64,000 nt of DNA from Polytrichum commune. Its lineage: Eukaryota; Streptophyta; Polytrichopsida; Polytrichales; Polytrichaceae. The translations under genes and the position numbers were made by a program. Shown here piece after piece: positions 1-64,000 of the stretch (within the stretch, counting starts at the first letter, position 1; each line of letters begins with the position of its first letter). The stretch covers positions 44,947,169 to 45,011,168 of the forward strand of contig OX485806.1 in the NCBI GenBank assembly GCA_950295325.1. Direction: 5' to 3'. The notes beneath the pieces are model-generated. The model searched no databases and had not been told where the DNA came from. It saw only the letters and a program-made list of their open reading frames with translations.

Positions 1-2560
1 AACAATGCCGTCCCCGCTTGAACAGTGCCGCCCCAGTGCTGAAACCCTAGGGCGTACGCAGAGCATCAATCGTTGGAGAACACCGTGCCGCTGTCGCAGA
101 GCGTCTTGTTGGAGAACACTGCAATTTAACTTCTCCAATATCACTGCAATATCACTTCTGCAATTTGGTAAGTACCTTCTGAGCAGACGATGCTACGTTA
201 AAATAGTGACTTGTATAGTGTGAAGAATGAGATAAGAATCACTCGACTTGTATACCTCTGTTGCAAGCACTTTAAGACTGTAAGGATGCACTTGAGGTAC
301 CTTTAATGCATCTCTTTCCTTCGCTGTTTAATCATCTCCAGTTGGGCTCCAGTTCAGTCTACCACAGTGTCTGGGGAGAGTTTTCGCATAATCTGTGAAG
401 ATATATGAGAGTCACAGAGGATTCTCTAGCATTGTTAAGCTCCTTAGGAGCACACGAAGTTAATGCACATTTTACAGTGCAATGTTATCTTGTAAAGGAA
501 GATTTCTAAACAAGATCCATGATGGCCAGTAGCAAACATCTGAGCAAGGCCTATCTATTACTGATTTATATGCACAGAAACCAAAACGCTTCCTTGACAC
601 AACATTCAACAAGTTCACCTATCTTCTAACTTGTGAGGTATAACAAGGCCTAATACTGATAATTAAGATTCAAAACTACAGCACCTTGCTCTTAATCTTT
701 AGTTTCACCTCAGTTTTTCATACTTCAAAGACTGACTGTTGAGACATAGAGTTGTGGAACGTACAAGTACCTCGTACAAGTAGTTGCTTGCTTACAAAGC
801 ATACTCTCAGAATGTTTTGCAAGAGTGTGGTCATTGGTGAGGCAACAGCTATTCCCTACCAAGTGAATGGACAATGCTTTTTACTCTTCCACTCACTGCA
901 GGGATCATGTATCGTTAATTCCCTATTCAATGAACTTGTCCGATTGAAGGTAATGAACTGTTGTGATCTTTCGGTTCCTCTTTACTAATGTGAGGTATGT
1001 TCCATAGATTCCTCAAACTAGCAGTCGGCTCTCCCCGTTCATTGGTCGTCTCCTTTTATTCAGTCTGATCTTCTGAAGGCTGGCTCTTCATCGATGCATG
1101 CAAATGCTCAACTTGCACTACTTGACTAAGTGAACTATGAAATTTTCACATGCCCCTGTAGTCGTGGAAATTCTGTAGTCACCCATCACGTGTATGTATT
1201 TCCATCCCTGCTATCGCAGTAAAGCTAATGTCAGCATTTCGTGAAACTATGAGAGCTTGCTTCAGTTCTCATCTTTCACATCTTCTGTACATTAACACTA
1301 CGGGGATTGCTTGTTCGTAGTTACCACATTCATGCATCTGACTGAGTTAGTGCACTGTAATGTCGCATTTTTGCAAGTGATTTCTCCTCCAATTTGTTCA
1401 TTACCCGAGGTTTTATTTACTGCTTTGTCGAACTTGTCCGATTCAAGGTAATGATATGTACTCCGTTAATTATGGAGGAACCCTAGTCATTACTGTGTCG
1501 GTTATTCAAAAAATTACTCGAGCACTGTTTACTGAGTGTCACCGCAATACAGAGCATGTGAAGTGGTGATCTAGTAGAGATTAGAAGTTGTCTTTGACAG
1601 AAGCAGATAATTTCTGTGTTCTAATTGTTATCAGTGATCCCACTAAATTTCCACGTTAATGTTGCGGTAATTGAAAGGACTATGCTATTCGCAAGTCTTC
1701 TACAACTGATTCCTCTTGTTTGTGGGCTTATTGACAAATTCCTCTTCCTTTCTTTCACAAATCTCACTTTCTAGCGTTCGTTAAATTCTGCAATTTGTTC
1801 TTGCTGTTCAGCTCAGCCTCATCGACCAGGAATGCTTTGGAAGTGGTTCGTTTTCCTTAAAACTGGGTATGCATTGACCAACTGATATGGTTTGTGCAAC
1901 GAACATCTCTCATATTATTCTGATGTGATTGTGTAGGGGATTATCTCAGCTTTTGGTTGGAGATTCACTACAATTCCATTTACCCACTTGGAGGTAAATT
2001 CACTTGTTTTTTACTATGTAGTTCATTTTTCCTTTTGTAGCTTATTGTAGTCAACATCTTGCTTTCTCTTCACCAATAAAAGGCCGAGTTTAGAATGGAC
2101 ATCCACTAGCAATCTTGTGCCTTTAAGGTATGTGGGTACTTGGATACTTTCTCAAATAGATCCCTATATTTGATTGGTGTGGTTAGATGAGGATCAAAGA
2201 ACGAGCACCAAAAGACACATGTTAATAAAAGATTGGCCTATGTCTTCAAACATAATTGACATAGTCCAAGCTATAATCATAAGAGTAACCCAACATATGT
2301 TGCAAAATAGGGTAAGTAACACTATTACGCATGTGACATTAAATACCTCAAAACGGCGTAGTTCTGAGATTGGGTTTCAGAATTTGCATTGTTTCTCACA
2401 AATGTTATTGATGTTATTTGCTCACTTTGCAGTGTAGAGTATGCTACTGTTTTCAACTTGAAAGAAAACCAAATTGCATTCCAATGTAAGATCAGCTTTG
2501 TAGATTAGTATATAGTACCATAGAAGCCAAATCCGCGAATTGCGCAAATTGCAGAGTCCT
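1..2560. other. non-coding stretch upstream of copy A
   Basis: No convincing coding region on either strand. The first 168 bases are GC-richer and end in a good splice-donor context (TTTG|GTAAGTACC at about 169), so they could be a 5' untranslated exon of a gene on the + strand; no downstream exon could be tied to it. A short direct repeat, GAACTTGTCCGATT followed by AAGGTAATGA, occurs near 930-955 and 1430-1452. The rest is mixed AT-rich sequence. An ORF at 2174-2437 has no recognisable domain. Confidence 0.4.
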
Positions 2561-2576
2561 GGAAATGGACTCAAGT

Positions 2577-2831
2577 TTATGGACGCACGTCCGTAAACTC
2601 TAGGGATAATTGTGTAAGAAAGAAAAATTCTCTTGCAAAATACATGTGCAAAGTTTACGGACACGCGTCCGTAAATTCTAAGGATAATTGTGTAAGAAAG
2701 AAAAATTCTCTTGCAAAATACATGTGCAAAGTTTACGGACGCGCGTCCGTAAACTCTAAGGATAATTGTGTAAGAAAGAAAAATCCTCTTGCAAAATACA
2801 TGTGCAAAGTTTACAGATGCGCATCCGTAAA
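2577..2831. repeat. 78-bp tandem repeat, each unit carrying the palindrome
   Basis: Four copies of the CG-rich dyad (2577-2598, 2654-2675, 2732-2753, 2810-2831) are spaced 77, 78 and 78 bp apart. Near-identical AT-rich spacers join them (ending AAAATACATGTGCAAAG). The copy at 2732-2753 is a perfect 22-bp palindrome with half site TTTACGGACGC. Peptide ORFs here on both strands are translations of the repeat, not genes. The array lies upstream of the first recognised exon of copy A, in a promoter, 5' untranslated or intron position. Confidence 0.9.
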
Positions 2832-3113
2832 TATATTTCTTAAATACTAGCCAATCCATGTAATGATCCTAAACAATATTCGGGAACAATAGCCGTATAT
2901 AAAATATTATTAAAAACACCCAATAAAACTCCATTGTGAATGTATAAGAAGATTTTACGTCATATAACAATAACAGTTGACATCATGCATAATCTTATAA
3001 ATTCTATATATAAAATCACGAGTTCAAATACTAAGAATTGCAAGCACCAAGCTATAGAAATCTTACAAATAAATAATCACCAATAATCTTTGAATTAAAT
3101 ACTACTATATTTG

Positions 3114-3135
3114 TTTACGGATGCGTGTCCGTAAA
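3114..3135. repeat. dispersed 22-bp palindrome, copy A 5' region
   Basis: Dyad with arms TTTACGGATGC and a matching right arm ending CCGTAAA. It is the same motif as the 2577-2831 array, but isolated in AT-rich DNA. Relative to other copies, symmetric changes keep the arms paired. Confidence 0.85.
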
Positions 3136-3309
3136 CATTCAATACATGTGATTTATATGTTGAATTGGATTACATAAGATATACATCACATGTTGTAGGC
3201 AAATCTATCAATATGAAAGATATTTATTCAAATATTATTTTTAAATTACATTTTGTATATACCCAATCATATAGGTACAAAAATTCCTTGCTTCAATGTT
3301 TGTCTAAAA

Positions 3310-3331
3310 TTTACGAATGTATGTTCGTAAA
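3310..3331. repeat. dispersed 22-bp palindrome just upstream of the first exon of copy A
   Basis: Dyad with left arm TTTACGAATGT and right arm ATGTTCGTAAA, extended by flanking AA/TT. It lies 57 bases before the ATG at 3388. The probable splice acceptor TTATTTATGCAG directly precedes that ATG, so this site is probably inside a 5' intron. Confidence 0.85.
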
Positions 3332-3387
3332 TTAAATTACGTTTTCATTGAAATATTATACTAATTATATCTATCTTATTTATGCAG

Positions 3388-4684
3388 ATGGCTTCTAAAA
3401 AGAGAACCGCTATTGAGATGTTTGCAGAACTTTTCATTCTTCCACTGCCAAATGCAATCAAAGATCTTAGCAACAATGACCATTACAAGCCAAAAGACGA
3501 AATTGTAGATAACTGGACAGTCATTGTAGAAAAAGATGAAAAATAAATTTTTGTGCTTAGATTTGCCTACCAAATAAAGGCAAACATAAAAGAATCCAAA
3601 AAATGGATTAAACTGAAACTATGGACAATAGAATGTGTAGTGGCCCAAGGGGATTATGTCGTGATCGATTTGGAGAAGAAAGATGATCGAATAACATTTA
3701 TTTTGCACGAGTCTTATCATCCATTTAACAAGAATGAATATGAGCTTGAAAGTCCAGATGCACGTTGCTTCAACCTCGAGAAGAAATTTCAAGACTACGC
3801 GTGCAATGCAACTTGGACGGGTAAGCGGTTTGGATGTCTCTTAAACAATGTGACAAGAGTGAATGGCGCCTTGCTAGAGGCCAAGAAAAGAAAAGAAAAG
3901 AAAAGAAAAAATATGTCACATCTGCAAAAAACAAACGTGTTCCTAAGCCCGTTTCAGAAACCTCAAGACCATCTCAAAGTGGTGCATCAAGAGAAAGCAG
4001 GCAAGTAAGAAAACGCTCTCACTCTCAGATGGAGTCGTCTGGGCTTACAGAAGGGCCAGATATCAGCTCCACACTTACTGTCGCATCTCTTCTAAAAAAA
4101 AGACAACGCCCTGACGCCGAATTATCAACAAAGATACTCCAAGAGTTTAACGAGAGGACAAAATGATGTTGGCCACTTGACAGATATTTCACATTTGAAA
4201 TGGACGTTTACAAGTGTTACAAAGGGAATGAAAGTATGAATACCATGGCAAAAGAAGATAGCGGATTGTGGTGGTAAATGAACAATATCATGAACAATCC
4301 CAAATTCGACAAACAAACGATTTGTGTGACACCCAAGGATCCGGTGGTTGAAGTCATAGAGAAAAATTGGCCTATTCTCAAGGAAATAGAGTTCTATATA
4401 GTCGATGGCCAACACAGTGTGATGGCTGCAAAAGCTCTTCTTGCTAATGATGAGTGGAAAAACCCTTTGAAGGAAGCAATCCGATATTCGAAGGCATTTG
4501 TCGTGTATTCCAAAGACTCAAACCAGCTTATTGCAATATCTGCTTTCATGAACCAAGGTAACAAAGTCAGGCAATTTGAGGCTTCATGGGCAGCCAACAT
4601 TGTGGGTGGGAGAACCTTGTGGGTGGAGCACGGATGTCCACCTAAAGAAAGAAAGAATCCCATGATTAAGAACCCAAATGGCAG
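3388..4684 (+). pseudogene. copy A, first exon: N-terminal region plus ParB-like DGQH domain (broken)
   Basis: ATG at 3388 follows a splice acceptor. The reading frame runs to an in-frame TAA at 3544, resumes in the same frame to about 3890, then shifts frame at an AAAAG-rich tract encoding a basic KKRKEKKK-like stretch (possible nuclear localisation signal). The second frame reaches 4684 with further stops at 4164 and 4275. The last 130 codons hold VDGQHSVMAAKAL, close to the [IV]DG[HQ]H motif of ParB/Srx-fold and DGQHR proteins, with the expected hydrophobic lead-in. A donor follows at 4685 (CAG|GTAAAT). I infer one ancestral exon now a pseudogene. The ParB assignment rests on motif resemblance; the N-terminal 150 codons are not recognised. 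The equivalent part of copy B is missing from this window. Confidence 0.55.
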
Positions 4685-4702
4685 GTAAATCTCTCGACTG
4701 AA

Positions 4703-4724
4703 TTTACGAACGCGTGTTCGTAAC
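4703..4724. repeat. 22-bp palindrome in the first intron of copy A
   Basis: AATTTACGAACGCG followed by TGTTCGTAA, 18 bases after the splice donor at 4685. The arms carry GAAC/GTTC where other copies carry GGAC/GTCC, a compensating exchange. Confidence 0.85.
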
Positions 4725-4809
4725 CCTCACCAATTACTCTCTAATGTTTTAATTGTTTGATTTTTTTTATGTTAATTTTTTTGCGTTTATGCCTTTTGCA
4801 AACATTTAG

Positions 4810-6120
4810 CAATGCGATTTTAACAAAGTTCTCAAGTATAGTCATGAAAACAAGCGGCTAAAAAACGGTGCATGAATTAAAAGATGAGCTGAAGATCATC
4901 ACTGCCATAGAAGAGATATGGGCAATCTGGTTGCAACTCTTTGATGCTCACAACAACAGAGACCTTGTAAATCCAGACACAGATAACACCTTCAAGACTC
5001 ACTCAAAGGTAAAAATACCACTAATCCTAAGAGAGTTTTTTCCGTCCCGCCCAAAGATTGCTTGACTCGGAGCTTTACAGAGCGGCACAACACATTCTTC
5101 TCAAAACTCCGTGAAGGACTATCTTACCCCAAAATCTTTTTGATGCGACCGAAATATATGAAGCCTTCTACGTACCACATGAAGGAATGGTGCAAATACA
5201 AAAAGAAGACTACCATGGCCATAAGGGAGATAAGCATATTGTTGCCCATTTACAATCTCACTAATTCAGATGGTGAGATAGTGTAGAAAAACTGGAGGAA
5301 GCTGAAAGATGAATATCACATCAATGGGGTCTCTATGCGAGCTCTGATAAGATAGGCATTTTTTTTCTTAGTCCAACGATCAAGGAATAACAAAAAAAAA
5401 GGATCCATTGACGAGTGGGAGATAGGGTTGTACCTAAAATTCCTTGAGAGAAAAAAGAAAGCAAAGTTCGGAGGGGTTGCAAGATTCTGCACAGTTTCTT
5501 CGACCATGAAGTTCGGCACATGGGACACACATGCTTCAAGAGCCTCTGTGAGAGATGACCCCCAAGGTTGTCTTTTTGCAATATTTGATTTCCGTGCATT
5601 CCCCGGAGCTTGGAAAGAAGAGGGTGCCGGAACTCCTTTTTATGAGTCCTTCTTTAAAGCCTTCAAGACCTATCGGTCGTCTGCGCTCTTTGAACCAAAT
5701 GTGTGGTTTTGGATTGTAGAGCAAGAGAGGTCCGTATCAGTCGTCCAACTCTTCAACTCAATGATGAACCTCCAACACGATCTCTACTACAACACATACA
5801 TCCCAGCGAAGACAGAGGGGATCACTATTGTCTAAGACGCAAGGGGAGTGAAGCAAGGGGGAGCTGTGCAACTTTATTTTTTGACACACAAGTCTTCACC
5901 AACTGGGCGACTGCCTATTAAAACAAGTTTTGTGTTCAAAAAATTATATTCGTCGTCTGTATCATAGCCCAAGGAACTCATGGAAGAAACTTTGTATACA
6001 ATCTGCCCGGCTTACGAGCTCCGAATGGATTTTTATATTGGAATCTTGAAGGCTTTGACTGGGATGAATGAAACGGTTTACAATGTTTTCGGAGGCACCA
6101 AATTTGTTTATGCAGCATTG
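4810..6120 (+). pseudogene. copy A, second exon: methyltransferase-like region (broken)
   Basis: Homologous to copy B exon 54393-53172, in several frames because of frameshifts near 4868, 5060 and 5290 and stops near 5355, 5395, 5833 and 5968. Recognisable blocks: FDAHNNRDLVNPDTD, then a helical block, GVARFC, FAIFDFRAFP, NVWFWIVEQE, TYIPAKTEGI, and PKELMEETLYT leading into ETVYNVFGGTKFVYAAL at the exon end. The order of a DFR/DPP-like site, a hydrophobic strand with IVEQ, a (K)PxEL block and an F-G-G loop matches the beta-class N4/N6 DNA methyltransferase layout, where DPPY and DPFxGSG are expected. Both key motifs are degenerate, so a working enzyme is unlikely. Donor ATTG|GTGAGT at 6121. 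Confidence 0.55.
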
Positions 6121-6169
6121 GTGAGTAGTTGTTTGTCTTTCTTCCTTTCTTTGGTCATCTTCATGGAAT

Positions 6170-6268
6170 TTCACGAACGCGCGTCCGTATAATTGCTTTA
6201 TATCTTCATATGATAGGATTTCTCCAGCAACTCTTGGCTGGGTATTTTTACGAGCGCGCATCCATAAA
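6170..6268. repeat. two palindromes in the second intron of copy A
   Basis: Sites at about 6170-6191 (TTCACGAACGCGCG then TCCGTATA) and 6247-6268 (TTTTACGAGCGCGC then ATCCATAAA), both imperfect. They lie in the 246-bp intron 6121-6366. The homologous intron of copy B (52981-53171) also holds exactly two. Confidence 0.8.
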
Positions 6269-6366
6269 TTATATTACTTTATTTTGTTACTTGTAATGAT
6301 ATATTGTTTCTCATTTATATGCCATTATCACATTAATCCCCCTCCAATTTTGTTGTTATATTGTAG

Positions 6367-7776
6367 ATGCTTGGGCTGCAAGTAAATTTTTTTGTGGATG
6401 TTTGCGACTACGATGATGCAAAAGCCCACATGGTTATTGCCTCTAAAATGGATATCCAAGACATCATGGATGTGTTTTCTCCCCAGCCTGTAGTACCGCT
6501 TGCCTCTCGAAATGAGGCAATGCCTGAAATAGAGACAGACACCGACGAAGGCCAGGATACCAACTCCCCAAAAGAGCGGCCCACCACACACGAAGATTTA
6601 CACAGCCTTATTCGTGAGCCTACCACAAATATTTTCCTTCTGGGCACAGATCACATGGATACGCAAGATACACATGTAGCTGTTACTCCACTAAAGGTCC
6701 CCCATTCCCTTGTTCTCTCATCTTTTGGGACTCCCACTTCTCGTGTTGGGTTTCCTTCCACTGTGGGTCCATCTCATGTTGCGGGGATCATTGCAGAGAA
6801 GGATGACGAGCTTGCGATAGAAGCCGGATGTACAGCTTCATCCGGAGGGGGATCTCAATAGGCAGAGCTCACACCTATGGAGGGTAGGGATGTGCTAGAG
6901 CTGATCTTGAGGCCCGACATATCTCTATACTGTGAGAGTCGACGAAAGAGGAACAAAACTCCCTACAACGAATATCCTGAAGGCGCGGTCTTGGAACTCT
7001 CCGATGAAGACGAGGATGAGGTTAGGATTCACAATGCCATCTCTGCCTTGCCTACCAAACCATGCAAGGTGAAGAAAGAGCCGATGTCAGTGTCCGTGTT
7101 GGACGACAAGCTAGAGAAGAGAATGAAGGAAGAGTTTGACCAACGGCTTCAGGAGGCTAATGAGCTGCACGCCAAAAAGATGGCTGCCATCCAAGCTGAG
7201 ATGGAGCAAGCTAGGTTGGAATCTGCTCGCAGGCACGCTGATCTTATGGCTCAAAATCAGCAGTTCTTGGCCCAGAGCCAACAATTCATGAGCTTGATGC
7301 AGAGCTTGCAGGCAAGACCCCAAGTTGTGTATGCAGCTCCCGAGGCCAGCATGTCGATGCCCACCACTCTTATACGGCCTCCATCTAGTAGTCATGCAAT
7401 GTATATACCAAAGCATGCTTATCCAACCCCCGCGTTGATTGTCCCGCCCTCTCCCCAGGTTGCAACCACTCCAGAGCCCTCCTCTCATACTATAGGAGAG
7501 GAGATACCAGCAAGTGACACGGTAGGTGCCGCCGAGAGAGATGTCAATGAAGGCAACGCCCTCATCGGCGACGAAGATGAACATATGCGAGGCAGCCAAG
7601 ACGACACAAATGAGGATCAACCCTACGTAGATACCCAAGGGTTGCAAGCGGTTGGAGACACTTTGATGGTGGTTGAAGATAGTTTGGACAATTTTGCGAG
7701 CGCGCGTCCGGAACATGGTCCCATGATGGGACCTGGTGAGGGAGGCACTGCTGGCGTGGACCTCGCCGCTGAAGAG
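6367..7776 (+). pseudogene. copy A, third exon: acidic/proline-rich linker with coiled coil
   Basis: Acceptor TTGTAG|ATG at 6367. The first residues, MLGLQVNFFVD, complete the methyltransferase-like fold across the splice. The frame is open except for one TAG at 6859 and continues in the same frame to a donor GAAGAG|GTAATG at 7777. Contents: an acidic, Ser/Thr/Pro-rich linker; a conserved KTPYNEYPEGAVLELSDEDE block shared with copy B; a Lys/Glu-rich coiled coil (about 7090-7310, KRMKEEFDQRLQEA onward, ending in Gln repeats); then a Pro-rich and acidic tail. Copy B has the same order and the same donor context. A palindrome copy lies inside the coding sequence at about 7693-7714. Function unknown; probably scaffold or linker. 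Confidence 0.6.
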
Positions 7777-7804
7777 GTAATGAACCTTTGAGCATGCCTC
7801 CCAC

Positions 7805-7826
7805 GTTACGGACGCGCCTCCGTATG
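7805..7826. repeat. palindrome in the third intron of copy A
   Basis: GTTACGGACGCGCC then TCCGTATG, about 28 bases after the donor at 7777, in the intron before the HAD exon. The homologous intron of copy B contains about five degenerate copies. Confidence 0.8.
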
Positions 7827-8116
7827 TTCTTTGTCTGCTTCCTTCGTGGCATGTATATATTATCGAGTTCCATTCTCGACTTCGCCCGGCGGGTGGATAC
7901 AATTTACTTAGCATAGATTCCATTAACTTCAGCAGAGATTTTTTGTGACAATGTATGTAATTCACCAAATGTATATAACCAATTACATTAATACAATTTC
8001 TTGAACTGGATGGTTCGGATTATTTTGGCATTATATTTCTTTGTTGAATTTATCCATGTTTGTCAATTGGTTTTCCTGAGTAGTACCATTCACCTAGATA
8101 GAATGTTCCATCACAG

Positions 8117-8884
8117 GGTCCGTCGGAGATATGTCGCAACCCCGCTGGAAGACCAAGTCGGCCCATGAGGAAACCATTCATAATATTTGACCTCAATGGG
8201 GTACTTTGTCATTCCAAACATATCTCGCATAGTGGGTCCAAGGGGCCCTTTCGTAGTCCAGAAGACATGGATTACGGCGGACAGTTCGATACTCTCATTA
8301 ATAAGAAGGTTGTACGGGCCCGACCCGGCTTGAGAGGCTTCCTTTGTGAGGTCCTTGGCTTCGCCCATGTCATCATCTGGAGCTCTATGCTCATGGACAA
8401 CATGAAGGCCATCGTTGGTTTCCTTTTCCGAAAACTTGCAATGCCATGCTTGCTTTTCAGTCAAGAACACTACGATGACCTCTATGACCGTAGTGGCAAG
8501 ATTGTACCCAAGGTCGGAGGAGGTCATGTGCCTCAATTCCTAAAGGTCCTGAGGAAGAACCTCTGGGTGGGCGTTCCTACGTTGGAGGGGGTTCCCCATG
8601 GTTGTTGGCCCACTCCAGAGAACACATTCCTCATTGACGACAATCTCGCAAAGAGTATTCTCAATCCCCCGAGCAATTGCATATTTCCGGATCCTTGGGA
8701 AAGCAATAGAAATGACAACTTTCTAGAGAGTGAACTAGGACCCTACATTAAGAGGCTTGCCTATCACCCCGGAATTGTCCCAGATTTTGTGCTCTCCAAC
8801 CCCATTGGCAATAGGCCTCTAGGCCCACAAGATGAGGAATTTAGGAGGTTGTACGGCTACGCTAGACTCAATAAATTAATATGA
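8117..8884 (+). CDS. copy A, HAD (FCP1/NIF-like) phosphatase exon
   Basis: The exon opens after acceptor CACAG at 8117 in phase 0, matching the phase-0 donor at 7777, so it reads in frame from the preceding exon; an internal ATG at 8165 could also start a 239-aa protein. Motifs: FDLNGVLCHS (HAD motif I, nucleophile Asp kept, second Asp replaced by Asn), VRARPGLRGFL, VIIWSSM (motif II), LKVLRK (motif III Lys) and TFLIDDNLAKSILNP (motif IV DD). This is the layout of plant NIF/FCP1/TIM50-like HAD proteins. The frame is completely open, and copy B (50155-50920) is about 60% identical by eye and ends with the same NKLI-stop. Asn for the second Asp may reduce or change phosphatase activity. Confidence 0.75.
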   Translation, partial: GPSEICRNPAGRPSRPMRKPFIIFDLNGVLCHSKHISHSGSKGPFRSPEDMDYGGQFDTLINKKVVRARPGLRGFLCEVLGFAHVIIWSSMLMDNMKAIVGFLFRKLAMPCLLFSQEHYDDLYDRSGKIVPKVGGGHVPQFLKVLRKNLWVGVPTLEGVPHGCWPTPENTFLIDDNLAKSILNPPSNCIFPDPWESNRNDNFLESELGPYIKRLAYHPGIVPDFVLSNPIGNRPLGPQDEEFRRLYGYARLNKLI

Positions 8885-8973
8885 AAACTTTAATTTTGGG
8901 TTTGTACTTGGACTCTCCATGTAAATATCTAACATTTCTCCCCTTATCTTTGTAATGTATTTTTGTGTCTTAG

Positions 8974-9877
8974 TTGCCTCACCAAGCACCCCAAAGTGTC
9001 GTCAATGGCATGTATGCATCACAGCCAGGTCCCAACTCCCCTTCCCTTGGCATGAGCGACGTTGCAATGCCTTCACTATTCCAATTTTCGGCCGTCGATG
9101 CCGCTTCTGTTGTTGATTACTCCAAAGACTCCGGGTTTGAAGACGGAGTTGTGGATAGCCCTCCTACAAAGGTTGCAAAACTCAATTACGCTCCATCTCC
9201 ATCTTCATCTCCCCTCCGCAATGAGAAGCACGTTCGAAACCCACAGTCGACCAGACGTCTTTGCATGAATGAACCCCAAATTGATGTCCCGGCGTTTACG
9301 AACGTCCCTCTCGGGCTTGTATCTACCCCCCTCGATGTCCCAGAAGCTCTAACCAGCGCCCCGAAGGCCAAGGTGCCCAACTATTGGCATTCTCAAGTTT
9401 TTCCTTGATGATTTCCGTGTATTAGTGCATTTCAGTTTTTTAGGTTTTTGGGACTTCCATCCGTAACTTGTAACCATTTATACGAACCCTTCATTATATA
9501 TATTTATTGTCATTGTTCAGACCCCAATATACACGAATGTGGGCCGGTCATCCTCGACTTCATCATTGGATAGGCGAACACTGAAGACTGCTTCTTGCGA
9601 GTCTGATCGTTGTTTGGCCCTACGGAAGAGTGCAAGACATTCGGTTTCCCAAACGCATTCGTATTCCACTCACAATACCACAACCCACAAATCGGTAGCG
9701 GGTCAGCAAATATGGGCAAATGGCACATATTTGGGACCAGTGAATAAACAAGGTTACAGCCGCGGGTCCGAGATCTTTAGAGCCATGGATGCCATTAAAG
9801 CAAAAGAAAAAGAAACGGCCGCAAAGGCTATTGCAAAAATAAAAGTAGTGAGTCGTATTCACGATCCAAACATATAG
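8974..9877 (+). CDS. copy A, downstream partner ORF (two exons, unknown)
   Basis: First exon from 8974, directly after TGTCTTAG, to a stop at 9409: Ser/Pro-rich, low complexity, with a half palindrome (GTTTACGAACGT) at about 9295. Second exon from 9521, after TTGTTCAG, to the stop at 9877: conserved in copy B (49060-49361). Shared blocks are SLDR, ESDRCLALR, SARHS, YSTHN, GYSRGSEIFRAM(D/E)A and a Lys/Ala-rich end. No known domain recognised. It may be a separate small gene or the 3' part of the large gene through alternative splicing past the NKLI stop. The donor of the first exon is unclear. Confidence 0.45.
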
Positions 9878-10132
9878 GCTATTATTAACATACGATTAGT
9901 TGTGGGATTATATTTCTAGGATTTTGGCCTAATATTGGATATTCCACATGTATTTTGTACTTCAACCCTACTCAATAAATATGATATCGATTTTGTATAT
10001 ACAAATGTTTTCATATATCCCATTTTCTTATTTATGTTTGTGTAGTTCCATGGATTTGAGTCTCATATATGTATCCAAAATTGGGAACATAGCATCTTTA
10101 TATTGTTTTCCCTCCTACAATTGTGAAAGCCA
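9878..10132. other. 3' flank of copy A, diverged from copy B
   Basis: AT-rich and non-coding. A TGTATCCAAAATT string at about 10071-10083 lies 50 bases before the conserved box. Copy B has the same string 50 bases from its box, so the flanks are alignable but heavily diverged. Confidence 0.5.
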
Positions 10133-10188
10133 CGTCCTTAAATAGTCTCAAAATCAACAAAAAATCTCCAATTACCGAATATAGTGTT
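10133..10188 (+). other. 56-bp conserved non-coding box (copy A)
   Basis: Matches the reverse complement of 48690-48745 at 55 of 56 positions, starting CGTCCTTAAATAGTCTCA and ending CGAATATAGTGTT. The coding parts of the two copies are far more diverged and the flanks on either side hardly align. It is not palindromic and has no ORF. It could be a terminus, a 3'-end processing or regulatory element, a small RNA, or a piece of a repeat. Confidence 0.85.
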
Positions 10189-11200
10189 ACATGTGTAATT
10201 AAGAATTTGTATACATTAACATAGAAAATTGTAATGAATCAAGGTTACATCCATTATCATGGCTCCTCCATTATACATTCTGATGATCGTTCAATGGCCA
10301 CATAGCTAGTATAACTCTTGTAAAATCGTACAAAAAAATAAGAGAATTTTTTGCAATAGATAAATAACAAGATGATGTATCCTATTTTTTTAGATGCTAA
10401 GGTAAATTGCACATTTTTCAATTTTTGTAGCATCAAAAATTGCCGTCCAAATTAAATTTCCCCTCTACACTAAACAAACAAATCACAATGTAAGCCCCAC
10501 CAGTAGAAAGTCACCTATATGAAGATGTGGGTAGCCGTGGCCATGGTGGGTGTGGATGTGGACGTTGTGGCCATGGCAATCACCATGCAAGTATGAAAAT
10601 CTACTATGAAACCACTCTAAGAATGAAAAAATAAACTAAAAAATAAAAAATCTTAAGCCTTGAAGCAACCTTGAAGAAACTCTTGCACCCAACCATCAAA
10701 GCAAAAAAAAATTGTGTTAGCTCTTGCAACACCAACTATAGGAGTGTGGAAACAACAAAAACATGTCATCTACATTTTCCATTCACCACAAGGTGAATAT
10801 TCATCCAACAATATAGGAGAACGCATCCACTAATACAACGTGCAGTAAGTCACCAACTAAGCCTATTAATTCAAAATTTTCATTATTTAATAAAATAGGC
10901 TATAGTATAAATAAATTAAATCCACAATTAATCATTTATCCCTCCATATTATATACACATGTTCCAAAACATCATTATACATACTGTATTCCATCTTTAG
11001 GGTTTTTCTAAATTCTAGATTCCATGACTTAATTGCAATCTTTTTTGTCTCTCAAGTATTCTCTACACATTTTACTAGCCATCTCCCTTGAGGTCCATGT
11101 GACCACTCAAAAAAAAAAAGATTTGCATCTCAACTTCAATTATGATATTTTAATATGACAATCTTCACAATTTGCGATTATGAAATGAGTAAGACAAAAT
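10189..11200. other. AT-rich spacer
   Basis: No ORF or RNA gene that I can support. A short Gly-codon-like stretch (about 10520-10590, repeats of GTGGCCATGG-like words) resembles 14020-14110 but is not open. Confidence 0.4.
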
Positions 11201-11209
11201 TCACAAATT

Positions 11210-14000
11210 GGAGTTGTAAGATTGAAGTATTTGAAGTTTGACATACATGTCCATTTAATGAGCACAACAATGTAATGAATGATAATGAATAAGTCATGCA
11301 TGGGTGTTTTGATGTACTATATATGAGACCATGGGCACAAGTTTGATTTAGTAATCATCTCACATACGGTAACATGCAATTGCATATTAACACAATGCAT
11401 AATGGAATTGCATGTTTAACTAACTGACCATTGCTTATAACATCCCAATTGCTATGATTAAGCTATAGATCTTCATCTAAGGTAGAAATACCACAACCCG
11501 TGAAAATAAGGTGATTCGCATTGAAGATATGGTCTGACAATCATGAGATAATTTTCCAAGATAGACAAGAAGGATTCACAAAGAATGCAAGTTGTTTCAT
11601 ATTTTTCTGTGCTATACAAAAAATGTTACAATTTCCAAAGTGGAAAGTTGTCCAAACCCCTACTCATTCACTAGATTCTCCCTACACCGAACACAGTAAT
11701 CCGCATTTCCATACAGAACATCACCTAAATCGGTTACCTCATGAGTACATTAACACTTGACTCCCATTGACTACACTAAATGTACACGCATTGGATTTCC
11801 CGCCGAACCATGATTGGTTTTAGAAATGGCACTTCACCATTATGACGGCGGTCTAGTGCACGGCTAGAGGATGATTAATGGGTTATGGTATTTCTACCTT
11901 ACATAATTGATGGGCCTTCTGATAGTGTTGACATTGCAATGTTCGGAGGTGGCGTTATATGGTCATTTTATACCACAATAATGCAATGATTCATTATTGC
12001 CATGACATTCATGGGAGTGTCAATAAATAACATGGCCAAGGGCATGATTTTGATTCAGTAATCAACTCTTATACGCAACTAGCCATTGCAGATGACAACC
12101 TACTATTGCATATTGAGCACAACACACACATATTTCACATTCAACTACCATTGCATATTTTACTAACTAGCCCAAACACGCGATACTATCCCAAATGCTA
12201 TGATAAGGATATTGAACTTGCTTTACCGAATAGAGGGCCTTCCAGAATTGTTGGCAGTACAGTATTTGGAGTTGGACTTACATGAACATTTAATGAGCAT
12301 GATAATACAACAATTAAAAATGAATATGATATTCATAGAAAATTCAATTGCCTGATGGCAAAGCACACGAGTGGGATATGGTAAATCATCCCCTATATGG
12401 TAACTGGCCATTGCGTGGGGAAATTCGCCATTGCATAGGGAACACAACATTTCCACATATTGTGTAATTAATAAACCATTGCAACCCAAAAAACATTGAG
12501 TTTTTACACCAAATGCTATATTCAAGCTGTCAACATTGATCTACCCAACTAAGCCTTCTTAAAATATGGGCATTGCAATATCTGGAGTTGGATCTATATA
12601 ACCATGTAAGAAACACTATAATGCAATAATTGATAATGAACCAGATGTGTGTAGGAACTTTAATAACCTACATGGTCAAGTGAAGGAGTTGAATTTGGTA
12701 ATTAATTCACATGTACATCAACTGGCAATTGCATCTCTACAAGAAACTATAAGTAATATAATCCAGTAATAAGGAGAAAACTTGCCTCTTTTTGGACATA
12801 ACCAATTAGGAAAATATACTTAATTTACCTCATGTATGTCACTCTTTTGTGGACATTATGGAAAGAGACATGAATGTCTTTTAAGTGGTTTCACATGTCA
12901 TAAAAACTAGTGAATGTGATATCATGATGATTTAAATATTTTGGTTTTAAAAGAAATTAAATATTTATTGGCGATTACCTAGTACCAACAACGGCAACCA
13001 TGACATACTTAGCTTGTTAGCTTGAGAGTTTGAACTGGAGCTTTTCCAAGCGCAAACACCTTACCTCAATATAACATAGACTGAAATTACACATGTACAT
13101 GATCATGCATGTGAATTTGTCCTCTCTGTATTTTATCTTCTTTTTGGGGGGGGGAAATATTTTCTTTAAATATCAATACATTTATTTATTTTGATAATGT
13201 GTTATTTTATGGTAGAATGTGATATTTTATTGCAATTTAAAATTTATGTATAATATTTAAAATAAACATGAAGAGTATTACAAATGTGGTCATTGCTTAT
13301 GGTAACTAGTCATTGCATATCAACACTATGCATAATTACATCATATGTTTAACTAACCATTGCCTATTCATTTTGCCAATGTGTACATAACTAGTTGAAC
13401 ATTGTGTAATACACCCAAATGCTATGATGAAGCTATCGACCATAATCCACCTAATTGAGGGCCTTCTTATATTGCATTGTCATATTTAGATAACCTATTT
13501 GGACATTCAATGAAATCAACAATGACATGGTTAATAATGAATAAGATGTGCATAAGAGTTTTGATAGCCTAGATGGCCAATGGCATGAGGTGGATTTGGT
13601 CCACACCATACATATGATAACTACACTAAACATGATAATTGATATCACTTCCTATTTGGAGTTACACATGCTATATCTTTTTACAATTGATGTAATTTTC
13701 CACCAAGTAAAGTTATTAATGTTCTATAATGTTCAAAAATTTGATTTGACATTTGTTAACAAAATATAAGATGTACAGTAAATAGATATAGCATTATGTG
13801 ATTCCAATTAGTGACACTTAATATATTATTTAGTGTAGCAAGTGCCTATAATTACTAGTCATTGCATATCAACCTTATTCCACCCAAGTGAGGGACTCCT
13901 AGGATTAATGGCATTACAATATTTGGAGTTCGACCTATATGACCATGCCATGACCACAACAACCATGGATGCGAATTTGAATGGGAGTGTCCCTCCCTTC
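11210..14000. repeat. degenerate tandem repeat array
   Basis: A word family of the form ATTGCAATATTTGGAGTTGGA followed by TATATGACCAT recurs near 11225, 11925, 12255, 12565, 13475 and 13905. It is preceded by AGGGCCTTCT-like words and followed by CATTGCATATTAACAC-like words. Spacing is irregular, about 300-900 bp, and units are heavily diverged. ORFs in the interval look like chance frames. It reads as an old satellite or repeated transposon fragment. Confidence 0.55.
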
Positions 14001-15172
14001 CAAGATGTGCATAATCGTGACTACAGTGGGTCTGGGTGTGGAAGTCGCGGTGGTGGACCTGACAACGATGGCCATGTCCATGGGGGTTCTGGCCTTGAAC
14101 CCAATGGCGATAGACATCATCGTCGGTGGTGGAGGCCTATGAAGGTCGTCTTGAAGACTCGCCAATGAGTACCGTAGGAACTGTATTGTATGATTGTATC
14201 TTGGAAGAGTGTATACCTGAGCCAAACCACGTGCAACGAAATGGATGCAATGTTGGTATGGAAAAATAATAAAAGCTTTATTCACCTTTGATCCTCACCT
14301 TCCTCTCTCATACCTAAATCCGGCAAAGTTTGTCAGCATGCTTGACTACAAGGGTGTCCATGGCCTTGGGATGGGACCATTACCGTGGGCTTCGATGGGA
14401 ATATGGCACTATGCTCATGGCAATGGCTGGTATACTTGAGGTCATGCCCAAGCACATGATGGGTATGGACACAGCTTCCCAACAAACTCCAACACACATG
14501 TTATATGCCACAGTCATCTTGAAACAAGTGATGTCACCTATTTTTCCTAGATGAGTGGATGAGGTGGAGAAGTCCATGTGACTTAACCCTTGGTGCCGTG
14601 GCTAGGTGCCCATGGAACACAAAATCTCCTTTATTTAAAAAGGGTGAAGGAGCATGAGGCTTAGTAATGTTGAGGACTGTTATGTTATGCTAGAAATTTT
14701 ACATCTTCAAAATACAACAATCGTGGGGCACTTAATCTCTATTAATCACACAAGGTGTGGGCGCCATCCAACCAATGGTGTTGCAATAGTTCATGATAAA
14801 CTCGAAGATCCGTGAAAAATACACTTCATGTGAAGCAAATTCATGGTCGATAATCAGTATAGTTAGAAGCATTAAGAACAATTACATGCAGTTAGAAACA
14901 AGAAAGATTAGGTGAGTCCGTCAAACTCAAAGAAAATCATGTAATTTTAAATTATACGTAACCATTTAGTTTGATTCATTAGTAGGCTCAGCCACAATGG
15001 GTAGTACAGGAAGGAAAGGCCCTATGAACAGCCATTTGAATGTTCCTTTCACCAAATCACACCAGAATGGACATCGAAATGCCCTCCAAAACACTCCCTT
15101 GATATGCTTCTCCAGGTATATGTTTCCCAGCATACTCAATGTTTAATTGTACTGCCAAAGGTATAGTACTCC
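14001..15172. other. spacer downstream of the CLB1-like gene
   Basis: Contains CATGGCCATGG-rich words (14030-14110 and 14355-14440) that make Gly/His-rich or Met-rich chance ORFs. There is no recognised gene. The last 100-150 bases before 15173 are the presumed 3' untranslated region of the - strand CLB1-like gene. Confidence 0.35.
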
Positions 15173-18100
15173 TTAAAATCTTCCTGCCCCATTTTCATGA
15201 AGCGGGCTTCCACTAGCTGGAGTTGAGGCTGCTGAACTGACCAGCTTGTTGCTGCTCAACCTTTTCACACCACTGGTCATTAATTTTCCAGCCTTACCTA
15301 ATCCAGAACCAACCAAGCCCACACCTGATCCCACAGCACCAACTCCAGCTCCTATTCCAGAACCCACTGTTTCTATTCCAGAAGTGAGTAGTTTTGCTCC
15401 ACTTGCAATTGAATCCATGGCCCCTCCTATCACACCAGCATTCTTTGAATCCTCTTTAGCTTGAAGGAATTTTCTCTCATCCTCCATGGCCTTCTCTTGC
15501 TCCTGCTTGGTGTAAGGGTGGAACCTCAGCTGCAAAAATAGAAGATTTAGAAAATCACCTTCCACAGCCAGTCACTGAAACCAAGAGATTTACAAAAAAG
15601 TGAAGATATCAACGAGATTCAGAATCTCCTGCTTTCTTCCATGCTTTTGGCAACACTAAATGCCCTGCTCATGGCATGTCCATACTCTTCCTTAAACCAC
15701 ATTCTTACTTATTAAAAGCCTCTAGAAACTGTGAGATTGTGTAGTTTCTTGACACTCATTGAGACAAACTATATACAAGCATTCACCATTTACAAAGATC
15801 TTTACTATTCAAATACAGATACAAAGCATCCTCTACTTCTTGAAACCAAGCCAGCCAGAGTATGTTCAAGGTTATGGAAATTTTGCAATTGAAGACTCTG
15901 CTAAAGGTTCCCCCAGCATATAACAATTGGATTGATAACAATGCCTATTGGTTCCACAGTGACCTGAAAAAAAACATATCTTTCTATGCAGGCTCACAAT
16001 AGTGAGAATGAAGAAACCCAATTAAGAGCCCTGATACATGCTTTAAGTTTACAGAGAGAAGAATATAGTTGTGGTTATTTCAACTCACTTTAACACTTAT
16101 GGTGCCACGATCACCCTTGTCCTTCACTCTGTCAGTATCAAGAGATTTAGATAACTTTTTTGTAAACTCCTCTTCAACATCTGGTTTCAAATCATGTAAT
16201 GATATCGTGGTCACACCTAGTAATTTGTCTGTTCCCACATCTCTGTCTTTGACCTGCATACAAAGACCATCAAATAAATTCTGCTAGTCAAAAATTTCTG
16301 AACAGCCATGAATAAAATTTACAAGCTCACAGAATTTCATTTCAAATATAGCTTCTGAGCCTTTGCAAAGCAGCCATGAATGAAATCTACAAGCTCAGTC
16401 ACTCTTGCCTGAACCTATCAACTCATATTTCCAAGATCAGAATCAAATTCATGATGGAGTTCAGGAACTTAGGCTTGAGGTCCACAACTCATTCAAGTAG
16501 ACCCTGTGTGTACAGAAACTTGATCAGAATGAGCATATTACATACAAATGTGACAATTGGCTTAATCCAAAGATTTCAATCACTCAAAGCTACTGATGGC
16601 ATGGGACCCCACTAAGCTTATTGAGGGACAGAGGTAATAAACAGATGCCGAAACAAGAACTTGGTTAAAGGATTGAACCTGTATCACCAGAGTCTGAGTT
16701 TCAGTATCCTCCACATCAAAATCAAAAGTCTTGTTCCACACGGGATTCAGGTTATTTTGTATCACTTCGGTCTTTGACTTAAAGAGGACCCGCACATAAA
16801 GTCGGACATATGGATCTGACACGCCAACCTTCTCCATGTTCTTCAGCCCTGTACAGCGAACTACTGTCACCCTCAATTTGCCCTGAAGCTTCAAACCCAG
16901 ATCACTGCAGTCCACCAAAACGGTTTGAGAGAATTCTAAATACTGAAGAGATACAGAAGACAGTAAAAGGTACAGTATATAAAGTCACACCAGGTCTTAA
17001 AACAACAATAAGAACTTGTCTCCTTTATCTGTAGTTTTCTCCGAGGCTTGAACATATGACCATATAAACATCAAAGAAAATGTACAATCCACCAACTGTC
17101 GTGATGTTGCACAAACTGAATTGGTGAAAGAAAGCAGGAAATACCTCATCACATCTGCCGTTGTGCTACCAATTGGAACAACTATTCTGTGAGGCCACTC
17201 CAGTTGATCGCTAACAGAACTTTCGACTAAGTCCTAAAGAGAAACCAGACAGATTAAGATCCGTGACTTCTGATGTTGCTAACCAAAAAATGCCAATAAT
17301 TTTGTGTTTGCCCATATACATGCATCTCTTGTAAGAAGTAAACTTTTGGGTTACAAAGTTACAAATATCCAGTAAAATCATAGCAATATTCTGAAGTTTG
17401 GAAGAGAACATAAACAGAGGATGAAAGCTCAGCACACTAGCCTCAATCATGTCGCCCAGGCCTGGAATAACACCAGTACTACCTCCAATGACTTTGAGGT
17501 TGTACTTGATCTGAAATTTTGGCTGGCATGTATACAAGGAAAACTCATCAGTACCGAAAACAAACAAACAAAATGAATGGATACAGAAACTGGTAGATGT
17601 ATGACTGGTCATCCTCGACCCTTCAAGGTCCAAGGCCATTTCAGTTTGGTCATAGTTGATGCTTGGGAGAAGGCATATCTCCTTCAGAATTGTCCACTTT
17701 GCTATAATGGATGCATTGGGGGTTGAATTCAATATACTAGCGCGAAGTATTCAGAAAAATAGACAGAGTAACCCCTGCAGACTCAGAAGATACTATATGT
17801 TCTTTTCTTGATCACGCATCAGAAACATCCACGACCTCCTTAAGGTATTAAGTTTCCATTACCTAATGAGGTGAAGCTACTTGTGTCTTATTAATATTAA
17901 ACTTGACAAACCAGGATAAATCCCCAACAAAGTTTGAGTACATTTCCAAACTAGACCAAGACTACTCTACATAATAAAATGTTGCTTAATCTTATCACCA
18001 GTAGAAACATTGCATGAGCTTCTCCAAACATTCTATTGGATATGATAATGGACACGTCCACTGTAGTTTGTGCACTTTCAAAATATACTTGCGGTCAAAA

Positions 18101-21100
18101 TCTCATAAACTTTCAACTCTGGCTGACATTAATGTGTATTCTTTGTTTCAGTGAAATTATTCCTAATCTGTCTTGAAGTGGATCGTGAACAAACAAAGTC
18201 GCTATAGAAGATGGAAGCCTTGCTTTGACCAAGCCAAAAAGTCTTGACATTTACAGATTAAGTGATGTGCTAGTGATAGATTTTTATGTTAGAGGTAACA
18301 CATAATTTGATGGAAACAACTTGCTGTGAGGGTAGGTAAGGTATGAAGGATTCAAAATTCAACTAATACAAACCTTACACTATTCATGTACATGATCAAC
18401 CAAAGGTGTAATGTTTCTTTAGAGCATCAACACTTCCATAAAAATGCATCATATTGGAGTAGCCATCTGAGACGGCTATATAGAAGTATTTGATTGACAA
18501 AATCAAGTTTTGGGATTCTCATGTACCCTTTGTCATTGTAAGTGCAGAATTTGCCCACAAGGATCTGAAAGGGTCATTTGACCTTCTACTGAGAAATTCC
18601 AGACAGTACCACGAACCTTGGCAAGAAGGGCCACAACAAGTGCTGAGATGCATGGCACCTCCTCTGACAACTGAAACATTACTCGGATGGTTGCAAATAA
18701 AGAAAAATTCTTCAACTGCACACGATTCACAAAATTTGAACCAATTAGATTAAAAGTCAATGACTGCTCCCTAGTACCTGTCTATAAATGACCCAACACA
18801 TGGATCATTCAAAGGAAACCACAAGCAGATCACACATACAGGACAGAATCGTGTATAGTTTATTAAAACATTTGCATTTCCTTGCTCTAAAAATTTCAAG
18901 TTGGGAACACTCATGCTTTCACATCTCACAACATGCATTTGAAAGGAAGCAGTAACCCCCAAGTGGATAGATGGAATGGAATGTCAGATATTTTCTAGAG
19001 TATGATTCTCTCACTATTTGTGACTTGGATACAAATGTTGGCTATATATCATCTTTTACAGTTCTAGAACCGCAAAACTCTATAAGAAATTTACAATCTT
19101 CTCACCAGCAAACCTCATTTGAATATGAAATACTTCTGATGTTAATTTGAGAATACAGTTACGTGAGGCCTCATATGACTTTAAATCACCAAATAATCGA
19201 CTTTGTGAACTAAATCATTAACATCACTAAATCTAGCAACTTTACTTTCCAATATTTGCAAATTGTTGCTGCTTTGTGGCAACCAACTGCCCCATCATAG
19301 GTCTACATCTGATAAGTGAACCTAGACAAGACCACCCAAATTTCATGTTGACCTATAAAGAAATTACAAAGTTCCAACTTTTAACACTGGTTTCATAGCA
19401 CTCTGTGAAATACCAACCATGTAAATGTGAGGTATAACTTATTGTCAAGAAGCTCATTTCATAAAGTTTTTGATAGACTTTGCAACCTTCCCTATATAAG
19501 TCAAAGCAAAATCCTTTAAAACACTCTAGCACTGATGGTTAAGATATAAGGAACCCAATCGGGAACTTCTCATAATAGGGCCATAGATTATGATAGGGAC
19601 CTGAACAGGCAATTTGGGGCCAACTACAGGATTGATAGCAAGTACAATGCTGGCATCCCCACCCCACTTGAAATCCATATCCATAATCACTTGGCTCCTG
19701 CGCAAGCTCTGCATTCTTATGCCTGCATAAAAGCACATCATGATTGTTGCACCAAGTCCACAATGAGAAGATCAATTCTGGCTTTGATCAAGTCAACAGC
19801 AAACCTGAATATACAGGTCTTTAGAAAATCTTACCATCAATCAGTGGAGGTACTTTCCCAATATGAAACTGGTCAATTTTCAGGGAAGCAATCCCAGCAG
19901 GTTGATACTGCTCCAATATCGGACCAAGTATCTCTTTCACCAAAGGTTCAGTAGCCTGCATGTTTACCTTGTCAAAATACAGCTAAAACTGAACTAAACC
20001 ATGTGGAAAGCATCAGTGCAAACCTGCTACAATAAACTAACCTAAACCTTGATTCATGTGAAAAGCTGAAACTGAAGTGAATCATGTAAGCAAACTAGTG
20101 AAAGCTATACAAAACCCTAAAAATAATTGGGTAAGCAGTGTAGCACTAAAAATCAATGAGAATTTGAGAAAGGGAACTGAACAACAGTGGAGAGTCTGAA
20201 GGGAAAAAAAAAATGCCTTGGCTGTGTGTCATCACCTGTACAACATATGGCCAAGCTCTGTGAAGAATTGCATTCAACCAGCTCACCTACAAACATAATA
20301 CAAAAATGAAAACGGAATAAAAAACAGACACATTAACTAACCACTTAACCTCTAAAATGTGCATGTGCAAGCACACCAAGAGACAATGGAGTTCTGGCAG
20401 AGCAATAAGGAGAGTGAGATATAAAACTAAGGAGTAAACTTCACTAGATTTTCTGCAAATTTCAAGTGGAAATAAGTGGTCTAAAATGGAAATGTCATTT
20501 TACCTTCTCGAAGGTCAGGAATGAAATACCGGTTGGGTAACTGTTTCCACAGAGTTTCTTCAACCCATCTTCTTGTATTGTACTCAGCAGATGTATTCCA
20601 GTAACCTCCATGGACAAAGACAGACATCAGTACCACTATCAGCTGCTCCAGTATAGCACCCTGACTTCCAAATGTGAAATCAATCATGAACTCCACAATA
20701 ATGAAGGAGCCCAGCGAGAATTAGAACTCTAAAAATACATGAGCTCTCCCTACTGGACATAAGCTCTCCCTTCTGAATGCTTCACATAGACAAACCGAAG
20801 GACTTCAATACTAGGTATGATTCAACTGTATGTGGAGATATTTCTGGCATCCACGAAGGTTACTTAATCTACCCAAATTATCAACTAATCTCACAATCTT
20901 CCCCAATAGGAGCAATGATCAATATCAAGTAATATGTTCAGTCACCACTGCTAATTAAAATTATGCTTTAACGACATGCTATAGAAGACTTAGTTTCGAC
21001 TTTGGCATTCTTTCTATTTGATCCATTGCAATGCATACAAGTTGCCCTCAGTTGATCAAAAAGAGCTTTACTTCCTAAAGCAATTTAGATCATCTCCATT

Positions 21101-22729
21101 TCCCAAAACCCTACTTTCCCAAACTGCACAGTATCAAAGTAAAAAATAACAAACTCTAGAAGGATCCATAAAGTTTAAAAGTATACAATAAAAATTCAGT
21201 CTCCAATCCAAGGAAAATATGAGAACAATTAACGACAGTAACAATCGATAATCACTTGCCCCTCAACTACCCCAGCTCCCACCAGTGGGTGCATGGTTTG
21301 TGCATGGAGCACCAACAATGTACTAAGATTTCTCTAATACAGATGCCGCAGTATCGTCATAATACAGATGTCATATTAAACAATATTTTTAGAGTCTATG
21401 ATTCCTCTCTTACTTTTCTGGAAATATTCGAAAATTTTAGAAGACAACTTGCGTTACAACATAGAGTTTACAAATTAAACTTCATTCAGCTCTGAAGAAA
21501 TGGCAATAAACTGGACGTATGGACATAGTTGCTTCGAGGAAACACTCGGGCACTTGTTCTGGGCTACGACAATAGAAAACCAAATATATTAGAAGCGCCT
21601 TTTGACCTAGCATGAAGAATTGGTTCAACTGAAAGGTAAAACTGTAATTGACTACCACGCCCTTCACAACACAGGTAGTCGCTATAAGAGCTCCACAGAT
21701 ATCTAAGAATGACCAAAATGGTAAAATCATTTTCAGATGTCTCCAAATTTTCATTTGAAGGTAAAACCATCAGGGAAAGTCCTAACACAATTTAACAATA
21801 CACTCTTGAGATCACCAGTTGGATTAAATCTCAGACAATGTACCCATTTCAATGTCGGACTACTTGGAAAACGAGAAACAAATAACCTACACTGCTGCGC
21901 AGCACCAGCGAACAAGGTGGAAAACCCCAGAATCTCGTTCACCAAAATGGTAGGCCAACACAGAAACATGTCAATCACTATGAAGCAATCATTTGAGTGA
22001 TTCAGATGCAACAAAACAGATTCCCACATTTTATGTTTCCCCCAAAAGGAGATTTCCTTTCCTTCACAATTGACAATTGAGATTCTAATGCAAATCAGTA
22101 CACTTGTCGATGTTCCGCGGTCGGTTTGCTCCATTGTTATGAACTTTTAGCGACTAGTCGGTCCCAGATAACAAGCAAAGCTCCATCGAGTCTCCACAAC
22201 ATTAGATAATTTCACTAGAAGCAACCCTCACGATCCTTACCTCCGAATAATTGGGAGTACCCAGCGGATAAACTACGTTCAAGGAGCACAAGATGATTCG
22301 TCAACAAGTAAAACATTTGTGATCTACTGAAATTGAAGGTCTGATGGTCTCAATTTGTCTACAATAGAAATAATGCATAGAGATTGAGAGGTGGTTCCAT
22401 GACAGTATGAAGAGGTGGTGTAGCATGAAATAAGGCGAGACATCTTATTGCACCCTTGAAATCCAGAATGGAGTAACGAGAACTAACTGAACCTTCCATG
22501 TGAATGTCAACCTGCGGATTGGCCCGCCTAGGATGACAAATAATAAGCAGTCTGAATGGCCATTACAGCGAGGCACAGCGCACCACATTAAGATTTTTGA
22601 GGACATTAAGAGGCATGAGGAGGGCACCTTCTGCAATCTCTTCCTGTTTCGACGGTGCATCACATACTGAAACCCAGCAACAAGTGCAACTCCCACCGTG
22701 AATCCAGCTATCAGACCAGCGAGCACCAT
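15173..22729 (-). CDS. CLB1: CLB1/SYT7-like SMP-C2 lipid-binding protein, 11 exons
   Basis: Exons from the 5' end: 22729-22628, 20605-20504, 20286-20236, 19955-19835, 19722-19601, 18715-18617, 17522-17442, 17233-17145, 16904-16679, 16253-16089, 15529-15173. They total 1515 nt, 504 aa plus stop, close to the roughly 510 aa of Arabidopsis CLB (NTMC2T4/SYT7). Residues 1-34 hold an N-terminal membrane anchor (MVLAGLIAGFTVGVALVAGF) then basic residues. About 69-255 form the SMP domain (WLNAILHRAWPYV, PILEQYQPAGIASL, EEVPCISALVVALLA, IPGLGDMIE, LEWPHRIVVPIG). About 258-370 form one C2 domain (LRVTVVRCTGLKN, SDPYVRLYV, NNLNPVWNKTF). The tail is Gly-Ser-Gly rich, as in CLB. The family is ER-anchored and moves or binds lipids at ER-plasma membrane contacts. 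The exon 7 donor appears to be GC rather than GT. No lesion was seen. Confidence 0.92.
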
Positions 22730-23567
22730 CCCAGCGTTCTAACTTCTTACACTCGGTTTTGAGATACGTTCCGCTGGTGATACATGCACATCCCTAAGCA
22801 CATGTGGGGTTCCAGAGCCTGGAGCTTCTCGAAGAATATTTGGCAGAACAGGAGCAAAGTGCCAATTTGTTAAGGCATGTCCGGTTTCTTGGGGCTCGTA
22901 TTGGTAACAGTTTCACCACAAATGATTCCACTTTTTGCAAAATTATTTTGGAGTCTTAAACCCTTAAATGCTCAAGCAACCCAACATGGTCGCGACCTAA
23001 TATTCTATTGGGGTTTGTGATCCACTAGGTGCCTCGAAAGGTATTTATAAGTGTACGGTGGTGCCCATTATCATGTAGACCAAAATAACACATGAAAATT
23101 TCATATTCCAAACATGTAGATTTTTTTGATAGGTTGGCAATACTTTATTTGGGAAGCCGTTTCATGTGTTGCTCAAATGCAAGAGCCAAATTTAGGAGCA
23201 AATATATTTTCACATATGATGTCCAATTTGGGTGGGGTTTTTTCTTAACACAACTTGATAGTTGTGCATAACTTGACCGGATGAATTTGGGAAAACTTAG
23301 TTCACATGTTCCTTGCTCCATGAAAAGGGCAAATCTCCCAAAATGACCTCATGTGGCCCCCAGTGTGTATGTTTGACAAGTTTCATTTGATGTTCAACTT
23401 CAAATCCAAAGTGTCACATGACGTATTCAAAAACAAAAAAATGAATGTCAATTGCCATGCACATTTTATTCTAAAATGTCACCTCAATTATGGATTACAC
23501 AATAGTTTAGAAAAAATAATATTTTGTTTAATCAAAATACAATCTTGATTTGTAACAAAAAGAGCTC
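22730..23567. promoter_or_regulatory. upstream region of the CLB1-like gene
   Basis: The first 100-200 bases above the ATG at 22729 should hold the 5' untranslated region and promoter of the - strand gene. I could not place a TATA box or start site with confidence. Beyond about 22.95 kb the sequence is AT-rich spacer with no gene. Confidence 0.35.
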
Positions 23568-23945
23568 TCAATCAAGTGTAAGTATCCTTCCGTCTCGCAT
23601 GTTTCTCCAAATGTTGAAGATGGTAATGCAATCCATTGCATCCATTTCACCCCCACAAAGATAGATCCGCATAAGAACATGAAGGGTCTTCAAGTTCAAC
23701 CTATTGTGAAAGTGGCTGTTGATTGCATTTTGTTTGGAAAATCCTCTCATAAATAACTATATTTGATGGAAAGAGTATAATTTTCTATCAAAGTAGCATA
23801 AATTTAGGGCAATTTGTGTACCATTCCAAATTGCTACCACATATGCGCCAAGCCTCAAATATTGTTTTGTTCTCACACTCATGTCGAAGTGTTTTTGTAA
23901 ATTCCAGGAGTTCTTCCTTACACATGTCACTTTCTTCTTCAATGT
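23568..23945 (-). pseudogene. hAT transposase C-terminal relic
   Basis: Two adjoining - strand frames separated by a stop. The downstream one contains HFHNRLNLKTLHVLMRIYL, then a DAMDCITIFNIW block and a RDGRIL end. This resembles the end of hAT-family transposases (dimerisation region), which usually carry NRL..TL..LMRI and a W.. (D/E)RRIL motif. The upstream one (KNSWNLQKHFDMSVRTK) fits less clearly. No catalytic core is present, so it is a fragment. It matters because the two MITEs at 26.1 and 38.6 kb have hAT-type 8-bp target duplications. Confidence 0.45.
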
Positions 23946-24189
23946 ATTGAAACTTCAATAATATCCTTTCGAGTCATAATTAGGTATTTGTGATTCGGTC
24001 ACTATCATTGCTTGGATAATTATGAGGGCTGAAAAGTTTGGTTGCATTGCACTCTACAAACACCTTAGAACACGCATTAATTATCTTGAAATGTATGGTA
24101 AAAAGTTCACCCCTAATTAATTTTTAGATTTGGCAAAATAATGCATGGTTCAAGAATTACCACACATTGTACATGTGATAATCAATGTA

Positions 24190-25200
24190 GTTGGGCATTG
24201 ACCAAACAAAGTATCTACCACGGGTGTAGAGGGTAAAACTGGTGAGAGTGGAATATCTCCCAACATCTTAGATATTGGGATAGATCGGGTGACAAACTTC
24301 GTGGCCTTCTGAACATTGATAAAAATCCAAATATCACACCCAAATGCACAACTATTGTTCGTCCCCCTTTGATAGAATCAAACGGCTCCTCTTCTTTTAT
24401 ATGCTACGTGATCCCTTGAACTTTAATTTAGGCATTGAGACATTATGATTTTCACATCGTACATTGAATTTAATTGAAAGGAATCATGCACTATGCAAGT
24501 CTACCACCTCAAATCATCTGATCAAGCTAAGACAACTAATCAACCTAAATGACCAAAGATTGGACTAGGTGGGAATTGACCAAAACAACATATCTAGCAA
24601 GAGTGTAGATGGTACCACTGGTGATAGTGAAATATCTACCATTATCCTAGATATTGGGACAAACTTAGGGGATGAACTTTAGGTCCTTCCGAACATTGAT
24701 AACATTCCACTGATAGATTCAACAACACTACTTATTCCAATCTAATGTCAACTCAAGCATTGCATTTAATCAATGAGAATTTCACATTGTATATTTAACT
24801 CAATTGAAGGGGGGTTTTCCCTATGCAGGACCTCAAAATTCAAATCATCTTGACTTGAGACGACTACTTTCCCCAATTTTCAATCAACCAAAACATTCTT
24901 GAGCTCCTCTCATTTTTGAAATTTCAATTCAAGTGACTTAGGCCATATAAAAGTATCTATCACAAATGTAGGCGGTGCCATTATCGATAGTGGATTATCT
25001 ACCACTAGCCTACAGTACGTGATGAACTTTAAGGATTTGTGAACATTGATGGCATTCAAATCACATACCCAACAATAGTAGTGCTTCCAATCTAGCTTCA
25101 ATTCATGCATTGTGAACTGTATATTGTATATTAAACTCAATTTGAAAGGGATCCCTGCACTATGCAAAGTCTACCTCAAAATCATCCTAGTATCAAGCTC
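24190..25200. repeat. degenerate tandem repeat, about 370 bp, three units
   Basis: Units start near 24200, 24575 and 24945. Each has AAAGTATCTA(C/T)CAC, GTGTAGA/GGGT, ACTGGTGATAGTG, ATATCTACCA, CCTAGATATTGGGA, then TGAACATTGAT and CACTATGCAAGTCTACC. The third unit is the most diverged. No coding capacity; an old duplication of an unidentified sequence. Confidence 0.65.
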
Positions 25201-26133
25201 AGACGCCTCGGAGTTAACCCAATATCTAACTAGCCAAAACATCATTTTTTGAGATCTGTTGGGGCAAATTGTTCATTCATGTACTTGCACAAAACAGTCT
25301 GGAAAAACATCCGCAAGAGACCAAAAACAATGGTCTTGTCGACCTTGTACTTAGCCTCCACCACCTCTTTGATCACTGCCTCAAGTGTAAAGCCTTCCCG
25401 GTTACAAAGGAAATTACAAAAACAACGCTAAATTAAAGTATGTAAGTGAGTGTAGGAAATTCTCCTATTGTTATGGGTTATGTTTTCCAAATACTTAAGC
25501 CGCGTTTTATAGTACTTAAGTTGCCTAGTAATACGTGTCATTTCAATTTCTAGCGTGTCAATTGACATTTTTTTTTTTATTCTCTTCACAAGTCATAGTA
25601 CATGTCAATTTAGAAATTACGAGTGTCAATTCATGTGCATCTTTTTTGGTGCAAGTTTTTGCGTGTCAAAAGTGAAAAACTTGTAAAAACTTTGTCAAAC
25701 AGACACACTGATGATGTCTATGTACAAAAAAAAATCAAACAATTTCAGTTTGATAGGCGTGAGGTAGACTCTACCAAAAAATTGTCAATCTATGAGTTTT
25801 TTTTAAGAAAAACATTTTATGGGCTTCTTTCCTTCATGCTTTTACATTGTGCACTTCAATTGGGATCGCGGGGGTAGGGCGTTAACACTCTACCTCTTTG
25901 ACCTCAACTGCTAGCCAATTACAATTCAAAATATGCCTATCCAACATTCTCCTTCAAACACCTTCACATGCAATTCATTTATGTAATAGAATTTCATGAA
26001 TGGTTACATTTGACAAATGCTTACATCTTTTTCTTCTTCCTTTTCTTCATTGTCTGTAATCGTATCCACATTGTTGATTGTGCGGTCATTTTCCCTTTCC
26101 TCTTCTTCACGCTAATTTTCCATGTCTCCAGAT
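25201..26133. other. spacer
   Basis: AT-rich, with homopolymer runs (T10 at about 25570) and small chance ORFs. No gene or repeat is supported. Confidence 0.35.
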
Positions 26134-26141
26134 GTCAATGT

Positions 26142-26483
26142 CTCGGGGGGTGTAGTCATTGGTTGGAGTAGCAATATACGTGCAAACAAATGATAGGGTA
26201 TTTTAAAAACGTGGGGGCAAAAAATTATAAATGGACTTAAGAGTAATATAGGGTATCAAAAATGGCACTGGACATCTTTAAAGTACTGTAGGGTTTGGAA
26301 TAATAGGTAATTTGGAATTATAAGTAATGCAAGCCATTTTTCTATTAACCCAAAGTAGAAATTTACATAATGATAGCATGTGAAAAAAGAAGAGAATTGA
26401 AAGTAATACCCCCCTATAAAATAGTGGTTGTTCGCACCTATATCCTTAATTTTTTAACACACGGCCCCCCCCCCCCCCCCGAG
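26142..26483 (+). mobile_element. MITE with poly-G/C termini, copy 1 (hAT-type, 8-bp TSD)
   Basis: Begins CTCGGGGGG and ends in a long C run followed by CGAG, giving terminal inverted repeats made mostly of a G tract. It is flanked on both sides by the 8-bp duplication GTCAATGT (26134-26141 and 26484-26491). The interior is AT-rich and non-coding. Copy 2 at 38603-38943 is its reverse complement at roughly 95% identity by eye. An 8-bp duplication fits the hAT superfamily. Confidence 0.85.
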
Positions 26484-26491
26484 GTCAATGT

Positions 26492-27845
26492 CTCCATCTC
26501 CCCATTGAAAATCAATTTTTTTTTTATCACCACTATGTCCTTCAATTTCCTACTATTTTCTTTGTTTGACCCCTTGGCATATTCTACCTTCTACACCCAC
26601 GGGGAGGTCACTTCATTGTCAAGTTGACACCACGTGTGGACAAAGTTTGCTACCCCTATATTACATGCCATATATAATTTTAAAATTTATGACATGTTTT
26701 CTACATATACATAACCATTGATAGTATCTTTTGTATTTTTTTGAAATTTTTAGTCATCTTTATTTTTTTTAGTATTTTTTTTAGTTCAATTTTTTGTCAT
26801 TCTAATTACAAATGGTATGTTTTATGAAAAAAACAAATCATCAAATTTAGTTACCACTTTTGACTATGTCATAGGTACTGTATATATCTACTCATGAAAA
26901 CAATTTGATAAAATTTTGACCCATTTTGGTGGTGCAACTTACCAAAAGAAGAATTTTTTTGGTTGCACGTGGTGTTCAACTTAACAATGGAGTGATCTAC
27001 CCGTGTCTACACCTTTGCTCCTCTAATGTAAAATATAACAATTTCCTACGTTTCCTCTTTAATCTCTCAGGTGCTCCAACAACAATGTCTTCCGACCTCA
27101 TCAAATATATTCATATGCTTCATACTTTTCAAACCCCTCTACATCTCTTTCTTTTATACCTTCATATGTTTCATTTGTTTATACTTATATATGACAAATA
27201 TGATTTTCTTATCTGTCACATTTTTACAACACATTCTCTGTATTATTTTAGTTTATTTTATTGCTATCTTCTTTGCATTGTCCAAGTTGTATATATTTGT
27301 ATTGACCACATTCAAATTATAACATTTTCATAGAATTCTATATTACTATTGTTAAATATATTTATATTCTATTACCATTATTTTTTATTTGTTTTCAATA
27401 CAATGTTTTAAAATATCAATTTATGTTATTATTAAATATTTTCTAACCCACATGTTGCACGCGGTTTCATACGCAATGATTGTTCAACTTGTGTTTGGAG
27501 TACGCGGTTTTTGCATGTCCCTTACATTCATAAATTTTGTGCATTCAACTTCTTTTATGTGGTTTTTCAATCCTTTTTCCATGGTTTCTAATCGTGATGA
27601 AGGGCATGGTATTCCATTTTTGTTGCCCCTATCTAATGATGGGGGATTGTCAATGTTTCAAAACACATTCTCAGCTTACGTTTTCAATTTTGACTATCCT
27701 TTATTTTCCTTTAAGAAGAAATTCTAGATGTCTTCGGTATTGTATCTTAGACTATCTTGCAAAGTTCCATTCCAAGTCATGAAGGCATTGTATGGAAACA
27801 ACGATTTAACAATATAAGATTTCTGGTATTCCTCGGTCGCCACTT
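26492..27845. other. T-rich spacer
   Basis: Strongly T-rich on the + strand. ORFs such as 26926-27333 are Phe/Leu/Ile-rich low-complexity frames without a recognisable domain. I see no gene here. Confidence 0.35.
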
Positions 27846-30756
27846 CCTCAACCCTCTATGACTCCAAATACTGCAACCTCTATAGCTCAAGATGTTCCAC
27901 AATTCAAAATCAAAGTAGAGTCTCCAGAAAAATTTATTACCATTTCGAATGATTCATCTTCTCATGATGAAGTTGATGTTGCATATGTCAATCCCATTTT
28001 TTTTAGACCACATCTTCCCTAAACGGTGTCATCTCCCTTTACTAGTTCAACATCTCTTTTAATGTCACAATCACATTCTATACGTCTTTCCAGTCTTGAT
28101 CTTCAAGAAATTCCTAGTGCTCTTCATGGTTGCGAATACGAATTGCGATCTTTGAAATTTGATATTTTGGATATACAAAAAATGAAATATCTTCCTTTTG
28201 TTTTCACTGGTGATATTATGTTTGAGTTGCCCCCTACATCATCAATTGCATCAATTTTCCCAATTGGAAAGTTGATGAATGGAATGGACAAAAAATATGA
28301 TGGTCATATGTCGTGTAAAACAAAGACCACCAATATCAAAAATGATTTCAATCTAACATTTTGTAGATCTATGTGTGTTGGCCATCTTCAATGTTAGAAT
28401 GATGTTTGTCAAGTTTTTCTCAAAATTTTCTATATGCAACAAGATAGAATGGGAAGGTGTGGCCACAAATCCATTTGTTGTGGGCTTCATTCACCTCAAG
28501 CCTCCTGAATCAACATTGGTTTGTAAAATTTGTAAGTTGTCCCCAACTTGCATTGATACATGTCATCGTTGAATGTATTATGTTATGTGCAAAATTGATA
28601 TCATGACTAGAGCATGCATTCATCTTGGACATCATAATCATCCGGTATCACTTGGAGTTTGTAAAGATGCTTTGGATAACATCCGGTCCCTCATTGATCA
28701 AGAGGTGTCCAAGACCCCTATTGCCAAAACATTTGTCATTGCTCTTGCCGCAAGTTAGGAGTTTCTCTCTAGTTTTTTTTACTACATGACGATGACAATG
28801 GTCCTAATACATTGAAAGGGTCATCGTTAAACGATGTTATGGATCAATATACGGTGTTGAGTTATCCTAACATTCGCAACATCAATTCGTCATTTCATCT
28901 TTAATCTGGAGGCAAAGGATGTGTAGACAATTTCTAAAGCTCAAGAAACGTAGCACATATGATTTTGTTCAAGAGAGTGTATTCCCATGCCAAGGTTCAA
29001 AAAAAATTTATCTCTTCAAGATGTCAGTTCAAGGCCCAGGGAGTGGAGTTGATCAAGTAAAACGTATGCAACCGGGTGGTTCTTGGGAGAATGTTTGGCT
29101 TATGTTTGATCACGTTAAACGTGTTAAAGATTGGACTTCAATGGCATGTTATGTTTATGACTCAACCTATTGTAAGGTCATGACTATTGCAGTATGCGAC
29201 ATGCAATATGAAGATATAGAGTCTCAATGTTTTATGTGGAATGCACTAAACCGTGTGATGGCCAACCACGGTGTACCTAATCCTAATTTCAAAGGAACCA
29301 TGGCTGATAGTGCTCAAGAAAATTATAATGTTGTTTGTCTCATTTATGGGAATGGTGATCCAAAAATTCCTATGGAGGATTGTGAACGCACATGTCTTCT
29401 TCATTGAACTATGTCTTTGGATAGACATACCCAGAGACTTATCAGAAGTGATATGCAAAATCAACATAAAATGTTGTGCAAACAATATAAAGATGTTAAA
29501 CATGCTAAAGATTATGAGGTCAAATATTTGGCTATCCGAGCATGGTGGCTATTATTGGGTGTTGCAACTAAGAAGGAATTCAGAAGTTGGATGATTGGTT
29601 GGGATTTTGTCATTTTTGATATTGGCAATGGGGTGGTTTCAAAGTAATGGTATGATGTTTATTTTCTTTTTGTTTACATATTTATTCATAAATCTTATAT
29701 ACATAATTTATATTTTGTGTATTTAACATTGTTGAATGTGCATTTGTAATGTAGGAACTCACTTTGGATGAATTGGTTGGAAGTTTTTTTGCAACCTTTT
29801 TGAAATTGTACACAACAAATGGCTTCAACAATCTGATAACAGGGGTTTAGATTTGTATGTTGCAACAATGGATGATTATGCTCGTGCATTTTCACAATCA
29901 ACAAATTAATATGCAAAATTAAAGGGAAACATGTCTATAACTGGGTCAAACAAGGATGAACTAAAGTTGAAGGTAGCAAGATGGTGATCCACAAAATTGT
30001 AGAGGTTGTTAGCAACTATTCGAATAATGGTGTTCTCAACACCCACATTCCACACCTTGAAGGTGAAGAGATATTTGGATCAAGTAAACAAAAAATGGAT
30101 TTGGCCCTAGGATTTGATAGTGATTCTCATCGTCCAGACAAGGTGAATTTTTCCATACCTAGAGTTGTGCAAACAAGATCTACACGTGCACATTTGGGTG
30201 AAAGAATTTTGACATCTCAATTTCATTCGGAAAACAATGAATGCATGGATACAAGACCAATACAAATACGTCACGCCAATAACGTATTTGAGACAAATTG
30301 TGATGTCGCAAAATGGCACATTGCTCATTGTCCAACAAAATTTGCAAAACAATGTTGTGCATTGTAAGCAATTACCAAGAAAAAATGCATAGCTCAAATT
30401 GTTGAAGGTTCAAAAGGTACATTTGCCATCATTTATCATGGATTGAAGATCGCATATGGTACTCATGAGGAGATTTATGTTGATTTTCGGTTTTGTTGTG
30501 ATGATATTGAAAGATGTGTGAAAAAATACAAACGATAGTTTGTATCGGAATGGCCTGCCATTCCCAACACGTGACCAGTGAAAATTGGCACAAATTTACA
30601 TGCCACGAAATCTTGGCATTGGAGGAAACCGGATTTCAATTGGAAGAGCATGGGGAATTATCTCCACGTGAATTTTTTGGCGGGCCATCCACAACAGCTA
30701 TGGACTTAATAAACCATCCCAAACGAGCTAACCCCAATGACTATGCTACAACATGA
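27846..30756 (+). pseudogene. unknown transposon-like gene family U, copy 1 (broken)
   Basis: Successive frame-shifted blocks are homologous to the - strand copy at 46000-43390: NGMDKKYDGH then KTTNIKNDF (N-terminal), TRACIHLGHHNHPVS, SRACIHLG-type His-rich block, MFDHVKRVKDWTSMACYVYD, ITIAVCDMQYED-like strand, NHGVPNPNFKGTMADSAQEN, DCERTCLLHW, FDSDSHRPDKVNFSIPR and a C-terminal WPxIPNT..VKIGTNL block. The middle order of strand-D, strand, helix and ADSA could be an RNase-H-like transposase core, as in MULE elements. That is inference and the family has no name I can give. At least six stops or frame changes make it a pseudogene. A 3' piece around 29650-29900 is poorly conserved. Confidence 0.5.
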
Positions 30757-33700
30757 TATGGCATAGTCATACGGCTCAACTTGAAAGCTCCTACCATTGA
30801 TCATGCATTGATCATGGCAACAAATGGGAAAGTGCACGCCAAGTTCAAGCCCAAGTTCAAAATGTGACTAAGGTCCCTTACCCATGATTTGGTAGGGTAT
30901 TTACCATAGATAGTGATATATATCCTAGTAAAAAATAATACCACCTTATAATTAGCGATTTCCCAATTGTTCATGTGTTGATTTCATCAACATGTATATT
31001 GTAGCTTTAGGTAAGAAGGAACAATGGTTGAACTACAAATATTATATATTTAGTATCGGTTGCAAAGCTCATTGTGAGCATGATAATTACATCCATGCTC
31101 CTAGTTTAAGCTACAACAAAATTGAGCGTCTTCTTGTCCTTGCTGGTGTTGGGAACAATCGACCTTAGATTGTTTACTTATATAAATAAATGGCAAATTT
31201 TTTTGACCTTTTTCATTTTTATTTTATTCACACCAATGTCTTGTATGATTCACATTCTCATTTGACTCTCACCATATATTCAAAATCTACATTTATAAAT
31301 TGAAGGTCGAGATCAAAAAATTATTATTAGCATTATTAATTTTGATATTTATCATTTTGGTAAGTTAAGGCTTACATATCAACGCTCACCGCTCACCGCT
31401 CACATGCTAGCGTCGTTGTCAAATGGCCTAACATAATAAAACATTGTGGCACCTACAAAAACTCATGCATACATACTTTAAGAATATAGACACCTTGGTG
31501 TGCCTTTAGATAATACAATATATTATTAATAATACCCATGCATATGTACACATGGTCATTGTCAATACTTGCCCAAATTAAATTAGACATATTAATCATT
31601 AATACAACCAAAACATAGTCTATTATGCCACACATATGTCTAGTGTCCACTTCATCATATCTAATTTCTACCATGACATCAAACCAACACAAACAACTTT
31701 AATATTCAGCATTGGTGGTGTAAACATGCAGCAATTCAGGCCCTTCATGCCAACCATGCATGCAAAAATCCATTTAATTACTATAAAATGCCTCACAAAG
31801 CTCATGCTCAACAATAAGTGACTAGAATATCATGAGCTCCCTATCTTAACCCATGACTTTTGATAGGAGGTAGTGGCACTTGTTCCATTTCCTTACTATA
31901 TAAACCCATTCCAACTTCACATATGAATTTTGGAACATATGATACATCCTTCATCCATGGAAACTTTGGGGTGGAGTTGCCCCTCTCTCTTTATTTTTAA
32001 GGTAATTGGAGGCTATGGTCTTGACCTTTCTTCCAAATGCACCACCCGCCCTGAAGATAAACCAATGTTGCCTTCATGTGCAAAAATGTAACACCTTTTA
32101 AGGATAGTTTTTACTTCATTCCATCTTTTGTCCAAGTTTTCTTTCAATTCTTGGATCTATTAGCAATATTTTATGCTATGCCAGGTGGACCGGTACCGCC
32201 CGTCGCCCGCCATCCAACTCTGTTATGTGTCGGTTTGCCTCAAAGATCATTTGGCCTTGATGTGCATTGTGGTTTTATGCCTTTACCAACCATCCTTCAA
32301 CAATTTGGTTTTGCTAGTGATTTAGCATATATTAATTTGCATGGTTGTATAGGAACATGTGGTCCACAACCATGCTCTAGTTGACATTGTTCAACCATTT
32401 TTCCACCCAAACTTCCTTGTTTATTTTTTGTTTAATTTTTTTTGACGCCGTGTTTGGTCATGCAAATTTTTTTTGTAAGACCTTTCATATGATTCACTAC
32501 CATATTGTGATTGAGATATTATTCAGAATTTTTTGGTCAACTCCCAAATCCTATCTACCGCCTTTTGTGAGGTTATTTTTGCCTAAGCTTGAGTCAATTT
32601 TTTGTTTCTTCAACAACCACCATCATTTTTCCATGCATATATGGCTAAAATATAGAACACCCAATGCGCCCATTCCTTTATAGGGTACATAAAAATTTGT
32701 GTTGTTTTTTTTAAGGAAAAGTTGAGAAACTCCACACAAAACATTTTTGCGAAGTTTACATTGATCTCACAAAACCAAAAAAATAAAGGGAATTGCCACC
32801 AAATTTGAGGTTCAACCCATAGACAAACTTTTAGATAAATTTTTTTTTTAATCTTACATTTTTGCCCATGCAGCTTTTGAATGTGTTGCCGCCCACTTCT
32901 AAAACGTACACAATTTCCTCGTGTTTGGTTAATTTGTTGGCAGTATGTTTACTATGGGTATCAAATGGTTCATTGACATTTTCCTTGTTCTTGGAGTCAT
33001 TTTTATTACCCTTCTAGATCATTTGGCGTGCATTTTTCTTTTGCTCAAAGTCATTTTTATGCTTTCCTAAAACCTTCGTAATGCATTTTTTAGAATGACC
33101 TTGCATATAGCCAAATTTTGGGTTTTTTTTTTTGTTTTTTTCCTTGATCAATACCATTTCATTGATTAGTTTTCTTGCAAACAATTGCAAAATGGTTATC
33201 CCTATGTCAGACTCTAAGTGAATGTTGCCCCTTCGGTGTTCCAACATCTAGAGGTTGGTATGGTTTCATTACCCAAAACCTTGGCCGTATCTTTTGAAAT
33301 GTAATGGATACCTAAACTTCATTTTTGGATGATGACTGTTATAATGCACAACCTCATTGTTGACTCTTCTCCAGTCTCATATGGTTAATTGAGATGACAA
33401 CATTGATTGCCCTACTATTTTTTTCCATATTCTAGGTCGATTAGTATTATCATGTAGCTAATTTTTTTGTTTCAATTACCTTTATTTTGGGCTATGATTC
33501 ATGTGATGATTGGCTACAATTGATCACATGATTCTTTTCATTTGGTCATTGGTATTTTCTACTTCCTTCTCATTGTTACCTAGTTCTTTGGTATCTTCAT
33601 GGGCTTGGTCTTTGTTATCAACTTATTTCTCTTTTTGCTATTTGTTACCTAGTTTTTTCCCATTCAACCCCTCCCATCACAATTGTTCATACCTACCACC

Positions 33701-34600
33701 TAATGGTGGATTTTGAAAAATGAGTTATAAATTCAATTTTGTTGAATGTGACCAACATTAGTGTAGGGTGAAATGATTATTCAATAACAAAGAAATGGTG
33801 TTTTTGTGAAGAGAGTGTTGAAATATAAAAGTTTTGCACCAATATGTTTGGAATTACCAATGCCTTATTTCAAACCTTTAAACGCCTTAAGGTGCAATCG
33901 CCAAAATGAAGTTTATTTGGACAATAGTGATCATGATACAAGGCGTATTTTCATTAGCAATTCAAATGAACATTTTTCACCGTTTATTGGGTTTTCATTT
34001 ATTTTTTTACAAATTGCATAATTTTATTGGTAGGCATTAAGAGGCTAAGACCATATACAAGTTGGAATTTGTTAAACCTCGTAGAAACATCAAAACATTT
34101 AATATTTGATAAAATTGTAAATTGGTATTCATACCAATCAATTTGTATATCACAATGAAGAGATTTACTGCTATGAATTTTTTCTTTCAACCATAACCAT
34201 TTTGCTCTCACTTCCACCACCTAAAATCGTGGTCATGTAAAGAAATTTCCATGGCATGATTTTGATGAATTATACCTTGAAAAACATGAGAACTCTTTTA
34301 TCCATCTTTTTTCCATGTTCAACATAGAAATTTATGACCAATGCCTACCTGACATAACCTCTTCCAAATCCCTTGGCCTCGACAACATCCCAAAGGTTTT
34401 TACTCAAACCACAAAAATATTACCTTTTATTTTTCTACAAACACTAAAAAATAATTGCCTAGTGGAAACATAGCAAATATGTGTTATAGCACCCAAAAAA
34501 ACCTCCACCTTCCTTCCATTCTTATGCCTAGTCCCCTTTGCAAATACGGTCTATAAAATTTCACGAGCACCCTAGCAAAAGGTATGGCCACATATAATGA
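30757..34600. other. AT/T-rich spacer
   Basis: No supported gene. CTCACCG is repeated three times at 31385-31405. An ORF at 32076-32384 contains PGGPVPPVARHPTLLCVGLP and looks less random than its neighbours, but I cannot assign it. A Lys/Asn-rich - strand ORF at 33014-33247 is also unassigned. Confidence 0.3.
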
Positions 34601-37600
34601 AACCTTCAAGATTTTTCATCCACTCGTAAAAAGATTTAAAGAAAAATGCAATTGCACATGAAAACTACAAATCATCATTGTCGCTTTTATGCTAGACAAC
34701 CCAATAAAAACATACGACTATCTAGATGTCATAAATGTTGTTGGATTCAATGTTGTTGGATTCATCGATCATGCCATTTCTTTTCCATCATGGTGGCTCT
34801 TGGCTACCCCATAGAGGCATCCTTCCAATTTCAAATATCTACACATACTCCATTACTTTTTCCAAAGGCCAATAGTTTGGCACCACAAAACCAATCATTA
34901 TCATTTGTGGAACCATCCAAGGTGACATTTTAGCCCATTCCTATTCATTGTCTTCCTAAAACCCCTCATGCCTCGGCTTGATTATTATCACCTAGATACA
35001 TCTAAGGTAGAACTCATGTGGGTCCTACGCATATGATGTCTAATTTAATGAAAACTTACAAAATAAAATCATTTAACAAATGGACAAGCCTTAACCTTAG
35101 AGTCCCCAAATGTGCATCACTGAAGCCACACATCACTCGTGAGCAAATGTGGATTTTCTACACAACACCTTCTCTACACAAATCATATCTACCTCGATGG
35201 CACACTAAATTGGAAACACCATTATCACCATATCTTGCATACATCGAGAGAAAAATGCTCTGCTTTCCAGGCCTTCCCAACATCAATGCCAAGAAAAATG
35301 CACGTGCTCTCCACAATTATTTTATCATATATCACATACTTCATCCACGCCGTCCCCTTCTTCATTCCATAGGCTTTGGTCACGTTATAGTAGATAGATG
35401 CCTCGTGAGCCTCACCAGTTATTTGCAAATTACTCAACTCCACCCCCAACCTTATTACACATCTCCAGCAAGAACTATATGGCATGGGGTTAACACCAAT
35501 ATTTGTCTCCAACACAAAAACGATCAAGACACAACTCACCAATGCCTTAAATGATGTACATTGGTTGGGCCACATCTATAGAGGCGTTATTTCCCACCTT
35601 GCTAACAAAATTGGGGGCCTTGCCACTCTACCATTCCCCACATGTTTCCACTCCCGTTTCACAAAATCTTCAAATCCTACAACTCATTGACATCTCAATT
35701 CACATTTCAAAAATTCTTCCTACCCAAATTATCCCCTCTCCCACCGGTCTTAAGCCTCCCACCCAAATATAATATGGACCACTCCACCTCCTCTCAAATG
35801 CAAACCACACTACCCTATGGAATCTACATGGAAAACAAGAAAATTCAAAACCTTAAACAAACTCCACAGCACACATCTCCCCCAATTTACTGAAGGCTCA
35901 AACAATTGACTTTTATTTTCTCCATGCTTCCAATATATATTACAAAACCCTCACATTACCCATTTAAAAAACCTTACATCATTTCCATCATATTCTATTA
36001 CTAAACACACCACCCACGCACATTGCCCTACTCCCTTTCCCCACACCTTCCACATAGTCTCCTTCCCACAGACCACACATGAAGTTCACACAACAATCCA
36101 CTTGAGAATATTCATCTCAACCGTAATCATACCCTTAATCATTCAAACCCACTATGTCAATACCATAGCTAATAACATGTTAGAACAAGGATTTAAGAAT
36201 CGAATTGTCAACATTACCCACGCCAACTCCATTGATGATTAAGATGCCACCCATACAAAAACCTACTACAAAATTAACTAGCAATGTTGCCTAGACTCAA
36301 AAAACACTATTGAAATATATAGCAATCTATTATGATACCCCACAAAATGCTACCATCAATTTTTTTTTTAAAAACCCTTGTCAAAGACAAGTACATAGTT
36401 GGCCACAACAATGTCCTTACCATTACACACCACAAAATTATCATGCCCACGATCCAAAAACTTCACCAAGATGAACATCCCACACCTCACTATCAATACC
36501 AAAAAGACCAACCCTAACCATGGCATTTCCCCCTACCATAGTCCATTTTACTCTCTTAATCCATGGCATATATTCACAAAGCGTTTGGCACCATACTCAA
36601 CTATATCCTATATCCAAGACTACTATGGTTATTGCAACAATACCACACCACAGTCACAAATATTGAACTACAATTCCCTCAAGAAAATTTCAACATGAAA
36701 ATCATTTAGCTATTCAAAAAATACCTACAAGATATCCTCCTGAAACCTTCCAATTTTACTAACAAAACATGAATGTGCTCTTTTAAAATCCACAATTTAT
36801 CCTCCATTATTAGACATCATCATTATTTTCCACTTCAATTGCTCCTTTCCAACCTCACTCTCTTCCATTTGAAATCCCCACCAAAGGACTACATCTTCAG
36901 GTTTACATGCACAAATCACTCCCACTAATGCAAGGGAAATGAATTACATGTTCCCCCATACAAAATCCCAACAATCTATCAAATGGGTACAACTAACAAC
37001 ATGCACCAACCAAAATCGATCACAATATACATATCTTGAACACCAATTGGAAGGAGTAGTCCAACCCAATTGACACACCCCATCTTCACATCCAAATCCT
37101 TGCGTAATTCCCACTTAACAACCTCCAATACCATTCCAATGCCCTTAAGCCCATATACATACACAAATTTGAACCAAAAACAATGTTGTTTATATGCATC
37201 CATATGCACTATTGGATACACATTCCCTCAATTGTGAATTTTTCATTACCCCCTTAGTCCAAACACCTACTCACCCCCTCTCCTTAGCCAACTTGACACT
37301 ACTTTCAACGGCAATCCTATCCATATATTCCACCTCTCCCCCCACTATTTATACAGTAATATTTTCCGACCCAATCCCATCCGCAACCTTGACACTCACC
37401 TCCCCCTCTTCCTCTCTTTACTACCAATCACCCTTCCATCAAGAAATGGTTGGAAAATGAGCACTTTGACCCCACACTATCCAATTTTCTATGGAACAAT
37501 CCATTGCATCACCCTCATCTAGATCTCCCAAACCCTCAATTTTTGCAATGGTCAATATATGGGTAACTGTTGAATTCACTTCTTTTGGCCAACAAAATTC

Positions 37601-38594
37601 TTTTCCACCTATAGTATTATTTTCCAAGCTTTCACAATGTGGAGGTATGACAACAATTCTAGCCACATGCGCACACCTGACCATTCATGATTCCAAATAG
37701 ATAGACACAACAAATTTCTTTCATATTAAATAAATGATATTCACTCATTATCTCACAATATAGAAATGCCTCGTGAATGGCAACTCCATCCTTAACTACC
37801 CCGTTGAACACACAATGCCCAACATGATACCCCCCAACTATTGCATTTCCCCCCCACCACATAAATGCCAACCCTACATAAACCACACCTTGACAAACTC
37901 TTGGTGAATGGATTCCCCACACATGCTCCACACCCTTCACACTATTCCAACACCCTCTCCCTACAATTCATTGATTTTAAATATTACCATGAGATATTCC
38001 AAAAGTAGCCATTCAATGCCAATGGGACAAGTACACTCCCTCATGAGTGCCATTGCCACATACAATTGGAGACTCCAACCACTCATCTTCATCATTGCAA
38101 AGCAAAGAGGTGGAATGTATAATAACATTTCCAAAATTCTCTCTGCTCAACTCAAACACCCCCCCCCACCATATTCAATACCCTTTAGAAAGACCTACAC
38201 CAAATTGCCATTAGATCATTGTCCGCATTCATTCGCAACAAATGACAACATGAAACCTAAACCAACCCCTCACATTTGCCCCAATAACCCCCAACCAAAC
38301 TGAGAAACTATGAATATGGTTGGTAGAGGCCACCATTTAAACTTAGTTAAAACCTTCATGTAACATTTTTTCACAAACATTACACCATGACACCTACTTA
38401 CTTTAAATGATCAGAACCACACAATCATGAATTTTAAAATACATTCCTTGACCTAGTGGCAACCACTATTTGGATACCATCTTAGATCGCAACCCAAAAA
38501 AGGAAATAATCCAAGGGCACAAAAATAGACCAACAATTACAATGCAAAATTTTGGTCTAAAACAAAATCCCAGAGTTACGTGGGTGAAACAAAT
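34601..38594. other. spacer with strong strand skew (C and A rich on +)
   Basis: The + strand is visibly rich in C and A and poor in G through nearly 4 kb, unlike the T-rich block before it. The - strand has moderately long frames (35225-35575, 36979-37221, 37439-37684, 37659-37940) with Trp/Gly/Val-rich composition that follows from the skew. None shows a domain I recognise. It may be a decayed element transcribed from the - strand. Confidence 0.35.
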
Positions 38595-38602
38595 CTCACA
38601 AG

Positions 38603-38943
38603 CTCGGGGGGGGGGGGCAGTGTGTTAAAAAATTAAGGATATAGGTGCGAACAACCACTATTTTATAGGGGGTATTACTTTCAATTTTTTTTTTCACATG
38701 CTATCATTATGTAAATTTCTACTTTGGGTTAATAGAAAAATGGCTTGCATTACTTATAATTCCAAATTACCTATTATTCCATACCCTATAGTACTTTAAA
38801 GATGTCCAGTGCCATTTTTGATACCCTATATTACTCTTAAGTCCATTTATAATTTTTTGCCCCCATGTTTTTAAAATACCCTATCATTTGTTCACACGTA
38901 TATTGCTACTCCAACCAATGACTACCCCCCCCCCCCCCCCGAG
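38603..38943 (-). mobile_element. MITE with poly-G/C termini, copy 2 (inverted)
   Basis: Begins CTCGGGGGG and ends in a C run plus CGAG, flanked on both sides by CTCACAAG (38595-38602 and 38944-38951), an 8-bp target duplication. The interior is the reverse complement of copy 1. Its different duplication shows that it inserted independently. Confidence 0.85.
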
Positions 38944-38951
38944 CTCACAAG

Positions 38952-39277
38952 TTTTTCACCAACTTTCACACTAACACTTATCAATCAAAACGATGAGTTG
39001 AAGAACTCAGTTTATTTTCTTTGTAAAGTCAAATTACAATCATAGACCAAGTAGGTCTTGGTCTAAGCTCGACCACCCGACCATAGGAGAGAGAGACAAA
39101 AGATCCTCTCTCCTCCCCCGAGCTTCCTCTTATGCCAAAGGCACTACTTTTACTTTCTATTTTCACATATAGTAAGAAGATTCTATTCATAGCTCTATCT
39201 CTTAGTTTTACTATGAATCTTCTATCTTTGGTTATTCTAGAACCATCTTCCATCTTTTAACTCAATCTCATTCGTCC
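38952..39277. other. spacer before the hairpin array
   Basis: Contains a purine-rich AGGAGAGAGAGAC segment with its near complement CTCTCTCCTCC (39085-39118), a possible small hairpin. No gene is supported; the - strand frame 39029-39253 is not recognised. Confidence 0.3.
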
Positions 39278-39548
39278 AATTGGAATTGTCTAATTCCAAT
39301 TGGATTCATCCAACCTATTTTCTAGTTGGAACTATCTAATTCCAACTGGATTCATCCATCCTTCCTTCTAGTTGGAACTGTCTAATTCCAACTTTGGAGT
39401 GGTCTAACTCCAGTGCACCTCATTGAGAGTTGTCCAACTCATGTGCACGTGTTCTCAATATGGAATGGTCTAATTCCAATGCATTAAATGCGGAGCTGTC
39501 TAACTCCAATCCATTCATCTTCAACTGGGAGTTGTCTAGCTCCCATCA
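39278..39548. repeat. array of eight small hairpins with a common loop
   Basis: Short inverted repeats of the form TTGGAATTGTCTAATTCCAA recur at about 39281, 39326, 39373, 39399, 39424, 39460, 39491 and 39524. Stem sequences vary (GGAAT/ATTCC, GGAGT/ACTCC, GGGAG/CTCCC) while the centre G(T/G)C(T/C)A stays nearly fixed. Spacing is 25-47 bp. No ORF explains it. Confidence 0.75.
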
Positions 39549-39879
39549 TCCTCTGCTTGTACATTGGCACATGTGGTTAGAATATTCAATCATCCATTAA
39601 TATTTCTAGTTACTTTACAGTGGGCAACAATTAAACCCCGTTTAAGTCTCAATCATGATGGATGGTATAAATTACTTTCAAAAAAACCTTGGAGGATTTT
39701 GAACCCAGACCTTCAAACAAATCTCAAGCATAGGCACCCACCAACCAACCTACATGACTCCAAAGTGATAACATTACAATCTAGGCATCCATGCAAGGCC
39801 AAGGTGGGAAAGAATAAACACACGCACCAACTTACAATGATTTGATGAATGTATTCTAGTCCTACAACCACATACCTAC
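39549..39879. other. spacer
   Basis: No gene supported. The + strand ORF 39564-39845 has no recognisable motif. Confidence 0.3.
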
Positions 39880-40080
39880 AAATTTTGGTTTTGCGAGGAT
39901 GATAAAGAATGTTGTGTGAAGGGTAATAAAAAAATGATTTTTGATTGGCTTAATTTTTCGACCATATGGCCAGTAGAGGCTGAAAAAAACCTTACATGGA
40001 AAGAGGTTTTTGCATTGGAAAACATTGGATTTTTATTACAACAACGGGAAACCCCATCATTATGCCATTTTTTTGGGTAA
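39880..40080 (+). pseudogene. family U, C-terminal fragment (third copy)
   Basis: An open 66-codon frame without a start codon, ending at TAA 40078-40080. It reads KFWFCEDDKECCVKGNKK, then IWPVEAEKNLTWKEVFALEN and HFFG. It aligns with the C-terminal part of family U at 43759-43429 on the - strand (FWFCPDDIKHCVSGNKK, PVKIGTNLSRGEVLALED) and with the + strand copy near 30500-30680. Shared CxDD and WPV..NL..EVxALE spacing makes the match convincing although the function is unknown. Confidence 0.6.
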
Positions 40081-40735
40081 AATGCCCAACTTTCCCATCC
40101 ATTGATCAAAACATAGAGCAAACGTAAAACAAACGTATAGTTTTGATAGTGACATGCGTAGACACATGATTTTGGATATAGAATAGTTTATTTTTCCGTT
40201 AGGAAATGCAATGCCCCACGGATGATGCAACTATTTGGATGTTTGTCACAATAAGACAGTTCATATTTCAATTGCATGTTTGTCATTTCAATAAAATGCC
40301 CATAATTGTGGACCACCACGCATCCTAAATCATTGGTAATATGGTCCATTTAAATATAATTATTTCTCAAATACATTATATCTAACATTAATGCATTTTT
40401 ATTTATAATAACATGTCATAGCATTGTTTTTTACTATTTGCATGCCAATCTTCTCTTGACACACTCAACATCGATCCATGCAACAATGTTCAATTGAAAA
40501 CAAATATGTACAACGTCACATTGAAATGTAAGTGTGTATGTGGGGCAATGGTTGTATAAGTATGAGCCCTAAACCCCCACCCTTATTCGTCGTAGTCCAG
40601 GTGGAGGTTTAGCACTCACATGGATTGAACTTATAAAACTAACAGTTTAACTGGTGTGGGCACAATCCACATGCCACATTTCCATAAATAATTCCACTTT
40701 GAAAACACTGAGATTACAAGCATTGAAAAATGCCG
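40081..40735. other. AT-rich spacer
   Basis: Nothing recognised beyond short AT-rich repeats. Confidence 0.3.
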
Positions 40736-41690
40736 TTGGTTGTTAGGGGTGCTACCCCAATCCTTCCTACTAATTCTCCCTTAACCCCTTTAGCCTTAAC
40801 TATCAACTAGCGAGGTTGTTGGAGTAAGTGGCCTCCCTTGGTCCGGCCCATCATTAATTACCCTCAGGCTTCCCTAACCTGGCTGATCCTTCACTTAATA
40901 CCAAGGTTGGCCTTGCTGGTACCCGGTCTCGTTAGGACTCGGCCACCTCACCCAGTTCTGGCAGCACCACAGTGTGCTGGCAACCTCCTTTTCTGGCCTT
41001 CGGCTTAGTCTTGGATCGCCTCTCCCTCGGCCATCTGCCTCCTTTTCCAGGAAGCTGGTTCAATCACCCTTCTCGCCTTCGATTCCAGCCTCATTAGGCC
41101 GCAGCACCCCCACATTACCCTTGTTCATCAATTTGGGTTGGCCTTAGGCCAATCCCCCACGTGCACCTTCAAGGTGCAGGTCAATGCTTCTTTCCACTAC
41201 CGAATTGGGCTCGAGAATTTCACCTCACTGCATCAGTCTCACAATGCGGCTGCCTCCCCTCTTCATTATGACCTTAGCCACCTGATTCCTGGTGCCTTCA
41301 AGAATCCAGAGTGTGCCCATCCACACAAATCCACACACACACACACATTCACACATTCACACACAGAGGTAAGATTGATTCTATTACCCAACCCCCAGCA
41401 ACACATTCCGAATCCATTCGGAATTCATCTGGATTCGGCTTCCCAGTTGGTCGCCCTTCTCCTCCATCCAAGGTCCGGCCTTTCAGTCCAGTGTGTCACT
41501 TCACCGCACCCACATTGTCCATCCAACCTCGCCTTCTCCCTTGCCGTATCTGGCCTCCTCCCTCCCTCGGCGGCCGCCTCTTTCTTGGCCACTCTCCCAA
41601 TCTCCTTGCTAAACCCTAGCTTATCCCCCTTTTTTCCAATATGGCCGTTCCTTTGGCCTCAAAATTGAGATCAGACTAACCTCTCCTCGG
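40736..41690. other. GC-richer block, possibly an orphan LTR or repeat
   Basis: An abrupt rise in C+G, starting TGTTAGGGGTGCTACCCC. It carries ORF 41138-41668, whose N-terminal half (TFKVQVNASFHYRIGLENF) is not recognised and whose middle is CA-repeat translation. Its composition differs from the AT-rich DNA on both sides. I found no second copy in the window, so LTR status is only a guess. Confidence 0.25.
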
Positions 41691-41999
41691 CACCCTACCT
41701 ACTTAAACAGCCACTCTCTCCTTAATGACCAGCCTGCCTACCTTATACCCACAATGGCCTAACCTTAATCGGCTAATTTACTAAGCCCAAACCGGTTGGG
41801 ACCTTCATTCTCACCCTAGAACTAAATTAACTAAGTTGTTTTCTTTTTCCTTAAAATCATAAAGATTCAACCACCCACTTATCTTAATCCATAGTCAAAC
41901 TGATTAAATCACGCCTAATCTCGATTGTCTGCGCTCGTTACCACCTTGCCAACTCAATTTAACACCATTATGATGTTGTTTTGTAGTAGTAGTGTTAAG

Positions 42000-43050
42000 T
42001 TGACATGTGTGCACCATTTTGGGCAACACACACATACATACACTTACATAAACATTCTCACTTATATCCATGCACACATTCGCATTCACACTCTCACACA
42101 CAAATTCTCATTCACTCATCTATGCACACTCACACAAATTCTCATTCACACTCTCTCAAATTCATACATATACATTCTCATTCACACTCATACCCACATA
42201 CACACATTTTTATTCACAAACACATACCTTTGTCATTGGATTTGGTGAAGACATTGGGTTCCACATTCCAAATTTCTAACTTTTGGCTTATCTTTCACAC
42301 CCCTACTAACACTTTCATTCTTACACTCACGCATACATTCTCACTCACATGCACATATTCACTTATATTCATACACATACACATTTTTATTCACACAAGC
42401 ATACACACACATACCTTTGTCATTGAATTTGGTGAAGACATTTGGGTTTCACACTTTAATTTCCTAACTGTTAGTTTATCTCTCATACCTACACTAACAC
42501 TTTCATTTTTACACCAACACACATCATCTCATTCACATACACATTCTTACACACTCACATACACATACACATTTTCATTCATACAAACACACACACACAC
42601 ACACACATACCTTTGTCATTGGATTTGGTGAAGACATTGGGATTGCACACTCCAAGTTCCTCCCTTTTGGTTTATCATTTATACCCACATTAACACTCTC
42701 AATCTCACACACACACATTCTCATTCACTCCTACACATATTTATGATAAACCTTAATATTAAAATATTAGATTGCACACTCTAAGTTTGTCGCTTTTGGT
42801 TTGTCTCTCATATCCACACTTACATTTCCATTCTCACATTTACAACTATATTCTCACTCACACCCACATACACATTCTCTCTTATATTCTCATTTATACA
42901 AACACACATATTCTCATTCACACTCCCATACTCACACACATACATTATCATTCACATTTTAATACACTCACACTCCCATACACATTCATATTCATACTTT
43001 CACACACTCACTCACACACATACACTTATACACTTACACTCACATACACA
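42000..43050. repeat. CA-rich region with a 190-bp minisatellite
   Basis: Dense CACACA/CATTCACA low complexity. Embedded in it is a unit containing CTTTGTCATTGGATTTGGTG followed by AAGACATTGGG and a CTTTTGG.TTATC end, at about 42228, 42416 and 42610, with a partial unit near 42770. Related sequence occurs inverted at 46955-47125. Long Thr/His/Ser ORFs here are repeat translations. Confidence 0.75.
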
Positions 43051-43054
43051 TGCT

Positions 43055-43230
43055 AAAATGATAATCCAAAATCGTTCTGGATATTAGGTGTTTTTGTTGT
43101 GCACCAAGGGTGTCCGTCACACATCTTATCTATGCCATCCATGGAACGGCCATACGCCCTTGAAACTCCCATTGTCAAAAGGGGCAACACAAAATATGTC
43201 ACCATCTAAAGAGGGTGGCAACTACTTGAT
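43055..43230 (-). repeat. partial direct repeat of the family U N-terminal exon
   Basis: Same orientation and roughly 88% identity by eye to 45712-45890, including the segment encoding MDG(M/I)DKMCD and the GTGCACCAAGGGTGTC string. One end coincides with the CA-rich minisatellite boundary, the other lies just outside the 3' end of family U copy 2. Confidence 0.75.
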
Positions 43231-43389
43231 ATCACGGCAAGTTCAAGTAGTCGCATGAGCTCGTTGTACGCATATGTTGGAGAGTGTATAAGCTTATCGT
43301 TGTCGTAATCTACCTTGCACAGAAATCTAAACACATAATAAAGATGTTTGTAGTGTACTCATTCCCCTTTATTTTCCAAAGCTTGAGAT

Positions 43390-46000
43390 GACATTTTTGT
43401 GAAGTCTGGGCATGTGCAATGCAGGATGTCACCAATTATGATACGGTATAGGATATCCTCTTTGAAGATGATGTTGATTATCACTCCAACAACATAGTAA
43501 TTGGAACATGGCATCTTCGAGCGCCAACACCTCCCCCCTCGAGAGATTGGTACCTATCTTCACCGGCCATGTGTTGGGGAATATAGGCCACTCTAGAATG
43601 TATATTTTTTTTGTTGCCACTCACACAATGTTTAATGTCGTCGGGGCAAAACCAAAACTCGCGCTCCATATTGTTGGTGGAATGAAACTCCTTCAATCCT
43701 TTGTAAGTTGGAGCATGAGTGCCATGTTTTCCAATGTTGATTTTTGCATTGCCCAACATCTTTTGGCCAAGCTTAGGGGCAATCTAGCAATGTGCGATTG
43801 AGAAGCAAGGCAGTCACTCTCTAACATGGATGTGGTATGAGCCACACCATGCTCTCTAGAATTCAAGGACTCCTCTATGCATGTTCTTTTAGCCCGGCGA
43901 GTGTTAACGCGAGGTATGGAGTAGTTAATTTTGTCTGGTCGATGTGAGTCACAATCGGCTTCGGTTGGCAAGTCAAGCTTCCGTTTGGTGGACTTAAACA
44001 TCTCTGAGCCCTCCAAAGCACAATCCCTAGTGTTAAGATCTTCTACCCCTGGATAAGACTTCATGGCATCTGCTAGCAGCTTGGGATCTTCACATCTGGC
44101 AACAACCTTCAATTTCAAGGATACGGAATCAAGGCCTTTACCAGTGGCACCCCCTTTCAACCATGATCTTTAATTTGCAATCTGCATGAATGCACGGATC
44201 AAATCGTCCACTGTCGCTTTATTGAGACAAATCATCTTGTTGCCGGACTGTTGGAGCCATTTGTTGTGCACCGTCTCTACAAGGTTACATGTTGGAATTT
44301 CCGGACATTCATCTATTGTCATATTTTGCGAACACCATAATTGTAAATTGTAATAGATTATATATATTTCTTAGATGTTCAAAATGAAACAACACTCAAG
44401 AGTATAATTTAGCAATGCACTTACAATAAGCATATCACCACCCCATTGCCTATATCGGAAGTGCCAAAATTCCAACCACTCAAAAAGACCCGAGAATGTC
44501 GTTTTCTATAGCAGCTCCGGACAACAACCATCATGAACAAAGCAAATGATATTTAATCTTAGTTTTGTCCATTGTCTTCACATCGTTGTAATTCTCGCAT
44601 ATTTGCTTGTGCTAAAATTGCAATGATGGTTTGATATACTTTTGCGTTACCTTATCCAAACTTGCATACCAATGGAAAAGACATATGCGCTCACGATCGA
44701 TCATGGGTAGATATGGGTTACTGTCCCCATAGATCTTCTTCACTACTTTCCAATTAGCGTGAGCACTGTCTACCATAAAACCCTTGAAGTTTATATTTGG
44801 CACTCCATTCTCCGCCATGCCAAAATTCAAATTTTCCCATAACAATGTTTGTAATCTACCATCTTCAGATTGCATGTCAGAACATGCAATCGTCAATATC
44901 TTACAATATTTGCTATTGTACACATGGCATGTCAAGGTGGTCCAGTCCTTCAAATGTTTGACATGGTCAAACATTATCATGTATTCTCCATGTCCTTTCC
45001 AACTTGTATACGCTTCATAAGGTCCATACCACTCCCTGGAAGATGTATTGACATCTTGAAAATAAACACTTTGTCTTTGGATTGCCCTGGGAACCTACTA
45101 CCATGGATGTTTGAAACTTGAGTTGTTTTTTAATGCCATTATACTATCCATCATACTCATTCCACTACGAACAAAACGCTTCAAATCTTACACAAAATTA
45201 CGACAATTTGGAGAAGCAAAACTACTAAATTTATCCATAATCACTTCTAATGACGAACTTGCCAAGTGATGGCCTTCACCGTTTGATGGAGATTTCAGAA
45301 GATGGTATGCCAAGAATTGTTTGCTCGTTGTCATAACTATAGTAGAGTTCTTGGTAGTGGGTGTTTCATGATCTCTTGAGCAACGCACTTGTAAGCCATG
45401 TCTAGTGACTCACGACATGTACATTTGGACACATGGTGGTCATGCACACCTAGATGAATACAAGCCCTCGACATCCCAAGGGATGTGGAGTGGATGTATA
45501 TTATGCGAGCATGACACAATGCAATGCACATAGGTGTTGACCGACATACCTTATACTCCATCGTTGATTTTTCAGGGGCCACATTTCTTACATAAAATGA
45601 AATAGAAGTTGATCCCGTCCATTTGCTGTTATTGCGAACCCCTTCATTGCGATACATATAATCACAATAATCATTTGGGCACTAGAAAAGACCAGCATAA
45701 GAAAAATGTCTGAATGATAATCCAAAATTGTTCTGGATATTAGTTATTTTTGTTGTGCACCAAGGGTGTCTGTCACACATTTTATCCATCCCATCCATGA
45801 AACGGCCATACGTCCTTGGAACTCCCATTACCAAAGGGGGCAATACAGAATATGTCACCATCTAAAGATGGTGGCAAGTACTTGACATCATGAATATCAA
45901 TGTTGTGAAAGTCAATAGTTGTGAGATTAGATTTTAGACCTTTTCTTAGACTTTGTTAGTTTCTATGCCTCGACCATATTCAAACTTAAACATGATACAC
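43390..46000 (-). pseudogene. family U, copy 2 (broken)
   Basis: Blocks in order on the - strand: DFHNIDIHDVKYLPPSLDGD (about 45910), MDGMDKMCDRHPWCTTK, NPKWTG-like Cys region, SRACIHLGVHDHHVSK (45480), MFDHVKHLKDWTTLTCHVYN (44975), NGVPNINFKGFMVDSAHAN (44800), DRERICLFHW, then CDSHRPDKINYSIPRV (43950) and FWFCPDDIKHCVSGNKK (43640). Frames change at several points and stops interrupt it, so it is a pseudogene. The His/Cys-rich N-terminus could bind zinc. The middle resembles the + strand copy at 28.9-29.4 kb. Both the similarity and the damage suggest an old mobile or repeated gene. Confidence 0.55.
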
Positions 46001-46954
46001 AACGGTTCAAAGGTGGATGTTGAGATGGAGTTCCATGGTGAGCCAACCTCATATAAAGTGGACCGGAAGGGGTTTTATCAACATCTATAAAGGTTTTGGA
46101 TGGAGTCGGAGTTGTATTTCTAATAGGAAAGATGATGTGTCATAGATGTGACCAACTCGTTCGTTAAAATCACAACAGAAGTTTGCAATTAAGAATGAAA
46201 GAAATCCTATAATCCTAAATGTTCCTGAACCTAAAATCCATACATGACCATCCTCACTCCAGTTTTTTTGCATCAATATTGTTTCCAATATATCACCATC
46301 CACATTGTACATCTCTTGCTCTACGTACATGGTTCCTATCTAGAGATTGAACCTCAAATCAAATAAATCCACGAGTGCAAATAGTTTCCATGATTAAAGA
46401 ATAATGGAGATGCATGTTATAATGTGGACAAATGCACTTATTTGTATTGAGTGTCATATAGTGAAATACATATTTAATTGGAAACCCTAGCCACCTCCTC
46501 TGACCCATGGCATATGGGTAGGTTAAAATGACAGTTCTTACAGTCATAATATTATAAAGGGGACTTACATAGAAATTGGCAGGCGCTAGATCACCAAAAC
46601 CCTAAACTCATAAGATACAAATTCAAATAAATGGAATATAATAAATTGTGTGGTTCATTATGACAAATGATGATATTTAATAACAATGTCCAAAGTAACA
46701 CAAAGTGAGAGCACATCATGTGAGCGAACAACATCAAAAAAATGAAGAAGTATTCTTTTCGGTTCAGTACCAAGAATGAAAAGGGACGCTGGAAGGGGAC
46801 GTTGGAAGGAAGGCAAGTGAGGGGGGAGAACCAAAGAGCAAAGAGTAGAGGCAACAAGCCAAAAGCGTGAAGAATGGACCCAAAATCCCAAATCGCGAAT
46901 TCAATCCGAAGAGGGAAGAAACGATGAGAGGGGAGCCAAGAATGAGGAATTTGG
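46001..46954. other. spacer
   Basis: No gene supported. The - strand frame 46085-46330 (GHVWILGSGTFRIIGFLSFL) is not recognised. Confidence 0.3.
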
Positions 46955-47125
46955 AATGAGCAACCCAATGTCTTCACCAAATTCAGTGACCAAAGTATGT
47001 TTATGTTGTGTGTGTTTGTGTCTGTGTGATAGAAAGATTGTGTGCGTATGTGTGTATCCGTATGCGCATGTGTGATTGAAATTATATTCAACATTAAAAC
47101 TCTCACACACACACACACTCACATC
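46955..47125 (-). repeat. inverted copy of the CA-rich minisatellite unit
   Basis: The reverse complement holds GAATTTGGTGAAGACATTGGG with TG/CA runs beside it, as in the 42.2-42.8 kb array. Together with that array it brackets family U copy 2 in inverted orientation. Confidence 0.7.
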
Positions 47126-48689
47126 CATACAACCTTAAACATGTTTATGCATATTTTGGAAGTCTCAAATGTGGGTGTATATGAATCTTACTGTTTAATT
47201 TTGAGATCTAATTTTGAGATCTAATGTCAACCATATCCAAATATATGTCAATGGTGTTTGCATATGCTTTTGTTCATGCGTGTTTTAACAATGGTCGTCA
47301 TCTTGTTGCGTATGAGGCGAACTCCCGTATTTTTTAATGCTCATCTTCCTCCATTTTGTGCATTGTCCGCTCAGCGTCTTAGAGTGCAAATACCAACACA
47401 ATACATGGTCATAGAGGATGATGAAGAACATGTCAAAAAAATGGCTAAGAAAACTTGTTTGAGTTTGTGAGTTTCTCTTTGGATTTTCTTTTAATGTTTT
47501 TATTTGTTCATGGGCATTTTTTTGTTGTTTCTCACTCATATGATAATTGGTGTTTGTAGTGTAAAATTGATGAGTTCATTGGACTCCCCTCCGAAAGCAA
47601 TGGTGTTTCTTGTATATGTAGAGACTATTGCTATTGTACAAGTAGTCATGTTCACACCTGTACCTTGTATGAGAACAAAGAGGTTATTGTCACAAGTGGA
47701 GAATTTTTTTCTCTTAGAGGCAACAAAAAACCATAGCATATGAATACATTTGTTTTGGTTTTGATTTTTTGTTTGATTTGACAATTGATTTGATTTTGAG
47801 AATTTTGAAAAAATTATCATATTTTTGTTGGACGCAATGTGGATCAACAACTGTTTGATCCAACGGCCTTAATTTGCTTGACTTCATTCGTTTAACACCG
47901 TCATCCATTTGTTGCCGTCCTACGTTTATGCATTCATCCACTCGACGTCCCATTTGTCTGATGCCATCTTTCGTTTGTCGCGGTCATCCATTTGACGTTG
48001 TTTTACGTTGTCCTTTAATTATTTGATGTTGTTTTATGTTATCCTTCATTCATTCGACGTTTTCCTCCGCTGTTTTTTATCCATTGTCTAATTTTCTTCA
48101 TATTAACTAGGTAATCATAATCTAATTTCTAACCACTAACGTCTAACACATGCGTAGTAATTTCTTCTCTGTATCCGCCTATAGATTATTCATGCTTTAA
48201 CACTAGCTTGTTTTAAGATAGTATGAATGAATGTAACCAACCGGATTTGAACATGGATTGGTCCAGACCTAATATCAGTTTCTTAAACAACTCGCATCTA
48301 CAGACGGATGTTCTAGAATCTAGTAACCACCTATATATTGACTAATCCTAATAACTAACTTCCTTGTGTTTTGTAAACCGTGGGCTTTAACTCAAACCGC
48401 GAGCGGTTTGAGTGGCTCACAATTATTTGTATAAGTAAATTATGAAGAAATTTTTGTGATCACTGAGGCGGGCGATCATTGGCCGTGAGATTGTCCTAAA
48501 TATAACAAGAAAAAATACACTGAAAGGACATGACAAAACACCTATAGATTTTTGAAATTAATGGTATGTATGAAAAAAATTTATTAAAAAAAATATGGCA
48601 ACATTTTTTTATTAAAAAAACTCTAGAATGCAATTGTACATCGGATGTTAGAGTTACTGAAAGAATTACAGTTTCTAAGCTTTGGAATA
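47126..48689. other. spacer with short degenerate repeats
   Basis: A TTTGACGTTGTTTTACGTTG-like word recurs loosely between 47880 and 48075. No gene is supported; frames such as 47258-47470 and 47504-47743 are unassigned. Confidence 0.35.
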
Positions 48690-48745
48690 AACACTATATT
48701 CGGTAATTGGAGATTTTTTGTTGATTATGAGACTATTTAAGGACG
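48690..48745 (-). other. 56-bp conserved non-coding box (copy B)
   Basis: Reverse complement of 10133-10188 with one mismatch. It lies 314 bases beyond the end of the copy B partner ORF, against 255 bases in copy A, in the same relative orientation. See the copy A entry. Confidence 0.85.
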
Positions 48746-49059
48746 CATTTTTCAAATTTGGACCAATAATGACAACCTAAAAATCATATATGTATAATTT
48801 TGGATACAATTATTAGACATAAAGGCATCAAAGTGAACAAAAATATGAAGCATACATGAAAATAATTGCGTATGAAATGAGAAATCGTTATGAATGGAAA
48901 GGAAGATGCGGGGAATGATTGGAAATTGTTTGAATTCAATGGGATTGAAATAAAATAGAAAGCAAGCACTAAATTGCATTAAATATGTTCTACACCTAAT
49001 CGCATTTAGGGAGTCCGTCCCATTAGTACGATTCTAGTCCCACTAGTCCGTCCCCACTA
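48746..49059. other. 3' flank of copy B
   Basis: AT-rich, without a gene; weakly alignable to the copy A flank. A TAATTTTGGATACA string at about 48795-48808 lies 50 bases from the box. Confidence 0.45.
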
Positions 49060-49361
49060 TTATTTTTTTGCGGCCTTGTCCTTGCTTTTGGCAGCCTCCA
49101 TGGCTCTGAAAATCTCCGGCCCGCGGTTGTAACCATTTTTGTTGATGGGCCTGGAATATGTGTCGTTCTTCCATATTTCAGAACGCGCTCCCGAATTGTA
49201 CGAAGTGGGATTGTGAGTGGAATAAAAGTGCGTTTGCGAGAGGGAATGTCTTGCGCTTCGGCGGAGGGCCAAACAACGATCGGACTCGGATGATGCGGCC
49301 TTGAAAGCATGCCTATCCAAGGAAAACGTGGAGGAGGGCCGGCCACCAAGAGGGTAGCCAC
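49060..49361 (-). CDS. copy B, downstream partner ORF, last exon
   Basis: Begins after the acceptor TTTTGGAG on the - strand and ends at the stop at 49060. It shares STFSLDR, ESDRCLALRRSARHS, YSTHN, GYNRGPEIFRAMEA and a Lys/Ala-rich end with the copy A exon 9521-9877. The intact frame and conserved end argue that it is a real, once-selected coding exon. Function unknown. Confidence 0.5.
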
Positions 49362-50029
49362 CTCCAAAACAATGCCATAGGAAGATAAGAATAGGAATGG
49401 AGTGGGGAAAATAATGAGGGCGGTTTGGGATGGGCGCTCGTAAGGTTATTGGCACGCACATGCAAGTCAAAGAAAGCAAATGCGGGAAAGGGGTTTTAGG
49501 GTTTGGGGAGGGAACCTTGGCTTTGGGGACGTCCATACGGGGGACGTGGGCACGAGGGGGGCGTCGACGAAAGCATCCGGGGCCAATCGCATTATGGCAC
49601 TGTTGAATAACGGGTTGGAATCGAGGCGCGGAGGGCCGATGATCGCGGAGGAGTCGGCGGGGGGAGGAAGGGAGTCGGCGGGGGAGGTGTGGCACCGGAG
49701 GCTTTCCATACAGAGACGCCGGCTTGGCCCCCAACTAGTAATGTCGTCGTCCCTCGAGGGCGACAGGTGTCCCAAACAAACGAGCGTCCGTCTCCTTGGA
49801 GAGGGGGGAGGGCGATGGTGCGTTCGCGCGGGCGACAAGTCTGGGGGGCGGGCTGTTGACGACGCCGTCCCGGGAGTAATCCATGACCTAGGTTGCGTCC
49901 ACCGCTAATAACTGGTAGAGGGATGGCATTTGGAAGTCCGTCACGTTGCGGGAAGGGGAGCCAGGGGCCGAGTGGGGACAGGAAGGGCCGTTGAGGACAA
50001 GGGCGTCGCATATGGGGGCAGACTATGGG

Positions 50030-50030
<1 letters not shown>
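49362..50030 (-). other. copy B, Pro-rich upstream part of the partner ORF
   Basis: GC-rich, giving overlapping Pro/Arg-rich frames on both strands. One - strand frame (49838-49467, ending DVPKAKVP-like words in another frame) weakly resembles the Pro/Ala-rich exon 8974-9408 of copy A. The exon boundary is uncertain, so no CDS is claimed. Confidence 0.3.

Positions 50031-50085
<55 letters not shown>
50031..50085. repeat. (CAA)n microsatellite
   Basis: About 18 CAA units between the HAD exon and the partner ORF of copy B. Poly-Gln, poly-Thr and poly-Leu ORFs across it are artefacts. Absent from copy A. Confidence 0.95.
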
Positions 50086-50154
50086 GACATCCAAAAACGG
50101 AGCAAGCATTAGATATGTGAACCACATGATAACAAACACAGACATGGAGGCATT

Positions 50155-50920
50155 TCAAATCAATTTATTAAATTTGGTGAGCCTCATGATGCTCTTGAAT
50201 ACATTATCGCGGGGGCTTGGCCCCACATTGCCGATGGGGTTGGACCTAACAAAAAAAGGGATGCTACCGGCGTGGAGCACAAGCCTTCTAAGGTAAGGCG
50301 TTAGCGTGTCTACCAAAAATGTGTCGTTCCTATTGCCGGTCCAAGTGCCGGGGAAGATGACGTTGCCCCGGGGGTTCAAGACGCTTTTGGTGGGGCTGTC
50401 GTCGATGAGGACGGTGTTCTCAGGAGTTGGCCACCACCCATGGGGTACCCCCTGCAGACGGGGGATGCCTCGCCACAGTTTAGACCTAAGGACCTTGAGG
50501 AATTGTTGTCCTCCGCCTTGGCCGCCGAACTTTGGAACCGGCAGACCCTTTTCGTCGAGCAATTCATCGCAATCCTCTTGGCCGAGGACGAGGTAAGGGC
50601 TCGGGAGATCACGGAAGAGGAAGTCGACGATTGGCTCCGTGTTCTTCATGATCATGGAACTCCACACAATGACGTGAGCTAAGTCGAGCACCTCGCGAAG
50701 GAAGTCCCGCAAGCCGGGACGGGCACGGACAGCCTTGCGGTTAATGAGGGTGTCGAGCTCGCCGTCATAGTCCCTTTCGTCGAGGTGACGGAAGGGACGC
50801 GTGGGGACCTTGGGAATGTGTTGGGTGTGACACAACACCCCGTTGAGGTCAAACACTAGGAAGGGTTTTTGTCGGGTTTCACGTCCACTGGTCGAGGGGT
50901 TGCGACCTATCTCCGGGGTC
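50155..50920 (-). CDS. copy B, HAD (FCP1/NIF-like) phosphatase exon
   Basis: Open from after the acceptor ATCACAG at 50920 to the stop at 50155. Motifs: FDLNGVLCHTQ (nucleophile Asp; Asn at the second position, as in copy A), VRARPGLRDFL, VIVWSSM, LKVLRSK and TVLIDDSPTKSVLNP. The C-terminus NKLI-stop is shared with copy A. In the HAD frame, one base precedes the first full codon after the acceptor, while the donor at 51548 is phase 0, so splicing would put this exon out of frame; copy A is in phase. The domain may survive only as a separate product, or the gene is dead. Confidence 0.7.
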
Positions 50921-51057
50921 CTGTGATTAACAATTTGACTAGTTTAATGCTACGATCCACTAAAGAATTTTGCATCAAGGGAAATGACGATGCATTATGG
51001 GAAAAGACGAGGAACTGGGGAAAAAATGCAAGGAGATTTTGCTCAATGGCACACTTG

Positions 51058-51520
51058 CAAACGTGCGTTCGTGAATGAGGGCTGCGGGTGGCGGTACGCA
51101 TCATTTACGAGCGCTGGTTCGTGAGTGTGGCTACACGAACATTTACGAGCGTTCATTCGTGAAAGAGGTGGACAAAGGGTCACACCCTTTTATGAACGAG
51201 CGTTTGTCAACGAGGTGGGTATGCAAGTGTAAAAATGCGCATGAACATACATAATACAAGATGCGATACGATACAAGAAGCTGGGAGGATGCGACACAGA
51301 GATCATCTGCTCATATATTAATTCGATGAATATTTACAATTGTCTCACGTGATAATCTATCACAGTTTCCTAAGGCAACATGATGTCGTGTCCTACAAAA
51401 TTTAGTGGCCTAAGGGACCAGGTAGGAAAGGGTCCTCGAGGGCCTTGTGATGCCGATGGAGAGGAATCACCAAGAACAAAACGCGCAGGGGTTAGTGGTT
51501 ACAAACGCGCATTCGTCAAA
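51058..51520. repeat. cluster of five degenerate palindromes in a copy B intron
   Basis: Sites near 51058-51077, 51104-51125, 51142-51163, 51189-51210 and 51499-51520, each with TTTACGA(A/G)CG-like and (T/C)GTTCGT(G/A)A-like arms. They lie in the intron 50921-51547 before the HAD exon, where copy A has one site. Confidence 0.75.
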
Positions 51521-51547
51521 TGAGTGGTATTCTTAGAGGAGAGTTAC

Positions 51548-52980
51548 CTCGTCATCGGGGGGAGGGGCAGCGGTGCTGGACCGAGCAGTTCCCTCATCTT
51601 CAATTAAGGAACACGCGTTCGTAATGTCCATTGGGCCACCCGCCTCTGTCTCCATGGCCTCTGCTGCACGTTCTGCCTGAGACGCATGGGTCTGCTGGAT
51701 GAGCTCCGCGTCTTCGTCTTCTCCGCCCAGGTCGAAAGTCTCCATGCGGACATCCTCCATCCGCACGGAGGGATGTCGTTCCTGCTCAGGGCTCTCCACG
51801 TCCATTCTTTGGATCCCTGTCGCGTCATTGGGGCTCCCCTCCGTGTTTTCCACAATGACCATGTCAGTGTGTTGCGCAGTGTCATTGCCCTGCCTACCCA
51901 CCCACTACCCTGGGGACGACGGTGAATGAACCCGTTTCCGTCTTTGATGGCAGTCCTACTCTTGAAGGTGGAGGGGTGAAGACTGTAGGACCTGAAGATT
52001 CACGAACGCGCGTTCGTAAATCCTCATCCTCTTGGATGGCCGCTGCGACAGCGTCATAGGAGGTGGTCGCGGGAGTGCCAATAGGCGTAGGGTGGGGCGC
52101 CTGTTGGTGGGTAGGCCCTCCGGGAAACATGCCTGGCGGGGGGGACTGGGAGGGGTATCCTCCAGGGAAGGGGTAGGCCGGCGGGGGGGGGGGGCGCTGA
52201 GAAGTTCTGCATCCGGCTGAGCATGGCGAGGTTGGCGTCCGTCTTCGCGTTTGAGGCCCTTAGCTCCTCCTGTATGACGGACATTGTCCTCGCGTTCTCC
52301 TCTGCAACCGCCGCCATGTCCTCCTTCATCTTTTTCTCGAGCTTGGCGTTAAGCTCGGTAACTGACAACGCCTCCCCTTTGACCCTCTTGTTTTTGTCAA
52401 AGTCCAGCCCTAGCTCAACCATGATCTCCATGTCACCCTCATCCTCATCAGAGCCCTCGATGATGGCCCCCTCCGACAACTCCACGTAAGGGGTCTTCTT
52501 CATCCCCCTCGTGTTGCGGAAGAGGTCCAAGGACGGCCGGGAGCATTGGTCGAGAAGATCGAGGTTGTCCATCTTAGGAACCACGAGATGGGGCCAAGGC
52601 GACACGGAAGTCGAGCACCCCCCGAGAGTGCCAAAGGGCTCCGCTCTAGACGTTTGCACGGGGAGGACATCTTGTGTTGTCCCCGCCGATGATCCCGTGT
52701 ATCCACTTGGAGTCCCCTGCACGTTGGATGGATTTCCCGCCGGCGCCAACATTCGAAGCGGGGTGACGTCGAACAACTGGACGATGGCGTCCAGGTTGGC
52801 GGATGGAACGGGCTCGTCATCGTCTGTCTCCATGACGGGTATGCCCTCGTCAGCGGGCATGTTGAATTCCGTCCTGGGGACAGACATGTCACCCAGATCC
52901 ACTGTGGACGCCTTCGTCTTGTGGAGCTTATACTCCTCGTCGACGGCATCAACGTATGTGTTGACGCATAGCCCCAACAT
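51548..52980 (-). pseudogene. copy B, third exon: acidic linker, coiled coil, Pro-rich tail
   Basis: Acceptor TTTCCCAG|ATG at 52980, donor GACGAG|GTAACT after 51548. The frame starts MLGLCVNTYVDAVDEEYKL, finishing the methyltransferase-like fold, then an acidic linker, KTPYVELSEGAIIEGSDEDE, a Lys/Glu-rich coiled coil (about 52400-52220) and a Pro-rich tail. Frameshifts are needed at the G/C run near 52181-52190 and near 51900. Two palindromes lie within the coding sequence (about 51606-51625 and 51999-52020), the second encoding RTRVRE. Same architecture as copy A exon 6367-7776. Confidence 0.6.
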
Positions 52981-53008
52981 CTGGGAAACAGAATAAAATG
53001 TGTCGGCA

Positions 53009-53152
53009 AATACAAGCGCGCGTTCGTAAATATCAACACTACGGGGGAGACTACAGGGTGAAAAAAATCTATGACAACATATATCAACCACTGAACATTG
53101 CGCAGGCATGAAAAATGCAACATACATGGCTTTACGAACGAGCGTTCGTAAA
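53009..53152. repeat. two palindromes in a copy B intron
   Basis: Sites at 53009-53030 (AATACAAGCGCGC then GTTCGTAAA) and 53131-53152 (TTTACGAACGAGC then GTTCGTAAA). They occupy the intron 52981-53171, homologous to the copy A intron 6121-6366 that also has two. Confidence 0.85.
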
Positions 53153-53171
53153 GTTTAGTAGAAGAACTTAC

Positions 53172-54393
53172 CATTGCAGCGTACATAAATTTTCTGCCTC
53201 CAAAGACGTTGTGAACTGTCTCTCCATTCATCGCCAATTCCTGCAACACGGATACGCAGAACTCCAACCTGAGCTCCAATGCTAGGAAGACCGTGTACAG
53301 CGTTTCTTGCAGCAGCTCCTTGGGAGGGTGGTGAGGGATGCTATAAATCTTCTTGAACGTGTTGTTGCCCTTGACAGGTGCTCGCCCATTCCTCAGCGCA
53401 TTGTACGTCAAGAAGGTGAGGCTGACCGCTCCCACCTGCTTGTTGCCCCTGGCCTCGTTAATTGCCACGATCCCTTCCATCTTGGCAGGCACATATGTGC
53501 TGTGGAATATGTTGTATTCGAATTTTATTGTCTCCTCGTACAGCTCGGTGACGACGGAGACCTTCTCTTGTTCAACAATCCACAGCCACACGTGTGGCTT
53601 CCTCATGGTTGGAGATTTGTACTCCATGAATTTTGCCATGAAGGGGTTGTAAAAAAACAACCCCTTCGCCCCCTGCCTAGATGCATTCGGGATCCCCCTG
53701 AAATCGAGTATTGTGAAGGGACAACCCCTGCGGTCTTCCCTGACCTCGGCCCTGCTATTGGTGTCGTCCCACTTGGAGAATGTTGTCCTCTCCAACCCGG
53801 TTGTGACCACACAAAATCTAGCGACGCCCTCGAATGTGGCGTTTATCTTCATCTCCAAGAAGGAGATGTACCGCTGCAGCTCATCGGGTTCTGTCTCCGT
53901 CTTCTTGGCTCTCTTGTTGCTGTTGAATTTCAAAACGGTGATGTGCTCTTTCACTAGGCTTCACATCGAGGCCCCATTGATGTTGTACAACGACTTGAAC
54001 TCCTTCCATTTGGTCCAGTTGATGTCGCCGTCAACATGGAAGAGTTCCATTTCTGGCAGGAGACCGCTCAACTCCCGCATCGTAGCTGTCTTCATCTTCC
54101 TGTGGTCGCACCACTCCTTGATGGAGTATGTTCTGGGCTTATGCTTGGGCCTCTTCAAAAAAAATCTTGGGATATGGGATTGTTCTTCCCACTATGTTCC
54201 CAAGTACATGAACCGCACATCGCTTCAGTTCCGACTCTGTGAGTCCTTGCAGGGACCTGAAGAACTCCCTTAGCAATGGAAGGGCCTCTCCGGTCTTGTC
54301 CGCGCTGTATTTATCCTCTGTATCGGGGTTGACGAGATCGCCCGAGTTGTGCGCGTCAAAAAATTGTGTCCACAACTCCCAAGTGTCCTTGTT
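53172..54393 (-). pseudogene. copy B, methyltransferase-like exon, 5'-truncated
   Basis: The 5' side is cut at 54393, where an LTR begins. The remaining exon reads WTQFFDAHNSGDLVNPDTED, with a frameshift near 54155, EWCDHRKMK, an in-frame TGA at 53963-53961 (copy A has CGA here), then a long open frame to the donor at 53171. Blocks: FEGVARFC, CPFTILDFRGIPNAS (DPPY position), HVWLWIVEQEKVSVV, TYVPAKMEGI, PPKELLQETLYT, and NGETVHNVFGGRKFMYAAM (DPFxGSG position). The order fits a beta-class DNA methyltransferase with eroded catalytic and AdoMet motifs. The ParB-like part expected upstream is absent here. Confidence 0.55.
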
Positions 54394-55889
54394 TGTCGCA
54401 ACCCTTGCTAGTCTTCCTTAACTTAGCTTGACCGCTTTCCAACCTAGCAAGTGCCACGAGCGCTAACCTGCACATCCCACGCACATGCATGGTTAGCTCC
54501 CAAAAACTGCGGACCTCCAAGCTCATGGCTTGGTCACCAAACCCTCCTACTCGTGCATTCGGGACTCTCTCCTTAGTAGGTAGCCCATGGCTAAGGTGGA
54601 CTCCCATCCATGGAAGTCCACTTTTGAGTTGATCATCGTGTTGCCAAAACAACACTACAACTACCCGGAGCACATTGCCAAGTGTGCTCCGGGGGGGTCG
54701 GTCAGCTAAGCCGCCTCACCCATTGTGAGCCCAAAATGGTGCCCACATGTGGTGATTAATTCTTCGAAACCAATTTTAGTTTGACTTTGATGTGTTATGA
54801 TTATTCACAAAACATAAAAAGAGTGAAGTGTGGTTTGGATTTAAGTTTAGGCTTTAGAAGTGTTGTGTGATTATTTCAAGGTTGAATTCAATAAGAGTAT
54901 GCCTTGATAATGTGAGTAGGGGGTAAGGTGAAGCAAGGTGAGCTCCGCGGGTTAAATGCCCACTTTTGGATCCACCTTGGTAGTTTAGGAAGAAGGAAGT
55001 TTGGTGGAAGGGGATTAGTCCCTACTTTGAAGGTGAAGGTTAAGGGATTGTGATTGGAGGTGCTAATCTTCTCACCCTATCCTCACCGCTCTCTCCCTCT
55101 CTCCTACTTAAGGTGGTTTCTCTCTCATTTTTCTCTCTCTCCATCAAGCGCTCTCAAGGGAGCAAGCTCTTAAAAGCTTGAGCCACGTGGGCGAGACATT
55201 AGTTCTTAGTGAAGTTAATTAGTTAAGCTCTCTCTCTCAATGCCTCCCAATTGAGGGAGTTCTTAGAGTTTAAAGTTGCACGTGTTAATTAGTTAGTAGT
55301 TAGTGGAATTAGTGTGTTAGATTAGTTCATTATTTAAGAGCAAGGGAAAAGAAAGAAGAAGAAAAACTTAGAAAACATGTGATTAGGGAAGGAGAGAGTT
55401 TGGATTAGGGTGCAACTAGTGGTTGGGATACCCATTCGGGTATTATAACTTCATATACTGAAATCAGAAGGCAGCTGGGCTTGGAGGTTAGACCACCCGG
55501 TACTGGAACAGAAGGCAGCTGGGTTTGGTAAGTTAGGCCACACCGCGACTGGAATCAAAGGCAGCTAAGCTTGGTAAGTTAGACCACCCGGGACTGTAAC
55601 AGAAGGCAGCTGGCTTGGTAAGTTAGGCCACACCGCGATTGTAATCAGAAGGCAGCTGGGCTTGGAGGTTAGACCACCCGGGACTGGAATCAAAGGCAGC
55701 TGGGCTTGGAGGTTAGACCACACCCGGGACTGGAATCAGAAGGCGGCTGGGTTGCCTAGCAACAATTCATTTAGACTATCTAGGGGTTAGGTGTTCTTTA
55801 GCATTCTAGAATTCCGCCGCCATAAGCTACTCAGAACTCATGGCCTTAGCCTCATGACTCTAAGGCCCTTACCACATGGGTGGCAGCCT
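54394..55889 (-). mobile_element. older LTR related to the chromovirus LTR, interrupted
   Basis: Starts TGTCGCAACCCTTGCTAG; 54394-54728 aligns to the first third of the young LTR, at roughly 85% by eye. About 55780-55889 aligns to its later part (TTCTTTAGCATTCTAGAAT). The middle, 54740-55780, is unrelated and contains CT-rich leader-like sequence (55085-55140). The young element lies inside this LTR at 55889/55890. It also abuts and truncates copy B at 54393. Confidence 0.7.
55440..55765. repeat. 44-bp minisatellite, about seven units
   Basis: Units containing AAGGCAGCTGGGCTTGG, then AGGTTAGACCACCCGGGACT, recur every 43-46 bp. Two alternating subtypes are present (GGAGGTTAGACCACCC and GGTAAGTTAGGCCACACCGC). 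It sits in the non-homologous middle of the older LTR. Confidence 0.85.
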
Positions 55890-56830
55890 TGTCGCGACCC
55901 TTGCTAGTTTTTCTCCACTTAGCTCAATCGCTTTCCAACTCTAGCAAGTGTCCCGAGCGCTAACCTGCACATCCCACGCACATGCATGGTTAGCTCCCAA
56001 AACCGCGGACCTTCAATCCCATATTTGGTCACCAAATCCTCCTACACATGCATTCGGGACTCTTTCCCCTTAGTAGGTAACCCATCGCTAAGGTGGACTT
56101 CCATCCATGGAAGTCCACTCCCTACTTGGTCATAGTGTTGCTAGGACAACACTACAACCACCCGGAGCACATTGCCAAGTATGCTCCGGGGGGGGTCGGT
56201 CGGCAAAGCCGCCTCACCCATATAAGCCTCTAGGACTTTTGGCGGGGCCCCTCCCCCACCGTCAACATCCCTTTTGTCTCTCTACCAAGAGTTGGGGCCA
56301 AGTAGACATTTTCCCTTAGCCGCTGGGTCTAGAAGCCTCCCTGCAGCTTCAGACCTTCATAACTTCCACGTGCGGTCTCTGAATCTAACAACCAACCACT
56401 CTATCGTCATCTACATTTCACGTAGATCCCTATGGACACCTCACTTGGCCTATTCGGGCAAGTATTGAGGAAGTTATGCCTGTTTAAACCTTTGCAGTCC
56501 CGGGAGCCACTCCCAGGCCCCTGCTGTTCCAGGGCGCTGTCCCGGGACAGCATCCCACTCAAAGTGCCATATCTCCTAGCTCACACCTCAGATTGAGGTG
56601 TTCTTTAGCATTCTAGAATCGGGACGCCATAAGCTACTCATAGCTTATGGCTTTACCCTCATGACTCCTAGTCTTTGTGGGTGGGAGGCGTTCTAAACGC
56701 CCGGGGCCCTCACCCACCTTAGGATCACTTGGTCCCTCTCACCAATGGCGTCACAAGTCCCGGGTGTCACTCCGGGGTCCCCCTTGTGCCCATGGTGTTG
56801 CGGGCACTCCTCATGGAGAGGTGCGCGACA
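55890..56830 (-). repeat. 3' LTR of the chromovirus
   Basis: 941 bp, TGTCGCGACC to GGTGCGCGACA on the + strand. It differs from the 5' LTR by three extra bases near 56227. ORFs inside are untranslated LTR sequence. Confidence 0.93.
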
Positions 56831-56845
56831 CTCACCCCCACCAAA
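56831..56845 (-). promoter_or_regulatory. polypurine tract
   Basis: On the - strand GGTGGGGGTGAG abuts the 3' LTR. It is the expected plus-strand primer position. Confidence 0.75.
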
Positions 56846-57658
56846 TGGAGTCGATGCCCTCATCGACTATACTTATAGTCGGGCACACCAATTCTCAAGT
56901 TGCCATCCTCTCTTGGTGTGGCATTGTGTTTTCTTTAGGGCGCTACCCCCACAATGCATCTTCAAATTTGGCAAAGTCTCAAAGGTGTCGATCCTAGGTG
57001 GTCCGTTTAGGAAAACCCCGGACATCTTGTCCAAGGACCTAAACTACACTAGACTCACCTACTTTGAGACTTACTTGGGTGACCCTTCCTTTGGGGCCAC
57101 CCAAGTTAGGCTCCACTAGCCTAACTCTATCATTTTGACACAACTAGGTTGGACCTCAACGCTTCTACTAAGTTGCCTCGGTTGCCACTCCGAGATGGCT
57201 TTCCTTTGTTAAGCCACGTCTCGATCGCACGGGGGTGATGCCAAGTCCCGCCCGACTTGGCTCCCACTTTGCTCTTTCGAGACATGGGTTCATGACGCCC
57301 ATGCGCCAACTCGCATTGGCTCGTGGGTTACACTTTTATAAGCACGCGCCATCACCTTGCCCCCGCCCGGACAAGACCATGGCTAAGAGGTTTTTGGTTT
57401 TATCCAAGACCCCTCTTAGCCATGGTCCCCATTACTCGGCCTACCCAACCTAGTTTAGCATATATATTCCTCCCTCTTCCACTAACCAAGCACAAGTACA
57501 AGACTAGGACCTCATCTTATATTTTTCTCTTTGCACCACTAAAGTTGAACTTTATTGCCTTAAGCGAAAATGAACAAGTACATAATGTGGAGGACATTGC
57601 CTCCAAGTTAAGGGTGCTACTAACATCTCTCCCCCACTAAAGGAGATTGATGTCCTCA
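56846..57658 (-). other. 3' untranslated part of the chromovirus
   Basis: Between the pol stop and the polypurine tract. No additional gene (such as an envelope-like ORF) is recognised; the + strand ORFs are not supported. Confidence 0.6.
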
Positions 57659-60600
57659 TCAATGCCTACGTTTCCTTTTGTTGGACCCTCTAGCCCTAGT
57701 TTCTTCAAAGCGCTTCACTATCTCCTTGGCATTCACCATGTCCCTTGCCGCTACCCAAGTGGCTTCTTTCTCATGAAACCCCCGCCACTTCACCAAATAC
57801 TCCTTTCCTTTTCGCTTGTGGTTCCTACACTTGAGGATGCCTTCTACCTCGTACTCCAAATGATCTCCTACAAGGTCGGGAGGTGGCCTAATCACTTGCT
57901 TACGATTAGGCCATAAGGTGTCTTCCTTGAACGGCTTTAATAGTGAGACATGGAATGTCGGATGCACTTTGATCTCGGGCGGCAACTCCAACTTATAAAC
58001 ATCTTTGAAAACTCGTTCAACAATCGGAAACGGACCCGCAAATTTTGACATGAACTTTGGAGTGAGGCCTTCGGGCATTGTGAAGTTTTTCACATTCAAC
58101 AACACCTTTTGGCCCACCTCATACTCCACTTCGCGTCTTCCGGCATTGACTTGTTTTTCATAGCGTTTTTGGGCTTTCTCCAACAACAACTTGGTCTTCT
58201 CCAAAACTTGTTCACGCTTTTTGGCTAAGTCCTCACCATCTTGGTTGAACTCTAGTGTTGAATGTGCCCCCTCGAGAGCTAGGTCGGCGGGTTGGAGCGG
58301 ATCCACTCCATAAGCCACCTTGAATGGCGATTGCTTGGTCGCCGAGTGCGTGGCCGCATTATAACTAAACTCCGCTAAACCCACATAGTCCGCCCAATCT
58401 CGTTGGTCCGCACTCACAAAGTTCCTCAAGTATTGGTTCAAGACTCCATTCACACGCTCGGTTTGGCCATCCGTTTGGGGATGGAAGGCCGTGCTAAAGG
58501 TTAGTTTTGTTCCAACCTTCCTAAAGAAATGCCTCCAAAATGCGCTTGTGAACTTCGGATCTCGATCGGATACAATCACTCTCGGCAACCCGTGATGCCT
58601 CCACCATGCATTGAGAAAGAGCTTTGCGGTCTCCAAAGCGGTTGCCGTTCCCACGGTTGGCACCATATGCGCCAACTTACTAAACCGGTCCACCATCACC
58701 AAGATGGCATCGTAGCCTCGTGACTCCGGCAAACTCGTGATGAAGTCCATGGACACACTATGCCATGGCCCCGGCGGGATAGGCAACGGTTGCAATAAGC
58801 CGGCTTGCTTTTGATAAGAGGCTCGGTTTAATTGGCATTTGACACAAGTCTTCACAAAGTGGGCGATTTCTTCTTTCATGCACGGCCAATAATACCTCCT
58901 TGACACCGCCGCTATGGTGGCTTTTTCTCCTCTATGGCCGGCGATGGGACTATCATGTTCCTCCTCCAAAACCAATAGCCTCAACTTGCCTTGTGGCACA
59001 TACACCCGACTTTGCTTATACTTGAGCAATCCGTCCACCAACTTGATCTCCTTAAGCGCCTTGCCTTTGCGAAGCTCGCCTAGAAACACTTGTGCTTCGG
59101 GATCGTTGACGTACCCCTCCCTTAACTTACGATGCAAGTCACATTCACCTTTGTACATTAGCCACAAGCTTTGACTTGTGCCCATTTCTTGGAACTCTTC
59201 ACGTCTACTTAACGCGTCCGGCACCACATTATCACGGCCCGGTTTGTGGATCAACTCCACGTTCATAAGCGCCAAGGTATCGTGCCACCGCAATTGCTTG
59301 GCGCTCACTTGCGTTTGTGTCTCGAAATACTTCAACGACACGTTGTCCGTGTACACCTTGGTCTTGTGCAACCCCAAATAATGTTGCCACGTCTTCAAGC
59401 AATGTACTACGGCGAAGAGCTCCTTTTCATGAGTTGGCCATCGTCTTTGACAACCATCGAGTTTCTTGCTCTCATAAGCAATGGGCCGTCCATCTTGCAT
59501 CAACACTCCGCCAATTGCAAAATCGCTCGCATCCGTATGCACCTCAAAAGGCTTGTCAAACTCCGGGAACTTTAGTACGGGCGGCGAAGACAATTTGCTC
59601 TTGAGCTCCCAAAAAGCTTGGTGACAAGGTTCGTCCCATTCTTGGGATACTCCTTTCTTCAACAAGTCGGACAAAGGCCTAGCAACCTTAGAAAAATCTC
59701 GAATGAAGCGGCGGTAGTAATTGGCTAGGCCAAGGAACGACCTAAGCCCTTTTTGAGTCGATGGCCGCTTCCATTCTTGAATCGCCTTTACCTTTTTCAT
59801 GTCCGGCTTAATTCCATCCTTGGTCACCACATGGCCTAAGAACTCAATTTCATTTTGAGCAAAATCGCTCTTCTCCCCGTTAGCATACAACTTGTTGTCC
59901 CTTAGTTTTCGAAGCACCACCTCAAGGTGCCGTGCATGCTCCTCCGCCGTCTTGGAATACACCAAGATGTCGTCGATATAGATTATTACGAAATCGTCGG
60001 TTTCCTCTCGAAAGATGGTATTCATAAGGGTTGTGAATGTCGAGGGCGCATTACACAACCCGAAAGGCATCACCAAAAACTCGTAAGACCCATACCTTGT
60101 GCGGCACGCCGTCTTTTCAACATCTTCATTCGCGATTCGAATTTGATAATACCCGGATTTTAAGTCAATACGACTAAAATACTTAGCTCCCGCCAATCGG
60201 TCGAAAAGATCATCAATCCGAGGTAGCGGGTAGTTGTTTTTGATAGTCACCTTATTCAAGGCCCTATAATCGATGCACATGCGTAGCTTGCCATCTTTTT
60301 TATCCACAAAGAGCACCGGGGCCCCATATGGTGATTTACTCGGCCTAATGTAACCTCTTGATAGCAAGTCATTGAGTTGTTTCTTCAATTCTAGCAACTC
60401 TTTTTGGTTCAATCGATAAGGTGCCTTGGACGGTGGCTCGGACCCCGGGATCACCTCGATCTTGTGATCGACTTCTCTCGTTGGCGGTAACTCTTGGGGC
60501 AACTCGTCGGTGAGTACATCCTTGTACCTCCCTAATACATCGCGAATGTGCTTTGGAGGAGGCCCATCGGTTTTAGCCTCCTCGTGAGTTCTTTGGTGTT

Positions 60601-60982
60601 GCTCCATTCGGACCACCACAACCATTTGTACTTTGGACATTCGGTCTATCGAGACCAAATTCAACTTGCCTCCTCCCGCCATAGGAGTCCTCGTCAACTT
60701 TAAAGTCATTTCCTTGCCATTACGACAAACTACAAGCCGCACCGGCTTGCGCCTCACATCCACCGTGTGAGTCTCGAAGAAGGTGTCCCCCAAAATAAGG
60801 TCCACCTCATCCATTTCACAAAGTGTGAAATTCTCCTTAAACTCCAACGTCCCACACTTTAAGTTCACGTTCAACGCTACCTCCTTCGTCTCATGCGGCT
60901 CGCCCTTTGCGAACCGCACGTTAATGGGCTTGCCCGCTCTACCCGTTGGCAAGCCCAATTCCTTCGCAAGTTTCGGGCTCAT
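57659..60982 (-). CDS. pol: chromovirus pol: protease remainder, RT, RNase H, integrase, chromodomain
   Basis: An open frame of 1107 codons. The first 60 or so residues are the rest of the aspartic protease (DLILGDTFF at 61-69). Reverse transcriptase at about 170-400 has the YIDDILVYS site (335-343). RNase H at about 475-590 has [10 protein letters not shown] and ends DALSRR. Integrase has the H/H/C713/C716 zinc region and the D746, D806, E842 triad with 35 residues between the last two. The chromodomain at about 1044-1095 ([20 protein letters not shown]) defines the chromovirus clade and is thought to guide integration to marked chromatin. The ATG at 60982 lies inside the protease, so pol is normally reached from gag; here the two frames differ. 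Confidence 0.95.
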
Positions 60983-62298
60983 GAAGGAGTGCGTTGCCCT
61001 GTATCAACCAAGCATGAGACATTCCGACCATTGATTTCGGCTTCAAGGAACAAAAGACTTGGCCTTGGCTTAAGGCTACTAGCCTTGGCCACAAAGCCAC
61101 CTTCTAGCATTTGGTCGGCGGTACAACCACGATTTGTCTTGACACTCACCTTGTTGTCGGGGCACGCCGCTTGAAAATGACCAAGTTTGCCACATTTGTG
61201 GCACCGCTTGTCCTTCATGTCGCCTCCTTTAATTCCTACATTGGGTGGTTTTCCTCCTTGGTAGCCACCCTTGGTGGAATTTGTCCCGTCGGGTTGTCCT
61301 TTGAAATGGTTGGATGGCCCAAATTTCTTGCGCTCTTTGCCTCGAGACATATTTCGACTCGAGCCGCTTTGTTGTGCGGGGCCGCTTGACTTTCTTTCGG
61401 GGCTGTCGGCTTCAATTCTCTCCGCGATCTTAATGATCCCCGCCACGTCCTCGGGAAGCTTTGGAAACTTGAACAAGGCGTCTACCACCCACTTTTGTAA
61501 GCCACCTAAGAAAATGCATCTCTTGGCAAATTCATCCATCTTAGGTGTAGCATTCATTTGGGCGTTAAAATCGCGCACATAGGCCTTAAGGGACCCCGTG
61601 TGCCTCATTTGCACCAAGTTCATTCCCTCCCGCAATTCTTGGTACTCCGGCGTGAACCTATCAACAAGCAATTCCTTGAAGCCGATCCAAATCAAGTTTG
61701 CCACCAACTCGGGCTGTTGTTCTTTTTTGCTCGTCCACCATTGGAGCGCATGGTCTTTCAAAAAGGTCACCGCTATGGAGACCTTGTCGTCTTCATCGGG
61801 CCTTTGGACATCGTAGTAGTTGTCCATTTCCAATAAAAATTCTTTGACCTTTCTTGCCTTACCAAGCCCCGAAAAGGTACTTGGCATATTTACCTTGGCC
61901 AACTTCTTTGTTGAAGAAGAAGGCCTAGCCCCTTGCATCATAAGGAGCTCGATCATTTTGTCTTGGCGAGCTCTCTCGTCCTTGACACGCTTGAGCTCTT
62001 GATTCACGGAGTCCATGAACTCAAGCATTTTGAGTTGGAATTTTAATCCAACATCACCACCTTCCAAGCTTTCGGGCGCATTTGGAAGTCTAGCCCCCGA
62101 ATTTTCTTCGAGGTTTTCGGGACCCCTTTCTAGGGACTCCTCCACTTCCTCACCGGTTGCACCATCATCCCCACCATTGTTAATAGACTCAATGGCGGGG
62201 TCAACATCCTCTTCAACATGATCTTTGTTCCGTTTTGAGCGTCGCAACTTTTTAGAAGTCCCCGCCTCACCATCGTTATCCGCACGTTTGGTAGCCAT
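60979..62298 (-). CDS. gag: chromovirus gag with zinc knuckle
   Basis: ATG at 62298, 439 codons. An acidic N-terminal region, a coiled coil (about 105-130), a capsid-like retrotransposon gag domain ([20 protein letters not shown] through HALQWW), a basic Ser/Gly-rich linker and a CX2CX4HX4C zinc knuckle ([14 protein letters not shown]) near the end. The last residues, VSCLVDTG, are the start of the aspartic protease active site, after which the frame leaves the family pattern and stops at 60979. Pol continues in the -1 frame, overlapping by four bases. This is either a recent single-base loss in a G run or a frameshift arrangement. Confidence 0.93.
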
Positions 62299-62334
62299 CT
62301 CTCCTTCAAAGTGCTAGCTCAAAGACGAAACCCT

Positions 62335-62346
62335 GCTCTGATACCA
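62335..62346 (-). other. primer-binding site, initiator-Met tRNA
   Basis: The - strand reads TGGTATCAGAGC two bases inside the 5' LTR, complementary to the 3' end of plant tRNA-iMet. This is the usual primer for this class of element. Confidence 0.92.
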
Positions 62347-62348
62347 CG

Positions 62349-63286
62349 TGTCGCGACCCTTGCTAGTTTTTCTCCACTTAGCTCAATCGCTTTCCAACTC
62401 TAGCAAGTGTCCCGAGCGCTAACCTGCACATCCCACGCACATGCATGGTTAGCTCCCAAAACCGCGGACCTTCAATCCCATATTTGGTCACCAAATCCTC
62501 CTACACATGCATTCGGGACTCTTTCCCCTTAGTAGGTAACCCATCGCTAAGGTGGACTTCCATCCATGGAAGTCCACTCCCTACTTGGTCATAGTGTTGC
62601 TAGGACAACACTACAACCACCCGGAGCACATTGCCAAGTATGCTCCGGGGGGGGTCGGTCGGCAAAGCCGCCTCACCCATATAAGCTAGGACTTTTGGCG
62701 GGGCCCCTCCCCCACCGTCAACATCCCTTTTGTCTCTCTACCAAGAGTTGGGGCCAAGTAGACATTTTCCCTTAGCCGCTGGGTCTAGAAGCCTCCCTGC
62801 AGCTTCAGACCTTCATAACTTCCACGTGCGGTCTCTGAATCTAACAACCAACCACTCTATCGTCATCTACATTTCACGTAGATCCCTATGGACACCTCAC
62901 TTGGCCTATTCGGGCAAGTATTGAGGAAGTTATGCCTGTTTAAACCTTTGCAGTCCCGGGAGCCACTCCCAGGCCCCTGCTGTTCCAGGGCGCTGTCCCG
63001 GGACAGCATCCCACTCAAAGTGCCATATCTCCTAGCTCACACCTCAGATTGAGGTGTTCTTTAGCATTCTAGAATCGGGACGCCATAAGCTACTCATAGC
63101 TTATGGCTTTACCCTCATGACTCCTAGTCTTTGTGGGTGGGAGGCGTTCTAAACGCCCGGGGCCCTCACCCACCTTAGGATCACTTGGTCCCTCTCACCA
63201 ATGGCGTCACAAGTCCCGGGTGTCACTCCGGGGTCCCCCTTGTGCCCATGGTGTTGCGGGCACTCCTCATGGAGAGGTGCGCGACA
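62349..63286 (-). repeat. 5' LTR of the chromovirus
   Basis: 938 bp, matching 55890-56830. It should hold the promoter of the element (- strand). Its outer end is followed by AGCCT. Confidence 0.93.
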
Positions 63287-63291
63287 AGCCT

Positions 63292-63640
63292 GGCCGTCCT
63301 TGCAAGCTAGGACTTCACCTAGGGGGGCAGGTGCCACGTCAGGAAGAGAGCGGCTCTCCCACCACACGGATGGCAAAGGGAAACGGGGGCGAAGCAGCGT
63401 GGCAGCTGCCGAGCGGCGAGGTGGCCCAGCAGGTGAAGGCCCACACAGAGCTGCAGCGACCTTCCTTTTTTTCGGAGCTCCAGAACACCTGCTGCTCTCC
63501 AGAGAGCTTGGTTTTTCTCTGCTATTGAATTGCTGCTGCTCTCCAGAGAGCTTATTTCTCATATGCTCCATAGCTAAGCTGATTTTGTGGGTCACCCATT
63601 TTTGATTAGCTTGCAGCCTCTTTGTGTGAGGGTTAGGGTT
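63292..63640 (+). other. region upstream of the Harbinger-like ORF
   Basis: GC-rich and not alignable to the LTR. Contains a direct repeat CTGCTCTCCAGAGAGCTT at about 63493-63510 and 63536-63553; its core CTCTCCAGAGAG is palindromic. It may be the leader of the transposon or its promoter. Confidence 0.35.
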
Positions 63641-64000
63641 ATGGATGCCAAGGGCAGGAAGCTCTTGATTTTGTTCATTTTTCAGTGCTCCTTGTTCGTC
63701 ATCATGGAGAGTATGCCTAGATATGAGGTTCCAATTCTGGTGTGGCAGTGGCAACAACTACGTTTCGTGGCTGTAGCACTGCGAGGATACAAGACACTTC
63801 TTGCGGCGCGCCCAAGACGCTTGTGGGCTCATGAAAGAGGCTTGCACCGGCCTGGATTCTTTGACCAAAATCTTTTGGGTTCATTCAACGCTCGGGAATT
63901 TAAAGGCCGTATGCGCATGGATGTGTCAACATTCGAATACTTGTGCAGTAGTCTTGCGCCGTGCTTGCAGAGGCAGGATACAAACATGCGGCTTGTAGTT
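63641..64000 (+). CDS. PIF/Harbinger-type nuclease (HARBI1-like), N-terminal part, runs off window
   Basis: ATG at 63641 opens a 120-codon frame that reaches the last base without a stop. The sequence RRLWAHERG, then GRMRMDVSTFEYLCSSLAP and LQRQDTNMRL, matches the N-terminal pattern of plant HARBI1-like/DDE_4 transposases (R..MR....F..L...L.P.L.....R..V). The DDE catalytic residues would lie beyond the window. The first 30 codons (LLILFIFQCSLFVIM) are hydrophobic and may be leader rather than protein. It could be an active transposon, a relic, or a host HARBI1-like gene. Confidence 0.6.
   Translation, partial: MDAKGRKLLILFIFQCSLFVIMESMPRYEVPILVWQWQQLRFVAVALRGYKTLLAARPRRLWAHERGLHRPGFFDQNLLGSFNAREFKGRMRMDVSTFEYLCSSLAPCLQRQDTNMRLVV

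Follow-up and report, generated by a model that had tools for sequence, protein, structure and literature searches.

Can a single moss gene join a ParB-like segment, a DNA methyltransferase-like segment and a phosphatase-type HAD domain, and upon which DNA would its product act? The question was raised by two related loci, copies A and B, found in a 64,000-nucleotide stretch of the Polytrichum commune genome (the window, analysed at its whole length), for which a mosaic gene family, perhaps a captured or domesticated system or else a large mobile element, had been predicted. In copy A, on the forward strand, the four predicted exon blocks were recovered with the same limits and with GT-AG introns between them. 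Exon 1 (3388-4684), which is broken, is backed by 24 homologue clusters, by the model of its relative P0052 with a fold comparison and by a donor site, and encodes, in this order, a PH-like N-terminus, a low-confidence linker and a ParB/sulfiredoxin-like DGQH domain. Exon 2 (4810-6120), also broken, matches exon 2 of copy B and encodes a helical region and a methyltransferase-like fold, the latter taken from relative P0003. Exon 3 (6367-7776) holds one stop and encodes an acidic and coiled-coil-like stretch, the coiled coil being assigned by eye, and exon 4 (8117-8884), which is open and has a splice acceptor, encodes an NIF-type HAD domain (PF03031, E 5.5e-12).

Copy B, on the reverse strand, comprises a partial methyltransferase-like exon 2 with one frameshift and one stop (53172-54393), a frameshifted exon 3 with the same acidic and coiled-coil-like character (51548-52980) and an open exon 4 with the NIF-type HAD domain (50155-50920; PF03031, E 9.8e-17), introns 2 and 3 being GT-AG. 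The exon order proposed as common to both copies therefore held for blocks 2-4 and their GT-AG junctions, but not for exon 1, since the DGQH exon is missing from copy B: the gene can be recognised as far as 54393, and from there on the DNA is 87% identical to the LTRs of a Ty3/gypsy element. Translated pairwise matches confirmed the conserved blocks (E 2e-38 for the exon 2 pieces, 4e-11 for exon 3 and 4e-87 for exon 4). Frameshifts and stops, present in both copies, were absent from the original prediction. Copies A and B are best explained as decayed copies from a dispersed family of eukaryotic genes. The predicted protein, of ~1,600 residues, would begin with a PH-like domain and continue with a ParB/sulfiredoxin-like domain, a methyltransferase-like fold of degenerate type and an acidic stretch resembling a coiled coil, the NIF-type HAD domain coming last.

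The multi-copy, dispersed nature of the family was borne out by homologue clusters for exons 1, 2 and 4. Exon 1 of copy A reached a best E of 1e-239 with 82% identity, and its clusters sum to 198 member sequences; exon 2 of copy B retrieved 51 clusters (best E 4e-123) and exon 4 of copy B 31 clusters (best E 1e-136). With clusters so many and E values so strong, these three blocks go beyond chance. Open reading frames occur among the relatives, which were mostly found as separate exon-sized products, as would be expected if the blocks came from separate genes and the mosaic were an artefact of reading pseudogenes. Such an origin is highly improbable, considering the common order and junctions of blocks 2-4. 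Moreover, the relative P0070 reads on without a break from exon 1 to exon 2, across intron 1, and therefore these blocks adjoin elsewhere too, and in P0084 and P0103 intron 3-like sequence, compared by eye with copy B, runs into exon 4.

The predicted ParB-like domain was found at the level of fold: in the fold comparison, the model of P0052 presents the alpha/beta fold of the ParB/sulfiredoxin superfamily, and this model-based assignment is the better supported of the two fold assignments made for the family. Sequence profiles from Pfam, PHROGs, NCBIfam and PDB returned no significant match to ParB or to methyltransferases, and a match to the amidase 1jwq (E 0.0044) was taken as chance. Members of the superfamily keep a conserved arginine in the active pocket, within motifs of the GERR, GCHR or DGQHR type. 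In the 22 of 24 exon 1 clusters that cover the segment, it reads DGQHS (19), DGQHN, DGQHT or GGQHS (one each), with no arginine in any of the 22 at this position, the presumed counterpart of the active-pocket arginine. Judging from these residues, nucleotide chemistry would be less probable, the fold itself being unaffected. Bacterial ParB, Noc and KorB recognise palindromic sites such as parS. Compared with them, the present family has DGQH(S/T/N) in place of the usual arginine-bearing motif, and it is a eukaryotic gene with introns and without proven CTP binding or helix-turn-helix; the segment following the ParB fold, where segregation-type ParB proteins have their helix-turn-helix, was modelled with low confidence. 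YEATS was weakly matched by two of the 24 exon 1 members (best E 0.019).

The methyltransferase-like segment was tentatively recovered as a similarity, at modest Z, between the model of P0003 and the Rossmann-like methyltransferase fold, and this assignment, based on fold, is supported less strongly than that of ParB. Amino-methyltransferases of the beta class or MT-A70 carry the catalytic motif (D/N/S)PP(Y/F/W). This motif was not observed in alignment A1, in which the likely DPPY/DPPW place reads DFR-x-(I/F/L)-P in 17/17 sequences and the glycine-rich motif is NVFGG(S/T)K or near it, both places being assigned from the usual motifs and topology rather than from a residue-level structure alignment. 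Since the usual catalytic motifs are altered, we think that this fold is not an active methylase but has a structural or DNA-binding role, as far as its residues can tell.

The whole combination had been regarded as foreign to known plant proteins. The family is indeed unusual, but the pairing of ParB and methyltransferase in eukaryotic transposons is already in print: the available parts of PMC12477816 describe algal transposons with ParB-methyltransferase proteins, suggested to bind and modify their own element, among them a 1104-residue protein of Sola1-1_Ec32 of Ectocarpus, and cite Iyer 2011 and Petroll 2025 for green and red algal cases. The pairing is thus not wholly new. Likened by their description in those parts, the algal proteins also come from large eukaryotic genes uniting ParB-like and amino-methyltransferase-like domains; in the present family both lie in one protein too, exons 1 and 2 being adjacent in copy A and spanned by P0070, with the methyltransferase fold as the weaker assignment. 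The present family differs from what is described there in its PH-like N-terminus, acidic region and NIF/HAD C-terminus, in its altered methyltransferase motifs and visible candidate binding sites, and in that a limited search connected it with neither a transposase nor element ends. Following the algal suggestion, its product could assist a DNA transposon as an accessory protein, placing active methylation (6mA or 4mC) on the element that encodes it, and the methyltransferase-like fold and the two-domain pairing seen in Sola1-1_Ec32 (PMC12477816, in part) would suit this; the invariant DFR and the altered glycine-rich motif, on the other hand, make it improbable. N4CMT of bdelloid rotifers offers another bacterial-type amino-methyltransferase that works in eukaryotes and has a link to transposons, but in the consulted parts of PMC8885841 this captured enzyme bears a chromodomain and its activity has been demonstrated, whereas the present family combines altered motifs with a ParB-like domain.

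At the C-terminal end, the predicted HAD segment was upheld by the PF03031 profile, with 46.1 and 61.5 bits in the two copies against a curated cut-off of 21.8. The nucleophile motif of NIF-type HAD proteins is DxDx(T/V). Copies A and B both read DLNGV, as do 10 of the 12 clusters in which the pattern located the motif, the other two reading NLNGV and NVNRV, so that Asn replaces the second Asp. Further along, alignment A4 shows no variation in the motifs SSM, K and D.

Capture from a phage had also been considered. Phage and bacterial ParB-methylase fusions such as Bce_0392 likewise join a ParB-like domain to an adenine methylase, as described in part of PMC5512222, but the exon 1 and exon 2 proteins had no match among phages, nor the exon 1 protein among plasmids. 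In fact, tblastn with P0003 (exon 2) and P0052 (exon 1) against the phage collection, tblastn with P0052 against plasmids and blastn with 50155-53960 of copy B against plasmids all returned no match. Searches of viral contigs with the exon 2 and exon 1 alignments gave 29 and 176 pattern matches and those of genome contigs with the exon 1 alignment gave 77, none being confirmed. On these searches, a phage or plasmid origin was rejected at the level of sequence.

As to the proposed large mobile element, a limited search around copies A and B yielded no terminal repeats; among 17 pairs of inverted repeats at A and 12 at B, the longest five of each were palindromes or short chance-like pairs, and target duplications were inspected by eye only. 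A transposase-like gene occurs near each copy (28023-31165 and 45861-43056), and because the B-side gene sits between inverted repeats of its own (42216-47006, among the longest 5 of 14 pairs), a single large element joining family gene and transposase-like gene was set aside.

Which DNA the protein might act upon is suggested by a 22-bp palindrome, with the consensus TTTACGRACGCGCGTYCGTAAA. Twenty matches with up to 6 mismatches occur in the 64 kb, all within or just upstream of copies A and B, against a simulated mean of 0.25, and 17/20 are non-coding; even with 7 mismatches allowed, the rest of the window gave none. Upstream of copy A, a tandem array on the forward strand (2573-2831; 3.3 copies of a 78-bp unit by Tandem Repeats Finder) contains four palindromes, at 2576, 2654, 2732 and 2810, and is followed by palindromes at 3114-3135 (2 mismatches to consensus) and 3310-3331 (4 mismatches). 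Within copy A, the palindrome scan located one in intron 1, 18 bases past the splice donor (4703-4724), two in intron 2 (6170-6191 and 6247-6268), one in exon 3 (7693-7714) and one in intron 3 (7805-7826). Copy B has two in intron 2 (53009-53030 and 53131-53152), two in exon 3 (51604-51625 and 51999-52020) and five in intron 3 (51054-51519, at 51054, 51104, 51142, 51189 and 51498). A copy thus holds up to 11 sites, the nine of copy B being all of one type. In relatives whose reading runs at least 5 residues past the exon, the translated palindrome recurs in 16/18 exon 1 tails and 17/26 exon 2 tails, and its variant, GG or GA, tracks the protein subfamily. The exact palindrome was absent from the viral and genome contigs searched, and its core was not found in print among 5.39 million PMC papers under the three spellings tried.

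The position shortly past splice donors in many relatives, as well as the presence within a tandem array, could point to small mobile or intron-borne, introner-like repeats unrelated to protein function, but 22 bp is too short to hold an insert, exons and the upstream region have sites as well, and the rest of the window is free of copies with up to 7 mismatches, all of which leaves this explanation very doubtful. Descent might also account for the agreement between palindrome type and gene subfamily if this were an ordinary dispersed host family whose palindromes are kept sites of an unrelated host transcription factor, and the failure of the limited search to find transposon ends is in keeping with it. 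Against this stand the number of sites per copy, spread over introns, tandem array and even exons, the uniform type of those in copy B and the confinement to the two copies within the window, besides the element-like life suggested by two decayed copies in this one window and 198 exon 1 member sequences; a host family of this kind thus seems rather unlikely.

The palindrome may instead be the candidate landing site of the family's own protein. We give a probability of about one half to a self-targeting DNA-binding accessory protein acting on its own palindrome-bearing locus. A dimer of the protein would recognise the palindromes that precede its own gene copies and recur in their introns, dimers would gather there, and the gathered protein would alter the chromatin or silencing state of the locus, as VANC does for VANDAL transposons; binding, dimerisation, the effect on silencing and carriage by a mobile element are all presumed steps. 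The comparison is one of motif layout: in the consulted parts of PMC5735166, the anti-silencing VANC proteins of Arabidopsis are likewise associated with a short motif that is concentrated within introns of the element and in tandem repeats upstream, and the moss palindromes cluster in both kinds of place. Motif types vary between subgroups in both systems, but that of VANC21, YAGTATTAY, has one orientation, whereas the moss motif is palindromic (PMC5735166, in part). More speculatively, the self-targeting protein could be a eukaryotic counterpart of ParB-parS, borne by an element, in which a protein with a catalytically retired methyltransferase fold would load on its own palindromes, spread or bridge, and block silencing, protein and palindrome changing together from one subfamily to the next. 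The available parts of PMC12477816 suggest self-binding of ParB-methyltransferase transposon proteins and give no binding sites, for which the present family now provides concrete candidates; with its subfamilies of different site types and its open-exon relatives, it makes the idea directly testable. If true, ParB parts of bacterial type would have given rise to self-targeted anti-silencing in a family other than VANC.

Similarity between the two loci extends beyond exon 4. A 56-bp block at 10133-10188 on the forward strand is 98% identical to 48745-48690 on the reverse strand (48690-48745 on the B side). With up to 3 mismatches allowed, no inverted partner of this block was found, and no tRNA or Rfam RNA was found behind its conservation. 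Closer to the genes, a second conserved reading frame follows copy A (8974-9877, forward strand) and copy B (49063-49344, reverse strand). Its 8974-9408 part was read by eye, and the match between the two sides concerns 9542-9792, which is 75% identical to 49344-49094 in DNA and 68% identical in protein over 69 residues.

Copy A (3388-8884) was found to comprise four exons on the plus strand (3388-4684, 4810-6120, 6367-7776 and 8117-8884) separated by GT-AG introns, exactly as the original prediction had placed them. The exon order that had been proposed as common to both copies held for exons 2 to 4, which are present in copy B on the minus strand (54393-53172, 52980-51548 and 50920-50155), and failed for exon 1, which copy B lacks. 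Copy B is truncated at 54393, beyond which the sequence shares 87% identity with the two LTRs (55890 and 62349) of a recent Ty3/gypsy chromovirus (55890-63286, minus strand); these LTRs are 99.7% identical to each other, and the element has a chromodomain and uninterrupted reading frames for pol (57662-61003) and gag (60982-62313). An LTR-like piece related to them (54393-54723) adjoins the cut end of copy B. Frameshifts and stops disrupt both copies, exon 4 being open in each. The values obtained for exon 4 between A and B (dN 0.36 and dS 1.67 over 259 codons) point to constraint on this exon, though dS is close to saturation.

Homologues were searched among 5.8 billion proteins, with E up to 1 for exon 2 of B and exon 1 of A and up to 0.001 for exon 4 of B, which recovered 51, 24 and 31 clusters, respectively, those of exon 1 summing to 198 member sequences. 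Many relatives are stop-free across the whole exon. In cluster P0070, exon 1 sequence continues across the intron and on into exon 2, and P0084 and P0103, compared by eye, carry sequence resembling intron 3 of copy B followed by exon 4. Equal longest-contig sizes suggest that P0003 and P0074 (4856) share one contig, as do P0004 and P0100 (6315).

A palindrome, TTTACGRACGCGCGTYCGTAAA, was matched 20 times in the window at up to 6 mismatches, always within or just upstream of copies A and B (2576-7826 and 51054-53152), while the number of matches averaged 0.25 and never exceeded 1 in twenty first-order Markov simulations, and ten earlier simulations yielded a single match in total. Seventeen of the 20 are non-exonic, and four lie within a tandem array of 78-bp units upstream of copy A. 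At up to 7 mismatches, all 24 matches fell inside 2500-9900 or 49000-54400 (simulated mean 1.4); at up to 8, matches numbered 25 within these intervals and 8 elsewhere (simulated mean 11.4), and the signal therefore ends at that level. Since the consensus was derived from the same window, these counts show confinement and not independent discovery.

An independent test was provided by the exon tails of the relatives, scored with patterns that were composed after the first tails had been viewed and hence were not blind. The exon end was recognised by rule in 21 of 24 exon 1 and 28 of 51 exon 2 clusters, leaving out 3 and 23, and a further 3 and 2 had short tails, so that 18 and 26 clusters with tails of at least 5 residues were scored. 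The palindrome translation was present in 16/18 exon 1 tails (the exceptions being P0057 and P0058) and 17/26 exon 2 tails, and some of the nine exon 2 misses look like decayed versions. The remaining 23,298 residues gave three matches, all in read-through intron (P0035 and P0043 3′ of exon 2, and P0050 5′ of exon 2).

The palindrome occurs in two variants, GG and GA, which were scored only where the reading frame reveals the type; 11 of 24 exon 1 and 38 of 51 exon 2 proteins were uninformative, including P0041, whose exon 2 match was left out because its position corresponds to coding sequence of the exon. Among informative proteins, exon 1 relatives close to A (P0052-P0066, P0069 and P0073) had GG in 8/8 and distant ones (P0067, P0068, P0070-P0072, P0074 and P0075) GA in 5/5, and exon 2 relatives had GG in 2/2 of the A type and GA in 11/11 of the B type. 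Half-sites in the window were GA in 18/18 for copy B and GG in 15/22 for copy A (Fisher 6e-6). Shared descent can produce such an agreement between palindrome type and protein subfamily; the recurrence of one type across several sites per copy argues for joint change, short of proof.

It was also observed that the folds carry altered motifs at places presumed equivalent to the known ones. DFR-x-(I/F/L)-P occupies the presumed DPPY/DPPW strand in all 17 members of alignment A1, and their glycine-rich motif is NVFGG(S/T)K or a near variant. The ParB-like segment, covered by 22 of 24 exon 1 clusters, reads DGQHS in 19 and DGQHN, DGQHT and GGQHS in one each, and the search pattern located the presumed HAD nucleophile motif in 12 clusters, of which 10 share DLNGV with copies A and B. 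Given these presumed equivalences, the ParB-like, putative methyltransferase-like and HAD folds would each have an altered residue where catalysis usually needs it.

ParB dimers bind long palindromic sites, and the most economical reading is that the family protein binds its own palindromes as candidate sites. It would recognise those of its own gene copies, and we infer that binding could lead to anti-silencing. On re-examination the methyltransferase-like fold was graded as less certain, while the three background matches, all intronic, counted in favour of this reading, leaving its likelihood as before. Palindromes located within introns and in repeats upstream, and differing in type between subfamilies, are reminiscent of the situation demonstrated for VANC21 and VANDAL21 (PMC5735166). 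ParB-methyltransferase proteins are already known as a kind from algal transposons, according to PMC12477816. Neither candidate sites nor the NIF/HAD and PH-like additions were found in the literature searched, which included few subscription papers.

Downstream of both copies, a second conserved reading frame (9542-9792 beside A and 49344-49094 beside B, 75% identical) had no Pfam match. A 56-bp block (10133-10188 and 48745-48690) is 98% identical between the loci, whereas the adjoining second frame reaches just 75%; no inverted partner of the block, with as many as 3 mismatches allowed, and no match in Rfam or tRNA searches was found. The block begins with a sequence one mismatch off one palindrome half. 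Further out, beyond copy A (28023-31165) and beyond copy B (45861-43056), lie genes presumed to be transposase-like from their motifs, the pieces tried having no Pfam match. The B-side gene, with motifs resembling those of MULE-type transposases, is flanked by 82-nt inverted repeats (42216-42297 and 46925-47006, 80% complementary) and was thus taken as a separate element (42216-47006), at whose left end a tandem repeat of 188-196 bp is present in 2.7 copies and whose transposase-like gene is 57% identical to that at 28023-31165 over 102 residues. An inverted pair of ~330 bp (38606-38932 and 26476-26145) is 96% identical, and strong plus-strand GC skew, to -0.55, was noticed across 34000-44000.
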